The translations under genes were made by a program, and so were the position numbers. Of a stretch of 64,000 bases of DNA, positions 1-64,000 are shown in pieces (positions within the stretch are counted from its first letter, which is position 1; each line of letters begins with the position of its first letter). The notes under the pieces were generated by a model. It had not been told where the DNA came from, made no database searches, and saw only the letters and a program-made list of their open reading frames with translations. The stretch is from Umbilicaria muhlenbergii. Taxonomy: Eukaryota; Ascomycota; Lecanoromycetes; Umbilicariales; Umbilicariaceae. The stretch is taken from the NCBI GenBank assembly GCA_000611775.1, contig KK106984.1, positions 1,022,364 through 1,086,363 on the forward strand, given 5' to 3'.

Positions 1-43
1 TTAACCCTTCAAATCCTGGCGACGTTGTTTGACAGTCGTATAG

Positions 44-1200
44 TTACATGTTTGATGAGCCGTCCTCATACCTCGACGTCAAGCAGCGTCTCAACGCCGC
101 CAGGACCATTCGTGATCTGCTCAGACCCGATGACTATGTCATTGTGGTTGAGCACGACTTATCAGTCCTGGATTATCTCTCTGATTTCATTTGCGTACTC
201 TACGGCAAGCCTGCAGTCTATGGTGTCGTGACACTCCCCGCATCCGTCCGCGAAGGTATCAACATCTTTCTTGATGGCAACATCCCAACCGAGAATTTGC
301 GTTTCCGCGAGGAATCCTTGACTTTCAGAATTGCGGAGGCCGGTGATGAATTTATGGTTGATAAGGCCCACGCCTATAGCTACCCGGCTATGCAGAAGAC
401 TCTTGGAGGTTTCCACTTGACCATTGAACCAGGCCAGTTCACAGACTCCGAAATTATCGTCATGATGGGCGAGAATGGAACGGGCAAGACCACCTTTTGT
501 AGGATGCTTGCCGGCGCCGAGAAGCCTGACGGCACCAAGTCTGTGCCGAAAATGAACATTTCAATGAAACCGCAAAAGATCACCCCCAAATTTCAGGGCA
601 CCGTGCGTCAGCTATTCTTCAAGAAAATCAAGGCGGCCTTCCTAAGTCCGCAATTCCAGACAGACGTTTACAAGCCACTCAAGCTTGACGATTTCATCGA
701 CCAGGAAGTCCAGAATCTCTCTGGAGGAGAATTGCAGCGTGTTGCTATTGTACTTGCTTTGGGCATTCCCGCAGACATCTACCTCATCGACGAGCCAAGC
801 GCCTACCTCGACTCCGAACAACGTATTGTGGCTGCCCGTGTCATCAAGCGTTTCATCATGCATGCAAAGAAGACGGCTTTCATTGTTGAGCACGATTTTA
901 TCATGGCCACCTATCTCGCAGACCGAGTCATCGTATTCGATGGGCAGCCTTCAGTGAACTCGAGAGCAAATGCGCCAGAGGGGCTGCTGACTGGATGCAA
1001 CAAGTTCCTGAAGAACCTTGATGTCACGTTTAGGCGAGATCCCAATAGCTTTAGACCTAGGATCAACAAGTACAACAGCCAGTTGGATCAGGAACAGAAG
1101 CTGAATGGGAATTACGTAAGTCTTTCATCGCCTTCCTTTCCACTACATAATCAAGTCCTGACATAAGCTCTTTCAGTTCTTCCTGGAAGATGAGAGTTAA
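44..1200 (+). CDS. RLI1: ABCE1-type ribosome-recycling ATPase, 3' part
   Basis: Exons 44-1115 and 1177-1200; the 5' part lies before the window, and positions 1-43 look like the end of an intron (tatag at 39-43). Visible are the Walker B/D-loop of the first ATPase domain (FDEPSSYLD), its H-loop (VEHDL), then the whole second domain: Walker [10 protein letters not shown], signature LSGGELQR, Walker [13 protein letters not shown] and H-loop VEHDF. The C-terminus [15 protein letters not shown] is the family's conserved tail, completed after the last intron by FFLEDES and a stop. Rli1/ABCE1 is a cytosolic iron-sulfur protein that splits ribosomes after termination and works in initiation and ribosome export; its N-terminal Fe-S domain is outside the window. 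Convergent with PRP40. Confidence 0.96.
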
Positions 1201-1879
1201 AATGGGCGTTCCGGAAGATTCATATGGAAATCGTGGCGGATCATTGGACGAAGGCGTTGTAGCAGCCACTGGCGTTTGTAAAAGCGCCGGAAAGCGAAGC
1301 GCAGGTCTCCCTGAGGACGAGACATGCTCCGACGACGATGACGACGAAGACGATATACCCCTCCCGCAGCAGTCCACCCCCTGTCAACCGAGCTCTACCC
1401 ATGCATCCGAGGAGATCGCGCAGCGCGCTCCGATGATGTCGAGCGTAAGAGTTAGTGCTGGGTCAAGCTAGGTGACTGCCGTCATGTTCTCATCACGCCT
1501 ACTGGGATATAATCGCTGTCATGCATGGTTCCGTAACAGCTTTCAAATTATCTAGATCACGCTTCATCTTGGCATGCTATCCTAGCATATGACCTCTCAA
1601 CTAGAGGTAGAAAGTAGAAACACGCAGGTCTTGACCAGTATCCGAAAACGTTCCGCTGAGGAACTGACATGATACTACGGTATCACCTCGCGGATTCAGA
1701 ATGCTTGACTCAAGAGGAATTCACATACCATTAATGATGACTGCCATGAAACAGTAGTACGCGCTCACACTCTAACCACGTTCTGCCCAAGTCGAAGAAT
1801 CGAACTCTGCTCCTGGAGCGCAAGTAGCTGCTCGTCCATCTTCCACGAGTAATACTGACCTTCATCTGTCCGCTACCCC
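1201..1879. other. Intergenic, convergent 3' ends
   Basis: 679 bp between the stops of RLI1 (+) and PRP40 (-). It should hold both 3' UTRs and terminators. A short acidic open frame (about 1190-1471, with a run of Asp/Glu) overlaps the RLI1 stop and has no recognisable domain; I take it as chance. Confidence 0.6.
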
Positions 1880-4342
1880 TTAATCCTCCTCCACCATCTC
1901 GCCTTCTTCACTTCCCGAGTGCACGGCGGGATCCTCCTTCACCGGCGCAGACACAACAGGAGTCCTAGATTTACGTCTCACGGGCGGGGTACGCTCACGA
2001 GGTGTCCTCTCCCTCCTGCTCCTCTTGCTATCCCTCCCCACGCTCTCGCCGTCACTGTCTGGGCCCCTCCTCCTTCGCCCGCTTCCGCCCCTCCCGCCTT
2101 CACTGCCCCTCCCTTCACCATAATCCAGCTCGTCACGACTGCCTCTCGGATCGCCACGCGTGCGATATAGACGCTCACGCTCTTCTTCGCGCTCCCGCCG
2201 CTCGCGATCGTAGTGGCTCAAGCGTGGCTCGGCGTGGCGGCTAGAGAGGCGTTCGTGTCGGTCGCGGTCGGGGTGGTCACGAGGCGGCGGGGATAGACCT
2301 GTGGTGCGAGATTTGCCGTACTGGCGCTCCCGATCTGCTTGTGCTTTGCGACGATCGGCTTCGTAAGCGTCAGGTTCGGGGGTACGGCTTGGCCGGCCTG
2401 TGACGCGCCGACTGCTTGTTGGGCGGTGATGCGAAGAAGTACCATTGCGGCCATCGCGATCGCGGTCACGGTCACGCTCGCGGTCACGCTTGGTGCTTCG
2501 GTCCTTCTCACGCTCTTTCTCGGCATCCTCCTCTTTCTCCTTTAGGCGACGAAGTACCTTGTCGAAGGCTTGTCGGCGTAGGTCTTCGGACTCAAGAGCC
2601 TTGAATTCCTCGAAATTCGCTACGAGCGGACGAACGGACTCCCAGGTTGAAGCGGCAAGTACTGGAGGGTTATCGAGATGCTTGATCTTGGAGCGCAGCG
2701 CATCGACAAGGCGGCGCTGTTGACGCTCTGAGGCATGCTTATCATCTTCCGTGCGGCGAAGTACTTTCTCGAGCAGACGATTAAAGATCAGTGTAAGAGT
2801 CTCGGTAGGAATAGTGGCGGTACGGCGGTCAGTTGACATTAGACCAAGGAAATCCTGTAGCGTAGTTTTGGGAGTAATCTCATAACGCTTGTCTTCCAGA
2901 ACATCATATACCTCGTTTCTGATGAGTCGAAGAGCACGCTCTTCTTCCTCAACCATATCCCAGAAGAGATCAAGGGGAGTTGATCCTGACTGACCAAGAA
3001 GGGCTATATACCGTGGATCTTGAGCAATCTCTGGTAACACCTGCATCCATTTTGTTCCTGCTTTGATCTTACCAGTTGCTTTTAGCTCAGCAAGCAAAGC
3101 TATGAATCGGTCTCTGTTCTGTCTCTCCTTCCGTGCTTTCGAGTTTTTCTCATGCTGGCGTTCGTCATTGAAGGTACGTTCGAGCGACTTGATATGATTC
3201 TCGAAAGCAGTCAAAATGTCTGATTTGCTAAGGGATTTGAACTTGTCGTCACCTTGAAATCGCTCATTCGATTGGATGATACCATGCGCTTCAGACCACC
3301 GCGTGTACGGCTCAAGGTTGAGCGCCTTCAGTATGCCTACAAGCTCGTCCATTGCAGATTTTCGGGTAATGGCTTCGCGCTCGACGTTGGATTTCTTAAG
3401 CTCGATGATATACTCCTCGAACAGCTGACGCCGCTCATTATCATCGTTGGTAGATCTGAAAATGGTCTCGCCTTCAATGATTGGTCTGGCCGTTTTCCAC
3501 CGAGTATAGTGTTTGATCTCTGGGTGACTTCTCAGCATGGTACCAAAATCAGCGCGGAGCTTGGCAAGCCTCTCTTTCGCGCGATCCTTTTCCTGCATGC
3601 GAACCTCCACTGCATACTTCTCAAACGCTGCTTTGCGGTCTTTAGGGTCTTTCAATGCTCGATATTGCGGGTCCTTGATTGTAGCTCGCATGGTCTGCTC
3701 CCATGTCCAGTCTGGTTGTACATTCGAACGTCGGAGAAGCTTGATGAACGCAGCTTCGCCTTCTTCGAATGTAGAGTAATCGGGGTCTGTCTGTTGTGTT
3801 CCGAAAGCACTGACACTGGATCCATTCGTCTGGCCATAACCGATCTGGCGATCCGAACCTACACGTTCACCATAATCGTCCCTATCACGAGGTTGGGAAT
3901 AAGAGGAAAAGGAGCTCGTTCCGCCCGCAACAAATTGTTGAACCCTACGACATTTTAGCACACGGGAGGCAGCGGCAGTGAATCAGGGCATCTTACGGTG
4001 CAGCTGGCCTGGGAGCAGGCTGACTCTGTGCAAGCGCATTTTTGTATACCTCCGGCATTTCCCAAGAACTCGTCTTGGTCTCGGTGTTGTACCAATACTT
4101 CTTTCCCCCTTCTGCGGTATACTCCTTCCATGGTTGATTTGCCAGGGCTCGCTATATGCTGTCAGCTGGTGAAGTGATGCTACAGCCGCTGAAGGACTTA
4201 CTTCGGCCGGACTCATGAGCTCTAATGGCTTCGTCCATTGCGTGACCTTGGTCACGGTATTGTAGTAGTACACGCGGCCATCGTTGTTACGAGCCTCTTG
4301 CCACTGACCTGGAGGCCCGGCGACACCATTAATGCCGTTCAT
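1880..4342 (-). CDS. PRP40: U1 snRNP splicing factor Prp40 (WW-WW-FF)
   Basis: Exons 4342-4202, 4151-3997 and 3944-1880; joined frame 786 aa. Two WW domains lie near residues 14-40 (WQEARNNDGRVYYYN) and 54-82 (PWKEYTAEGGKKYWYN). Several FF domains follow from about residue 130 (for example AAFIKLLRRSNVQPDWTWEQ). The last ~200 residues are a charged Arg/Asp/Glu/Ser-rich tail typical of splicing factors. The second WW domain exists only after removing the first intron, which supports the model. Prp40 bridges the 5' and 3' ends of introns in the commitment complex: WW domains bind proline-rich BBP/SF1 and Prp8, FF domains bind other U1/U5 proteins. It acts in the nucleus. Divergent from TRS65, with 325 bp between the start codons. 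Confidence 0.93.
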
Positions 4343-4667
4343 CGCTGCGCGTTTCGGGAGTCCTAGAGGGGATTAACGACCCGTATTGGTCGCAGACTGA
4401 GATGGAGAGGTGAGCTTCAGAAAATGAGATTCGCTTCAACACAGAACGGAAATTGCCGAAAGTCAAACGAGGTAAACTCTCCGACTCTGTCACGTCTGTC
4501 AAACAGCGACATGGTTCTTCCTTGAACTCCGAGAAAGAAAGCTAAGGTATACATCTTCCCTCACATCAACGATGTTAACTGTCACTTTTGGACGGATGCA
4601 TGGTACGCTTAAAACTTGATTAATATGCCGATGCGTATCAATCGCTTGGAACTGTATTGCAACAGCA
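4343..4667. promoter_or_regulatory. Divergent promoter PRP40 / TRS65
   Basis: 325 bp between two outward-facing start codons. It must contain both promoters and 5' UTRs. I see no clear TATA box or named operator. Confidence 0.5.
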
Positions 4668-6665
4668 ATGGCGGATGAAGAGGACAACCAAGCTCTAGAG
4701 AGCAGTTTAGACTTCACAAAGGCCTCAGCCCTTGATATCCTTGTCCCTGACGCATCGAATCTTGACATCGAGAAGGCTCTCAGCTCCGCTGAAGCCGAGG
4801 GGCTAGTCGACCATTCTAGTCTGGTCCCCGCCATTGCACAGAGGCGTGTTTTATTCTTTGGTGAGCCTATATTAGTCGAGAGTTACAGCTCAGTATCTTA
4901 CTCATTCATAGGTGATTTACAGATGAAATAATCTCAATTTATATTGTGCTCCGGACGGTATACCACGATGAGCCACAGTTAAAGCTGGATATCTCAAGGC
5001 TGGCGGTTAGCCTTGAGGTCCATGCCATCAATTCTCCGCCAAACGCTCCAGGTAGACACCATGCACAGCATGTAAATGGCGCAGGCCAGGCCAAAGATCA
5101 GAATAGAGATGTCCTATGGTCTGGTTCCATCAATACTTCTGATGACCCTATCGTTGTTGTCCAAGGATCAGACAATGAAGAGAAGCGGCCCCAAGTCTAT
5201 GTATTTTGGAAGCTAACAGTTCTTTTGAGTCAGTCATCGTTTACGCTCTGTGCATGGTAAATGAGTGCTAATGAAGTATAGGCCGCCCAAAAATAAGAAT
5301 GCAAGATCCAGTGATTCTGTTCAAACCCTCTGCAACGATGCAGTCAACGCAGACGTCAAACGCAGCAAGAATTGATGATCAATATCTACCAAGCTGTGTG
5401 CCAACGTCATTGAACCTGTTGGAGTCTTTGCAGGACGATCCAGCACTGAGAGGTATTGAGCCACGCCTCTCGGTGCTCAGAGTGTCACAAGTCACGTACA
5501 TTGCGCAACATAGCAAGTCTCAAACTCGACCTTTGACTCAAATTGCACAAAGAGCATTCCCTGCAATGCCAGCACTCAGCGCAAGGATACGGTACACTAG
5601 GTCAAATGTCAATTCAAGTCAGCCTACAGTAATTGCATCTCTCGATATTGAAACTGCTCCATTCCTGGAGTCTGAGATCAGCCTCGAGAAGGTACAAACA
5701 CGGATGGCAGAAGGCTCCGCCGAGGATCTCGCAGCGGGCCATACCGTCAGCCTGCCTATGAGATGCCAGCCTCGAGACGCCACCGTCTTTCTCTATCGCC
5801 TTGTCCCCTTCGACAGCATTGCGGGTCAGCCGATTGCTACCTCAAACGCAAGGACACTTGATATAATGATAAGCGCCACTGTGCTGTTGTCTTCGAAATG
5901 TTGTCCACATATCGAAATGCGATGGAGAACAGCGGTAGATTTCTCGACTCCATTGAATCCGAGCTATGGAGCGCCAGGGCAGTCCCTGCAACGCAACAAT
6001 CGTCCTGCGAGTCTTCCAGTTCCATCCCCTAACGACAGCAAATTTTTAGCGTCAGCGCCAGCGCAGGCGGCCGAACTACCAAATACTGCGGAAGCAGCAC
6101 CCAATGGGCACGGATCCACCCCAATAACCGACCTTGGAATCACCGTGACCTTTACCGGGCCCAAAGAAGTTAATGTGGGAAAGCCATTCCGCTGGGACGT
6201 CTTCGTAGTGAACCGGTCGAGTCATCCCCGAAAACTAGCTTTAATGGTCATCTCGAAGCGCAGGAGGGGTGACACACGTAACAAACACTTGTCAAAAGGA
6301 TCTTCGTCATCAGCTGGTGGTAGCAAAGACGGAACAATCGCTGACGCTGTGGTTGATGAGAATTTTCTCTATGCCATGCAGAAGAATGCCACTATGGACC
6401 CGGCGCAGCTAGTGAATCTGAGCACGGATTCGAGGATAGGGTAAGCCCTCAAGAATAGAAACCTAGCGTTGACCGAAGTCACTAACCTCTTAGCAGGCCT
6501 CTGAGCCCAGGGTCGTGCCACTCGTCAGAACTGAAGTTCTTGCCTTTGGCCAAGGGCGTCCTGAGTGTTGAAGCGATCCGAATCATTGATACCGTGTCGA
6601 ATGTAAGCATAGACGTCCGAGATTTGCCTGACATAGTAGCAACAGAGCTACCGGTAGCTGAGTAG
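4668..6665 (+). CDS. TRS65: TRAPP II subunit Trs65-like
   Basis: Exons 4668-4860, 4923-5228, 5282-6440 and 6497-6665; 608 aa. The frame is continuous across all three introns. Recognised from the N-terminal segment RRVLFFDEIISIYIVLRTVY, the SRPKIRMQDPVILFKPSA block, and the C-terminal immunoglobulin-like part (ITVTFTGPKEVNVGKPF) ending in ELKFLPLAKGVLSVEAIRI and VDIRDLPDIVA-type sequence. Trs65 belongs to the TRAPP II complex, the exchange factor for Ypt31/32-type Rab GTPases at the late Golgi. The last intron ends in a tandem acceptor, ttagcag, so splicing can add or drop one arginine; both forms stay in frame. The residue spacing fits fungal Trs65, though this is by memory, not a search. 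Confidence 0.8.
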
Positions 6666-7517
6666 ACTCTAGTAGAATAAATCAAATATCTAGACTTGGA
6701 GCTGCTGTCATAGGAAGTAAAAAATGTCCAGGACCTCTGTCATAAGTGCCAAAACATAGGTCATAGGACCTTCGATACCTCGGACGGACACGACTGAGGT
6801 ATTTAATCAAAACACCAACTAGAATGTAATTTAGATGTATATAAATACATGTAGTTAGCAATGCTTGTAATGTACTGGACGCTTATTAAAAGAATCACTT
6901 TCATCGTAGGGCATACAAAGTGAAACGTCCATACCTTAGTGATCGACGGGCACTCCGGAACGCGCAGCCGGGCGGCGCTTATTTGACGCCTTGTTTGCGT
7001 GGCATGCGGACAGATCCTAACTTATTCTGAGCCACACATTCCTTCTTCCACCTGGTCTTCGACTGTATCACTGCTCTTTGCTGGCCTTTGTTCTTCTTCA
7101 TCGTTCTTTCGAGACCATTTCACTGTCGTAAAAGTGGCTACCCAAATCGAATCTGCTTGAAGCAGGACTCGCGGTCGCTATCTTGCACCCCCCGGTCTCA
7201 GCTGTTCGCCACGGCGAACCTTTCTCCAACGTCCACCTAACCTTATCACCCACGTCAGCATGATCGAGATCTCACGACGCAGGATGATGAGTGCCCTCAA
7301 CTCCAGATACATTTACGGCAAAATTGTATGCGCCCACCTATATGCTTGCCTGCGTGCCTTCCGTTTTCGCAATGAGATCATAACTCCACATTAATCCCGT
7401 GCAACATTCACTTTCTCTTGGCGACCACCTTAGAAAGGGATGTGATAAGTGCAACAGAGCTGACAGTCTGAACTACCCAACTAGCCTCTCGTTCATGCTA
7501 TTGTGTTCATCATCGAA
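6666..7517. other. Intergenic; promoter side of Mpv17-like gene
   Basis: 852 bp. Positions 7030-7130 are pyrimidine-rich, as often seen at fungal transcription starts. An ATG near 7261 is followed by a short open stretch and a gtatgc donor-like site, which could be part of a spliced 5' UTR, but it does not join to the protein convincingly. The motif gtcata recurs several times at 6705-6770. Nothing else recognised. Confidence 0.4.
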
Positions 7518-8450
7518 ATGGCCATCACCTCGAGGCTAATAGCCAAGTACAGCTCCTACTATGCAGACAAACCAGGTATGTTTTGGATACAAAGGCTGAA
7601 TGAGTCTGGAAGAACTATCATTGATGGATGACACCAGTCTTGACTATTATGATCACGAACGCCGTAAGCCTCCACATATCGTCTTTTCAGGCACAGAATG
7701 CCTTTGGCGCAAGGGAAGAGATGGGCAGCTGATTGAAATGGCACAATAGGTTTTAGGAGGCATCGCAGATACACTCGCCCAGACAATGACCGCATTGCGA
7801 ATGAAGCAATTACGGGACCCCAATGGAAAAGACAACTTTGTGTCAATCGAGATACAAGAGATGGATAAAAGGGGCTTGTTCCCTGCCAGCGAACTTATGC
7901 CCCTTTCGAAAAACTTGCCGCCACCCTTCGATTTCGAGAGGCTAACACGATTCATGGCCTACGGCTTTTTGATGTCACCAGTGCAGTACAAGTGGTACTC
8001 CTTCCTGAATAGATCTTTTCCGATCACTAAGCAAAGCGGTACTGCGCCAGCACTGAAAAGGGTGGCCTTTGACCAGCTGATGTTCGCACCCATTGGTACG
8101 CATTTCCAGTCGGAGCAAAATATAGAGAGAAATACTAATATGCAGGCAGGCTTGGCATGCTTTTTTACATTCATGACCGTTGCAGAAGGTGGAGGGAGGC
8201 GTGCGGTGGCACGGAAATTCCAGGATGTCTACCTGCCGGCACTGAAGGCTAACTTCATGCTATGGCCAGCTGTGCAGATCCTCAACTTCAGAGTTATCCC
8301 TTTGCAGTTCCAAATCGTAAGCTTGTCCAACTTCGCCGCATCTCGAGTGGTTTAAGTCACTAACACTCACCTTCTTAGCCCTTCGTTTCTACCGTCGGAA
8401 TTGCCTGGACAGTCTATCTATCACTGACCAACTCTGCCGACGAGGCTTGA
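7518..8450 (+). CDS. Mpv17/PMP22 family membrane protein
   Basis: Exons 7518-7575, 7638-7663, 7750-8316 and 8379-8450; 240 aa. The start MAITSRLIAKYSSYYADKP runs over two small introns into VLTIMITNAVLGGIADTLAQ, the family's first hydrophobic segment. Then come FMAYGFLMSPVQYKWYSFLNR (family hallmark with conserved G, P and W), the DQLMFAPIG segment, and the C-terminal LKANFMLWPAVQILNFRVIPLQFQ block, which ends after the last intron in PFVSTVGIAWTVYLSL. Members have four membrane segments and sit in the mitochondrial inner membrane (Sym1/Mpv17) or peroxisomal membrane (PMP22/Woronin-body sorting). A charged insertion after segment 1 (about residues 50-80) makes it longer than Sym1, so I cannot say which organelle it serves. 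The last exons are needed for the family's C-terminal motif, which supports them. Confidence 0.87.
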
Positions 8451-9126
8451 AAGCACCACGGCTCACTGTACTCACATGCCATGTTGATTTGAGCGTTTCA
8501 ATGAGCGTGCACGAACACACGGAACCGGAGTTCATAACAAGAAGGAGTCTTTGCATTGTAGCAAGGGTTGTGGATGCTTTTCGGTGCTCAGGCGTTTCGT
8601 TCCCCTCACGGCGTTGGTGCCTTTTGCTCGGTACTGGAAGCCATTTTGGTGCTGGTCGCTTTTTCTTGGCTCTCTAGGCTCTTATGGCGCTATATACGTT
8701 AGCCACTGCTCGAGTATCAGCAATAGAGAGCCTGTTCCAATGGATTGCCTCCCGCGTGTCGTACGTTATGATGTGACGTCACGCAATATCTTATCGTCGC
8801 TGTGTTCACCCTTCGAGTTCGTTGCTTTTGCTGGGATAGCATACTTTCCAAGGGATAGTGTTGATCGACTACTCAAGGTTATGTTTTCAGATATGACTTC
8901 CTTTGCGGCTCCTAAGTTCGGTCTCCGAAGCCAAGGACTTTTGCGTCACTACTATCACCCCACCAAAACCAAATTCTACCCCACTAAAGCTCTCAACTCT
9001 CAAACGGCTGACCACAACAACCTACAAGTCATCATCAAACTCAATTGCCGGCGTTAACAACATTGTAACCTCTGCGTTACCTCTTACCTAAAGCTCATCT
9101 ATATATCCAGCCAAACTTTGTCTAAG
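8451..9126. promoter_or_regulatory. PGK1 upstream region
   Basis: 676 bp. The last ~170 bp before the PGK1 start are rich in C and A on the coding strand (many caac/ccac runs, 8955-9090), as is common for leaders of highly expressed glycolytic genes in ascomycetes. A long open frame at 8551-9057 has no recognisable product. Confidence 0.45.
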
Positions 9127-10514
9127 ATGTCGCTCTCGAACAAGCTCGCGATTACTGATGTTGATCTCAAGGGCAAGCGGGTCCTAATCCGGGTATGTAG
9201 CCAACGTTTAATGGTCAAGCAGAGCTCATACTTATTCCTGATACTATGGCTGATTTTCCAATGGCTAGGTGGACTTCAACGTCCCGTTGGACAGCGAGAA
9301 GAAAATCACTAACAACCAACGCATTGTCGGCGCCCTTCCCACCATTAAATATGCTGGTGAGCATGGCGCCAAAGCTATCATTCTCATGTCGCATCTTGGT
9401 CGCCCAGACGGAAAGAAGGTTGAGAAATACTCAATGAAGCCTATCGTCCCGGAGCTTGAGAAATTACTTGGGAAGAAAGTCATTTTCACCGATGATTGCG
9501 TGGGTAAAGAGGTGGAGGAGACGGTCAACAAGGCCAGTGATGGGCAGATTTTACTGCTGGAGAACCTACGATTCCACCCTGAGGAGGAAGGCAGCAGTAA
9601 GGATGCGGAGGGTAAGAAGGTCAAGGCGGATAAGGCGAAAGTTGAGGAGTTCAGGAAGGGGTTGACAGCTTTGGGGGATGTCTACATCAGTGAGCTGGAT
9701 GCCACACGCGCTCCTGGATGGCGAAGAGTGCTAATACCTCTTGCAAGATGACGCATTCGGCACAGCTCATCGCGCTCACAGCTCCATGGTCGGCGTCGAG
9801 CTACCGCAGAAGGCGTCAGGGTTCCTGATGAAGAAGGAGCTGGATTACTTTGCGCAAGCACTCGAGAACCCACAGCGACCATTCTTGGCTATCCTCGGTG
9901 GCGCGAAGGTGTCTGATAAAATCCAGCTGATCGACAACCTACTCACGAAGGTCAACAGCCTAATCATTTGTGGCGGCATGGCCTTTACGTTCAAGAAAAC
10001 ACTGGAGAACGTCAAAATCGGAAACAGCTTGTTCGACGAGGCAGGTAGCAAGACTGTGGGAGATCTTATGGAGAAAGCCAAGAAGAACAATGTCAAGATC
10101 GTGCTACCCTGCGATTACGTTACCGCGGACAAGTTCGACAAGGACGCAAAGATGGGCTATGCTACCGATGAAGACGGTATTCCAGACGGATGGATGGGCT
10201 TGGACTCCGGCGAAAAGAGCATAGAGCTCTACAAGAAGACGATTTCGGAAGCTAAGACCATCCTCTGGAACGGACCACCCGGTGTCTTTGAGTTCGATGC
10301 ATTTGCCAAGGGCACCAAAGCCACCCTCGACGCTACTGTTGAGGCGGCCCAGAATGGCAAGATTGTCATCATTGGTGGTGGAGACACCGCGACCGTGGCT
10401 GCGAAATATGGCGTTGAGGATAAGCTCAGCCACGTCTCGACGGGCGGTGGGGCATCGTTGGAGCTGTTGGAGGGTAAGGATCTACCTGGCGTATCCGCGC
10501 TGTCGAGTAAGTAG
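9127..10514 (+). CDS. PGK1: Phosphoglycerate kinase
   Basis: Exons 9127-9192, 9269-9689 and 9748-10514; 417 aa, the normal length. It transfers phosphate between 1,3-bisphosphoglycerate and ADP in cytosolic glycolysis. Seen: N-terminal [29 protein letters not shown] (across intron 1), substrate loop [26 protein letters not shown] (across intron 2), hinge and ADP-binding GGAKVSDK, and C-terminal [15 protein letters not shown] and [17 protein letters not shown]. The start at 9127 gives the usual fungal N-terminus; there is one more ATG-less open stretch upstream that I exclude. Both introns split family motifs exactly, so the model is firm. Confidence 0.98.
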
Positions 10515-10813
10515 GCTACGGGGTTTAGGGGCGGTTCTGCCCCGCTGTGCCAGGTCCTGATGGCTGCAAGGAAACAGTTCGAAGCTGTGAAACGGCCTCC
10601 TCCAGCAATAGCAGAAATCTGAATGAGACAGCCGTAACTGTGGATAGAATTGGTCCTATACACTTGCGAGTGTCTCTAGATATTTCAGAGGGAGTCACCG
10701 GGTGCACTGCTTTGAAGACTTCAATACCAGTAGAGCTCTATAGTGTGCCGTTCAAGGACACGTGCTCTTCAGTCGCCCAAACGCCTGCTATCGTAGACCC
10801 AGAACCCTCGGCC
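10515..10813. other. Intergenic, convergent 3' ends PGK1 / SEM1
   Basis: 299 bp between two convergent stop codons. It should hold both 3' UTRs; no further feature seen. Confidence 0.4.
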
Positions 10814-11253
10814 TTACTTATTCGCTTTCACCTTCTTCAGCTCCTCCCTACAGCCATGTGTGTCAGCCCCAAAACACCCCTATGTCCTACCGCCCTGCCT
10901 TCTCAGCAAGATGCACTCACTTCAGCTGTTTTGAAAAATCCTCGCTCGTGTCATCATCGTCCCAGCTTTCCTCCCACAAATGCGTGTTGCCCCCAGGTAT
11001 CTCGGCGTCTTCTTGCGGCCAGTCTGATAGGTTACCCTTGTAATCAGTCATCATGTTCGCTGTCTACCCCAAATCCCAGACTCCACCAGGCGAGCTCAAA
11101 GACGTTCGTACCTTCGACTGGGAAATCCTCGAACTCATCATCCTCTTCTAGCGCGGCGGCTGGCTTCTGCTGGTCTTTGAGCGTCTCGCCAGATTTCTCG
11201 TCGCCGACGACGGCTTTCGTTGTGGCTGTTGACCCTTGGGCGGAGGCGGACAT
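10814..11253 (-). CDS. SEM1: Proteasome lid / TREX-2 subunit Sem1 (DSS1)
   Basis: Exons 11253-11112, 11023-10921 and 10847-10814; 92 aa. After splicing the protein carries the two acidic binding sites of the family: EDDEFEDFPVEDW and LWEESWDDDDTSEDFSKQL, ending in KEELKKVKANK. It is a small disordered acidic protein of the 26S proteasome lid; it also binds BRCA2-type recombination proteins, TREX-2 mRNA export complexes and others. The first intron's acceptor was placed at the second AG (tatcag) because the first one leads directly to a stop. Divergent from IML2 with 423 bp between starts. Confidence 0.95.
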
Positions 11254-11676
11254 GGTGAGGTTACGGGGTTGGAAAGGGAGGTGGAGATGGTATATGGCGT
11301 GTGTGCCTGAGGATGTCTTTGAGCGCCAAGGGCTTCCTTGAAGCGGCGGCGGTAGTACGAAGGAGCTTATTTTGTGCAGCGTTTATGCAGATGTCGTTGG
11401 AGACCTTCGGCGCCGTCTCGCCCTCGAAGCTTTCCGTCCCGGCTTGGCACGCGAGGCACAATCGATGACGGGCATGACGCACGAGTCCGCTTCTGTTCGG
11501 TCCATTTGCCCTCACACGACCTGCTGTTCAAGAGCATTGTATCTTGCTTGCAAAGCTCATGCCACGTCGTTCACTCTTTTGAAGCTTCTCTGTGAATTTG
11601 TCACGTCTTTAGTGCATAGCCTTGCTCACTGCGGAACGCAAGCGTCAAGACTCTGCCAGGTGGCTGTTAGGGCACG
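11254..11676. promoter_or_regulatory. Divergent promoter SEM1 / IML2
   Basis: 423 bp between two outward-facing starts. Several unsupported open frames cross it. No clear promoter motif recognised. Confidence 0.4.
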
Positions 11677-14154
11677 ATGCTACGAGGATGGCTCGGGAAC
11701 AAGAGGACTGTCTCAACGCAGTCCTTGAACACATTGGCAGAGCCTCAGAGTTGTACGTACCCTAAGGCTTGAATCATTTGAATTGAGTTGACTTTCGTGA
11801 CTAGTGGAGGCAGCAATGAGAGGTAAACAGCGCTCCGAAAGCACTAGGCTACTACTCAGGATGATGGGCTGAGTGGACTTCTTATCAGCGGTATCGTGCA
11901 TTATGGATGATGACCTGGACGCGGCAGAGGCTGGGCTCGGTCAGGGGAACTCATCTTTCCACAAGGTGAGCGCGCTACGTCCTTGCAGGCTGTCTAGCAC
12001 AGGGGCTGATCTCTCGAAAAGTTGGGGAAGAGTATAGGCTGATGCGTATTTCGAGGCATATTATAGCTCGGCAAGGGTATGACAAGTACTCTGCGAGCGA
12101 CGCTAGGCTTCGAGCCGGAAATAATGCGTGAAGGTGAGGAAGGATCACACAGAGTCTGGCAATGAAACTCACGCCAGCCAGCATCCGAGCGCCTGGCCGA
12201 TGCAGAAACTCAGTCATCTGCCGACCATCACCGAGCACAACGCGATCCACACGCGTACCGCTCGTCTATATATTCCCCCGGATCAGAATTTGCCCTCTGT
12301 CACGCCGAGTCACAGCTTATGAGTTCTGTGGTAGGAATTTTGAACGAAAGCTTAACAGATGGCATCAAGGGATTTTACAAGCTGCGGAAAGCATATATTA
12401 CTCTCGATGGTCTCCTAGGGGCCGAAAAGAGATACATGCAGGGCAAGAATGGGGAAAGCATCAATAGCAGCAGGAGGAACTCCATGGAGTCGTTAAGGTC
12501 TAGCGGCTCTGCAAGATCCACGACGGGTATGCCCGGAGGGTTCGACGACGAGCCGTCTGGGAGCGCACTATCGCAAAAGAAAAATGCATTTGAACCTGAA
12601 GCAAAACCTCCTCTTGACACGGGCAGAATAACGGACGACAATGCCAGTGATGAATTTTACGATGCTGATGAAGGCTACGAAGGTCATCGCACACCGCGGA
12701 CAGGCACTGGAGATGTTGATGTCAACAGCACGACCGAGAAAATGGCAAGCATGTCGATGGATAGTCCTGATACCCCTAATACTAGGACGCTGCCATCCCA
12801 ACCAGTACGGCAAACCACGCAACATATACTCGACCATGGGCCCGGTTCCGACGTTTTCGCGAATCCAATCGATATTTTTATACACTCTGGCTCGAACTTA
12901 TGTTTTGGCTTTCTCCTTCTCTTAATATCGATGATACCACCAGCCTTCAGCAAACTTCTAGTTATCATAGGCTTTCATGGGGACCGTGATCGAGGCCTTA
13001 GCATGCTCTGGCAAGCGACCAAATTCCACAACATTAACGGCGCCATGGCAGGCCTGATACTTCTTGGTTATTATAACGGCATAGTAGGCTTCTGCGACAT
13101 CCTTCCCGACACCAGCCATGGCTTTGAAGAAGACGTGCTCGGTGGCTACCCAAAAGAACGCTGTGAAGCCCTCCTGGCCGACATGCGGACCCGGTACCCC
13201 AAATCGCGCCTCTGGCTCCTGGAGGAAGCGCGGACACAGGCCGCCAACCGACGCCTGGAGACCGCCATGGACCTCCTCAGCGGCGACATCAAATCGCCAT
13301 TAAAGCAAGTCGAGGCGCTCGCCATGTTCGAAAAAGCTCTGAACGCAATGTACCTGCACCGCTACATTTTATGCGCCGACTCCTTCCTCGCCTGCGTCAG
13401 CCTCAACAACTGGTCGCATGCCCTCTACTACTACATCGCCGGCGCCGCCCACATCGAGCTCTACCGCCTCCACCAACGCAGCGACCCGACCTCCGCCCAA
13501 ACCCACGCCCAGCGCGCCACCGACCTCCTGAAACAAGTGCCCAAGCACGCGGGCAAGAAGAAATTCATGGCCCGCCAACTCCCCTTCGACGTCTTTGTCG
13601 TGCGCAAAATCAACAAGTGGGAAGCCCGCGCCAAGGAGTGGAATGTGCCCTTTGTCGACGCGGTGGGTGTTAGCCCCGTGGAGGAAATGATCTATCTCTG
13701 GAACGGGTATAAACGCATGCCGCCCGCGCAATTGGAAGATAGTCTGTCCCGTCTGCGCTGGAGCGAGGACGCTGCGACGAACCCGCTTTGGGAGCGCGAA
13801 GGCTTGGACGAGCGAGCTGTGTTGTCTGTGCTGCGAGCGGCGGTCCTGAGGGGTTTGGGACGGTATGAGGAGGCGAAAGGAGTTTTGAGAAGAGAGGTCA
13901 TTGTGCATGATAAGGCGCTTTTTAAAGGGCATTTGAGGGATGATTGGACGGCTCCCACCGCGTGTTATGAGATGGGTGTTAATCTGTGGGTGCAGGGGAG
14001 GGGGGAGAGGGAGTCGGTGAGGGAGTGTGCGGAGTGGATTGAGAAGGTGGCGAGGTGGGAGGGGTATAGTATGGATGCGCGCATTGGGCTGAAGGTCGCC
14101 ACCGCGCAGGATACGTTGAAGAAGTGGGGGGAGAGGAGGGGTGGCGGGGTGTAG
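11677..14154 (+). CDS. IML2: Iml2/TPR39 family protein (inclusion-body clearance)
   Basis: Exons 11677-11752, 11805-11822 (18 bp), 11889-11965, 12067-12133 and 12182-14154; 736 aa. The 5' exons restore the family N-terminus: SLNTLAEPQSLEAAMRAVSC, then IMDDDLDAAEAGL, SSFHKLGKG and IMREASERLADAE. These lead into SPGSEFALCHAESQLMSSVVGILNESLT, where the long open frame would otherwise begin in mid-domain. Low-complexity acidic linker at about residues 190-260, then helical TPR-like repeats to the C-terminus. Yeast Iml2 and its paralogs sit at lipid droplets/mitochondria and help clear misfolded-protein inclusions; the filamentous-fungal orthologs are called by homology. The 18-bp exon is small but its frame and both splice sites fit. 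The C-terminus is convergent with NUP120. Confidence 0.85.
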
Positions 14155-14454
14155 GGGGTAGAGAGTAGGGACAAGGGATTAGGTAGACGCAGTGGTGGGG
14201 ATTAGAGCATCGTTGGTCTATTTATGAGCTGCTATAGGGTCAACGCAAAATCACATGTGAGCCTTCTTAAACGCTGGTGATCGTTGGCAATCCTGCCGTA
14301 TCCAGTTATAACCAACCAGGATGATCCAAACCCACTTAGCATATAACAAAATCTTGCCATCAGAATGCATAACATTGCGTACTATTCAAAGCTTCTAAAT
14401 CGGGTATCTGCCTCTTCCATTCCACACGAAGATCCCTCACCTCCCTCTACCCCA
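14155..14454. other. Intergenic, convergent 3' ends IML2 / NUP120
   Basis: 300 bp between convergent stops; expected to hold 3' UTRs. Nothing else seen. Confidence 0.4.
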
Positions 14455-17400
14455 TTAAACCAGATCCATCTCCATCCCCTCCCCATCTCCGTCACCGCCC
14501 CCCACAAAAGCAAACCGCCCACTCTCAAGCACGCTCCTCCGATCCAACTCCTCCTGATACCCCCTCCGCACATCCTCCAGCGTAACCACCCTCCTCTTCG
14601 TCTTCTCCTTCGCACTCCCCACCTCCCCCCCCTCACCCCCCCCAGCCAACACCCACGCCTGCCCTTTCCCCACACAAGCCAGCACATTCATCAACACCAA
14701 ATACTCCTCCAGCAACCCCTCATCTTTCCCATCCCGCTTCGAGTGCCCCTGCCCATGTGCGACGCGCGAACTCCGCTGCAGCCGCTCGAACAACACCGCT
14801 GCCGCGCCCCTGAAATCCCCCCGTTGCAGGCGCCACGCGTACAGGATTTTATGCCAGGCGGGCGCGGCGTGCACGTCCAGCGTCTTATGCGCTTTATCCT
14901 CGAGTACCGCATCGACGGCCCCCGCGAGGCCAGGGAAGGGGAAACGAAGCAACTGGCTCGACGCGTCCTGCGCGACCATCATCGAGACGAATTGAGCGAG
15001 GGCGGCGGCTTGGAGAGCGCGGTCTGTGTAGCGGAGGAGAGCGGTGTAGGCTGCGTCGTAAGCGGTGGTGCGGAGGGTGGCGTGGAAGAGGCGGCAGAGG
15101 AGGTCTTGGTGGAGGGACTTGTCGGAGGGGGATTGAGAGGGGGGCAGGAATTGGAGGGCTAGAGAGGCGAAGTTGGAGACGTGGGTGTAGGCTGAGAGGG
15201 ATTCGAAGAGGGAGAGGATGTGGAGGTAGTAGGAGGGGAGGCCGGAGCTGAAGTGCGCGGATTCGAGGGTGGTGAGGAGGCCGTGAGACATTTCGCGGAG
15301 GTTGAGGGCGGAACCGTGACGGGCTGGGGGAGGTCAGTTGTGGTCGGATGGATTGGAGTGTGTGCGTTTTAAAGGGACTTACCTAGATTGAAGCCGGCTT
15401 TCTTGAAGTTGATGGCTGCCAGAGAGAATTCACCGCGGGCTAGGTATAATCTCCCCTTCACATATGTCGCCCAGGCGGTGGAGGGCTGGTACCGGAGGAA
15501 ATCCGAAGCCAGGTCGATGTTGCCGTTTGCCAGCAAGTTACATTGGATGTGCACCAAGATCGCCTCGAGCGGGACCGGCTCGTTGTCTCCAGTGATCCAC
15601 GAGAGGACGTCTTGAATGCTTTGTGAAAGTGCAACGCTTTGTGGTTGTGTAAGGTAGGACTGCGGTTTTGGATCTGTAGCGAATAGGTTCTCAAGTATTG
15701 TGGATACCCTGACCTCATCAGCAGCTCGCTGCTTAGCGGGCTGCATCAAATCGCCGGTGGTGGGCTGATCTTTGCTTTCTTTGATCTCTGGTCGCATCGA
15801 CCTCGAAAGCCATTGCATCATTTGATACTTTCTCAGCATGTCCAATAGCTCTGAGTAGATCTGCGGGCCGCTGAACCTCTCCATGGGTATTTCTTCCCTG
15901 TCGATCTCCACGTCCACAAATACCGTTAGTAGCAACAGATCAACTAGGATCCTCGAATGCAGCTCGATCATCTCCTGGGCCCCCTTGACCAGTACCTTGA
16001 GGCCGAAAATGGTGGACAGGAGCCCCGAAAATTCCTTGGACATTGAAGTTGGAAAAGACTCGATGATGGCGTAGAACGACTCGGTATCGAGCCCATCAAA
16101 GCCACCTATAGCTCCAAGAGCAGCCTCCAAGTCACTATACTGTCTGTTTCCGATTTCCTCCGCGAAGTTAGCCTTATCGTAGAATGACTGAATACGAATC
16201 GGCATAGAGTAGGAAGGGTCCTGCCACAGCTCCGTGTTCAGAACCGTCATACACGACTGATAAAGAGAATAGTCAAAGCTCTGTCGAAAGCCTGCGGCGG
16301 CCTCAATGAGTTGATGTAGGTCTTCAGGCTCTTGTGATTCTTGATCTCCCTCGTCAGCTTCAACCGACGGAACTTCAATCTTGATCCAATCCTTTTTCAA
16401 GATGTTGTAATCGTTGTGAGCTATCATCTCGGTTCTAGTGCATGCGCGGACAGGAGAGCATCCATCTGTGAACACAATCCAGGGCATGTCTGCGTGCTCG
16501 TCGTAAGAGAGACCCACAATCTCCCACCGGCACTGATCGAGTTCCTCTACGACGTTCCAGAAACTCTTCCATTGTTCGTCTACTGCCTCGCGGTAGCTGT
16601 GGAAATTTATACCACTGCGGCTACCTTGCTGTACTGAGACAGGTGACTCCACGGAGGAGCATATGCGCTCCTTGGTAGACTTTTTGTCTTTCATCATGAG
16701 GGGGATATTCCGTGACTGACACCATATCGATAACGCAGTATCTAGAACCGAGTCTGGATATTTGCCAGGCCGAAATAGAAAATCCGTCCATTTATCCGTT
16801 GCATCTGCAGGCTCATCTCCCAAGACCCTTGGATGTGGTATTTCGTCTATTGCTTCCAGCGTTGTAGATACCCAATCGTCTTGCCACACCTTCGGCAGGT
16901 TATCGAGATCAAATCTGAGAGCGTACAGCTTGTATTGCCGGTTTGACCGCATCAGTATACACATCTTCAGGCCCTGCCCTCCATGTCCGTCTTTTACCCT
17001 GAAGTCCGCCATCGTCCATATTGCGCCGCTGTTTGGATCAGGGTCAGGATCGTGCGGTTTCAGGATGGCCTCAGGGTATAGATCGCGCACACCCACATCC
17101 GCCTCATCGGCGTCGCGAATGGCCCATATCTTGAAGGATCCTCCGTCTTGAGGTGAAAATGTGACAACGTAGTATTGGTCTCCATCCCTTGCTCCCTCGG
17201 CGTGTAGAGTTTGCAACACCTGTGTGGTGCCAGGGTTGAGCATAACCTTGGAGATATCCTGTGGCTCCCGGTGTTGATTTTGTAGGTCTTTGGTGAACCC
17301 GACTTTTCCGGTCGCCAGGTTCCATGCCTTGAGCGTGTGATTCAAACACACGGACAATATATGCTTACCATTAGGAGATGGCGCCATAGCTATCGCCGTA

Positions 17401-18296
17401 TTCTGGTCCAGCGCTTGTCCATTGTAGCGGACAGTATTGCTTCCCTGCCACCGGATAAGGCCACGAAGAGAGGATCCCCACTGCCCATCATTGTATGTTG
17501 ACTCGTGCCAGGTGGACCCATCACTGCCCGCCTTCCTTGTTAACCGCATTAACCTCCCATCCCCCAACGCGACGACCAGCTCCAAATAGTTGCATGCGAT
17601 CAACCGATGCGGAGAGCTGATGCTGAATGAAGCTGGCCGAAACACCTTGTACCATTTCCTGACGTCTTCCTCCGTAGCTGCTGTTCGACAAAAGAATTCT
17701 GGCCGTAGACTGAAGGTGTACAGCTCGTTGCCCTTGGTCAGCACAAAGACATTCAGGGAGTCTCCCTCTTCTGGATCTGCCAATGCTACACCACCCTGTA
17801 TGATAGTGCTCGGCAGGCCTATTCGGAGTATCACTGCGGCATCTTGGTGTTCGTGCTCGCTCTTGCTCAAGTCTACCGACCGGATCTCTAGGACCTGATT
17901 ATCTTCTAGGATGCGCCAAAGGAAGCTTCGTGGGTATCGATGTGACCTGCGGAAGTATATGGAACTCGACGTAGCAAGATAATGCTCCGAGAATTTCCCT
18001 TCATTTTCTGCGCGCGGGAGAGCGGTCAAGATGCGGCGTTTCGCGTTTTGTGAGCTGCGATCAAAGACACTCAGGGTTGGAAGTTGGATGTGGACTATAG
18101 AGCTTGGGTGAAGAGGTTCAAGATCAACCCGGTTTTCTTTGTAGACGCATAGTGGCGACAGCGGGGCCATCGCGCCATTAAGGTCTTGATACCTTCTTGG
18201 TGTACAGTCTGCCCGCGTGGTGAGCTCCACGCGTGTGGAGGGTCGTGAGGGTCTAAGGAAATAGAAGCTCAATTGTTTGCTCGGCAAAGTTGCCAT
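14455..18296 (-). CDS. NUP120: Nuclear pore Y-complex nucleoporin Nup120/Nup160
   Basis: Exons 18296-15383 and 15323-14455; 1260 aa. One intron near the 3' end joins NFKKAGFNL to ARHGSALNLREMSHGLL. The N-terminal half is a beta-propeller (for example FVLTKGNELYTFSLRPEFF, NGKHILSVCLNHTLKAWNL), followed by an alpha-helical stack through the C-terminus (LALQFLPPSQ..., LLCRLFHATL). Nup120 is a scaffold component of the Y (Nup84/Nup107) complex that forms the cytoplasmic and nuclear rings of the pore. The second exon was recognised as part of this gene because it continues the helical repeat region directly. A glycine/acid-rich stretch lies near the C-terminus (GGGEGGEVGSAKEKTKRR). Confidence 0.9.
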
Positions 18297-18565
18297 AGAA
18301 CAAAACTCGGTCTCAGCTCGAAATACGATCTCAAGACTTTTATATTGTGATACTATTGAAGTGATCGATGTATCATGGTAATCTTTACATTAATCGTGTA
18401 ACCAACCAAAGCAGGTATTCATACCCATTCCGGCCCGCTGCTTCATAAACTGTGCTCTCAATGCCCGAAATCCACAACACCTCCTTCTCCACCCAGCACC
18501 GAAGCCATGCAAAGCAAGATCCTTACCACAAGTGCTCCGCCTGTTGCTTGGGGGACGTAATATCT

Positions 18566-19776
18566 CTAGTCTTTCTCCAAATCCTTTGGGCTCGGATCAC
18601 CAATGCCGTCTTCGTTGATTGCAAATAGACAATCGCTCTCCGGCAAACAAGGACTATCATAGATCTTGCATATTCTCGTCTCTCCTCTTCCCTTCTTCAG
18701 ACTCAGTCGGGTCGTACTAGCATGAGCGATGATATTGCCTCCAATTGGTTTCTTTGGATCTGGATTGAACATCGCACTCGGGCCGCCATCGACCTGTGCC
18801 ACCACTTGATTGGTGATAACCACCGCTATACCAAACTCATCCGCTAAACGTTGTAATGTCCGCATGAACTTCGCGAGATGGGTTTGCCGTGACGAGAGCT
18901 CACCACGGCCAGCAAAGTCTGTACGGTAAAGCGAGGTAGCAGAGTCGACGATGAGGAGGGAAAAGCGGGTTTCGCACATCATCTGAGAAGCCTGATTGAG
19001 TAGTTGTAGTTGATGATCTGAATTATAGGCACGGGCGTATGCGACATTGTCAAGAACCTCTTCGCCGTTCAGACCGTAGCGATTTGCTACAGCTAGGAGT
19101 CGGACAGGGCGAAAGGTGCCTTCAGTATCAATGTACAAACACTTCCCCTCCCCACCGCCCATATCAAACGGTAGTTGACACGTTACCGCCAGTGTATGGC
19201 AGATTTGACTCTTTCCTGTTCTAAATTCGCCGAATATCTCTGTGATTGATCCTGTTTCGATGCCTCCAGCGAGTAAGGTGTCGAGTTGTTTCGATCCCGT
19301 GGTGATTGAAATAAGCTCACTCCTTCGTTGATGCATCTCTGTAGCAGTAGTGAAGCCCATTGGTACTAGTTTCGATGCTGTATCTGGCTTAGCAGTGCTT
19401 ATCTAGGGTCGTTCATGTGCTGAAGCATCCTACCTTCGGCCAACACTTTCGTCGCCTTTTGCTCCGATATACCCTTAATCTGTTCCAGCACTCTTCTCGG
19501 CCTGGCAGGAAGTCAGTCATCGAATGTGAACTTAGCTTGATGTGGACCTACGTGTATGCGACAGATTCAACAGTATGGAAGCCTCCCTCGACAATGAGCT
19601 TGATGTCACGAGCAGAGAGACCTCCAACACCCTGACTGGTATCAGTATCCTTCTGGCCCAGCATGGCTTGAGGGCTGTAATACCTCTAACGCTGAAAGCG
19701 GCGTTGGTGCACCGGGCCCTCCTCCCCCACCATCTTCGAAGCCTGACTGTGATTCCTCCGTCTCACCTGTACTCAT
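18566..19776 (-). CDS. RAD51: Recombinase Rad51
   Basis: Exons 19776-19684, 19631-19552, 19501-19434 and 19377-18566; 350 aa. N-terminal acidic/glycine-rich tail, then a helix-hairpin-helix region rebuilt over three introns ([39 protein letters not shown]). The ATPase core has Walker [10 protein letters not shown] at residues 130-138, Walker B LLIVD ending at about 225, the L1/L2 regions ([24 protein letters not shown]) and [20 protein letters not shown]. The short C-terminus ends SPKDLEKD. Rad51 forms the filament on single-stranded DNA for strand exchange in homologous repair in the nucleus. Tandem with NUP120 (269 bp gap). A paired MCB-like motif lies upstream (see the separate entry). Confidence 0.97.
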
Positions 19777-19900
19777 CCTGATAGCTCCTGAAGCGCCGAT
19801 AGAGAATTGTGAGATTATTAGAGCACAACGGGATAACAGTGGTTGATTACTGTGGTAATTTAAAGGTGTCGAGTGGCAAGTTGGTGATGATGAGAAGGAG

Positions 19901-19929
19901 ATCGCGTCAAGAATAAACCCAGACGCGAT
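19901..19929. promoter_or_regulatory. Inverted GACGCGAT pair upstream of RAD51
   Basis: ATCGCGTC (19901-19908) and GACGCGAT (19922-19929) form a perfect 8-bp inverted repeat with a 13-bp spacer, 125-153 bp upstream of the RAD51 start. The core ACGCG is shared with MBF/MCB cell-cycle boxes, which control DNA replication and repair genes in fungi. Function is inferred from motif and place only. Confidence 0.45.
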
Positions 19930-20108
19930 TTCCGTCGCCTGTTCACGTGGTCAATTTTGCCACTGGCTCCGTAAAGGATGGTACCAAATTTGCAATACGG
20001 TTTTGTATTGAGGTTGTAGCATCTACCATAATACTAGGCAACTTTGATCTGACACATTCATTGCAACATGGTCTTATCTTCGAACGAAGTTTCCCTGAAG
20101 CTCAGCAG

Positions 20109-20331
20109 GCAGGCGCACCATCAAAATAAGTGGTAATTCACACACGGGGAACCCCCCCAATATCTTAACGGCGAAGCAGGGTTCGAATGCTATTAGAGGT
20201 CACTGAGGCTTTCCACCTGCAGTCTAGGTTTACTTAATAAGAAGGTGCCTTTTCGTTATCGACTTGCTGCTGAGGATCTCCCAGATTTCTTAGTTTGCAA
20301 CTGCCACTTATTTTGATATGGCACGCCTGCA
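20109..20331. mobile_element. Candidate MITE with ~30-bp imperfect TIRs
   Basis: Left end 20109-20139 (gcaggcgcaccatcaaaat...) and right end 20301-20331 read in reverse (gcaggcgtgccatatcaaa...) match over about 30 bp, sharing the block caaaataagtgg. The 223-bp unit has no coding capacity. No certain target duplication could be defined, so the superfamily is open. Confidence 0.55.
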
Positions 20332-20827
20332 GGTCTGTCATGATGCAATACTGTCGAAGCAAGTATCTATTACTAGAACCAAACTGTCTGCTAAAAGCTG
20401 TTTCAATGTGGCTGACAGCTGTGAAGACAGACACCTGACCACACTCTTGCTAAACCTCCTTTTCTACAATGAATAGAGTTGCCCAAAATTAACGCTGTGC
20501 AGTTCCGCCCTTTTGCTCTTCCCTTGCCTACAGAGTCCGCAAACAACTGCTCATAAAGGTATCAGTCCACCATATCCTGGGGTTTACGCCGCTCGAACTG
20601 GGGTGAAAAGGAAGTCGTTTCTCTGCAATGCATAATTCGTACAAAGCCACAAGCACCTAATGCCAGCCACTGTCGGACGCCTATTAATGCTCGCAAGTTA
20701 TCAAACTCCTCCAATGCATGCACACGACAATAGAAAAAGCAGCTGGCTGTCGCAAGGAGTAAAAGAGCCTGGCAGTCATTATGGAACCGAAGGTCGTGGG
20801 TGGTGTGCTTTCTTTCTTTGGATACAT

Positions 20828-22498
20828 TCAATTTACTTGCTCAGTAAAGGCCGAGTCCCGTACCGCAAAAGACTCCGTTCTTCTCTTTTTGTGTAGTCGT
20901 TTCGATAGTCGCTTGTCTCCAGCCTCTAAGTCATGTCTGCCATCCGTGATGTCACTGCTCTGTCGAAAAGATACAAATGTACCGGGTCGAAGGATCTCAA
21001 AGCCTGAGTTGACTTTACGGATTACTTGCGAAGGCATCCTCCATTGACTGTTGGCGTCAGCGTCTTGCAGAACTTGTTGGTTGTCCCTTAGGCTCGCTCG
21101 TGGTGGAAATTCCTCGGCTGCATCCAATAGTGGAACAGACTGTTTTCGAATATTTGCAGGAGCAGATTCGAGAAAGCTCTGGAAAGACGGCGCTTCCGTG
21201 TGCATGGGCTCTAGCGCGGATGAATTGAGAGGTGTATCAAGCCAATTTCTTGCCTCGTTCGATGGCCACGAAGTATGATTGACCATTCTGTTATTTGGGT
21301 CCGTTCCCTGAAAGGAGGATGTCGCTAACTGGGACCAATCACCACTCACACCAGGATAACGGACACGAGGGAGGAGCTGACCAGTCTCAGCCGCGTGAGA
21401 TCGGCGATGATTAGCAAGAGAACGCAAGTCAATGCGACCTGATTCTGTGAATGGCCGGTCATCAACCGGACTCAAATGTACTGCCTCAAAGCCGGCACCT
21501 GACGAATGAAATTCTGACTGAGGAGGCCGCTGAGGGACGTAATGACTTCGCATGTTCGACGCTTCTTCTGGAAAGTCGGAGGCGCGATAATTTGGGTTCT
21601 CTTCATAAATCTCTGCTTTGGTATCACGTCAGTGCTCCATGATTGTCTCTTTCACTCTGGAAGCGTTCTTGACGCAGACAGTGGTCTTACCTTCGGAGCC
21701 CTGGCTGGAAAGATTCGTCCGTGGCTGGCGTCCCTCAAGCGCATCCAGCGTTCTACGTTCCGAGACCATGTGCGGATCACTATATTTCAGATGCGAAGAG
21801 CGTCGTGGTTCATATGTGGTACGGCTCCCTCTGACATAGTCCGGCCCTGGTGAGATGTCGCGGTTAGGCCGTGTTTCTGGAGACCTCCCGTGCTCGTTGC
21901 GAGAAGCTGGAGCTCCTGAGATAACGTTGGATCTGTTTTGTATTGCATCTGAGTATCCATGGGCTGGCTGTGGCATTTCTAGGTGGGGCATGCTGTAGAC
22001 GGAGGAGGAGGATCGATGAGATTGCTGCATGTCCTCCGAAGAGCTCGGCTCGTTGACTCTCGACGACGCAGTGATCTCCGGGCTGCTCTGTGTAGGTGTG
22101 TTCGGTCTTGAGATCCAGACCCCATCCACCTCTATCCCGCTCTCTATAGCTCGTATGCCGAAGGGAATCTCCTTGCCTTTACGCCTCTTGATGCTTTCAG
22201 CATGGGTCATCTCTCGTTGTCGCCGTTCTTCCTGTTTCTTTGCTGCGATTGCCATGTACTTGCGTAGTCTCCAGTGTGTATAGGCGAGCTTTAGGCATCC
22301 AAGGACGATTGTGACAACCTACAACAGTCAGCCTTGTCCGATCGACTTTGCAATTGTCAAATGTCCCTTACAATACCACACCCTAAGCACTGTCCACACG
22401 ATTAGTGGTTGCCCTTTACGTTTGCAATTCTGCATTGTGTCACTTACAAAGCACATTTTCTCCCATAGCGCCCACGAAGTCCAGAATGCTCCCACCAT
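20828..22498 (-). CDS. Conserved fungal protein, one N-terminal membrane helix
   Basis: Exons 22498-22448, 22389-22372 (18 bp), 22318-21691 and 21612-20828; 493 aa. The spliced N-terminus MVGAFWTSWALWEKMCFCLG then GIVVTIVLGCLKLAY gives a single hydrophobic helix built from three exons. Next is a basic, Gln/Arg-rich helix (KKQEERRQREMTHAESIKRR) and the conserved motif PFGIRAIESGIEVDGVWISR. The rest is Ser/Pro/Arg-rich and looks disordered. The third intron (78 bp, good GTAAGA donor) removes an in-frame stop and rejoins the same frame. I recognise this architecture as a widespread Pezizomycotina hypothetical protein but know no function. The topology suggests a short outside N-terminus and a long cytosolic tail. 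An in-frame ATG further upstream (22576) is possible. Confidence 0.72.
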
Positions 22499-24763
22499 GA
22501 TGACCGTGCTGGTTAAAGATGCTGTCTTTGGAGGTGTTGAAGAGTATGTTGTAAGTGTTTCAAGGGAGTGGTGCAAGCGAATGTTGATAAGGAAATGCGG
22601 GAGCTACCCGGCGAGGAAACGAGCGTCAGAGAACAGAGAAGAGTGAATGATAATGATGAAATTAAAGATGATCAAGGAGTGAATTGGAGGGGGGCGAAAG
22701 TTAGGTCATATCACATGGAACGCGACACAAGGTGTAGCCTTGTCGGCCAAACTACCCGACCGGCAATGCCCTCGTCCCTTCTGTCCCTGAAATCCGAATG
22801 GTTATAATGATACGGAAGTATGTAGCAATTCATCCAATCCTGGCTTCTCGGAACGTGAGCTCTAAAAGTAGAGCGAGCAGCAACGTGCGCGTGTTACATA
22901 TGCACTCTTTCGACTCTGGCACACGTCTGGGTAAGGTAAGCGCTGCAGAGCCAACAACAGCCGCGTCGGCCACGGTCTGATCTGGAACTGATATGTAAGG
23001 TGGGGAAGCTTCTCACCGAGGTAAGTACTCTCTACTCATTGCTTGGATATGACAGCTGGAAATGGGAAGATCGTCGGCAGCGCGGAAACTGAGACCGTGG
23101 GATGGCTGCACACGCCGCGGGTACTCCTTGCTTGTGCGGCATGCTTGTGATCTGATGTGGCTATCCATCACCATCGGCCCGTAGCATGTTTGTGCAGCGC
23201 AAGAGCTGCTCCATCAGTATCACTCATCAGGTCATGAATCACCAAAGAAAAGAAGCTAAGGCAGGTGGTACGTAGTCTCGTAGCGAAGCTGTCAGTGTTG
23301 GCCATTGTTCGCGTTTGCTGCAATAATAATGCATCTCCCGGTTTGAGGATGCATCTCATGCACACCACAGTGTGCTGCATGGATGCTGCATGTTGGGAAC
23401 GCTGGATTGGATATCGTTTAACGTTGGGAGAATTGTAAACGGGTCGTATTCTCTCCCTTGCAGCTCAGCTAAGTCTTCCGAGGGACTATTACTTGCAGAG
23501 GTCCCTTTGAGCCCCTTTGCCTCGCCAAGGTTATATTGAAGCGCTCGTATACAACATCAGTGCAGGTCGTGTATCTTGCATCCTCTTCGCTAAGTGTCTC
23601 GACAATCGCTTGTAAGGGATCCCGCAGGGTAGATAATCTGCGGGCGAGGAGATTTGTGCAGGAAGGAGAATTGTCAACGATTCAGTGAAAGTGGTTGGAT
23701 CGCTAAGGTGTCGTGGATGTGAACCCCTACCAGCAAGTCTGGCTCCTCAGGCGAACCAGAGCAGAGAAATCCGCGGGACTCTCAGCGAAACAAGAATGAA
23801 CAGCACATTGTCGTTCAGTAGAAGCAAAAGTGTAGCGCTAGAGCTCAATGACGTGCGACTTCTCAGCGCTCGACCTGCCGAGAGGAAAGCGATTATTATC
23901 GCGAGAATATCCCAATGCTATAATAGACTCCCAATACTTGGCTACATGATTTACTCCGGAGTACACAGCATAAAGTTTGCACAGCCTTAAACGGCCCTGC
24001 TGGGCCCTGTTAGTATCGGGGCTTCTGGCATCTTGCTGTTTCCCTTCCACGTTTTTGACGCTTTCTTGGAGGCACATGATGCCAACGTGGTCGTTGCTTA
24101 AGCGCATGAGTGCAAGGGAAGTCTCGGATGGATTACATGATGTGCATCGTGCAAGTAGCGAATTGTACGCTACCTTATGTTGACGGAACTGAAGAGGAGT
24201 TCTTGGCCAGGGAACCCTTGTTGGAGATCCATCCGAGCCGACAAGACAACACTCAGAGTACGGAATGCGCCTGTGAGGGCCTGCCTACGTCATCAACGCT
24301 GGTTTAACCCCATTTTCCCATGCAGGCCTCGGGGGTCGTTGCCACCTTTGAGAATGAAACCACCCTAGGAGCAGATTGGAAGCAAATTGATTTTAGGCAG
24401 TGAGACTTCATTCATGGCGATTCCTGATGAAGCTGTGACCTAAGACAAAGGTTTCTCTATGACTGAGAAAGAGGGAGCAGGGCTTCAACATTCCACTAAT
24501 ACAAAGTAGATAACAATGAACACCAAATTGCCTTTTTTTGATTCTGATAAGGTCATCGTGATTCAAACCCAAATGCAAGGTGTACAACAAGTCCTTATTT
24601 TCTGATTTCTCATAACAAACGACCTAAGGACTGCTCTCGAAAGTACGAGCTCAATAATGAATGCTGCGGGGAGCGCATGACGTTTATCATTAAGTTCAGA
24701 GAACAGGGATTCCCTGTCAACTTCAACACCTTTCTCAAGTCATCAACCCCGCCACCACCTTCA
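22499..24763. other. Intergenic, 2.27 kb without a recognised gene
   Basis: Only short open frames, none with recognisable domains, codon pattern or family motifs. Base composition is like the genic side of the window, not like the AT-rich repeat block. It separates the housekeeping genes from the polyketide cluster and holds the PKS 3' end. A small RNA or poorly conserved gene cannot be excluded. Confidence 0.45.
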
Positions 24764-27700
24764 TCACGGCGCCTTCATAAGCAAATAGGTATCACCGTCT
24801 TCCTTGACCCCCACCTGACTCTTCTGGCGCAATCCTTCGACAGCGATCTTCCCCAGCTGCGCAATCGATCCAGCATTTAGAATCTCCAGTACGCTAATCT
24901 CAAGCCCGAGACTCTGGCGCCACCAATTTCGTATCTCAATCGCGACCAACGAGTCCAGCCCGAGAGCCGACAACGACAGCGTGATATCAATGTCTTCTTC
25001 CTCTTGGAGCATGAAACCATACAGGCGGACGCCAATTTCGTGTGTGAGGAAGTCTAGAATCGGCTGTGCATTGAGCAGGGAAGGCTCAGCTGCAATTTCG
25101 GCCAGGACCTTTTTCAATCCTTCATTTGCTGCACCGCCAGCGGAGGTCGTGGTAGTCTCCGTATTGCGGTAGAGGCTCATACGGATATCTCTCTTCCAGA
25201 TTGCTCGATTGTTGGGATCTGAAAGACTCCTGGTGGAGCGAAGACCGATGGTCAACTGGGCAGGATTTGTATAGCCTGTCGCTGATGGCGCTGGAGCCGT
25301 GCATTGGGACATGACCAGCTGGAGCGCATGCAGCAGGTCTTTTTCGCGAAGGGTGTAGGTGCTTGAAGCCTTGAACTGCTCCAGAACTCCTGGATTTTGA
25401 CTCACATACCCGACGTCTTCCATAACGCCGACGTCTAAAACGGATGCCGGCTGGCCGAGGTTATGACGGTACTGAACAAAGCTGTCGAAGAATGCATTGG
25501 CTGCTGCGTAGTTGGCTTGGCCCCACTGGCCCACGATGCCGGAGATGGAGCTGAAGAGGACGAAGAAGTCAAGCTTCTCACCCTTGAGGGCTTCGTGAAG
25601 GTTCCAAGCGCCGTTGACCTTGGGTGAAATGGCAGCTTGCCAATCATTGTGGGTGAATTGCAGCAATGCTCGATCCTATGATGATTAGCAGCGCTAAGCA
25701 TGAGACCTTGGAGATCTTACACGTAGGACCATTGACAGATGCAGAACGCCTGCAATGGGTCTTGTGGCATTTCGGACCATATCATCCACGTCAGTCGAGC
25801 TGGTCACATCCCCAGCCATGGCTTGGACGGCGCACCCTTGAACTTCGAGCTCGTGGAAGAAGGCCTGATCTTCAGCTGATTTTCCGGCCGATCGTGACAT
25901 GAAAATGAGGTTTCGTGCCCCCTGCTCGACCATCCACGTTGCAATAGCACGACCCAGTCCCCCAAGTCCACCAACAAGAAGATATGATGCCTCTGGCCGC
26001 AGCACAAGCTCCTGCTCAACAGCTGTAACCTCAAGCCACTCAGAATTTTCAGGCATTGTGACCACGATCTTGCCAATATGCTGGCCTTTCTGCATATATC
26101 TGAAAGCATCTAGGATGTGCATAGCCACAAAAGCCTTGATGGGTCTGATTGGTGCTATGGCGCCCTGTCGATAGAATTCCATAGTTCGTTCAAGAAGACT
26201 ATCAAACATCAGTCCAGCTATATCGTACTCGCGGAGATTTCACTTGAACTTACTCCCGGAACACTTCTGGTTTCTCCACACCCAGCTGCGCCATGTCTAT
26301 CCCGCAGAATGTGCGGTTGGCCTCAAATATGTCCATGGCCAACATGCCGCGTCCAACAAAGTCTCGTTTCCCGATCTCAAGCATCTTACCAAATTCCGCT
26401 ACACATTGCCAAGAACAGTGGAGAAGCTCACCAGATAAGGAGTTCAGCACTGCATCTACTCCTCGTCCATTTGTTTCCCGCATGAGATCTGGCAGGAAAG
26501 AAGAGTCCCGAGAATTGAGGATGTGACTCCGTGGAATTAAAAATGTCTCCATGAGATAGTGGACCTTCTCTTCATTACCCACTGTTGCGAAGATCTGATG
26601 TCTGTTAGCTTCAGGCTCACACAATGATGAAGAATCACGTACCTGAGCACCTATCATCTTGCATATCTGAATGGCAGCTATACCAACGCCACCACAAGCT
26701 GAATGGATCAACACAGTCTGGGCGGGTGTTAGCTGCATGTACAAATAGGGACAGTGGCAGCTATACCTGGCCTTTTTCCAACCTCCCAACGTTCATCAAC
26801 GCGTGGATAACGGTGCTGTACACACAAGGCATTGTGGCACCATCCTCGAAACTAAGATCATCTGGCATCTTCACGCACATATTTACGGTAGTAACAATGC
26901 TAGTGGAGAAGAAACCATGCTCAAAAGTGAGGACTCTGTCACCTATCTTCAGGTCTTTCACGTCAGGTCCGATTTGGCGGATGACACCTGAGCCTTCCAA
27001 CCCAAGACCTGGCTTTGTCCCTTTAACCACTCCCATGGAGACCAGGACATCCTACACATCTATTAGCTGAAGACCTTTATATGTTTGTGCCAACTGACCT
27101 TGAAGTTCATGCCCACTGCTCGAGGCTCAACCTCGACCTGATCATGAGTCAGGATGATAGGTCGACCTTGCACCCAGCGCAGAGACTGAAGCAGACCGAA
27201 CTTTCCTATCTCCAATTTCCTAGGACACTCATCCTCGGACTTGGCGGAGAGTCTCTCTAAGGTATTGATCCAATGGTACCGCGGAATCTCAATACATTCA
27301 TTGGACAAAGCATATTCCCAATCTGGGTCCAATTCCGGGCCCCTGACGCGTCGCTGGAACTTCTCAAATAGGATGGCAAGCGCTTCAAAGGCCCCATTGT
27401 TGAGGTCATCAATTTCGAACGTAGCAAAATCGATGGATAATTCTGAGCGGACTGTCCGAGCCACTCCAAGGACTTGGCCGTAACGAGGATCCTGGCAGCC
27501 AACTTGAGCAGACCTCGTTACCCAAAGAATTCCAGCCGATTTGACGTTTCCAAGGAAATGTTGGAAGTCGGCTAGATTTGTCGCAGAGATATTATCAAAG
27601 AACGGCGTTGTCAAATCCAGAAGCGAGATGATATCTTCACTCATGGGGGGGATTTGCTTGAGGGTGCAATACTCAACCTGGAAGCCTTTCCTGGTGAAAC

Positions 27701-30700
27701 ATGCCTCTATCTGGTGCGTGAGGGGCCCAGCATTTGGGTCACATAATAGAGAAACCTTCCTAGGATGGAAAGCGGTTTCTGCAGCAGTGGACACAATGCT
27801 GATGTTGATCTGATACGGTGACTCGTCATCATAGGTTACCGCATCTGTTCCAGAGAATCCAGCGTCTCGGAGCTCCTTGTCCCACCTCTCAGCAGAGATA
27901 TAGGGCTCGTTGGGTCGACCATCAGCCTCTCCCTCCCACCACCCAGGCAAGAGACCCATAATGTAGTTATATTTTCTCCATATGGGAGTGAGCTCCTGGA
28001 GGAAGAGTCGACCGCGAGGATGAAGTAGCTTATGCACATTACGGAGTGTTTCCCCGATTTTCGGCGTTGCATGAAGCACATTAGATGCCAGAATGAGATC
28101 ATAGGAGTTCGCTTCAAAACCCTGGCTGATGGGATCTTTGCTGATATCCAGGACAGCGTAATGGATATCCTGATAATCCTTGAATCTTTCCTTTGCAGCC
28201 GCAAAAAAACCAACAGAGATGTCAGTATAGTGGTACTCCGCATACATTCGGTCGCCAAATTTTGATGTGAGATCAGCCAACACGCCGGCTGTTGTTCCAC
28301 CAGTACCTGCGCCAATTTCAAGGACTCTGAGATTGGGCTTTGCGTGACCGATGAGGGAGAAGAAATCGCGGCAATCCCACATGTCTTGATAGAAATCATA
28401 GATGCTTTTCAGTCCGTCTTCTCGGAGCAACACCTCGATAGGCTCGCACTCTCCTTTAAACACAATTTGGCTATACTCAACGATTCTTAAGACAACCTTA
28501 CCGACTCCGGCGCCTGTGGTCTGTTTCACCTCCTTGTTGGCTGCGTTGATGAACTGAAGTCGCTGTTCTTGAGTGAGACTAGCAAAATGCTGCGCTTCTT
28601 CAACAAGGTCATACTCCCCGTTTTGTGCCCGGTCCGCTTGAAGATCTAGCCACGAGCGATACTTCTTGAGATGCTCGACATCGGTATGAATGGAAGAAAC
28701 CAGATGGCGGGTCTCAAGCATACATAAGAGAGTAAGTCTCTCAAGTATGAGAGCGCTTTCCCGTACGTTCATGCGGGGACGTATCAAGCTTGCTGGGTCA
28801 ACGAAATCAATATCCGCCTTCCAATCAAGTTGTGCGGCAGCCACGCGATCTGTCTCCTCCACTATATCTTGACCTTCTAGCGCCGAAAACTCCCCGCCTT
28901 TCAGTTGGAGGATGACGTCGCCATCTGATGTTGCGACAGCATCGGCGCTGATTGTACCCTTGTTACTAGAGGATGCATGAACACTTACCCGCATTTCAGG
29001 ATTTCCTTGGCGGATGTAGAGCTCCTCAATGTTGGTGGGTACGCAGAGCTTGGTCAAGCGGCGGGCGCTGCCTTCCGACACGCCGACAGTGAAAAGCTGC
29101 AGGATAATGTCTATGGTTGTGGGATGAAGCTGATAAGTAGATTCGGAAGAACGGTAGCGATCTATCACGCTTGCGACGGCATTACCTTGGTCAGGGCCGA
29201 GGCCGGCAGATACAGAGACGTCGGCTAATCCCTGGAAACTCGGGCCATAGTTCAGTCCGACTTTCTTCATCGTCAAATACCAGGCTGAGGCTGAGACGTT
29301 CCTGGGAAGTTTCTGCATCTCTTGTGACTGGGGTGCCTGGGGTGACTGCCGTCCTTGCCCTGACCCCGCTCTTACTTGACCTACGCAATGTTTGGTCCAT
29401 GATGTCCCGTTATAGGAGGCGATTGAGAAGTCGAACCAGACTGAGTCCAAAGTAGTCGTCAGACGGACTGGGTGGAGACTCACGATCATCTCAGCTGAGC
29501 TTGATTCGTGCATCACTAACGCTGTCTTGATGACAAGGTGCTGAAGCGTATAGTCTGCAGCGCTCGAGATCTGCCTGATCGCTTCTCCAACCATGGCGAT
29601 GTATCCTGCAGCGGGAAATATAATATCGTTAATGATCTTATGGTCTCGAAGCCAAGGCACATCTTCTAACTTAAGCATGTTCCTCCAAGTCGGCTCTAGC
29701 TCGTTACCTTCCAAGATACGACTCCCAAGCAGCTCGTGATGGGGAAATTTCCTCAACCTCCACTCCCGGGTGATACGGCTTTCGCTCCAGTACTCAGCAT
29801 CATGCCGCCAAGCATAATTGGGCAGGTCTGTCAATACCGCCTTTCCAGGCGTGATTTCCTTGAAGTCAATGGGAACTGCTTGCATATGCAACAGTCCCGT
29901 CATGGTCAGCAGGCTTGCGGTGGCATCTTTACCTCTGATGAGTGTAGCGACATAAGAGGGAGTTGACTTCGGGTGGGCATCTTTGAAGATCTGTCGTAGA
30001 GGACCCGCAAGGGCTGAATGAGGTCCAATCTCAAGAAACAGGTTCTCCTGCAATCCCTCACTTAGGATCGCCCTGGTTGTGGAGTAAAATAAAACCGGTG
30101 ATTCGAGATTTCTTCGCCAGTAAGATGGACCGAGCGTGTGCGGTTCAATAACAGGCTTCCCTGTTACACTCGAGAAGAATGGCACGCTTGGCCGGTTGCT
30201 TGATACGTGGTTCTCGATCAGAGTTTGGTATGCAATGCCCACATCTTCCATATGATCTGGGGATTGTCAGCACGATGATTGTTGCTGGGGTGGCCTTTAG
30301 CACCTACGGGAGTGATACGCCATCTCAACATTGAGATGACGGACGAATATATGTGGCTGCTCCAACTTTATCCTCTCGACGATCCCGTTGAGCTGTTTCT
30401 GGTCGCCAGACAAAGTCACACTGCTAGGACTGTTCTCACACGCAATAACAACGCCCTTGACAAGATAAGGCATCACGTCTTTTCGGCCCATTCCGACAGC
30501 CGCCATCCCACCGGGACGGGCCTGCTGCTTTGTTGCCAGGCCACGGTAGTAGGCAATCGTAATAGCTGCCTCAGCGGTTATTGCGTTCGCGGCATAGGCA
30601 GCCGCGATTTCACCACTGGAATGCCCAATAACAGCTGCAGGGAAGATGCCCCATGTGGTCAGAAGGTTCACAAGGGCTATTTGAATTGCGGTACAGAGTG

Positions 30701-32746
30701 GCTGGGAGAACTCCGCCTTATTGAGTTGACTTCTCTTCTCCGACTTCAATAGCTCGTCTGCCATACAGTATTAGCAAAATTGGACGAACTACTGTTGCAT
30801 GCGGGAGTTACCTTCTATCGTCCAAGAAGGTGGATGGGGCAGGCTCACTAGAACACTGTCCATAGCCTGGAGGTCCTTTCGGAATTGAGGGTAATCTTCC
30901 AGCAGTTCTTTGCCCATACCGGCCCATTGTGCGCCTTGCCCGGTAAAAACGAAGTTGATCTGCGGGGTGGACTTCACCTTAGCAAATGGCGAGATTTCCA
31001 GTTGCTCCTTCCCGCTTGTTACGCAGAAGGAACGATGCACGAAATGTTCTCTTCTAACTCCAAGAGTGTGAGCAAGGTCGGCCAGGGCGTATTTATTTTC
31101 AGCGATATAATCTTGGTATCCCATAACACTTCTGCGGAGGGAGTCTGGGTGATTTGCGGAGAAGACAAGGAGGTGAGGGCGTGGGCGTGCAGACTTGTTC
31201 TCCTCAAAAGCGGGTTCGATGCCGAAGGAAGCGGCGGAATCAACGACAACGTGAGCGTTGGTACCGCCTATACCGAAAGAGTTCACACTGGCTCTCTCGT
31301 GGCGGTGTTGCGGCCAGGGAGTGGGCTCGAGCGGCACTTGGAGCCGTGCCCGCTCGAAAGGTATCTTTGGGTTGGGCTCTGAAAAGTTGATTTGGGGCGG
31401 AATGGTTTTGTGCTCCAGCGCCAACACCGCTTTGATAAGACTGGTGTTGCCAGAAGCACCTTCAGAGTGGCCAACATTTGGCTTGACTGATCCGATAAAC
31501 ACACCTTGGCTTCCAAAAACCCTAGCGACGGCTGTGGCTTCCAACGGATCGCCAATAGCAGTCCCTGTACCATGGCACTCGACGAACGCCGTCTGTGAGA
31601 GATCATGCAGTTGTGCAACTTCATAAGCTCTCCGCATCATTTCCACGTGACTATCAGAGCTCGGACACGCCATGCCAGGCGTTTTACCATCACAGTTGGT
31701 GGCTGTAGCCCGAATGACGGCTCGAATGGGATCTTGGTCTCTTAGAGCATCACTCAAAGGCTTAATATAGATGGCATTGATGGCCTCACCCCGAGCGTAG
31801 CCATCTGCATTAGCGTCGAAGGTCTTGCAAGACCCTGTTGGTGACAGAACACCCTGCTCTGTCATGGCAATAGTCATGGTGGGAGTGATGATCAGATTGG
31901 TGCCGGCGATGACAGCAGATTTGCAGTCTCCGTTGTAGATGGCTTTGCACGCCTCGTGCAGCCCTACTAGGGTGGAAGAGCATCCTGTCCGAATAGTCAT
32001 ACTGTTGCCGGTGGTTAGCTTGTTTCAAGTTATTGGCAAGCCATGATGCACCTTGGACCTCCCAAATTATATTCATACGACACTCGATTCGCAAGCGCGA
32101 AGTCGCCGGAGCCGGTGATGCGATACATGCCCAAGTTCTGTGTATCTTTCGCTGACAGATCGAGCCAATCCTCTCCAAAAACGCCAACATAACACCCTAT
32201 GTTCTGGCCTCGCCAGCCAGTCTGGCCGCCGCTTTCCATACACTCCCAGACCACTTCCAGAAGCATCCGCTGTTGAGGATCGAGTTTCTCGACTTCTGAC
32301 TTATTCATGGAAAAGAAAGAGGCGTCAAGATGCTGCAGGCCCGCGCCTTGAAGGAAGTAGCCATGTTGGGCTTTTACTGATCCGGGCTTGCCGGAGGGGC
32401 TATAAAATGCTTCGATGTTGTACCGGTCGCCAGGTATGAGACACCGACCGTCTTTCTTGTTGACGAGAAGGTCCCAAAAGGCGGAGGAGGAGTTGACGCC
32501 GCCGGGAAGGCGCATACTCATGCCGACGATGGCTATGGGCGGGGGAGCTGTATCGTTGCTCTCATTCATATCTTCGTGGACGCCGTTGGTTCCTTTTGAT
32601 CCGTTTGATGTGTGGTATCCATTGGCTCCGTTCACTCCATTCGTTCCATTACTGTTGTGGTGGTCATTGAGACCGTCGAGCATGGGCCCGACAGTCCTGT
32701 CGTCAACAAGCTCATTAATCCCGTTCCCTGCCATTGGCTCTCTCAT
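24764..32746 (-). CDS. Highly reducing polyketide synthase, KS-AT-DH-MT-ER-KR-ACP
   Basis: Nine exons: 32746-32052, 32001-30812, 30757-30308, 30256-27099, 27051-26767, 26717-26643, 26594-26254, 26198-25721 and 25675-24764; 2527 aa with unbroken frame. After an Asn/Gly-rich leader come KS (active Cys239 in RTGCSS, His375 in ECHGTGT, His410 in KPNVGHSEG), AT (GQGAQW; Ser675 in GHSSGE) and DH (His974; the HxxxGxxxxP motif has Asn for Gly). MT follows (SAM loop [11 protein letters not shown] near 1414), ER (from ~1832; [12 protein letters not shown]), KR ([10 protein letters not shown] near 2139; Ser2266/Tyr2280) and ACP (Ser2466 in LGLDSL). There is no thioesterase, so release needs a partner. 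Every catalytic residue I could place is present; the product cannot be predicted. Divergent from the P450. Confidence 0.95.
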
Positions 32747-33878
32747 ACTGCCCCCGGCAAGGACTTCTCTCTGTTATAGCAGGAAAACAAAGATGAAGCG
32801 TGGACAAGACAAACTGTATGAGATATCTCTAAAACTGTTTCAATGATTATGAACAGAACTTATTCTGTCTCACCTTCACTCTTCAGTATTGACGGTATCC
32901 TTATTATTTCATCAACACTCCCTTCTTCAGATTGCTTCTTTTGCTAACTGACGGTGTATTAAAATCTAGAACATTAACAAGTGCCTGTTCGCGGACACGT
33001 CTGATCACATGGCGTACACTATCTTTCTACTGCATCCATGACATGCTCAGGATTGGGGTCACAGCGCATGGCACGCCGCTCTCGGGATACACTGATGATT
33101 GAGAGGTGTGACAAGCAACTGATTGGACGCAAGTTTTCTGCTCCACGGAAAGGCGTCTGAAACAGTTTATGTGACAGTAATATAGCGTCAGCCTCAAGTC
33201 ATCTGAATGCTTTATTACCGCACCAATATCAGGTTCATCGCAGCGGCAAGGCTCACACCAACTCATTGATGGCTTGAAGGATTATTGTCTGCAAGGATAA
33301 TTCTATTTAGCGATGTAACTGAAGGATGAAAATCGCTGTATGATGCATGGGAGCTGTTTGAATTCTTTCTCTGCCGCAATTGATCTTGTCTGGGGTTGTG
33401 GTTGCCTTGAAGCCTTACGTTGTATTGCATTGTTGCTAATTGAACCAGACCGCGTGCGGAATGACTAGCTGACAGCTTTCTGAATACACAAGTAAGTTGA
33501 ACCGAAGAACAGTGATCAGCTTGACAGAGCATTTTATGTCCTCAGCTTTCTGGTACTTGAATTGGCTCTTTTAAACGAGAGGTTCAAATGCATGTGTTTC
33601 TCAGATTCCACCTCCCTGCATTATCGGCACTGGGGCCAGGGTGAAAATTGGGCTTAGCTTACAGCTACTGCTGTGCTAGGCTCCCGCGGCGCTATTAGAA
33701 GTCAGTGTTACTTCAGTCCCCATTTCAAGACTCTGTGCCTGTGTTCACAGTCTTCGTTCCAGTCTCTTGTTACCAGCCGAACCTTGAACATATACAGATA
33801 ACATATCTTAGGATCACATCTGTTGAGCTACTGAGAGAGTCCGGACACCGTGAAATCAACTCCTCAAGCTTTCTCAAA
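32747..33878. promoter_or_regulatory. Divergent promoter PKS / P450
   Basis: 1.13 kb between the outward-facing PKS and P450 starts, likely a shared control region for co-expression. I see no certain binding site and no gene. In-frame ATGs upstream of the P450 start lack the membrane anchor context and were not used. Confidence 0.5.
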
Positions 33879-35559
33879 ATGGATGTATTACACAACCTTC
33901 GACTACATACCCTCATTACTCGCCTTTCCCCCTTAAGCGGTATTCTGTTCGGTCTAATTTTCACCATCCTAAGCATTCATCTGTTCATTACCTGGCACTC
34001 CGCACGTCAACGACTTCGGAAACATGGCGAAAAAGCTCCTGCCGCGCCCTCGTGGGCTCCCCTTGGCATCGACCTCCTCGCAACAGCGGTCCGGCGACTC
34101 GTCTCCAACGACTTCTTCGCCTGGTCCCGGGAGCTCCTCTCCGTTCCTGGGCGAACCGTATCCCTAAACATGATTGGCGAAGAACTACTGATGACCGACG
34201 CACCAGAAAACATCAAAGCTATCCTCTCCACTCGCTTTTCGGACTGGGCAAAAGGTGAGGCATTCCACACAATATGGAAAGACTTGATGTTCGACTCAAT
34301 ATTCGCGAGCGACGGTGCGTCATGGCACGCAAACAAGGACATGTTGCGGAATTTCACGTCCAAAATCCGGACAACGGACTACGACGTGACAGAAAAACAC
34401 ATCTCGCAGCTGATTCGAAACCTAGGTGACGGAGAGTCGTATGAATGTTTCGACCAGGTCGACCGGTTCAATTCAGATGTCGTAACCGACGTTTTCTTCG
34501 GCGAGAGCGCAGGAACATTGACGTCCAAGAAGCAGCCGTTGCGGGAGGCGGTGGAGGAGATGTACCTGTGGAACACGAAAAAGGTGCTGGTTGGGAAATT
34601 CGGGGCCTTGCTCCCGGGCAACGCGAAAGCCAGCGGCGTGCTGCATAGCTATCTCGATCGGGTCATTGACAAGGCCATGGCAATCAATGAAGAAAGCGAC
34701 CTTAACGAGAAAAGTCGACGTGAGTGCAGCATGCTCGGTTCTCTTCTCCGGCAAGGCCTCAGCCGCAAACTCATCAAAGACGCCATGATGGCGATCCTGC
34801 TCGGCGGCAAAGACCCTGGGTCCATCACGCTGGTGTGGGCGATTTATGAGCTGGCACGGCATCCGGAGATATTGGTCGAGCTGCGCAAGGAGATTGCTCG
34901 CACCGTGGGCTTTGCAGCGCTCCCAACATCGGGCCAGTTGAAGCAGATGCCACTGCTACAGAACATCATCAAGGAGACACTAAGGCTGCATCTGCCGCTG
35001 GGCTATAATGTCAGAGTGGCGGTGAAGGATACATGTTTACCGACAGGTGGGGGTCTGGATGGGACTAAGCCGGTCGGGGTGTTGAAGGGGACGCACGTCG
35101 GTATGTCCCGCTTGCTCAGCCTCGCTCTTCAATGCCTGTTCCCCACTCTGATTCAAACTGAGACTAACTTTAATAGTAATGTCTTACATTGGCGTCCATC
35201 GTCTGCATTACAGCCCCACCTCCTCCTCCCTCCCCTCGTTCGACACCTTTGCCCCAACCCGCTGGGAGTCCTGGTCTCCTGAGCTCTGGACTTTCCTACC
35301 ATTCAACCACGGCCCCCGGCTCTGCCTGGGGAGAAACTTCGCCATGATGCAGATGGAGTATTTCCTGTGTCGGATGTTTCAAGCGTTTGAAAGCGTGCAG
35401 TTGATGGATGAGGAGATGGATGGGAAGGGGCTGTATGAGATGGTGAAGGCGATTGATGGGAGGGAGGGGAGGGGCGAGATGAAGATTAAGATTGCGTTGA
35501 ACACAAAGCCGGCGGGAGCGGTTATGGTTAAGTTCCTGAAGGCGGAGAGGGAGCAGTAG
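33879..35559 (+). CDS. Cytochrome P450, CYP52/CYP539-like
   Basis: Exons 33879-35100 and 35177-35559; 534 aa. N-terminal membrane anchor near residues 21-40 (LSGILFGLIFTILSIHLFIT), then a proline-containing hinge. The K-helix ETLR is at 366-369, an aromatic TFAPTRWES segment stands for PERF, and the heme loop FNHGPRLCLG is at 450-459 with the ligand Cys457. The start was set at 33879 because it directly precedes the anchor and has a good context (caaaatgg). The oxygen-binding I-helix motif is unusual: GGKDPGS (309-315) where AGRDTT is usual, so the acid-alcohol pair lacks its Thr. ER-bound monooxygenase, by position likely tailoring the PKS product. The sequence type resembles alkane/fatty-acid hydroxylase families. 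Confidence 0.92.
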
Positions 35560-36770
35560 GTGCGTAGTTGAGGGGGTGAAAAGGGCGGGTATGAGTGTAG
35601 GTTTGATTGCATAGGATGATGTAGTTTCTCTGTCTACGAATTGACAGTATCATGAGGTAGCGGAGCCGCAAATGCAGATGGCTGAAAAGGCGAACCAAAG
35701 CAGCATCTTTTCATCTTTATCACTGCAAAGCCGCGCCCACCTCAATGATACAATCAGGACAAGTGCATCCTCGGACAGATTTTTGTTCATGAGCATGAAG
35801 AAGGCTAATTCACCTCAATGCTGAGAACATGAGAGCCTCAAAGACTAAGCAGCAGTTGTCTCCCTCCTCCCCTCCCTTTCAAATACAGTAGAGGTAAGCA
35901 GTCATCAGGCTTGAGCTGCATCATACATTCCTCTTAAGTTCCTGATTGCTGAAGATTGATCATGTCAAGCCTCACAAGGGCTTGTGATTGTGTATCATGC
36001 AGCTGAAGCTCTGAGTTAGACAGGACTGAAAAGTCATTCATGATTTTAGCTGTACATTTCAAGTCTTTTGGCTCAAGCATGTTTCGTAAAGTGTCAGGCG
36101 TTAGCGCGCTGCGGCGGCTGAGCTGACTAAGCACAACCGTAGCACATATAGAGGCATTATGTACGCGGCCCAATAACGCTAGCGCATGACATAAGGATTC
36201 TAAGGTTACTTCTGGTGATCAGCTGATATAACATGACTACCTTATCTTAATGTTGCAATCAAGGTTTACTGATTTGTACAACAATCACATTCCTTTGATG
36301 TTACACATCTGTGAGTCAGATTTTAGCCTACTAAGAGACTTTCCTTGACTTTCTTCATGTGATGATGAAGCTCCTGTGCCACCTGTTGAATTTAGGCGCT
36401 GTCAGCTTACGGCAGTCGCTTGTCGGGGTGATTTCGGGGTGGATTTCGGGGTTCAGGCTCCTCAGCCATGGCCTTATCATTAGGCGAATTCTCCTTTGTT
36501 TTAGCAGTTAGTCAGTCCTTATCGATATTTTCAACACCACCCTCATGCATGAGTGAGGCGCTCATGCTTTCGAGCTTACTTTAGGGTCACTAAGCTAGAT
36601 GCTGATATTTGATCTGCTGATCTCAATGGTTGAGTCACTGAAATGAGTTAATCTACCTACATAGTTGAGTACTCAAAGCTAATGTGGCACATGTGACTAG
36701 CTACACACACCAGCGGCAGACGCAAGATCCTGAGAGTTTTCAACTTCTCAGACTAATCACTGGGGCTCAG
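35560..36770. other. Intergenic with one solo LTR
   Basis: 1.2 kb between the stops of P450 (+) and hydrolase (-). Contains the solo LTR at 36384-36536. The remaining sequence is somewhat AT-rich and has no recognised gene. Confidence 0.5.
36384..36536 (+). mobile_element. Solo LTR A (153 bp)
   Basis: Starts TGTTGAA and ends TTCAACA, flanked by a perfect 5-bp repeat ccacc (36379-36383 and 36537-36541). The interior has short direct repeats of tttcgggg. TG...CA ends with a 5-bp target duplication are typical of LTR retrotransposons after recombination of the two LTRs. Orientation is arbitrary. Related copies at 40735-40911 and 41123-41277. Confidence 0.8.
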
Positions 36771-37763
36771 CTACACCACGCTTCCTCGCCATGTCTCATC
36801 CACCAGCTGCCAATACCGCTTCCCACCCTCCACTCTCGCATGTGCGCAATGGCCACTGCCCTGGAATTTCTCCGTGCGCGCAACAAACCCCTGTGCCTGA
36901 GCGTCCCTGGCATGGTCCTCAACAGCGCGCCAGCTCACCATGGGATCCTCCTCACTATAGATGTAACAGCGCCTGGTCTCATGCACGAGACGTTTGTCGT
37001 TCAGAGCCTCGCGCAGCCGCTTGATGGGATTCGACATGCCCAGCGGTGCGGAAATGAGCCAGTAGATGCCGATGAAAACGTAGATGAGGAGGAGGAGGGG
37101 CAGCCGGAGAAAGGGTGATGGTGGGAGAGCTGACGAGAGCGCTAGTACCGTGCGGGAGAAGGACGTGCGGCCCGGGCAGGAGTCAAGGATTGTGGCGTGC
37201 AGGGGGAAGGGGCACGACGTGGTGGAGAGGTAGGTTTGCAAGAGGTTGCGGGCGGAGAGAGAGCCGCCATTGGAAAAGATATGAATGAGGAGGTTGGAAG
37301 TAACGTTATCGGTGACCTTGTCAGCCGTGGCGACTGTGGTGTTGGGGCAGCATGAAGTGATGAAAGAAATGGCTGGCTGGAGGTTTCGGCATTGAGTGCG
37401 AGTACGACGATAAAGAGCATCCGGGGCTGAGGTGCGGATCAATAGCATTCGGGCGCTCGGGTAGAGTGTTTGATACGCTTGGATGTATTTGAAGATGTGA
37501 GTCGGCTGAGCGGCCATCCACGTGAAGAGGATGATAAGCCTGGGACACGGGGCTAGCGGTAGAACCTCTATGGGATCCAGTGGTGACAAGGGGATCATTG
37601 CAGGGCCTGCAGCAGCTTGTTCCAGATCAATATTGTGCTGGGGGGGACGCTCATGAAGGGTGTTGCCGCTCTTAGTAGGCGGTTCGTAGAGGTACACTGA
37701 AACCGAGAGCCGTTTCCAGGCCGAGAAAGGGTCAGAGACGAGGACTTTGGTTGATGGAGGCAT
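36771..37763 (-). CDS. DUF829 (PaxU/TMEM53-like) alpha/beta hydrolase
   Basis: Single exon, 330 aa from the Met at 37763 (an in-frame ATG at 37886 would add 41 residues without family character). Seen: PRLIILFTWMAAQPTHIFKY near the first strand, nucleophile elbow IHIFSNGGSLS, acid in YSEEDPMVSW and catalytic His in GSGHCAHARV. A hydrophobic helix (PLLLLIYVFIGIYWLI) precedes the cap-end segment. The family includes PaxU, named from an indole-diterpene cluster, and animal TMEM53; the biochemical role is poorly known. Its site between a P450 and an exporter suggests a role with the polyketide, for example in release or hydrolysis, but this is inference. Divergent from the MFS gene. Confidence 0.82.
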   Translation of the reverse strand: MPPSTKVLVSDPFSAWKRLSVSVYLYEPPTKSGNTLHERPPQHNIDLEQAAAGPAMIPLSPLDPIEVLPLAPCPRLIILFTWMAAQPTHIFKYIQAYQTLYPSARMLLIRTSAPDALYRRTRTQCRNLQPAISFITSCCPNTTVATADKVTDNVTSNLLIHIFSNGGSLSARNLLQTYLSTTSCPFPLHATILDSCPGRTSFSRTVLALSSALPPSPFLRLPLLLLIYVFIGIYWLISAPLGMSNPIKRLREALNDKRLVHETRRCYIYSEEDPMVSWRAVEDHARDAQAQGFVARTEKFQGSGHCAHARVEGGKRYWQLVDETWRGSVV

Positions 37764-38646
37764 TTTCCTAGAACTGCGTCGGGTGACCGGTGAGAGTAAC
37801 GGGAGATGTGTGCTGATGCTGTCCACCCAAGTTAAATAACAAGTGCCAGACGCGTGCTGGAGGCAAGTGACGTTGGTCAGCCCCACACTGTATGAGTAGT
37901 AAGTAGGTCAAGTATTCCGTACCCGAGATTGAACAGTACCTTAAGGTAAACTGGCACAGAATACAAGGCAAATAAAGGCGGTTCGAGCATCCCATCTACA
38001 GTCACTATTTTCAGTGATGCGCTTCCAGCTGCATCTCACTGCTTCTAGCTTCGGATTCTGAGATCCTTCATGCACTTCGCCTTAACATTATCATACCTTA
38101 CCACAGCAGTGTCGCACTGGGGCGGCCTAGAATCCTCAGCTGCGCCTTCTCTAAGTGGTGTGACGTATGACAAAACATCTTCCATGCACGTTTGAAAGAA
38201 GCAAGAGCTACGATCCTCCTGAACAATATGCCATGACTTGTCAGCCTGATGGTGCACAGCAATGAAAGCCTTTTCTAACTTGTTGCCTCCTTCTTTCACA
38301 CTCATTGCAATTTCGAGAATTTCATTGTTATGAGGGAAACAGCATGATCGCAACTACGTCAGCCTAAAGCACCAGTTGATGCCATTCATTCAAAAGTGAA
38401 GTTCCAGAGCCTCATCAGGCTTGCATCGCTACAAGAATGCTGATACAGAGAAATGATAGCTTGTGTTCCGGGCAACAGATCGAGTTAAGAACTGAGAACA
38501 GTGAGCTGTGAGCTACCGTCCGTCTTCCTCATTCCACCCAAACAGCTCACTTTTCTACAGTGCTTGTGTACCTATTTTATCGTTTCATCCTTCAGGGGCT
38601 GATCAAGAGCGATGATGCTGTTGATGGTTACATAATTGTTACTACA
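37764..38646. promoter_or_regulatory. Divergent promoter hydrolase / MFS transporter
   Basis: 883 bp between outward-facing starts. A 102-codon open frame on the minus strand (38045-38353) looks protein-like in composition but has no recognisable domain and no partner exon, so I did not call it a gene. Confidence 0.4.
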
Positions 38647-40542
38647 ATGATGAATCCTAACGCGTCCAACCATGAAATCAACTCTTCAGAGGAGATAAGC
38701 ACATCCAGAGATCTTCAATCTCCCAAAGGAGAGTCTGAAGCACCCACTCCAGGATGGAAAGCTGGCAAGGCGGAGTGGATGATTGTTGTTGTATTGGCCA
38801 TTGTATCATTGATGGTCGCTCTTGATGCCACCATTCTTGTCACAGCTCTGCCTGTAAGCCTCAAACATCGACGTGCGAAGAACACTCACCTCAATCTAAC
38901 AATACAAGGTCATTGCGAAAAGTCTGAATGGCAACGCAACAGACACGTTCTGGACTGGAACCTCATATCTACTGACTCAGTCAGTCTTTCAGCCTTTCAT
39001 CGTAGCGCTATCTGATGTCTTCGGCCGACGTCCCTTCTATCTCGTCTCTCTAAGCCTTTTCACCGTCGGCACACTAATCTGTTGCCTTTCAAATAACTTC
39101 ACACAACTCCTGTCTGGTCGCTCAATACAAGGGATAGGAGGTGGGGGTGTAATGTCATTGGGATTGGTCATACTTACTGACATCATACCCCTACGTCAAC
39201 GGCCTATCTATATAGGCATTAACCAGATCTCATGGGCTATAGGTACTATCTCCGGACCGCTCATAGGGGGATTGTTTGTCCAGCATACCACATGGCGTTG
39301 GATCTTCTATATCAACTTTCCATTCTGTGGGATTGGGCTGTTGACTGTACCCTTGGTGATGAGATTAAGCGTCAAGTCCGCTCCTTTGAAGGAGCGACTC
39401 TTTTATGTGGATTGGATCGGAGCCGCTCTGTTTATCGCGAGCACATGCAGTTTTCTGATCGGCATGACATGGGGTGGATCTGAATACCCGTGGAAAAGCT
39501 GGCGGACGTTGGTCCCCATCATTGTCGGCTTCGCGGGCATTGTAGGAACATTGTTTTGGGAGCGCTGTGGAGCATCTCGACCCTTCCTTCGCCTTCAACT
39601 TTTCAATTCATATTCGGCTATGACTTCTTACATCGGCGCAGCTCTGCAAGGCCTACTGGTAAGACATCCCTCCCTAGCCCCTGCAAAAGTTGTCAGAGCT
39701 CATGAGTTTGGTAGATGTTCTGCGAGCTCTATTACATACCCTTCTACCTCGAAACTGTCAAGGACTTCACCCCCACCATCACTGGGTTGGCATTAATGCC
39801 ACTCACGGGCGCCTTGCTCCCCATCAGTATCATCGTCGGCCGTCTCATGACCAAGTATGGCCGCTACCGCTGGGCCATCTGGTCTGGATGGGCCCTGACT
39901 ATCATTGCTAGTGGATTGCTCATTCTCCTATCGGTGAACATCAAGAGTTATGGCTGGGTGATGATCTTTGTTACTGTCGGCTTCGGCCACGGTCTCATCC
40001 TCATGTCTCTCAATTTCGCTATTCAGGCTATGGCAGAAACACAGCATGTCGCCTACGCCGCCGCCATGTACACTTTCGCGCGCACTTTTGGCATGTGCAT
40101 CGGCGTGGCGGTTGGCGGTGCTGTCTTTCAGAATCAGCTCTCGAGGCATCTCGCTGACCTCTCCCTACCAACCGCAATCTCTAGCAACGCCGAGGGCTTC
40201 GTGTCAACGCTCAAGGCACTCCCAAAAAGCTCTCAGGAATACCAATCGTTAATACTTGCATACGACGAGGCTTTTAAGAACCTCTTTGAGGTGTTGACAG
40301 CCATTGCAGGTTTTGCGGGCCTCCTTAGCCTGTTGGTTAAGCATTATGATATGGACAAAAACTTAGATTCGCAACACCGACTAGATGTCAGTAAGAAGCA
40401 GGTCTCTAGCCCTGCGGTTGAGTCTGTGCAGATCAATCCGACTAACGAAACTCTCCCATGTGTGGGTGATGGCGAGAAGGGGGCTTTTAGTCCACAGACG
40501 TTACCTTTAGTGAAGATAGCGAATGAAATAGTAATAGAGTGA
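38647..40542 (+). CDS. MFS exporter, DHA2-type (14-TM)
   Basis: Exons 38647-38853, 38909-39658 and 39715-40542; 594 aa. Hydrophilic N-terminus of about 55 residues, then TM1 (WMIVVVLAIVSLMVALDATI), motif A-like DVFGRRPFYLV after TM2, GRSIQGIGGGGVMS, and motif C GPLIGG with WRWIFYIN typical of drug:H+ antiporters. More membrane segments follow up to the C-terminal tail. Intron removal joins TALP to VIAKSLNG and GAALQGLL to MFCELYYIP without a break. Plasma-membrane proton-driven efflux pump; within this cluster it probably exports the polyketide or protects the cell. The Met at 38647 (first of two) is chosen; the longer upstream frame adds a stretch unlike an MFS N-terminus. Confidence 0.92.
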
Positions 40543-40734
40543 AAGCCCTGTAGGGAATGAGAAGAGATCCTTTAAGCCAGTGTGTTCACATGCTTCCTCT
40601 AGCTTTGTGGCTGTAGCCATGATTTGCTTTAATTGCGCAGCTAGATAGCTTCTGCATCATGCTTCATGGTGATAATGCAAAAGAAACGCTAAAATGGTCA
40701 TGCAGCTAAGATCACTGATCAAGTAACCAGAGCA

Positions 40735-40911
40735 TGTTGTAAATATCGATAAGGACTGACTAACTAGCCAAGAACAATGTGGGAACCAGCTAACTATAAG
40801 GCCCCGCCGTGCCTGCCTGAACCCTGAAAACCCTAAACCCTGCCTACCATCCAACACCGATATCAACCCCGATAAGCGACTGCCGTAAGCCGACAGCGCC
40901 TAAATTCAACA
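40735..40911 (-). mobile_element. Solo LTR B (177 bp)
   Basis: In reverse it matches solo LTR A at both ends (sharing ttcaaca/tgttg ends, gtccttatcgata and cttacggcagtcgct-like blocks), with a divergent middle. Perfect 5-bp target duplication gagca at 40730-40734 and 40912-40916. Confidence 0.78.
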
Positions 40912-41122
40912 GAGCATTCAACTCTGGGTGAGTTCCAAAACTGTCCAGTACTGCTGGGCCTGTGGAGCCCACACCAAAGAGCTTAGCAGGGCGGGCCAAC
41001 CTCAGCTGCGAAACGCCGCATAAATCACAGATCGACACCCCCAGTCTCTTAGATGAGCGTACAACACTTACCCATAAGGTAGTCTTTAATCAAACGTCTA
41101 CCACTCTCGAGCCCCTCAAACG

Positions 41123-41277
41123 TGTTGAATATGCACGCTGTCGGCCTCGACTGTTGTATTTCGGGGTGATTTCGGGGTGGATTTCGGGGTTTAGGCTCCT
41201 TAGCCATGGCCTTATAATTAGGCGAATTCTCCTTTGTTCTAGCAAAATAAGTCTGTCTTTACCGAAAAAATTCAACA
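41123..41277 (+). mobile_element. Solo LTR C (155 bp)
   Basis: Starts TGTTGAA and ends TTCAACA, shares with solo LTR A the block tttcggggtggatttcgggg and the ccatggccttat / gcgaattctcctttgtt stretches. Perfect 5-bp target duplication aaacg at 41118-41122 and 41278-41282. Confidence 0.8.
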
Positions 41278-41790
41278 AAACGCGTGGTCAAGTAAACACT
41301 TAACTTCTTCCTACGCCTGCATCACCCTCTCCAGACCAGCGTGCGGAGCAGCAAGCATGCATCTCCGATCAGCGCCTCCATCGCACAATTATCGGGCACC
41401 ATCACACAGGCGGCGCAGGCGTCTGGGGGGAGGTGCTAGCCGCCTTCTAAAATGATCCACCGTGAGGGGACCTCTCGCTTGGGGCATGAGCTTGCATGAC
41501 TAAGCAAAAGCGGAAAAAAAATCACGTGCAGGCCATAGCCCTACCGGCTTTAATGTTATTCCCGCTAAACGTCATTATATACCAACCTCAGGGGCTGATT
41601 TTCATTTATATTATATGTTCCAGGTTTACCCAATAGAGATTTTAGATAAATATGTAGATTGTAGCCTCATGGCATTTGAATTCAATTTTTGATGAAATGT
41701 TTTCAAGTAGCGCTAACCCTAAAGCGGCTAGCTCCCTGAACAGAGTGTTCAGTGTTTGTTTGAAAACACGCGTTTTTAAACCACCAAACA

Positions 41791-42135
41791 TCATACATCA
41801 AAAACATGATGTTTTTTACAGTAAGTTATAACCTCATTCTGCTGTCTGCCTCCGCCGCTGCCTGCCTCTGCTGCTGCCGCCTTCACCCCTGCTGCCGCTG
41901 CTCCTGCTGCTGCTGCCCCTGTTGCCGCTGCCGCTGCTGCCTTTGCTGTTGCTGCCTTTGCTGTTGCTGCCTTTGCTGTTGCTGCCTTTGCTGTTGCTGC
42001 CTTTGCTGTTGCTGCCTTTGCTGTTGCTACCTTTGCTGTTACTGCCTTTGCTGTTGCTGCCTTTGCTGTTGCTGCTTCTTTTTGCTCACTGTCCTGCTTG
42101 TGAGCATAAGCTAACAGGTTGTAGTCTATCAACAC
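41791..42135. repeat. 15-bp minisatellite with CTG/GCC-rich flank
   Basis: About nine head-to-tail copies of ctttgctgttgctgc at 41938-42075, preceded by a CTG/GCC-rich stretch from about 41850. Read on the minus strand the array encodes a pentapeptide repeat ATAKA within a 114-codon open frame; the plus strand reads as Cys/Leu. I regard it as a repeat, not a proven gene. It is GC-richer than the block around it. Confidence 0.75.
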
Positions 42136-43849
42136 CTCAGTGATGCTTCACTTGATGATAACATCTGGCAGTGCTCCTTCTCCCTCTTCTCTCTACAACA
42201 ACAAGGGTAATCTGCTCACTGACAAGATCATGCTACCTGATGTAGATGATGAGGAGGAGGAGGAAAATGACATCATTATGATGATAAAAAAAGCTCCTGA
42301 GCCTCTCACACCTTAAATCTTCAAGGGAAAGAACAAGTGAAAGTGAGCCTTTACTGCAGTGATCTCAGGCGTGATGCTTGACTGAGCAAGTTCAAAGTCT
42401 CAGAGTGACTTGAAGCATCACTGACTTGCAAGAAACATACTGAGTGAGCTTAATATGTTCTTCTCAGCAGGTAGCAGGTGCTCAGACTGTGTGATTTAAT
42501 CTTATTTGTGTGTAATTCATGAGAGTCACATTAAATGTGTCAGCTGCACAACTCAGGGTGCAAGCTTCTGTGACTGAGTCAATGCAGAAGTCAGCACTCT
42601 CATTGTAAATTAAATGTAAGTATATCCTCTGTTCAATTTGTTTAAAATTAACATTCAGCAGGATCATTTACCCCTGTGTGTCATAAACTGCAACAACTCA
42701 AGCAGCTTTCATTGTGAAGATTCAGCCTTTCATGACAATGAACACTGTTTGACATCCCTCTTTCTGAACATCCCCGTGAGTTAAACCTTTACTGAATGAG
42801 TTTAAACATTCAGATGTTAACTGATCATAGAAATGAGAACTTAGCAGAGATGTTACAAGATGTGAAGGCAGATGTTAATCTCATAACTTTATTAAAAATT
42901 GTGATAAAGGCAATCATTGAGCTGCATGAAGCAACTCATCACATCACAGTATTTTTCACTAATTATTCAAAGAAGAAAGACAGTGAAGTGAAGAAAAAAG
43001 AAAAAGAAAAAGATGAAGATGAAATGATAAAAATGACAATAAAAGAAGAAAAGAAGGTGATGATAAAGAATGAAAAAAAAGCAACAATGCAGAGAAAAAG
43101 TGAAACAATGATGAGAGAGAAAGAGGTGACAGTGAAGGAGAAAAAATAACAATGAGAAAAGAAAAAACAATGATAAAAAAGAAAAAAACAGCAGTGAAGA
43201 GAAAAAAGATGATAATAATGTGAGAGAAGAAAATAATGATTAATTTAATCTTTACTGAGAAGTTCCTTGACAGTTGTGATGTGAACAGAGTTAAATAAAT
43301 TAAACAACATTTCTTTACTCTGTTGATGTCAGATTTACACTTGAATATCAAATTAAATTGAATGATCTAAATAATCTGAACAATGTACTAAACTGAACAA
43401 CTGAATGAGTTAGCGCTGAATGATTGAATGAGTTAGCAGCAATTTAAATTAATGAGTTTAATGTGCACATAAAAACTTTAATCTTCATGCTCTTTCTTTC
43501 TTTTACTCCTTAGACTAGAATTCTTCTCTGTAGCTAAATGTCAGTTGTTAAAACACATGTATTAATTCATAATCTGCATAATCTTGATATTATTTTAATC
43601 TCACTCTTTATCTCCTGCTGTAAGGCAATCTGAATGAATCAGAATCAGAATCAAAACCAGAATTAAAATTAAAATCAAAATCAAAACTCAGTCATAATGA
43701 TCAGAGAAACTGATAATGAAGTTTACTCATGAATTAAAGAGTCTTTGTTGACTTCTGTGAATGATGAACAATTCATCTTGAATGAAAATCTGATCAATCA
43801 GATTCTGATCATCTTGACTGCAGAGATTTTAATCAATCTCTTATAAGAA
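42136..43849. other. AT-rich repeat remnant with purine-strand tract
   Basis: No intact gene. An open frame at 42796-43149 (plus) ends in a Lys/Glu-rich tail caused by a purine-rich tract on the plus strand, about 42965-43240. CpG is scarce throughout, as in the elements that follow. Probably decayed transposon sequence upstream of the gag fragment. Confidence 0.5.
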
Positions 43850-44615
43850 TATCTCTTTAAAGCAATGACTGCTCTTCAACAATTGATCACTGATTATGAG
43901 CAGTCTTTGAATGAAATCAACACTGTTATAAAAGCACATGAAGAACTATAAGTGAATTATGAAAGAACAAAAGACAAGAACAAGAAACTGAAGAAAAAAG
44001 TTACTGAATAAGTTGATGTGATAACATATCTTGAATAAAGAATCACAACCACAAGTACCCCCTGACCTGATTTTCCTCAACTCACAGTTGAAAAATCATT
44101 CAGATTATTAAAGCTCTCTGATTCACTGATGTTCTCAGATGACTGTTCAAAATACAATGAATGAGTAATGAAGATCAAAAACTACCTTTTAACAATGAAT
44201 GAATAATACTTCACTGAACAGATGAAAATAACATATGTGAAAACAAAAGTTGAGGGTGACTCTGTCAAGCACATAAGATCTCAAATGAATTCAGCATCTT
44301 GAACAGCTTATTTAAATGTTATTAAACTGCTAAAACATTTGACCTGAATCTACAGAGACTTAGATCAAAAACATATTATCATTGATGAATTTCACAAGTT
44401 TTATGAAGAATTCAAAGACTTTTCATCCTTTTAAGCTGATTTTCAGTGATATGTTACTGAACTGAATGAGTTTTTTAATTCATACTGAATAGGAGAACTT
44501 CTGAATAAGATGAACAGCATCATTCAATGTGTTAAAAACATGATAAGATTAAGCAACCTACATTAACTTCTGATTAAGTCTAGCGCGTTCAGTTAATTCT
44601 GCAACACTCACATAT
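43850..44615 (+). mobile_element. Ty3/Gypsy gag fragment (host of nested insertion)
   Basis: Plus-strand fragments resemble the fungal Gypsy gag region: a coiled-coil start (YERTKDKNKKLKKKV), then the DSLMFSDDCSKYNE and FHKFYEEFKDFSSF type segments. Broken by many changes. It ends at the target site catat (44611-44615) of the chromovirus that begins at 44616 and should continue after 61401. Oldest layer of the block by position. Confidence 0.65.
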
Positions 44616-44747
44616 TGTAAGGGGCGGGATGTACAACAGAGCGTCATAATGATGTTTGAACAGAGTGTCATAAGCAATATAATCATGATAAGTTAATGCA
44701 ATGGTTATATGTCTTCTATTCAGTTATAAAACTGATCACTGAGGAAG

Positions 44748-45018
44748 TGTAAGGGGCTGGGTGTATGACGGAGCGTCGTAGTGGTGTTTGAACGGGGTGT
44801 CGTAGGCAATATAGTCATGATGAGGTCAATGCAATGGTTATACATCTTCTATTCAGTGGCAAAACTGATCACTGAGGAAGCAGGTTTCTGAACCTCCTTG
44901 TGAAGAGTTTTCACTTGATGCCAAGGCACTAGGCGCTGAGTCATCATATCTATATAATGTTGTATTATAGTGTCGTACTAGTGTCGTACTGTCATACTAT
45001 TATATGGTGGCCCTGACA
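44748..45018 (-). repeat. Copy 1 3' LTR (left)
   Basis: 271 bp, TG...CA ends, the less mutated LTR of the pair: it keeps many CpG sites that are TpG or CpA in the right LTR. Contains TGAGTCA at 44937-44943 and a TATA-like stretch at about 44950. Confidence 0.9.
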
Positions 45019-45499
45019 CAGCATTCCCCTTCTCATGGCGCCGTCCCCGGGGCCAACTGAATGCTCATAAACCTCGTTATGATGTCATAACAGTTGGGGT
45101 TGTAGGGTGGTCACATGAGACTGCACTAGAGTAAGGCTGGCCACGTGCCCTCACTTAATTGTGATGATATCACGCCTGGCAGTAAGTTCTTCTCCATAAC
45201 ATAAACATCAAGATCATGTTTATCATAGGTTCAAAACGCCCTTCCCTTTGTGCTTATTTTTCGTCGTTTGTCTAGTCGTTTGTCTTACGACATGTTGTCA
45301 TACATCCCACGGCTTTTCCGCAGCTCATTGGGTGAGCTGATGACTCCATGGCGTCATCCCTCATTGCAGAGGTGTCCACCTCATGGAGGGAGTGTTGTGG
45401 AGCTTGCAGCTCACGGCTCAACATTCTTGCAGTGTCATACTTCCTGTCGTACATGTATGGATGCTAACATGGTATATAGTCAATCAATATTTGAATGAT

Positions 45500-46560
45500 T
45501 GAACCCACGGCCGTGGACAACGGTGAAGACCCGCCTTCACCAGGGAAGCCTGTTGATCTCCGGGCTCAGTGTGATGAGGAGGGCTCTGGGTCAGAGTTGA
45601 TGAGTGAAACTGTGATGGTCAACACCTCCAGAAAGAGATGAGGAAACAGGGTGATAAAACTGACTGTTCAGCGTCTGAAGAGGGTCAGGCGTCTACCTCT
45701 GAGTGACATCTTCAGCAGCAGTTCCTGCTCTGTGTGGTGTCATGATGATACCTTGCTGCCGGCGCGCGTGCAGCAGGGCCATCATCATGAGCGTGTGATT
45801 TGAGAGAACCTCAGTCACATGTTGTCAGGTACTGCTCACTGTGGCCCTTGCAGAAGGGCTGGAGTTGATCAGTGCTTCATGTCACAGGCTAATTCAGCCT
45901 GCGCTCATTGCACATCACTCTGCAACCCTCATGATCAATGCATGGTGGAGCCTTCAATCATCACTGCCTCAGCCTCTGAAAGCTCTGATGTTGTTGTTCC
46001 ACGCGCGCGTGCTTATGATGGCAGGAGGGGTGATGGCACATCATAATTCTGCCTTTTCTAATCCCCTTTCATTTTGTTTCATTTAGTATGAATATGATGT
46101 ACTTGTTGTACCTATGACATTTTGTCATACTGTTGTACATACAACATTTTGTCATACTGTCATACATACAACATTTTGTTGTACTGCTGTACTGTTGCAC
46201 TGTTGTACTACTGATATGTTAATTGTTGTATAGCATCTGACAGCTGATCAATTCCTCATGTTGCTGCTTCTTATCAGTCACTACTGACATCCTCTGTGCC
46301 CTCTGCAGCTGCTCCTCAACATGAGTTTCTTGACTCCCTTGAGGTTGAAATGTGTTAATTCAGTAGTCCTGAGGAGCTCATTCAAGCTCTTGCTGTCTTG
46401 CTGAAGAGCACTGCTCACGCTCTCTGCATCCTCAACACTCATCAATCTCATCATCACCAAGAGTATATTGAACTCTGTGAGCAGCATCATGTTGAGGAGA
46501 TGAGGTCAGAGGCTTCATCAGACAGTGAAGAAGAGTTTAAGACAGCAGAAGACAAGTAGA
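45500..46560 (+). other. Antisense cysteine-rich reading frame in copy 1
   Basis: On the plus strand, opposite to gag-pol, between integrase/chromodomain and the left LTR. An open frame at 45819-46046 has a cysteine array AHCGPCRRAGVDQC...CAHC...LC...QC, like a zinc-binding module. Further on (to about 46560) is a Glu/Ser-rich tail-like stretch (EEMRSEASSDSEEEF). The same arrangement sits in copy 2 (54156-54374). Treated as part of the fossil element; whether it was ever expressed is unknown. Confidence 0.55.
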
Positions 46561-46830
46561 TAAATGAAAGTGACTTAACATGACACTGATGAAGAGTCAA
46601 GTGAAGGTGTTGATCTCAAGTTCATTTTGATCTTCAGACCTGAAATGAAATGCTTCTGTGCTTAAGTGTTCTCTGCAATGTGACACGTCTGTGATAATGT
46701 AGTTCATGCAGTAATCCTATTAAAGATCCTGTCATAACATCATAACATCATAGCCCCTGTTGTACTTGTTGTAGAGCACAGGCTCTGTCATAAGAGATCA
46801 GATTAACAAAGCTGACAAAGTTTTCAGTTT

Positions 46831-47050
46831 TTAAGGCTCATGACTTTTGTGACAGCTTCTCAATTGATCTCAAAGGGTCACATCTTAAAGCTCATGACTT
46901 TTGTGACAGCCTCTCAATTAATCTCAAAGGGTCACGTCTTAAGGCTCATGGCTTTTGTGACAGTCTCTCAATCAATCTCAAAGGGTCACATCTTAAGGCT
47001 CATGACTTTTGTGACAGCCTCTCAATCAATCTTGAAGAGTCACGTCTTAA
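46831..47050. repeat. 54-bp tandem repeat, ~4 copies (copy 1)
   Basis: Four head-to-tail copies of a 54-bp unit beginning ttaaggctcatgacttttg. Being a multiple of three it keeps one frame over the array. A matching array is at 55141-55360. Confidence 0.85.
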
Positions 47051-48797
47051 AGCTCACCTGAATTTCTGTTTGTCAGAGTTGTCAGCATGAAATTTTCACA
47101 TTTTTGCCTTTGCATTGTGAATGAAGTGTGTTGACTCTCATGTGTCATCTCACACCTGGTCTGTCAACTTTCATTTAATGAGGTATTGAAGCCTGCTGTC
47201 ATGAACATGATTATTCACAATTGCCTCAACTTCTCACTCTTCATCTCAGTTGAGTAGTAGGTCTTTTCCTGTCAATGCAGAGGACACATGACATGTGCCT
47301 CAAAATGACTTTAATAAAGTGATGTTGAATATGTTATAGATGTTTTGATCCTCTGAGAGATCAAGTTCATATGATGATTAACTTATCACACATCATATCA
47401 TGAATGAGCTGAGCTTTTTTCAATGCAGTTTCTTCATCTGATTGTTCAATGACACATTCTTTTCATTAATCAGTATTAAATCACCTTCTTTGAATGTTAT
47501 CTCTGTTCAGTGCTGATTATAATAATTTGCATACATCTCATTAACCTGTCATAGCTGCTCCTGAGCTGTTGCAATTTGATCTTGAAGCTGCTGTGCATCT
47601 GCATAAAGTCTTATTTGTTCATGTGAGTGCTGTATAAACAGCCTACTTAGGCTCATCTGAGGGTCTCATCTTAGATTAAGCTGAAAGGGGCTCTTTCTCA
47701 TAGCAGCATGTATGAAGTTGTTGTATGAGAACTTCACGCAGGGTAAAAGCTTCACTCAGTCCTCTTGCTGCTCATTAATGAATATGTGTAAATACATCTT
47801 CAGGGACTGGTTCTGCCTCTCTGTTTGATCATCAGTTTGCAGGTGGAAAGCTGTTGACATGTTATGACAACATCACATGTGAAAGCAGAAGCTGATTCAC
47901 TGCTCTGATGTAAACAGCTTGTCTCTGTCTGTGATTAAGACTTCTGATACATCATGATGCTTAACTATGTCCTGAATAAACACTTCAATGAAGTCAGCAA
48001 CTGACATTGTCTTCTGTACTGAAATATAATGAGCCATTTTGATCAACTTATCAACTATGACAAGGATTGAATCTCATGTCATACTTTCATACATGCTGTT
48101 CAGTGGCAGATTCATAATGAAGTTCATTGTCATCATATGTCACAGCTCAGTTGAGACTGACAATGAGTTTAATAATCTGTATGATTTGTGATGAGCTGGC
48201 TTCACTTTTTGACATTCAACACAGTCATGACAGTAACGTCGTACGTCTCTGACAGCATCAGGTCAGTCATAAGATCATCACATCAATTCTGCAGTCCTTG
48301 ACTTCCTGAAATGATCTGCAAAGACATCATCATGAAATCAACTGATCACTGCATTGTGAAGGGCAGGGTTCTGCAGAATGTAGACTTTATCATTGTAGTA
48401 TATGACATCCTCAATTTCCTCCCAACGTTTCATTATGTCAGGGAGTATTATCATCATATTTGTCATTTCTGACCCGGCTAAGTTGTTTTTATCCTTGAGA
48501 GGGGTAGCTAATCCCTGTCATACTCATCATACCAAACCATCTTTCAACTGTTCAGTATGAATTGTACATTTGAGTTGTTCAATAAACATTCTTGTATAAG
48601 CTGTTATCTCCTCACCTAGGGGTGAGTGAGTAGACATGAGCTGAAGCGCTTCAACAGTGTCAGCAGAAGGAGCACTATCCTTAATTTAAAGATTAATAAG
48701 AACATGACTTGCATCATCATTTATAATTACAGTGCCTGCTGCACTATCCTTGATTGAGTGCTGCTCAAGTTCTGCATACTTAAGCTTTTTCATTCAG

Positions 48798-49150
48798 TCA
48801 CGGCTTGCTTCTTAAGCATATAGGTCATGGACTGCTGATGTTTCAGTTGTACTGCCGGCTTCAGTATTCATCATACTGATATGTTCATCACGGCTTGCTT
48901 CTCAAGCATGTAGGTCATGAACTGCTGGTGTTTCAGTCATACTGCCAGCTTCAGTATTTGTTGTACTGATATATTCATCACGGCTTGCTTCTTGAGCATG
49001 TAGGTCACGGACTGCTGATGTTTCAGTCATGTCATCAGCTTCAGTATTTGTCATACTGATATATTCATCACGGCTTGCTTCTTGAGCATGTAGGTCACGG
49101 ACTGCTGATGTTTCAGTCATGTCATCAGCTTCAGTATTCATCATACTGAT
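48798..49150 (-). repeat. 90-bp tandem repeat, ~4 copies (copy 1)
   Basis: Unit of 90 bp (30 codons on the minus strand, with the segment AVRDLHAQEASRDEY) lying between the RNase H and integrase regions. Copy 2 has only two units at the matching place. Confidence 0.85.
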
Positions 49151-52100
49151 ATTATTTATTGTGACAGGTACAACATTCTTTTGTTGTAACTCTTGTTGTA
49201 CTGAGCGTCTTGACTGCAGCATCATTGCAGCAAGTGCATATAATTTCTTCTGCATTGACTTATAATCCTTGCTTCCTAAATGAAAGGACTGTCACATTAT
49301 TTCAGTGATGATCAAGGTACTGGCAGCCTTCAGCAGTTCATAATCAGGTCATCTTGACAGACTGTCAGCAGAGTTCTTCTTGCTCTCTTGATATGTGACC
49401 TTAAAATCATACTCAGTGAGCTTTTCAGCCCACTTGAGCTGCCTTCATGTGAGGTTTGAGGTAGTCATAAACCAAACAAGGTTTGCGTGATCAGTTAATA
49501 TGATGATCAGGTGCCTAACGCCTTGACAGTAATGCTGTCAATGATGCATGACTTTCATGATGACAAGGAGCTCTTGCTCACCTGTATCATATCAAGTCTC
49601 AGTATTTAGCAGCTTCTTACTGTAATAAGCAATTGATAATCAGTGCAATTGACTGTCAACCTTGAAGTGTTGCGTCAAGATTTCACCAATTGTGAATTTG
49701 AAGGCGTCCGTTTCAACTCTCATGAGTTTGTTTTCATTGAAATAGCATAGTAATGAAGCACTCATGAAGGTCCCCTTCAGAGCATTAAACACTTTCAATG
49801 CAGCTTCTGAGAGTGAAAAAGAGGCAGGTATGACATTTTCTTGTTGTAGCTTTCCTCTGACTTGCAGGTTACATGTTGAATACTTTGTATTAAATCTTCA
49901 CAATGAGGTCAGGTTATTCTGCTTTCTTTTAATAACAGTCTGTTGAGACTGAAGAGGAGAGGATGATGTATTCTTAATCTTCTTTTTATTCTTTCCTGTT
50001 TACAGGAGATTTAACAGTGGTGCTGCAATTCATGAATAATCTCTTATAAATTTTCAGAAAAAGTTGATGAAGCCTAGAAAGACCTGCAATTCATGAATGT
50101 TCTCTGAGGGTAGTCATTCTTCAACGGCGTGAATACTTTCTGAACTCATATGTATGCCTTCAGTATTGATCTTAAACCTCAGGAAGTTCACTTCTGTTGC
50201 ATTAAAGAAGCATTTGCTGATCTTAAGATGAAGATCATGATGTCATAATGCAGTTAATACTTGTCATACATGCTCCTCATGTTCAGATTCATCTTTGCTG
50301 AAGATCAGGATATCATCTAGATAAATCATGCAGATTATATCAAGGAACTCATCAAGAGCTTTATCAATGAAGGCCTGAAACATAGCAGGAGCATTTGTGA
50401 GACTGAAAAGCATGACAAGATATTTGAACAGGCTGAATCATGTTCAGAATGCTGTTTTCCACTCATCTCCGCCCTTGATTCATATTTGATTATATGCATC
50501 CTTGCAGTTCAGCTTAGCGAACTTCTTAACTCCTTGAAGATGATTCAACATATCTGATATGAGTGATAAGGGATAATGATTTTTAATGATAATGTCATTC
50601 AACCATCTATAGTCAATGACCAGTTGCAGACTTTCATTCAATTTAAGCATAAACATGACAGGTGAAGCTGCAGATGATATTAATTTACAGATTATGCCTG
50701 CCTTCATAACATCATCTAGATATACCTTCAGTACATCAAGCTCAGCTGAGAACATTGAATATAACTTTTTGAATGAAGGTTGCTGCTCTGGTTTCAAGTC
50801 AATGACATGATCATGTGAACCTCTCTCAAGTAGAGACTACTTCTCAGCTGCTTGAAATATGTCTGTGAAGTCATGATATTCAGGAGGTAAACTGTCATAG
50901 ACATTGTCATATTCTTTGTTGTATCACAACAAGTTCATCTGTAGGGTATATTTTTTCATATCAGCCACTAGGTCCGCCGGCCCTATAAAGCAGTTGATAA
51001 TGATGAGGTTGTTCATATGTAAGACATTCTTCAACACCTTCTTTTCATCAGCAGTGAATATATGGCGTGCAGTAGTATGTTTTGACTTTCTTCATAGGAA
51101 TTTACCTGTATCATAGTAGTGATTTGAGTTTGCATGGACTAGAAATGATAGCCTGAGGACAAAAGGAGCTGATGTGTTGTCTTGTGTGACAAAGAAATGA
51201 TTGCTATAGTGGTAGGGTTGACCGTCAATGTCATATGCTGTAATCATCAGTATGACAGACTCTGATAGCTTAATCACATTACCTCATGCATTGCCTTGAG
51301 CCTCATAGGATTCAGTTGATAGGGACAGCTTATTGACAACATCTCATGTGATTGTATTGCCCTGGCTGCTGTTGTTGATAATATATGAATATTTTTTCTT
51401 CAGATCATCCCTTATTGTATGAGAGTTCACCTCTAGCTGCCCTGATATCAGATGTGAGATATCATCAATGATAAATAAGAAGGTGAGCTGAAGGTTAATC
51501 ATGAATCATTTATTCACATCAACTGTGATAATGACTGCTGTTGATCATCCTGTCATACATTCATTTGTTCAATGATCAGTGACTTCACACTTGATACAGA
51601 GGCCTGCTGCTTTTCATGCATTTACTTCATTCTTAGAAATAAAGTCTCCTTGTCAGCATGAGGGTCCTGTGAATGTCTGTGTTGTTGTCATGATCACTTT
51701 CTCCACAACTGGTATGTGATTTGAATTTCAGCTTTGATCACGGCTACTTCCTTGATAAAAGCCTCATGAATTGTTTCCTCTTTCATGATTGAATTGTTGA
51801 GGGTGAGAGGTTTGTTGTTCAGTGAAAGATTCTTTTTTGTCATAGTATGACGTCTGTGTCATACTTTTGTCATTGTTGTCAGTTTTGCTTTGATGATCCT
51901 TTTTGGTGTCTGAGCGGCTTCAGAACAGTTCATGATTGATGATGACATCAAGATGTGCTGAAATTTCCTGCACTGACTGTCTTGCAACCTGCGTCAGATC
52001 TCAATGTCATAGTTCAGTCAGAATGTGATGAGGAAGCCTTGATCATCAATGATCTTGAATGAGCATCTCATCAATTTCCTTGTGTGAAGCTGAAAGGAAG

Positions 52101-52908
52101 CGGTAGAGTTCTGATAATTTATCATATCAGGAGGTGATTATATCATGGCTGCAGGATTCAACTACATTGAAGGTGATGATATTTTATTCATTTGTGTCTT
52201 CATCAGAGAATAGGTTCTTCTCTAGAACCTTTAAAAAGTTGTTGTAAATGACTTAAGTGTGATCATGCTGCTCCTTTTGCTTTCATCAGTCACTCATGAC
52301 TGTTTTCTCAAGGTAGGTGCCTGCTCAGATGATGAAATCTCATTTGATAAGAAATTGCTCTGACATCAGCTCCTGATTTTGATTAATTTCATTCAGGTAT
52401 TCCTGAAGTTTTCATCTCATGACTTTGACGCCTCCTGCATAAAGATGAGGCTCTCATGGCTTTATAAGATGTTGAAAAGGGGGAGGTGTGATATCTGTTG
52501 TAGCTTGATGTTGTAGTTCATGTGATGAACCTGTGTTGTTCCCTGAGTTTGTTGTAGTTGAAAAATCTTCTTACAGATGTTGATTGAGCTCCTGAAGCTC
52601 CCTTTTATTGTCCTCAAACTCAATTTCTTGTTGTACACATCATAACTGTAGTCACTGACGCTTGATGACCTCCTGATTATGAGCAGTGACTGCCTCAAGG
52701 TCTTCAATGATGTCATCAGAGTTGTCTGCAGTGATATGTTCATCATCATCAATGATGTCAGAAGTAGGAGTATTGATGACTGATAATGTAAACCTGCTAA
52801 TTGAAGGGCCTGCCTCAGCTTAATTGTTGACTGTTTCACTGACCTGATGAGATTGAAGCGTTGGTGTCATCATGTCTTATTTGCTTTCAACATGACCGTT
52901 CACCTGAA

Positions 52909-52926
52909 GGTACTGAGTGATCAGTA
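52909..52926 (-). promoter_or_regulatory. Candidate primer-binding site of copy 1
   Basis: Directly next to the 5' LTR. On the minus strand it reads TACTGATCACTCAGTACC. Ten bases (ACTGATCACT) are the exact complement of AGTGATCAGT inside the LTR, and the site does not begin with the TGG usual for tRNA priming. The same 18 bases stand next to the LTR of copy 2 at 61102-61119. This fits self-priming as in Tf1/sushi chromoviruses; inference. Confidence 0.45.
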
Positions 52927-53197
52927 TGTAAGAGGCTGAGTGTATGACAGAGCATCATAATGATGTTTGAATGAAGTGTCATAGACAATATAGTCATGAT
53001 GAGGTCAATGCAATGATTATATGTCTTCTATTCAGTGGCAAAACTGATCACTGAGGAAGCAGGTTTCTGAACCTTCTTGCAAAGAGTTTTCACTTGATGC
53101 CAAGGCACTAGGCGCTGAGTCATCATATCTATATAATGTTGTACTATAGTGTCATACTAGTGTCATACTGTCATATTATTATATGATGACTCTGACA
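52927..53197 (-). repeat. Copy 1 5' LTR (right)
   Basis: 271 bp, collinear with the left LTR, with about 30 differences, all or nearly all transitions. TGAGTCA at 53116-53122. The primer-binding region lies just left of 52927. Confidence 0.9.
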
Positions 53198-54155
53198 AAA
53201 AGCAGGTTTCTGCACCTCCTTGTGAAAAGTTTTCACTTGATGTCAAGGCGCTAGGCGCTGAGTCATCATATTTAATGTCATATCATAGTGTCATATTATA
53301 GTGTTGTATCATAGTGTTGTACTGTCATACTATATATATGATGACTCTGACACAGCATTCTCCTTCTCATGACGTCATCCCTGATGTCAATTGACTTCAA
53401 ATTCATTATCATAGACATCATCATGATGACCTGATAAGTGGTTGATCATGTAGAGTGAGGATGTGAAACTGTGTTAAGGTAAGACTGATCACATGCTTCA
53501 CTTAATTGTGATGATATCACACCTGGCAGTAAGTTCCTTCTAACATAAACATTGAAATTAAAATGTTTACTGTAAATTCAAAACACTCTTCTCTTGTGTT
53601 TCTTCTTCATCATCTCTCTTATGACATGTTGTTGTACTTTTCACAACTTTTTCACAGCTCATTGAGTGACCTGATGACTTCATGATGTCATCCTCATTGC
53701 AGAGGTGTTCATCTTATGAAGAGAGTGTCATGAAGCTTGCAGCTCACAGTTTAACATTCTTACAGTGTCATACTTCCTATCATACATCATATGAATGCTA
53801 ACATGATATATAAGCAATCAATAATTGAACTCTTGAACTCATGATCATGAACAATGATGAAGACTCATCTCTGTCAGGGAAGCTCATCAATCTCTGAGCT
53901 CAGTGTGATGAGGAGAGCTCTGAGTCAGAGTTGATGAGTGAAACTGTGATGATTAACACCTTCAGAAAGAGATGAGGAAACAGAATGATAAAACTGACTG
54001 TTCAGTGCTTGAAGAGGGTCAAGTGTTTATCTTTAAATGACATCTTCAACAGCAGTTTCTGCTCTGTGTGATGTCATGATGATACCTTGCTGCCAGCTCA
54101 TGTGCAGCAGGCTCATCATCATGAGCGTGTGATTTGAGAGAACCTCAGTCACACA

Positions 54156-54374
54156 TTGTCAGGTACTGCTCACTGTGACCTTTGTATAAGAGCTGAAGTT
54201 GATCACTGCTTTGTGTCAGACAGAGAAGCCTGCACATGTTGCATATCTCTCTGCAACCCTCATGAGCAATGCACAGCAGAGCCTCTGATCATCACTGTTC
54301 TTGATTTTAAAAGCTTTGATGTTGTTGTCCTGACACGTGTTTATGATGATCAGAGGGGTGACAGCACATCATAA
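54156..54374 (+). other. Antisense cysteine-rich reading frame in copy 2
   Basis: Counterpart of the frame in copy 1. Every cysteine of the array visible in copy 1 has a cysteine at the same place here (AHCDLC...HC...CTCC...LC...QC), although other residues have changed widely. Confidence 0.5.
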
Positions 54375-55140
54375 GTCTGCCTTTCTTAATTCTCTTTCAT
54401 TTTGTTTTATTTAGTATGAATATGATGTACTTATTATACTTATGACATTTTGTTGTACTGTCATATATACAACATTTTGTCATACTGCTGTACTGTTGCA
54501 CTGTTGTACTATTAATATGTTAATTGTTGTATAGCGCCTGACAGCTGATTAATTCCTCATGTCATCACTTCTTACTGATCACTACTGACATTCTTCATGC
54601 CCTCTGCAGTCACTCCTCAACATGAGTTTCTTGATTCCCTTGAGGTTGAAATGTGTTAATTCAGTAGTCCTGAGAAGCTCATTTAAACTCTTACTGTCTT
54701 GCTGAAAAGCACTGCTCATGCTCTCTGCATCCTCAATGCTCATCAATCTTGTCATCATCAAGAGTATATTGAACTCTGTGAGCAGTGCTGTGTTGAGGAG
54801 ATGAGGTCAGAGGCCTCATCAAACAGCAAAAAAGAATTTAAGACAACAGAAGACAAGTAGATAAATGAAAATAACTTAATGCAGTGTTGATGAGAGGTTG
54901 AGTGCAAGATGTTGATCTTGAGTTCATTTTAATCTTCAGACCTGAAATGAAATGCTTCTGTGTTTAAGTGTTCTCTGCAATGTGACATGTCTGTGATAAT
55001 GTAGTTCATGCAGTAATCCTATTAAAGATCCTGTTGTAATGTTGTAGCATCATAGCGTCATAGCCTCTGTTGTACTTGTCATAAAGCACAGGCTCTGTCA
55101 TAAAAGATTAAGTTAACAAAGCTGACAAAGTTTTCAGTTC

Positions 55141-55360
55141 TTAAGACTCATGACTTTTGTGACAGCTTCTCAATTGACCTTGAAGGGTCACATCTTAAAG
55201 CTCATGACTTTTGTGACAGCTTCTCAATCAACCTTGAAGGGTCATGTCTTAAAGCTCATGACTTTTGTGACAGCTTCTCAATTGATCTCAAAGGATCACA
55301 TCTTAAAGCTCATGACTTTTGTGACAGCTTCTCAATCAATCTTGAAGAATCACATCTTAA
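55141..55360. repeat. 54-bp tandem repeat, ~4 copies (copy 2)
   Basis: Same unit and copy number as at 46831-47050, at the same place in copy 2. Confidence 0.85.
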
Positions 55361-57158
55361 GGCTCATCTGAATTTCTGTTTGTCAAGGTTGTCAGCATGA
55401 AATTTCTGCATTTTTGTCTTTGCATTGCAGATGAAGTGTGTTGACTTTCATGTGTCATCTCACACCTGATTTGTCAACTTTCATTTGATGAGGTATTGAA
55501 GCCTGCTGTCATGAATGCAATTATTCACAATTGCCTCAACTTCTCACTCATCATCTCAGTTGAGTAGTAGGTCTTTTCCTGTTAATGCAGAGAACACATG
55601 ACATGTGTTTTAAAATAACTTCAATAGAGTGATGTTGAATACATTATAAATGTTTCAATCCTCTGAGAGGTCAAGTTTGTATGATGATTAACTTATCACA
55701 CGTCATATCATGAATGAGTTGAGCTTTTTTCAATGCAGTTTCTTCATCTGCTTGTTCACTGACACATTCTTTTCATTAATCAGTATTAAATCACCTTCTT
55801 TGAATGTTATCTCTGTTCAGCGCTGATTATAATAGTTTGCATACATCTCATTAATCTGTTGTAGCTGCTTTTAAGTTGTTGCAATTTGATCTTGAAGCTG
55901 CTGTGCATCTGCATAAGATCTTATTTGTTCATGTGAGTGCTGTATAAGTGACCTACTTAAGCTCATCTGAGGGTCTCACTTTAAATTAAACTGAAAGAGG
56001 CTCTTTCCTGTAGCAGCATGTATGAAGTTGTTGTATGAGAACTTCATGCAAGGTAAAAGCTTCACTCAGTCCTCTTGCTGCTCATTAATGAATATGCATA
56101 AATACATCTTCAGGGACTGATTCTGCCTCTCTGTTTGATCATCAGTTTGCAGGTAAAAAGCTGTTGACATGTTATGATGACATCACATGTGAAAGCAGAA
56201 GCTGATTCACTGTTCTGATGTAAACAGCTTATCTCTGTCTGTGATTAAAACTTTTGACACATCATGATGCTTGATTATGTCCTGAATAAACACTTCAATG
56301 AAGTCAGCAACTGACATTGTCTTCTGTATTGAAATATAATGAGTCATTTTGATCAACTTATCAATTATGATGAGGATTGAATCTCATGTCATACTTTCAT
56401 ATGTGCTGCTCAGTGGCAGGTCCGTAATGAAGTTCATTGTCATCATATGTCATGACACTTTCAGGACTGATAATGAGTTTAATAACTTATATGATTTGTG
56501 ATGAGTTGACTTCACCTTTTGACATTCAACACAGTCATGACAGTAACATCATACATCTCTGACAGTGTCAAGTCAATCATAAGATCATCACATTAATTTT
56601 GTAATTCTTGACTTCTTGAAATGACTTGCAAAAACATCATCATGAAATCAACTGATCACTGCATTGTGAAGAGCAGAGTTCTGTGAAATGTAGACTTTAT
56701 CATTATAATGTATGACATCATCTATTTCTTGTCAACATTTTCATATATCTGACAATATAAATGTCATATTTGACTGCATCTCTGATGTCATGATCATCTC
56801 AGGGTTCATGTTTATATTCATATTTATCATCTCAGACCTGATCAAGTTGTTTTTATCCTCAAGAGGGGTAGTTAATCCCTGTCATACTCATCATATCAAA
56901 TTGTCTTTCAACTGCTCAGTATGAATCACACATTCAAGTTGTTTAATAAACATTCTTATATAAGTTGTTATCTCCTCACCTATTGATGAGTGAGTAGACA
57001 TGAGTTGAAGCGCTTCAACAGTGTCAGCAGAAGCACTATCCTCAATTTAAAGGTTAATAGAAATATAACTTGCATCATTATTCATAACTGCAGTGTCTGT
57101 TGAGTTATTCTTGATTGAGTGCTGCTCAGGTTCTGCATACTTAGATTTTCTCATTCAG

Positions 57159-57340
57159 TCATGACTTGCTTCTTGAGCATGTAGGTCATGAACTGCTGAT
57201 GTTTCAGTTATATCATCAACTTCAGTATTCATTGTATTAATATGTTCATCACGGCTTGCTTCTTGAGCATGTAGGTCATGAACTGCTGATGTTTCAGTCA
57301 TGCTGTCAACTTCAATATTCATCATACTGATATTATTCAT
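57159..57340 (-). repeat. 90-bp tandem repeat, 2 copies (copy 2)
   Basis: Two units of the same 90-bp repeat as at 48798-49150. Confidence 0.85.
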
Positions 57341-60300
57341 TGTGACAGATATGACATTCTTTTGTTGTAACTTCTGTTGTACTGAGCGTCTTGACTGCAG
57401 TGTCATTGCAGCAAGTGTGTATAATTTCTTCTGCACTGACTTATAATCCTTGCTTCCTAAATGAAAGGACTGTTGTATTATTTCAGCAGCAGTCAAGGTA
57501 CTGACAGCTTTCAGCAGTTCATAATCAGATCATCTTGATAAATCATCAGCAGAATTCTTCTTATTCTCTTGATATGTGATCTTAAAATCATACTCAGTGA
57601 GCTTTTCAGCTCACTTGAGCTGCCTTCATGTGAGGTTTAAGATAGTCATAAATCAAACAAGGTTTGCATGATCAGTTAATATGATGATCAGGTGTTTAGC
57701 GCCTTGACAGTAATGCTGTCAATGATGCATGACTTTCATGATGACAAGGAGCTCTTGCTCATCTGTATCATATTAAGTCTCAGTATCTAGCAGCTTCTTG
57801 CTGTAGTAAGTAACTGATAATCAGTGCAATTAACTGTTGATTTTAAAATGTTGCATCAAGATTTTGTTAATTGTGAATTCAGAGGCGTCTGTTTCAACCC
57901 TCATGAGTTTGTTTTCATTGAAATAGTGTAGTAATGAAGCACTCATGAAGGTCTTCTTCAGAGCATTAAATGCTTTCAATGTGACTCCTGAGAATGAAAA
58001 AGAAGCAGGTATGATGTTTTCTTATTGTAACTTTCCTCTGACTTGCAGGTTATGTGCTGAATACTTTGTATTAAATTTTCACAATGAGGTCAAGCTGTTC
58101 TGCTTTCTTTTAATAGCAGTCTGTTGAGACTGAAGAGGAGAGGATGATGTATCTTTAATTTTCTTTTTATTCTTTCCTGTTTTCAGGAGATTTAACAGCA
58201 GTGCTGCAATTCATGAATAATCTCTTATAAACCTTCAGAAGAAGTTAATGAAGCTTAAAAAGATCTGCAATTCATGAATGTTCTCTGAGGGTAATCATTC
58301 TTCAACAGCGTGAATCCTTTCTGAACTCATATGTATGCCTTCAGTATTGATCTTAAACCTCAGGAAGTTCACTTTCATTGTATTAAAAAAGCATTTGCTG
58401 ATCTTAAGATGAAGATCATGATGTTGTAACATAATTAATACTTGTCATACATGCTTCTCATGTTCAGATTCATCTTTGCTGAAGATCAGGATATCATCTA
58501 GATAAATCATGCAGATTATATTAAGAAACTCATCAAGAGTCTTATCAATGAATGCTTGAAACATAGCAGGAGCATTCATGAGACTGAAAAGCATAACAAG
58601 ATATTCAAACAGATTGAATCATGTTCAGAATGCTGTTTTTCACTCATCTTCACCCTTGATTCATATTTAATTATATGCATCCTTGCAGTTCAGCTTAGTG
58701 AACTTCTTAACTCCTTGAAGATGATTCAACATGTCTGATATAAGTGGTAGTGAGTAGTGATTTTTAATGATAATATCATTCAAGCGCTTATAGTCAATGA
58801 CTAATCATAGGCTGCTGTTCAATTTTGATACAAACATAACAGGTAAAGCTGCAGGTGATATTAATTTACAGATTATGTTTATCTTCATAACATCATCTAG
58901 ATATACCTTCAGTACATCAAGCTCAGCCGGGGACATCAAGTATAACTTTTCAAATGAAGGTTGCTGCTCTGATTTCAAGTCAATGACATGATCATGTGAA
59001 TCTCTCTCAAGTAAAAACTGCTTCTCAGCTGCTTGAAATATGTCTGTGAAGTCATGATATTCAGGAGGTAGACTGTCATAGACATTGTTGTACTCTTTAT
59101 TATATCACAACAAGTTCATCTGTAGGGTATATTTTTTCATATCAGTCACTAGGTTCACCGGCCCTATAAAGCAGTCAGTAATGATGAGGTTATTCATATG
59201 TAGAACATTCTTCAACACCTTCTTTTCATCAGCAGTGAATATACAGCATGCAGTAATATGTTTTAGCTTTCTTCATAGGAATTTACTCATATCATAGTAG
59301 TGATTTGAGTTTGCATGAACTAGAAATGATAACCTGAGGACAAAAGGAGCTGATGTGTTGTCTTGTGTGATAAAGAAATGATTGCTATAGTGATAAGGTT
59401 GATCATCAGTGTTGTACACTGTAATCATCAGTACAACAGATTCTGATAGCTCAATCACATTACCTCATGCATTGCCTTGAGCCTCATAGAATTCAGTAAA
59501 TAGAGACAGCTTATTGACAACATCTCATGTGATTGTATTGCCCTGACTGCCGTTGTTGATAATATATGAATATTGTGGAGATTTGCTCATCATATCACTC
59601 ATTGTCATTATGTGCAGTTTCACCTCTAGTTGCCCTGATATCAGACGTGAAATATCATCAATAATCAGTAATGAGGCAAACTGAAGGTGGTTCATGAGTT
59701 ATTTATTCACATTGACTGTGGTGAAGACGGCTGTAGATCATTCAGTCATACAATTATTTATTCAATGACTGATGACTTCACACTTGATACAGAGGCCTGC
59801 TGCTTTTTGTGCATTCACTTCATTCTTAAGAATAAAATCTTCTTGTCAGCATGAGGGTCCTGTGAATGTTTATGTTGTTGTCATGATCACTTTCTCTGCA
59901 ACTGATATGTGATTTGAATTTCAACTTTGATCACGGCTACTTCCTTGATAGAAACCTCATGAATTGTTTTCTCTTTCATGATTGAATTGTTGAGGGTGAG
60001 AGGTTTATTATTCAGTGAAAGATTCTTTTCTGTCATAATATGACATTGATGTCATACTTTTGTTTATGTCATCAATCTTGTTTTAATGATCCTTTTTAGT
60101 GTCTGAACAGCTTCAGAACAGTTCATGATTAATGATGACATCAAGATGTGCTGAAATTTCCTGCACTGACTGTCTTGCAACCTGCGTCAGATCTCAACAT
60201 TGTAGTTTAATCAGAACATGATGAGGAAGCCTTGATCATCAGCAGTCTCAAATGAGCATCTCATTAATTTCCTTGTGTGAAGCTGAAAGGAAGCAGTAGA

Positions 60301-61119
60301 GTTCTGATAATCTGTCATATCAAGAGGTGATTATATCATGATTGTGAGATTCAACTGCATTGAAGGTGATGATATTTCATTCATTTATGTCTTCATCAGG
60401 AGATAAGTTCTTCTCTAGAATCTTTAAAAAGTTGTCATAAATGACTTAAGTATGATCATGCTGCTTTTTTTACTTTCATCAGTCACTCATGCTTGTTTTC
60501 TCAAGGTAGGTGCCTGCTCAGATGATGAAATCTCATTCAGTAAAGAATTGCTCTGACATCAGCTCCTGATTTTGATTGATTTCATTCAAGTATTTTTGAA
60601 GTTTTCATCTCATGACTTTAACACCTCCTGCATAGAGATGAGGCTCTCATGACTTTATAAGATGTTGAAAAGAGGGAGGTGTGATGTCTGTCATAACTCA
60701 ACATCATAATTCATGTGATGAACCTGCATTGTTTCTTGAGTTTATCATAGTTGAAGGACCTTCTTGCAGATGTTGATTAAGCTCTCAGAGCTCTTTTTTA
60801 TTATCCTCAAACTTAATTTCTTATCATACATGTTGTAGTTGTAATCACTGACGCTTGATGACCTCCTGATTATGAGCAGTGACTGCTTCAAAATCTTCAA
60901 TGATGTCATTGAAGTTGCCTGCAGTGATATGTTCATCATCATCAATGATGTCAGAAGTAAAGATATTAATGACTGATAATGTAAACCTGTTAATTGAAGG
61001 GTCTGTCTCAGCTTGATTATCAACTGTTTCACTGACCTGATGAGATCAAAGTGTTGATGTCATTATGTCTTATTTGCTTTCAACATGACCGTTCACCTGA
61101 AGGTACTGAGTGATCAGTA

Positions 61120-61401
61120 TGTAAGAAACAGGATGTATGACAGAGCATTGTAATGATGTTTAAATAAGATGTTGTAGGCAATATAATCATGATAAGTCAA
61201 TGCAATGATTATATGTTTTTTATTCAGTCACAAAACTGATCACTGAGGAAGCAGGTTTCTGCACCTTCTTGTGAAGAGTTTTCACTTGATGTCAAGGCGC
61301 TAAGCGCTGAGTCATCATATTTAATGTCATATCATAGTGTCATACTATAGTGTTGTATCATAGTGTCATACTGTCATACTATATATATGGTGACCCTGAC
61401 A
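61120..61401 (-). repeat. Copy 2 5' LTR (right, whole)
   Basis: 282 bp, TG...CA ends, followed by the target duplication catat. TGAGTCA at 61308-61314. Matches the two halves of the split LTR (44616-44747 and 53203-53352), which also sum to 282 bp. Confidence 0.9.
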
Positions 61402-61406
61402 CATAT

Positions 61407-62320
61407 GTAGTTTTGCTCATCACTTAATGACTTCTTAGAATTAATCTCTTGATCATTATATTTGCATGATGAGCTCTGTATGATCCTGATATTTTAAATT
61501 AGCACTTAATGAGTTTCATACATTGAATGCTCACATTACTCCTCCTCTTCAAAGGCTCATGCCCTCATGAGTATGATGATGTTCACAGTTGCAAGCCTTC
61601 ACTGAGAAGCACTTCACAATGCATCAGTAACAGTAAAAAAAATGACCCTGTAAGTCAGAAAAAAAAATTTAAAATTATAAAAAAAAATATGTTGCAGAGC
61701 TCATTAAAACTCAATGAGAAAAAAAGTCTCTCTTCACAAAATGTTTATAAAATTATGATTGATTTATACACTGACTCAGTGTTCATGATAATTGTTGTTT
61801 ATTTGTGAGACTGTTCAGCTGTTTATGAGGTCATTCAGATTCACTTTGTTAAACATCATGAATGATTTCATGTGAATCATAAGATCAGAGTTTTCACTGT
61901 CAGTAATTTTCACAACTTCAACCCTCTCACCCTTCATCAGATAAGTTCATGATAATGATTCTTATGATGCACTTTTGTGATGTTTACTCTCATGATGCTT
62001 ATCTTCATGATGCTTGCTTTCACAGTGCTTACCTTCATGATGCTTTTTCATTAACAGTGATACAGCTCATTATGCTTCACATTAATCACATCATTAATGT
62101 CCTCAGGTAAATTATCTGTGATTTTCATTTATTTCCTCTGTTCATGCAGGCCTTTAACTCAACCTCACATAATTATACCTTTCATGAGGTAACTCTTCAC
62201 AGGGAGGCTCAGCTTCATGATTATATTATTTCACAACAACTTATGCAGCTCACTGATCATGAGTAAGATCATGAAGTGATTTGTAAATTGTTAAAGCTCT
62301 CACACTATAGTACTAGTGAA
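61407..62320. other. AT-rich remnant right of copy 2
   Basis: Should continue the sequence into which copy 2 inserted. Very AT-rich, with an A-run region near 61640-61690. No coding domain recognised. Confidence 0.4.
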
Positions 62321-62324
62321 GTAT

Positions 62325-64000
62325 GCAGTGTGAGTGTACACATGATACTGCTCACCTTGCTCACCTTGCTCACTAGGTGAGCATGACAAGCATGAAGTGT
62401 TACATCATGTTGCTCACCCTGCTTGATGCAATGAGCATGATGAGCATGCTGAGCACATGAGTCTTCTATAATCTATATAATCACAGGTAGATTTATAGTT
62501 AGAAGCTCATGCTCAACTTATGTATTAAATGCAATCTCTTAAATTTATGACTATTAGTTTCCTCACTTGATCTTAACCTTAAAGTCATATAGTTCATTGA
62601 ACCTTGTCTAGTTCATTGAATCATATCTTGTAGTTCATTGAATGACAGTATTACTTCAGTCATTATGACATCATCTGTTACACTTTGAGCACCTACCTAC
62701 AGGGTATCAGTCATGCAATGAATTGACTCATCAGTCTCAAGATGTTCAAATCCTCTGACAGAGAAGGATCAGTTGCTGAACATCTCTCTGACAAAATAAT
62801 CTGAGTTAAGATCCTGTTATCAGATAAGTTCCTCAGTGAGAGAAGATTATTAAACTTGTTTTTCACTCAGCTTGACATGTACCTGTGATTTAACAAGGCT
62901 TTATTCATTTCAGAATTAAAGAAAGTGTTGTTCACCTTCTCATTCCTGAGGTCAGATGCTTTGAACTGATTTAAACTTATCCTCTGAGATTATCTTGACA
63001 ACAAGACTGAAGATCAGGATGACTTGACTAATGAGATCTTTCATGTATTGAAGAAATTCAAGAAGCAGATAAGGATAATGTTTAAAACAGTTAATGAAGA
63101 GAGAATGATGAAGTGAGAAATCTGCAACATTCAGCAGAAAGAAGCAGCTGCTATGTATGCAGTAAACTTTCAGAGACTCACCTCACATATGAATTGAGAT
63201 GATATTGCTTTGATGATGCAATATTATAAGAGACTGAAGGACGTGATGAAAGATGAAATCTTTAAAACAGAACACCCTGTCATGCTCTTAAAAATGATTG
63301 AATGATCAATCATCATCAACAACTGAGCTTACAAATGAAGTTTAAAAAAGAGTCATAAGATTCTTGTACCTCAAAGGGCTGAGAAGAATCATGAGCGTCA
63401 ATATAATAATCAACTCTACTATGAACCTCAACTCATAAAAATTGATGCTGTTACTTGAGTGAATCAATTTCAGTGAGGGAAAGGACTCAGGAAGAACTCA
63501 GGAAAGAAAAAAAAACCTCACAGAAACAATTATTATAACTGCAGAAAATCAAAACACTTCACTTAAGACTGTTGAAACCCTGAAAAGATCATTCAATCAA
63601 AGAAGACATATGCTGTCATGCAAGAAGTAAAGAGCAAAGATAATCATAATGTTATATCTTGAACAGCATGTTATGATGATGACTGTTGCACACATCAGAG
63701 TGACAAAGATGACTCTGAATGATTTTCATGTCAACTTAAGAGTATAAGAGAATACATCACTGCCTCTCACTTAAATCAAGTTGTGAACTTGAAGAAACAA
63801 CAAACCTGATGAGATTAATTCAATCAAGAAGGCAATTACATTAACAGTGATGAAACAATGCCCTCATCTAGTGAGGAGAAAGATTTCATGAAAGTAACAA
63901 ACTCTGATGACACAGAAGAACTCATCAAGAAGAATGATGATATTTAAGCATTCACTCATGAAGAACAGTGACTGAAAACTTACAAAGAAGTATTTAAAAT
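62325..64000 (+). mobile_element. Ty3/Gypsy element, 5' part (runs off the window)
   Basis: A likely 5' LTR from about 62330 to 62683 (tgtgagtg...ctgttaca, with tatataatc near 62474), ends not proven. From about 62700 a plus-strand gag follows: KVLFTFSFLRSDALN, EDQDDLTNEIFHVLKKFKKQ, QQKEAAAMYAVNFQRLTSH and MMQYYKRLKDVMKDEIFK type segments, then a zinc-knuckle remnant near 63535-63580. Broken by many changes; CpG-poor like the others. A different Gypsy lineage from the chromovirus pair, judging from gag. Confidence 0.7.

Follow-up and report, generated by a model that had tools for sequence, protein, structure and literature searches.

In the window, which here means the whole stretch of 64,000 nucleotides from Umbilicaria muhlenbergii that was analysed, 42 kb of genes with a normal composition lie beside a block of mutated repeats (42136-64000). 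The question raised by this locus is which process mutated the block and how it chooses its cytosines. A first-pass annotation had read the block as repeat-directed C-to-T mutation that spares CpA, the reverse of Neurospora-type RIP, and had offered two causes, a different deaminase/methyltransferase specificity or CpG methylation decay plus a second process.

Elements and composition of the block

The features of the block are listed in Table 1. The genic part (1-42000) has a GC content of 0.509, a CpG observed/expected ratio of 0.85, a TpA/ApT index of 0.67 and a (CpA+TpG)/(ApC+GpT) index of 1.33. For the block, the GC content is 0.369, the observed/expected ratios are 0.16 for CpG, 0.56 for CpC, 1.57 for CpA and 0.59 for TpA, and the two indices are 0.56 and 1.71. 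Word counts, which need no alignment, gave for the elements 0.03 (CGA/TCG), 0.20 (CCA/TGG) and 2.05 (TCA/TGA) times the genic observed/expected ratio, in agreement with the earlier description of the block as poor in CpG and full of TCA and TGA. Genic DNA has on average 33 targets of the type C-S-A (S being G or C) per 500 bp and never fewer than 7; of the 34 element windows of this size, 31 have 0-5. The loss of targets from the elements is nearly complete.

Table 1. Features of the mutated block, in coordinates of the window
Feature	Position	Strand	Basis or remark
Further high-copy repeats, heavily mutated	42136..44615	.	Repeat matches, composition, word counts
Copy 2 LTR, left half, split by copy 1	44616..44747	.	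Self-BLAST
Copy 1, left target-site duplication GGAAG	44743..44747	.	Read from sequence
Copy 1, LTR retroelement	44748..53197	-	Self-BLAST, LTR ends and duplications, target counts; strand from RT match
Copy 1 LTRs, TG...CA ends	44748-45018 and 52927-53197		Part of copy 1
Spared tract inside copy 1	45001..46000	.	Target counts per 500 bp; query 45050-45850
Reverse-transcriptase remnant (RVT_1, PF00078, Ty3/Gypsy-type)	50171..50620	-	PF00078 profile search of the genome
Copy 1, right target-site duplication AAAAG	53198..53202	.	Read from sequence
Copy 2 remainder (older host element)	53203..61403	-	Self-BLAST; strand by homology with copy 1
Parts of copy 2: right half of split LTR, then interior, then far LTR	up to 53354; far LTR 61120-61403		Part of copy 2
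Second high-copy repeat family	61404..64000	.	Repeat matches, contexts, composition

The two target-site duplications of copy 1 differ by two G-to-A changes in the right one, and its reverse-transcriptase remnant contains five in-frame TGA codons and no TAG or TAA. Target-site counts per 500 bp place the hypermutated part of copy 1 from about 46001 rightwards, with 1-5 targets in each of the 14 windows of 46001-53000 versus 25 and 12 in the two windows of the spared tract. A lack of repeat partners does not explain the sparing: most of this kilobase is multicopy, its segment 45050-45850 having at least 40 long matches (itself included) among those listed, so repetition alone does not decide where mutation falls. 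The flanking repeats are strongly depleted in CpG, with observed/expected ratios of 0.08 over 42136-44600 and 0.03 over 61400-64000. A query from the left flank (42300-44300) gave 45 matches from 40 scored candidates, mostly in its right half, and a query from the second family (61700-63500) gave 49 matches from 40 scored candidates, mostly in its right two thirds.

Target context of the mutations

The two LTRs of copy 1 differ at 25 positions, all transitions. When only cytosines whose 3' neighbour is the same in the two LTRs are counted, C/T differences occur at 7/9 CpG, 10/19 CpC, 3/34 CpT and 0/43 CpA of the sites available, close to the hand counts of the first-pass annotation (about 9, about 11, 3 and 0). 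As it had also remarked, a few CpA changes do appear in the older copy 2, in the left half of its split LTR (5/22) and not in the right (0/28).

The comparison was extended to a single family of Ty3-type retroelements, in which 26 LTR pairs were tried and 20 were usable, with 5331 aligned bases. These 20 pairs contain 361 transitions and 2 transversions, and for 356 of the 361 difference columns the C/G state was found in other elements. Per available site, 73/175 CpG, 72/311 CpC, 74/670 CpT and 17/830 CpA were changed. CpA was thus the least changed class, with 17 changes observed against 98.6 expected from site abundance (Fisher p = 3e-36, a nominal value that assumes independent sites, while LTR pairs of one family share sites). 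Neither of the two outcomes that the first-pass annotation had named as fatal to its reading, CpA as the main context or CpA changing as its abundance predicts, was observed in these 20 pairs. Both strands were mutated (140 C/T and 221 G/A differences); strand coherence, which is typical of RIP tracts, was weak (p = 0.04).

The base at +2 matters as much as the one at +1. Within CpG, 36/43 CGA, 24/42 CGT, 8/71 CGC and 1/10 CGG sites were changed, within CpC 41/80 CCA and 23/163 CCT, within CpT 54/207 CTA and 3/175 CTG, and within CpA 9/159 CAA and 0/172 CAG. The odds ratio for A at +2 was 14.0 in CpG, 6.9 in CpC, 9.6 in CpT and 9.3 in CpA (pooled 9.2), homogeneous over the four classes (Breslow-Day p = 0.63). 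C-[G or C]-A is hit most readily and becomes TGA or TCA; the rule is one of trinucleotides, half of it absent from the earlier account. In an alignment of 30 internal copies, the mean T fraction by column was 0.49 for CpG, 0.35 for CpC, 0.15 for CpT and 0.09 for CpA, and was highest with A at +2 inside every class. No preference for T at -1 was seen at CpG in these copies, TCG having the lowest mean T fraction of the four (0.39) and ACG 0.57.

Copy 1 and copy 2, which are separated by older changes as well, differ by 859 transitions and 80 transversions, with 64/295 CAA and 4/286 CAG sites changed. The sparing of CpA therefore holds in a relative sense only, since CAA is changed in older copies and CAG hardly at all.

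The observation extends well past the window. In five copies of the second repeat family the context order is the same (CpG 15/21, CpC 80/236, CpT 225/1160, CpA 140/1082), with an odds ratio of 3.3 for A at +2 and a weaker sparing of CpA (0.129 versus 0.194 for CpT), so that the proposed contrast to Neurospora RIP recurs there less sharply than in the Ty3-type family. Among 205 scored reverse-transcriptase domain matches, 1135 stop codons were counted, namely 913 TGA, 203 TAA and 19 TAG, where equal contexts predict shares of about 0.32, 0.23 and 0.45. Repeat-directedness was judged from the repeat families examined and the single 42 kb genic stretch. Not all duplicates are targets: a DNMT5-like gene has an old, diverged duplicate, 79% identical over 947 aligned bases, in which hypermutation is absent; the two differ by 121 transitions and 55 transversions, with changes at 14/141 CpA and 20/106 CpG sites.

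Candidate enzymes and competing explanations

Three candidate methyltransferase genes were found in the genome. One is DIM-2-like (9bap is the solved structure closest to it, at 581 bits) and one DNMT5-like (closest solved structure 7r76, 219 bits); a third, with a DNA_methylase domain only, we take to be RID-like from its domain content. The search for RID and Dim-2 genes suggested with the first annotation found a candidate of each kind. A search with the DNMT1-RFD domain matched neither this genome nor any control genome. A review (PMC13297926) states that purified RID lacks methyltransferase activity and that in Neurospora DIM-2 favours CpT, which counts against the enzyme proposed below.

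The block is likely to be repeated DNA that was hit by an active, repeat-directed, RIP-like C-to-T mutator with a different target rule, probably a RID- or DIM-2-like methyltransferase. Such a mutator would read two bases 3' of the cytosine, with the order G > C > T > A at +1 and preferably A at +2, and would attack CGA and CCA first, then CTA and CGT, then CAA, on both strands and in bursts. A C5-DNA methyltransferase of RID or DIM-2 type, reading its target unlike Neurospora RIP, would act first and deamination would follow. Three parts of this scheme are inferred: which enzyme acts (guessed from the genes present), when it acts (before meiosis or otherwise) and how repeats are sensed. For the narrower proposal of a RIP enzyme of either type with shifted target reading, in which G or C at +1 and A at +2 replace A at +1, the chances appear even. 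If true, it would be a trinucleotide-specific (C-S-A) genome-defence mutator that clears nearly all its targets from transposons and kills reading frames mainly via TGA, and to which CpA-based RIP surveys are blind.

The scarcity of transversions, the mutation of both strands and the one common +2 effect argue against slow CpG-methylation decay, two separate processes and deamination coupled to reverse transcription. Of the two causes first offered, an altered enzyme specificity is accordingly favoured; the other, decay at methylated CpG joined by a further process, fits poorly with 361 transitions to 2 transversions and a single effect of A at +2 in all CpN classes.

Passive decay of 5-methylcytosine, with DNMT5 (CpG) and DIM-2 (other contexts) methylating the repeats, is unlikely, although it has several points in its favour: genes like both are present, CpG is the most mutated dinucleotide, CpG signatures have been ascribed to methylation and deamination (PMC4352252), and in Zymoseptoria CG methylation prefers CGA among others, with and without dim2, while CC is second to CA in CHH methylation (PMC8016269). 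The main CHG site there is CAG, however, and CT is almost unmethylated (PMC8016269), which differs from the pattern here. Change is not restricted to CpG, and methylation of CpG gives no account of CCA being changed more often than CGC and CGG, nor of an effect of A at +2 common to all classes or of the sharp boundary within copy 1. The CpG change per site (73/175) is more than 1000 times the transversion rate (2/5331), whereas the mutation excess of methyl-CpG elsewhere is tens-fold.

Somewhat less probable still is a chance overlap, in the repeats, of two separate processes, one for CpG and one for CpC and CpT. CpG does have the highest rate, and the +2 effect is not uniform in every cell, CGT being high (24/42) and CCT low (23/163), but the equal odds ratios over the CpN classes are most simply explained by one enzyme that reads +1 and +2 independently.

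An APOBEC-like deaminase acting on retroelement cDNA is very improbable and was rejected: those damaged elements to which a class could be assigned are retroelements, but change is not confined to one strand, and differences between the two LTRs of a single inserted copy arose after integration. Classical RIP with CpA exhausted, where saturation would leave few CpA differences, can be dismissed on composition, as CpA is the commonest remaining class in the LTR pairs (830 sites) and the CpA excess and TpA deficit of the block are the opposite of what exhaustion predicts.

Comparison with known systems

The altered RIP-like mutator favoured here was compared with other fungal systems. In the literature searched, which included few subscription papers, no RIP preferring CpC or C-S-A was found, the nearest case being the CpC-dense SNPs of Rhizoctonia solani (PMC4014442). 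In R. solani AG8, the mean spacing of inter-nuclear C/T SNPs is 214 bp for CpC, 370 for CpG, 422 for CpA and 491 for CpT (PMC4014442), a precedent for CpC over CpA; there, however, genes and repeats are mutated alike and the authors speak of a CpG bias, and in the passage concerned the densities are not normalised by site number and a +2 effect does not figure. Strong mutation of CpG is shared with basidiomycetes, whose hypermutation is CpG-biased (TpCpG in Microbotryum), and with Tuber, which has a CpG signature (PMC2621366, PMC4352252, PMC4014442); here CCA, CTA and CCT are mutated too, and the effect lies at +2 and not in the T at -1 that marks the TpCpG hypermutation of Pucciniomycotina.

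Among ascomycetes the context of RIP varies. Coccidioides, as cited in PMC4014442, has repeat-associated mutation biased to CpG and not CpA; mixed CpA/CpG or CpA/CpT signatures are given for Aspergillus, Botrytis and Magnaporthe, and CpC and CpG are lost too from repeats of Stagonospora nodorum (PMC4352252, PMC2621366). In these last four, unlike here, CpA is the main or second target, and S. nodorum gains only TpA. The dim2-dependent mitotic mutator of Zymoseptoria tritici likewise links a methyltransferase to C-to-T change in repeats, but is CpA-specific (PMC8016269).

RIP-like defences have been concluded to share a CpA preference (PMC12543289), as found in Neurospora (PMC12543289, PMC8016269). 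The block resembles Neurospora-type RIP in C-to-T change on both strands of repeats, almost to the exclusion of other changes, in AT-rich blocks, in the normal composition of the 42 kb of genes beside them and in the presence of RID- and DIM-2-like genes, and differs from it in that CpA is changed least and the +2 base counts too. If specificity has changed in nature in this way, the three methyltransferases at hand as candidates make it testable which protein picks the mutated cytosine and via which contacts. The scar is very clear, yet it goes undetected by the usual index tests: the 42 one-kb windows of the block all fail each of the three thresholds given in PMC7882544, whose indices look for loss of CpA and gain of TpA. 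RIP may thus be wider and more varied than has been counted.

Layout of the mutated block

The window is part of contig C4 in a genome of 34.79 Mb and 7 contigs; its genes, which include a lovastatin-type PKS, Nup120 and Trs65, suggest a filamentous fungus. From about 42.1 kb of the window, GC content falls from 0.51 to 0.37, and in this AT-rich block one LTR retroelement is present twice. Copy 1 was found within one LTR of copy 2; even its 5-bp duplication carries G-to-A differences, being GGAAG on the left side but AAAAG on the right. The family has many copies and occurs on all seven contigs, with 42 matches to an LTR query (40 scored candidates of 397) and 41 to an interior query (40 scored candidates of 230). 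The stretches flanking the elements are other high-copy repeats.

Tandem units in the retroelement vary in number between copies. A CTG-rich array lies where the gene-rich part passes into the mutated block, and polyketide synthase gene pieces, with a P450 and an MFS transporter near them, lie about 10 kb from the block.

Features of the window (window positions)
Feature	Position	Strand	Remarks
Copy 1, LTR retroelement	44748-53197		TG...CA LTRs, 271 nt each
Copy 2 LTR, split by copy 1	44616-44747 + 53203-53354		two halves
Copy 2 far LTR	61120-61403
Reverse-transcriptase remnant, RVT_1 (Ty3) kind	50171-50620	minus	five TGA stops
Spared tract, left end of copy 1	45001-46000
Tandem units	46676-47083, 55040-55393, 48793-49152		~54 bp and ~90 bp
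Tandem array	41847-42086		15-bp unit, CTG-rich
97-bp repeat	36410-36506, 41148-41244		90% identical
Polyketide synthase pieces	27066-32024		KS, AT, DH, methyltransferase
P450	33699-35279
MFS transporter	38900-39793

Sequence context of the C-to-T changes

Between the LTRs of copy 1, 25 transitions and no transversions were counted, with C/T differences at 7/9 CpG, 10/19 CpC, 3/34 CpT and 0/43 CpA sites. This is close to the hand count of the first-pass annotation, which had proposed that repeats undergo C-to-T mutation sparing CpA. In total 26 LTR pairs were tried, seven from paired LTR matches (copy 1 included) and 19 from the better of 41 interior matches, so that the sample favours copies resembling copy 1; six were excluded, four because no LTR could be recognised where one was expected and two because it was short. 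The 20 pairs used (5331 aligned bases) showed 361 transitions and 2 transversions, and changes at 73/175 CpG, 72/311 CpC, 74/670 CpT and 17/830 CpA sites. CpA sparing thus held, 98.6 changes being expected from site abundance. The C/G state was present in other elements at 356 of the 361 difference columns; the direction is therefore C to T, on both strands (140 C/T, 221 G/A).

The base at +2, two positions 3' of the mutated C, is the half of the target rule that the first-pass annotation missed. In the 20 pairs, changes were found at CGA 36/43, CGT 24/42, CGC 8/71 and CGG 1/10; at CCA 41/80, CCT 23/163, CCC 3/32 and CCG 1/10; at CTA 54/207 against 16/449 for the remaining CTN; and at CAA 9/159 against 4/624 for the remaining CAN (CAG 0/172). 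A at +2 raised the odds of change in each class (odds ratio 14.0 in CpG, 6.9 in CpC, 9.6 in CpT and 9.3 in CpA; pooled 9.2), with no difference seen among the four classes (Breslow-Day p = 0.63; p values are nominal, as copies of one family share sites). Thirty internal copies of about 4.5 kb each, scored column by column, gave mean T fractions of 0.49, 0.35, 0.15 and 0.09 for G, C, T and A at +1, and A at +2 was highest in every class (CGA 0.69, CCA 0.74, CTA 0.37, CAA 0.17); one poorly aligned row (identity 0.69 to the first row) was retained. A second repeat family, compared as 10 non-independent pairs among the window copy and four others, had 859 transitions and 22 transversions, with CpG 15/21, CpC 80/236, CpT 225/1160 and CpA 140/1082, and 135/394 with A at +2 vs 249/1822 otherwise.

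Copy 1 and copy 2 differ by 859 transitions and 80 transversions, with changes at CGA 6/6, CCA 49/51, CTA 51/108, CAA 64/295 and CAG 4/286. Targets seem to be consumed in order, with CAA late, which accounts both for the TGA/TCA richness of the repeats and for the few CpA changes in older DNA. Both had been remarked on earlier, and both were recovered here, the former in alignment-free word counts (CGA/TCG 0.03, CCA/TGG 0.20 and TCA/TGA 2.05 of genic observed/expected in the elements). In the flanking repeats CGA/TCG was absent (n = 0) and CCA/TGG remained three times.

Stop codons in reverse-transcriptase matches numbered TGA 682, TAA 106 and TAG 15 for RVT_1 (150 scored matches of 877 candidates, some being copies of the window's own family) and TGA 231, TAA 97 and TAG 4 for RVT_2 (55 matches); 3 of the 205 matches had no stop. 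Given the codons available in ten open frames of window genes, equal contexts would give TGA 0.32, TAG 0.45 and TAA 0.23. TAG, which has to arise from CAG or through the second base of TGG (a CpA context in either case), is almost never made.

Other readings were rejected or judged unlikely. CpG methylation as the cause leaves the CCA rate above that of CGC unexplained. Slow loss of methylated C should be accompanied by other mutations, but only 2 transversions in 5331 bases stand beside 73/175 changed CpG sites, which looks like a burst. Deamination coupled to reverse transcription is single-stranded and precedes insertion, whereas here the two LTRs of a single inserted copy differ from each other, with both strands affected. 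Classical RIP with CpA exhausted would give low CpA and high TpA; the block has 1.57 and 0.59 of expectation.

Spared tract and candidate methyltransferase genes

Of 34 element windows of 500 bp, 31 contained 0-5 C-S-A targets (C, then G or C, then A), the genic mean being 33 and the genic minimum 7. The spared tract of copy 1, itself multicopy, holds 25 and 12, the 500-bp window just before it 10, and a sharp border at ~46.0 kb separates spared from saturated sequence within this one copy. The 97-bp repeat of the gene-rich part retains several CpG sites; it may be shorter than any length threshold for mutation.

The DIM-2-like gene L001 has DNA_methylase and DUF7893 domains over the cut-off and BAH just below it (30.3 vs 30.8 bits); its best solved relative is 9bap (581 bits), which we take to be Neurospora DIM-2. 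DNA_methylase is the sole domain of L002, presumably RID-like, whose solved relatives are weak. The DNMT5-like L003 carries DNA_methylase, and its best solved relative, 7r76 (219 bits), is deposited as DNA repair protein Rad8 and is presumably Cryptococcus DNMT5. From gene content, we infer that the RID-like or the DIM-2-like enzyme would cause the mutation, its recognition of the bases 3' of the target having changed. Against such a mutator stands L004 (G000:C1:6525876-6529178), a decayed partial duplicate of L003 that is 79% identical over 947 aligned bases and diverged in that alignment without transposon-type hypermutation. Against a RID-like enzyme, purified RID is reportedly inactive, according to an excerpted review (PMC13297926).

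Comparison with known systems

In the available excerpts of PMC4352252, PMC2621366, PMC4014442 and PMC8016269, the context is CpA in Neurospora and most ascomycetes and CpA plus CpT or CpG in other ascomycetes; basidiomycetes show CpG or TpCpG, and Tuber shows CpG. RIP-like defences are concluded to have a CpA preference in common (PMC12543289, in part). Near precedents in these excerpts are R. solani, where CpC is the densest class in a SNP table (PMC4014442), and Zymoseptoria methylation, whose preferred CG sites include CGA but whose leading CHG site is CAG (PMC8016269). With thresholds for three RIP indices as excerpted from PMC7882544, 0/42 block windows passed any index; at the 30 internal loci, 0/214 windows passed all three and 1/214 passed any. 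Bursts, tracts, action on both strands and transitions are hallmarks of RIP, as is mutation of repeats with sparing of genes, which is the picture in the named repeat families and 42 kb of genes. The process appears to work like RIP, but CpA, the preferred target of classical RIP, is the class that it hits least.
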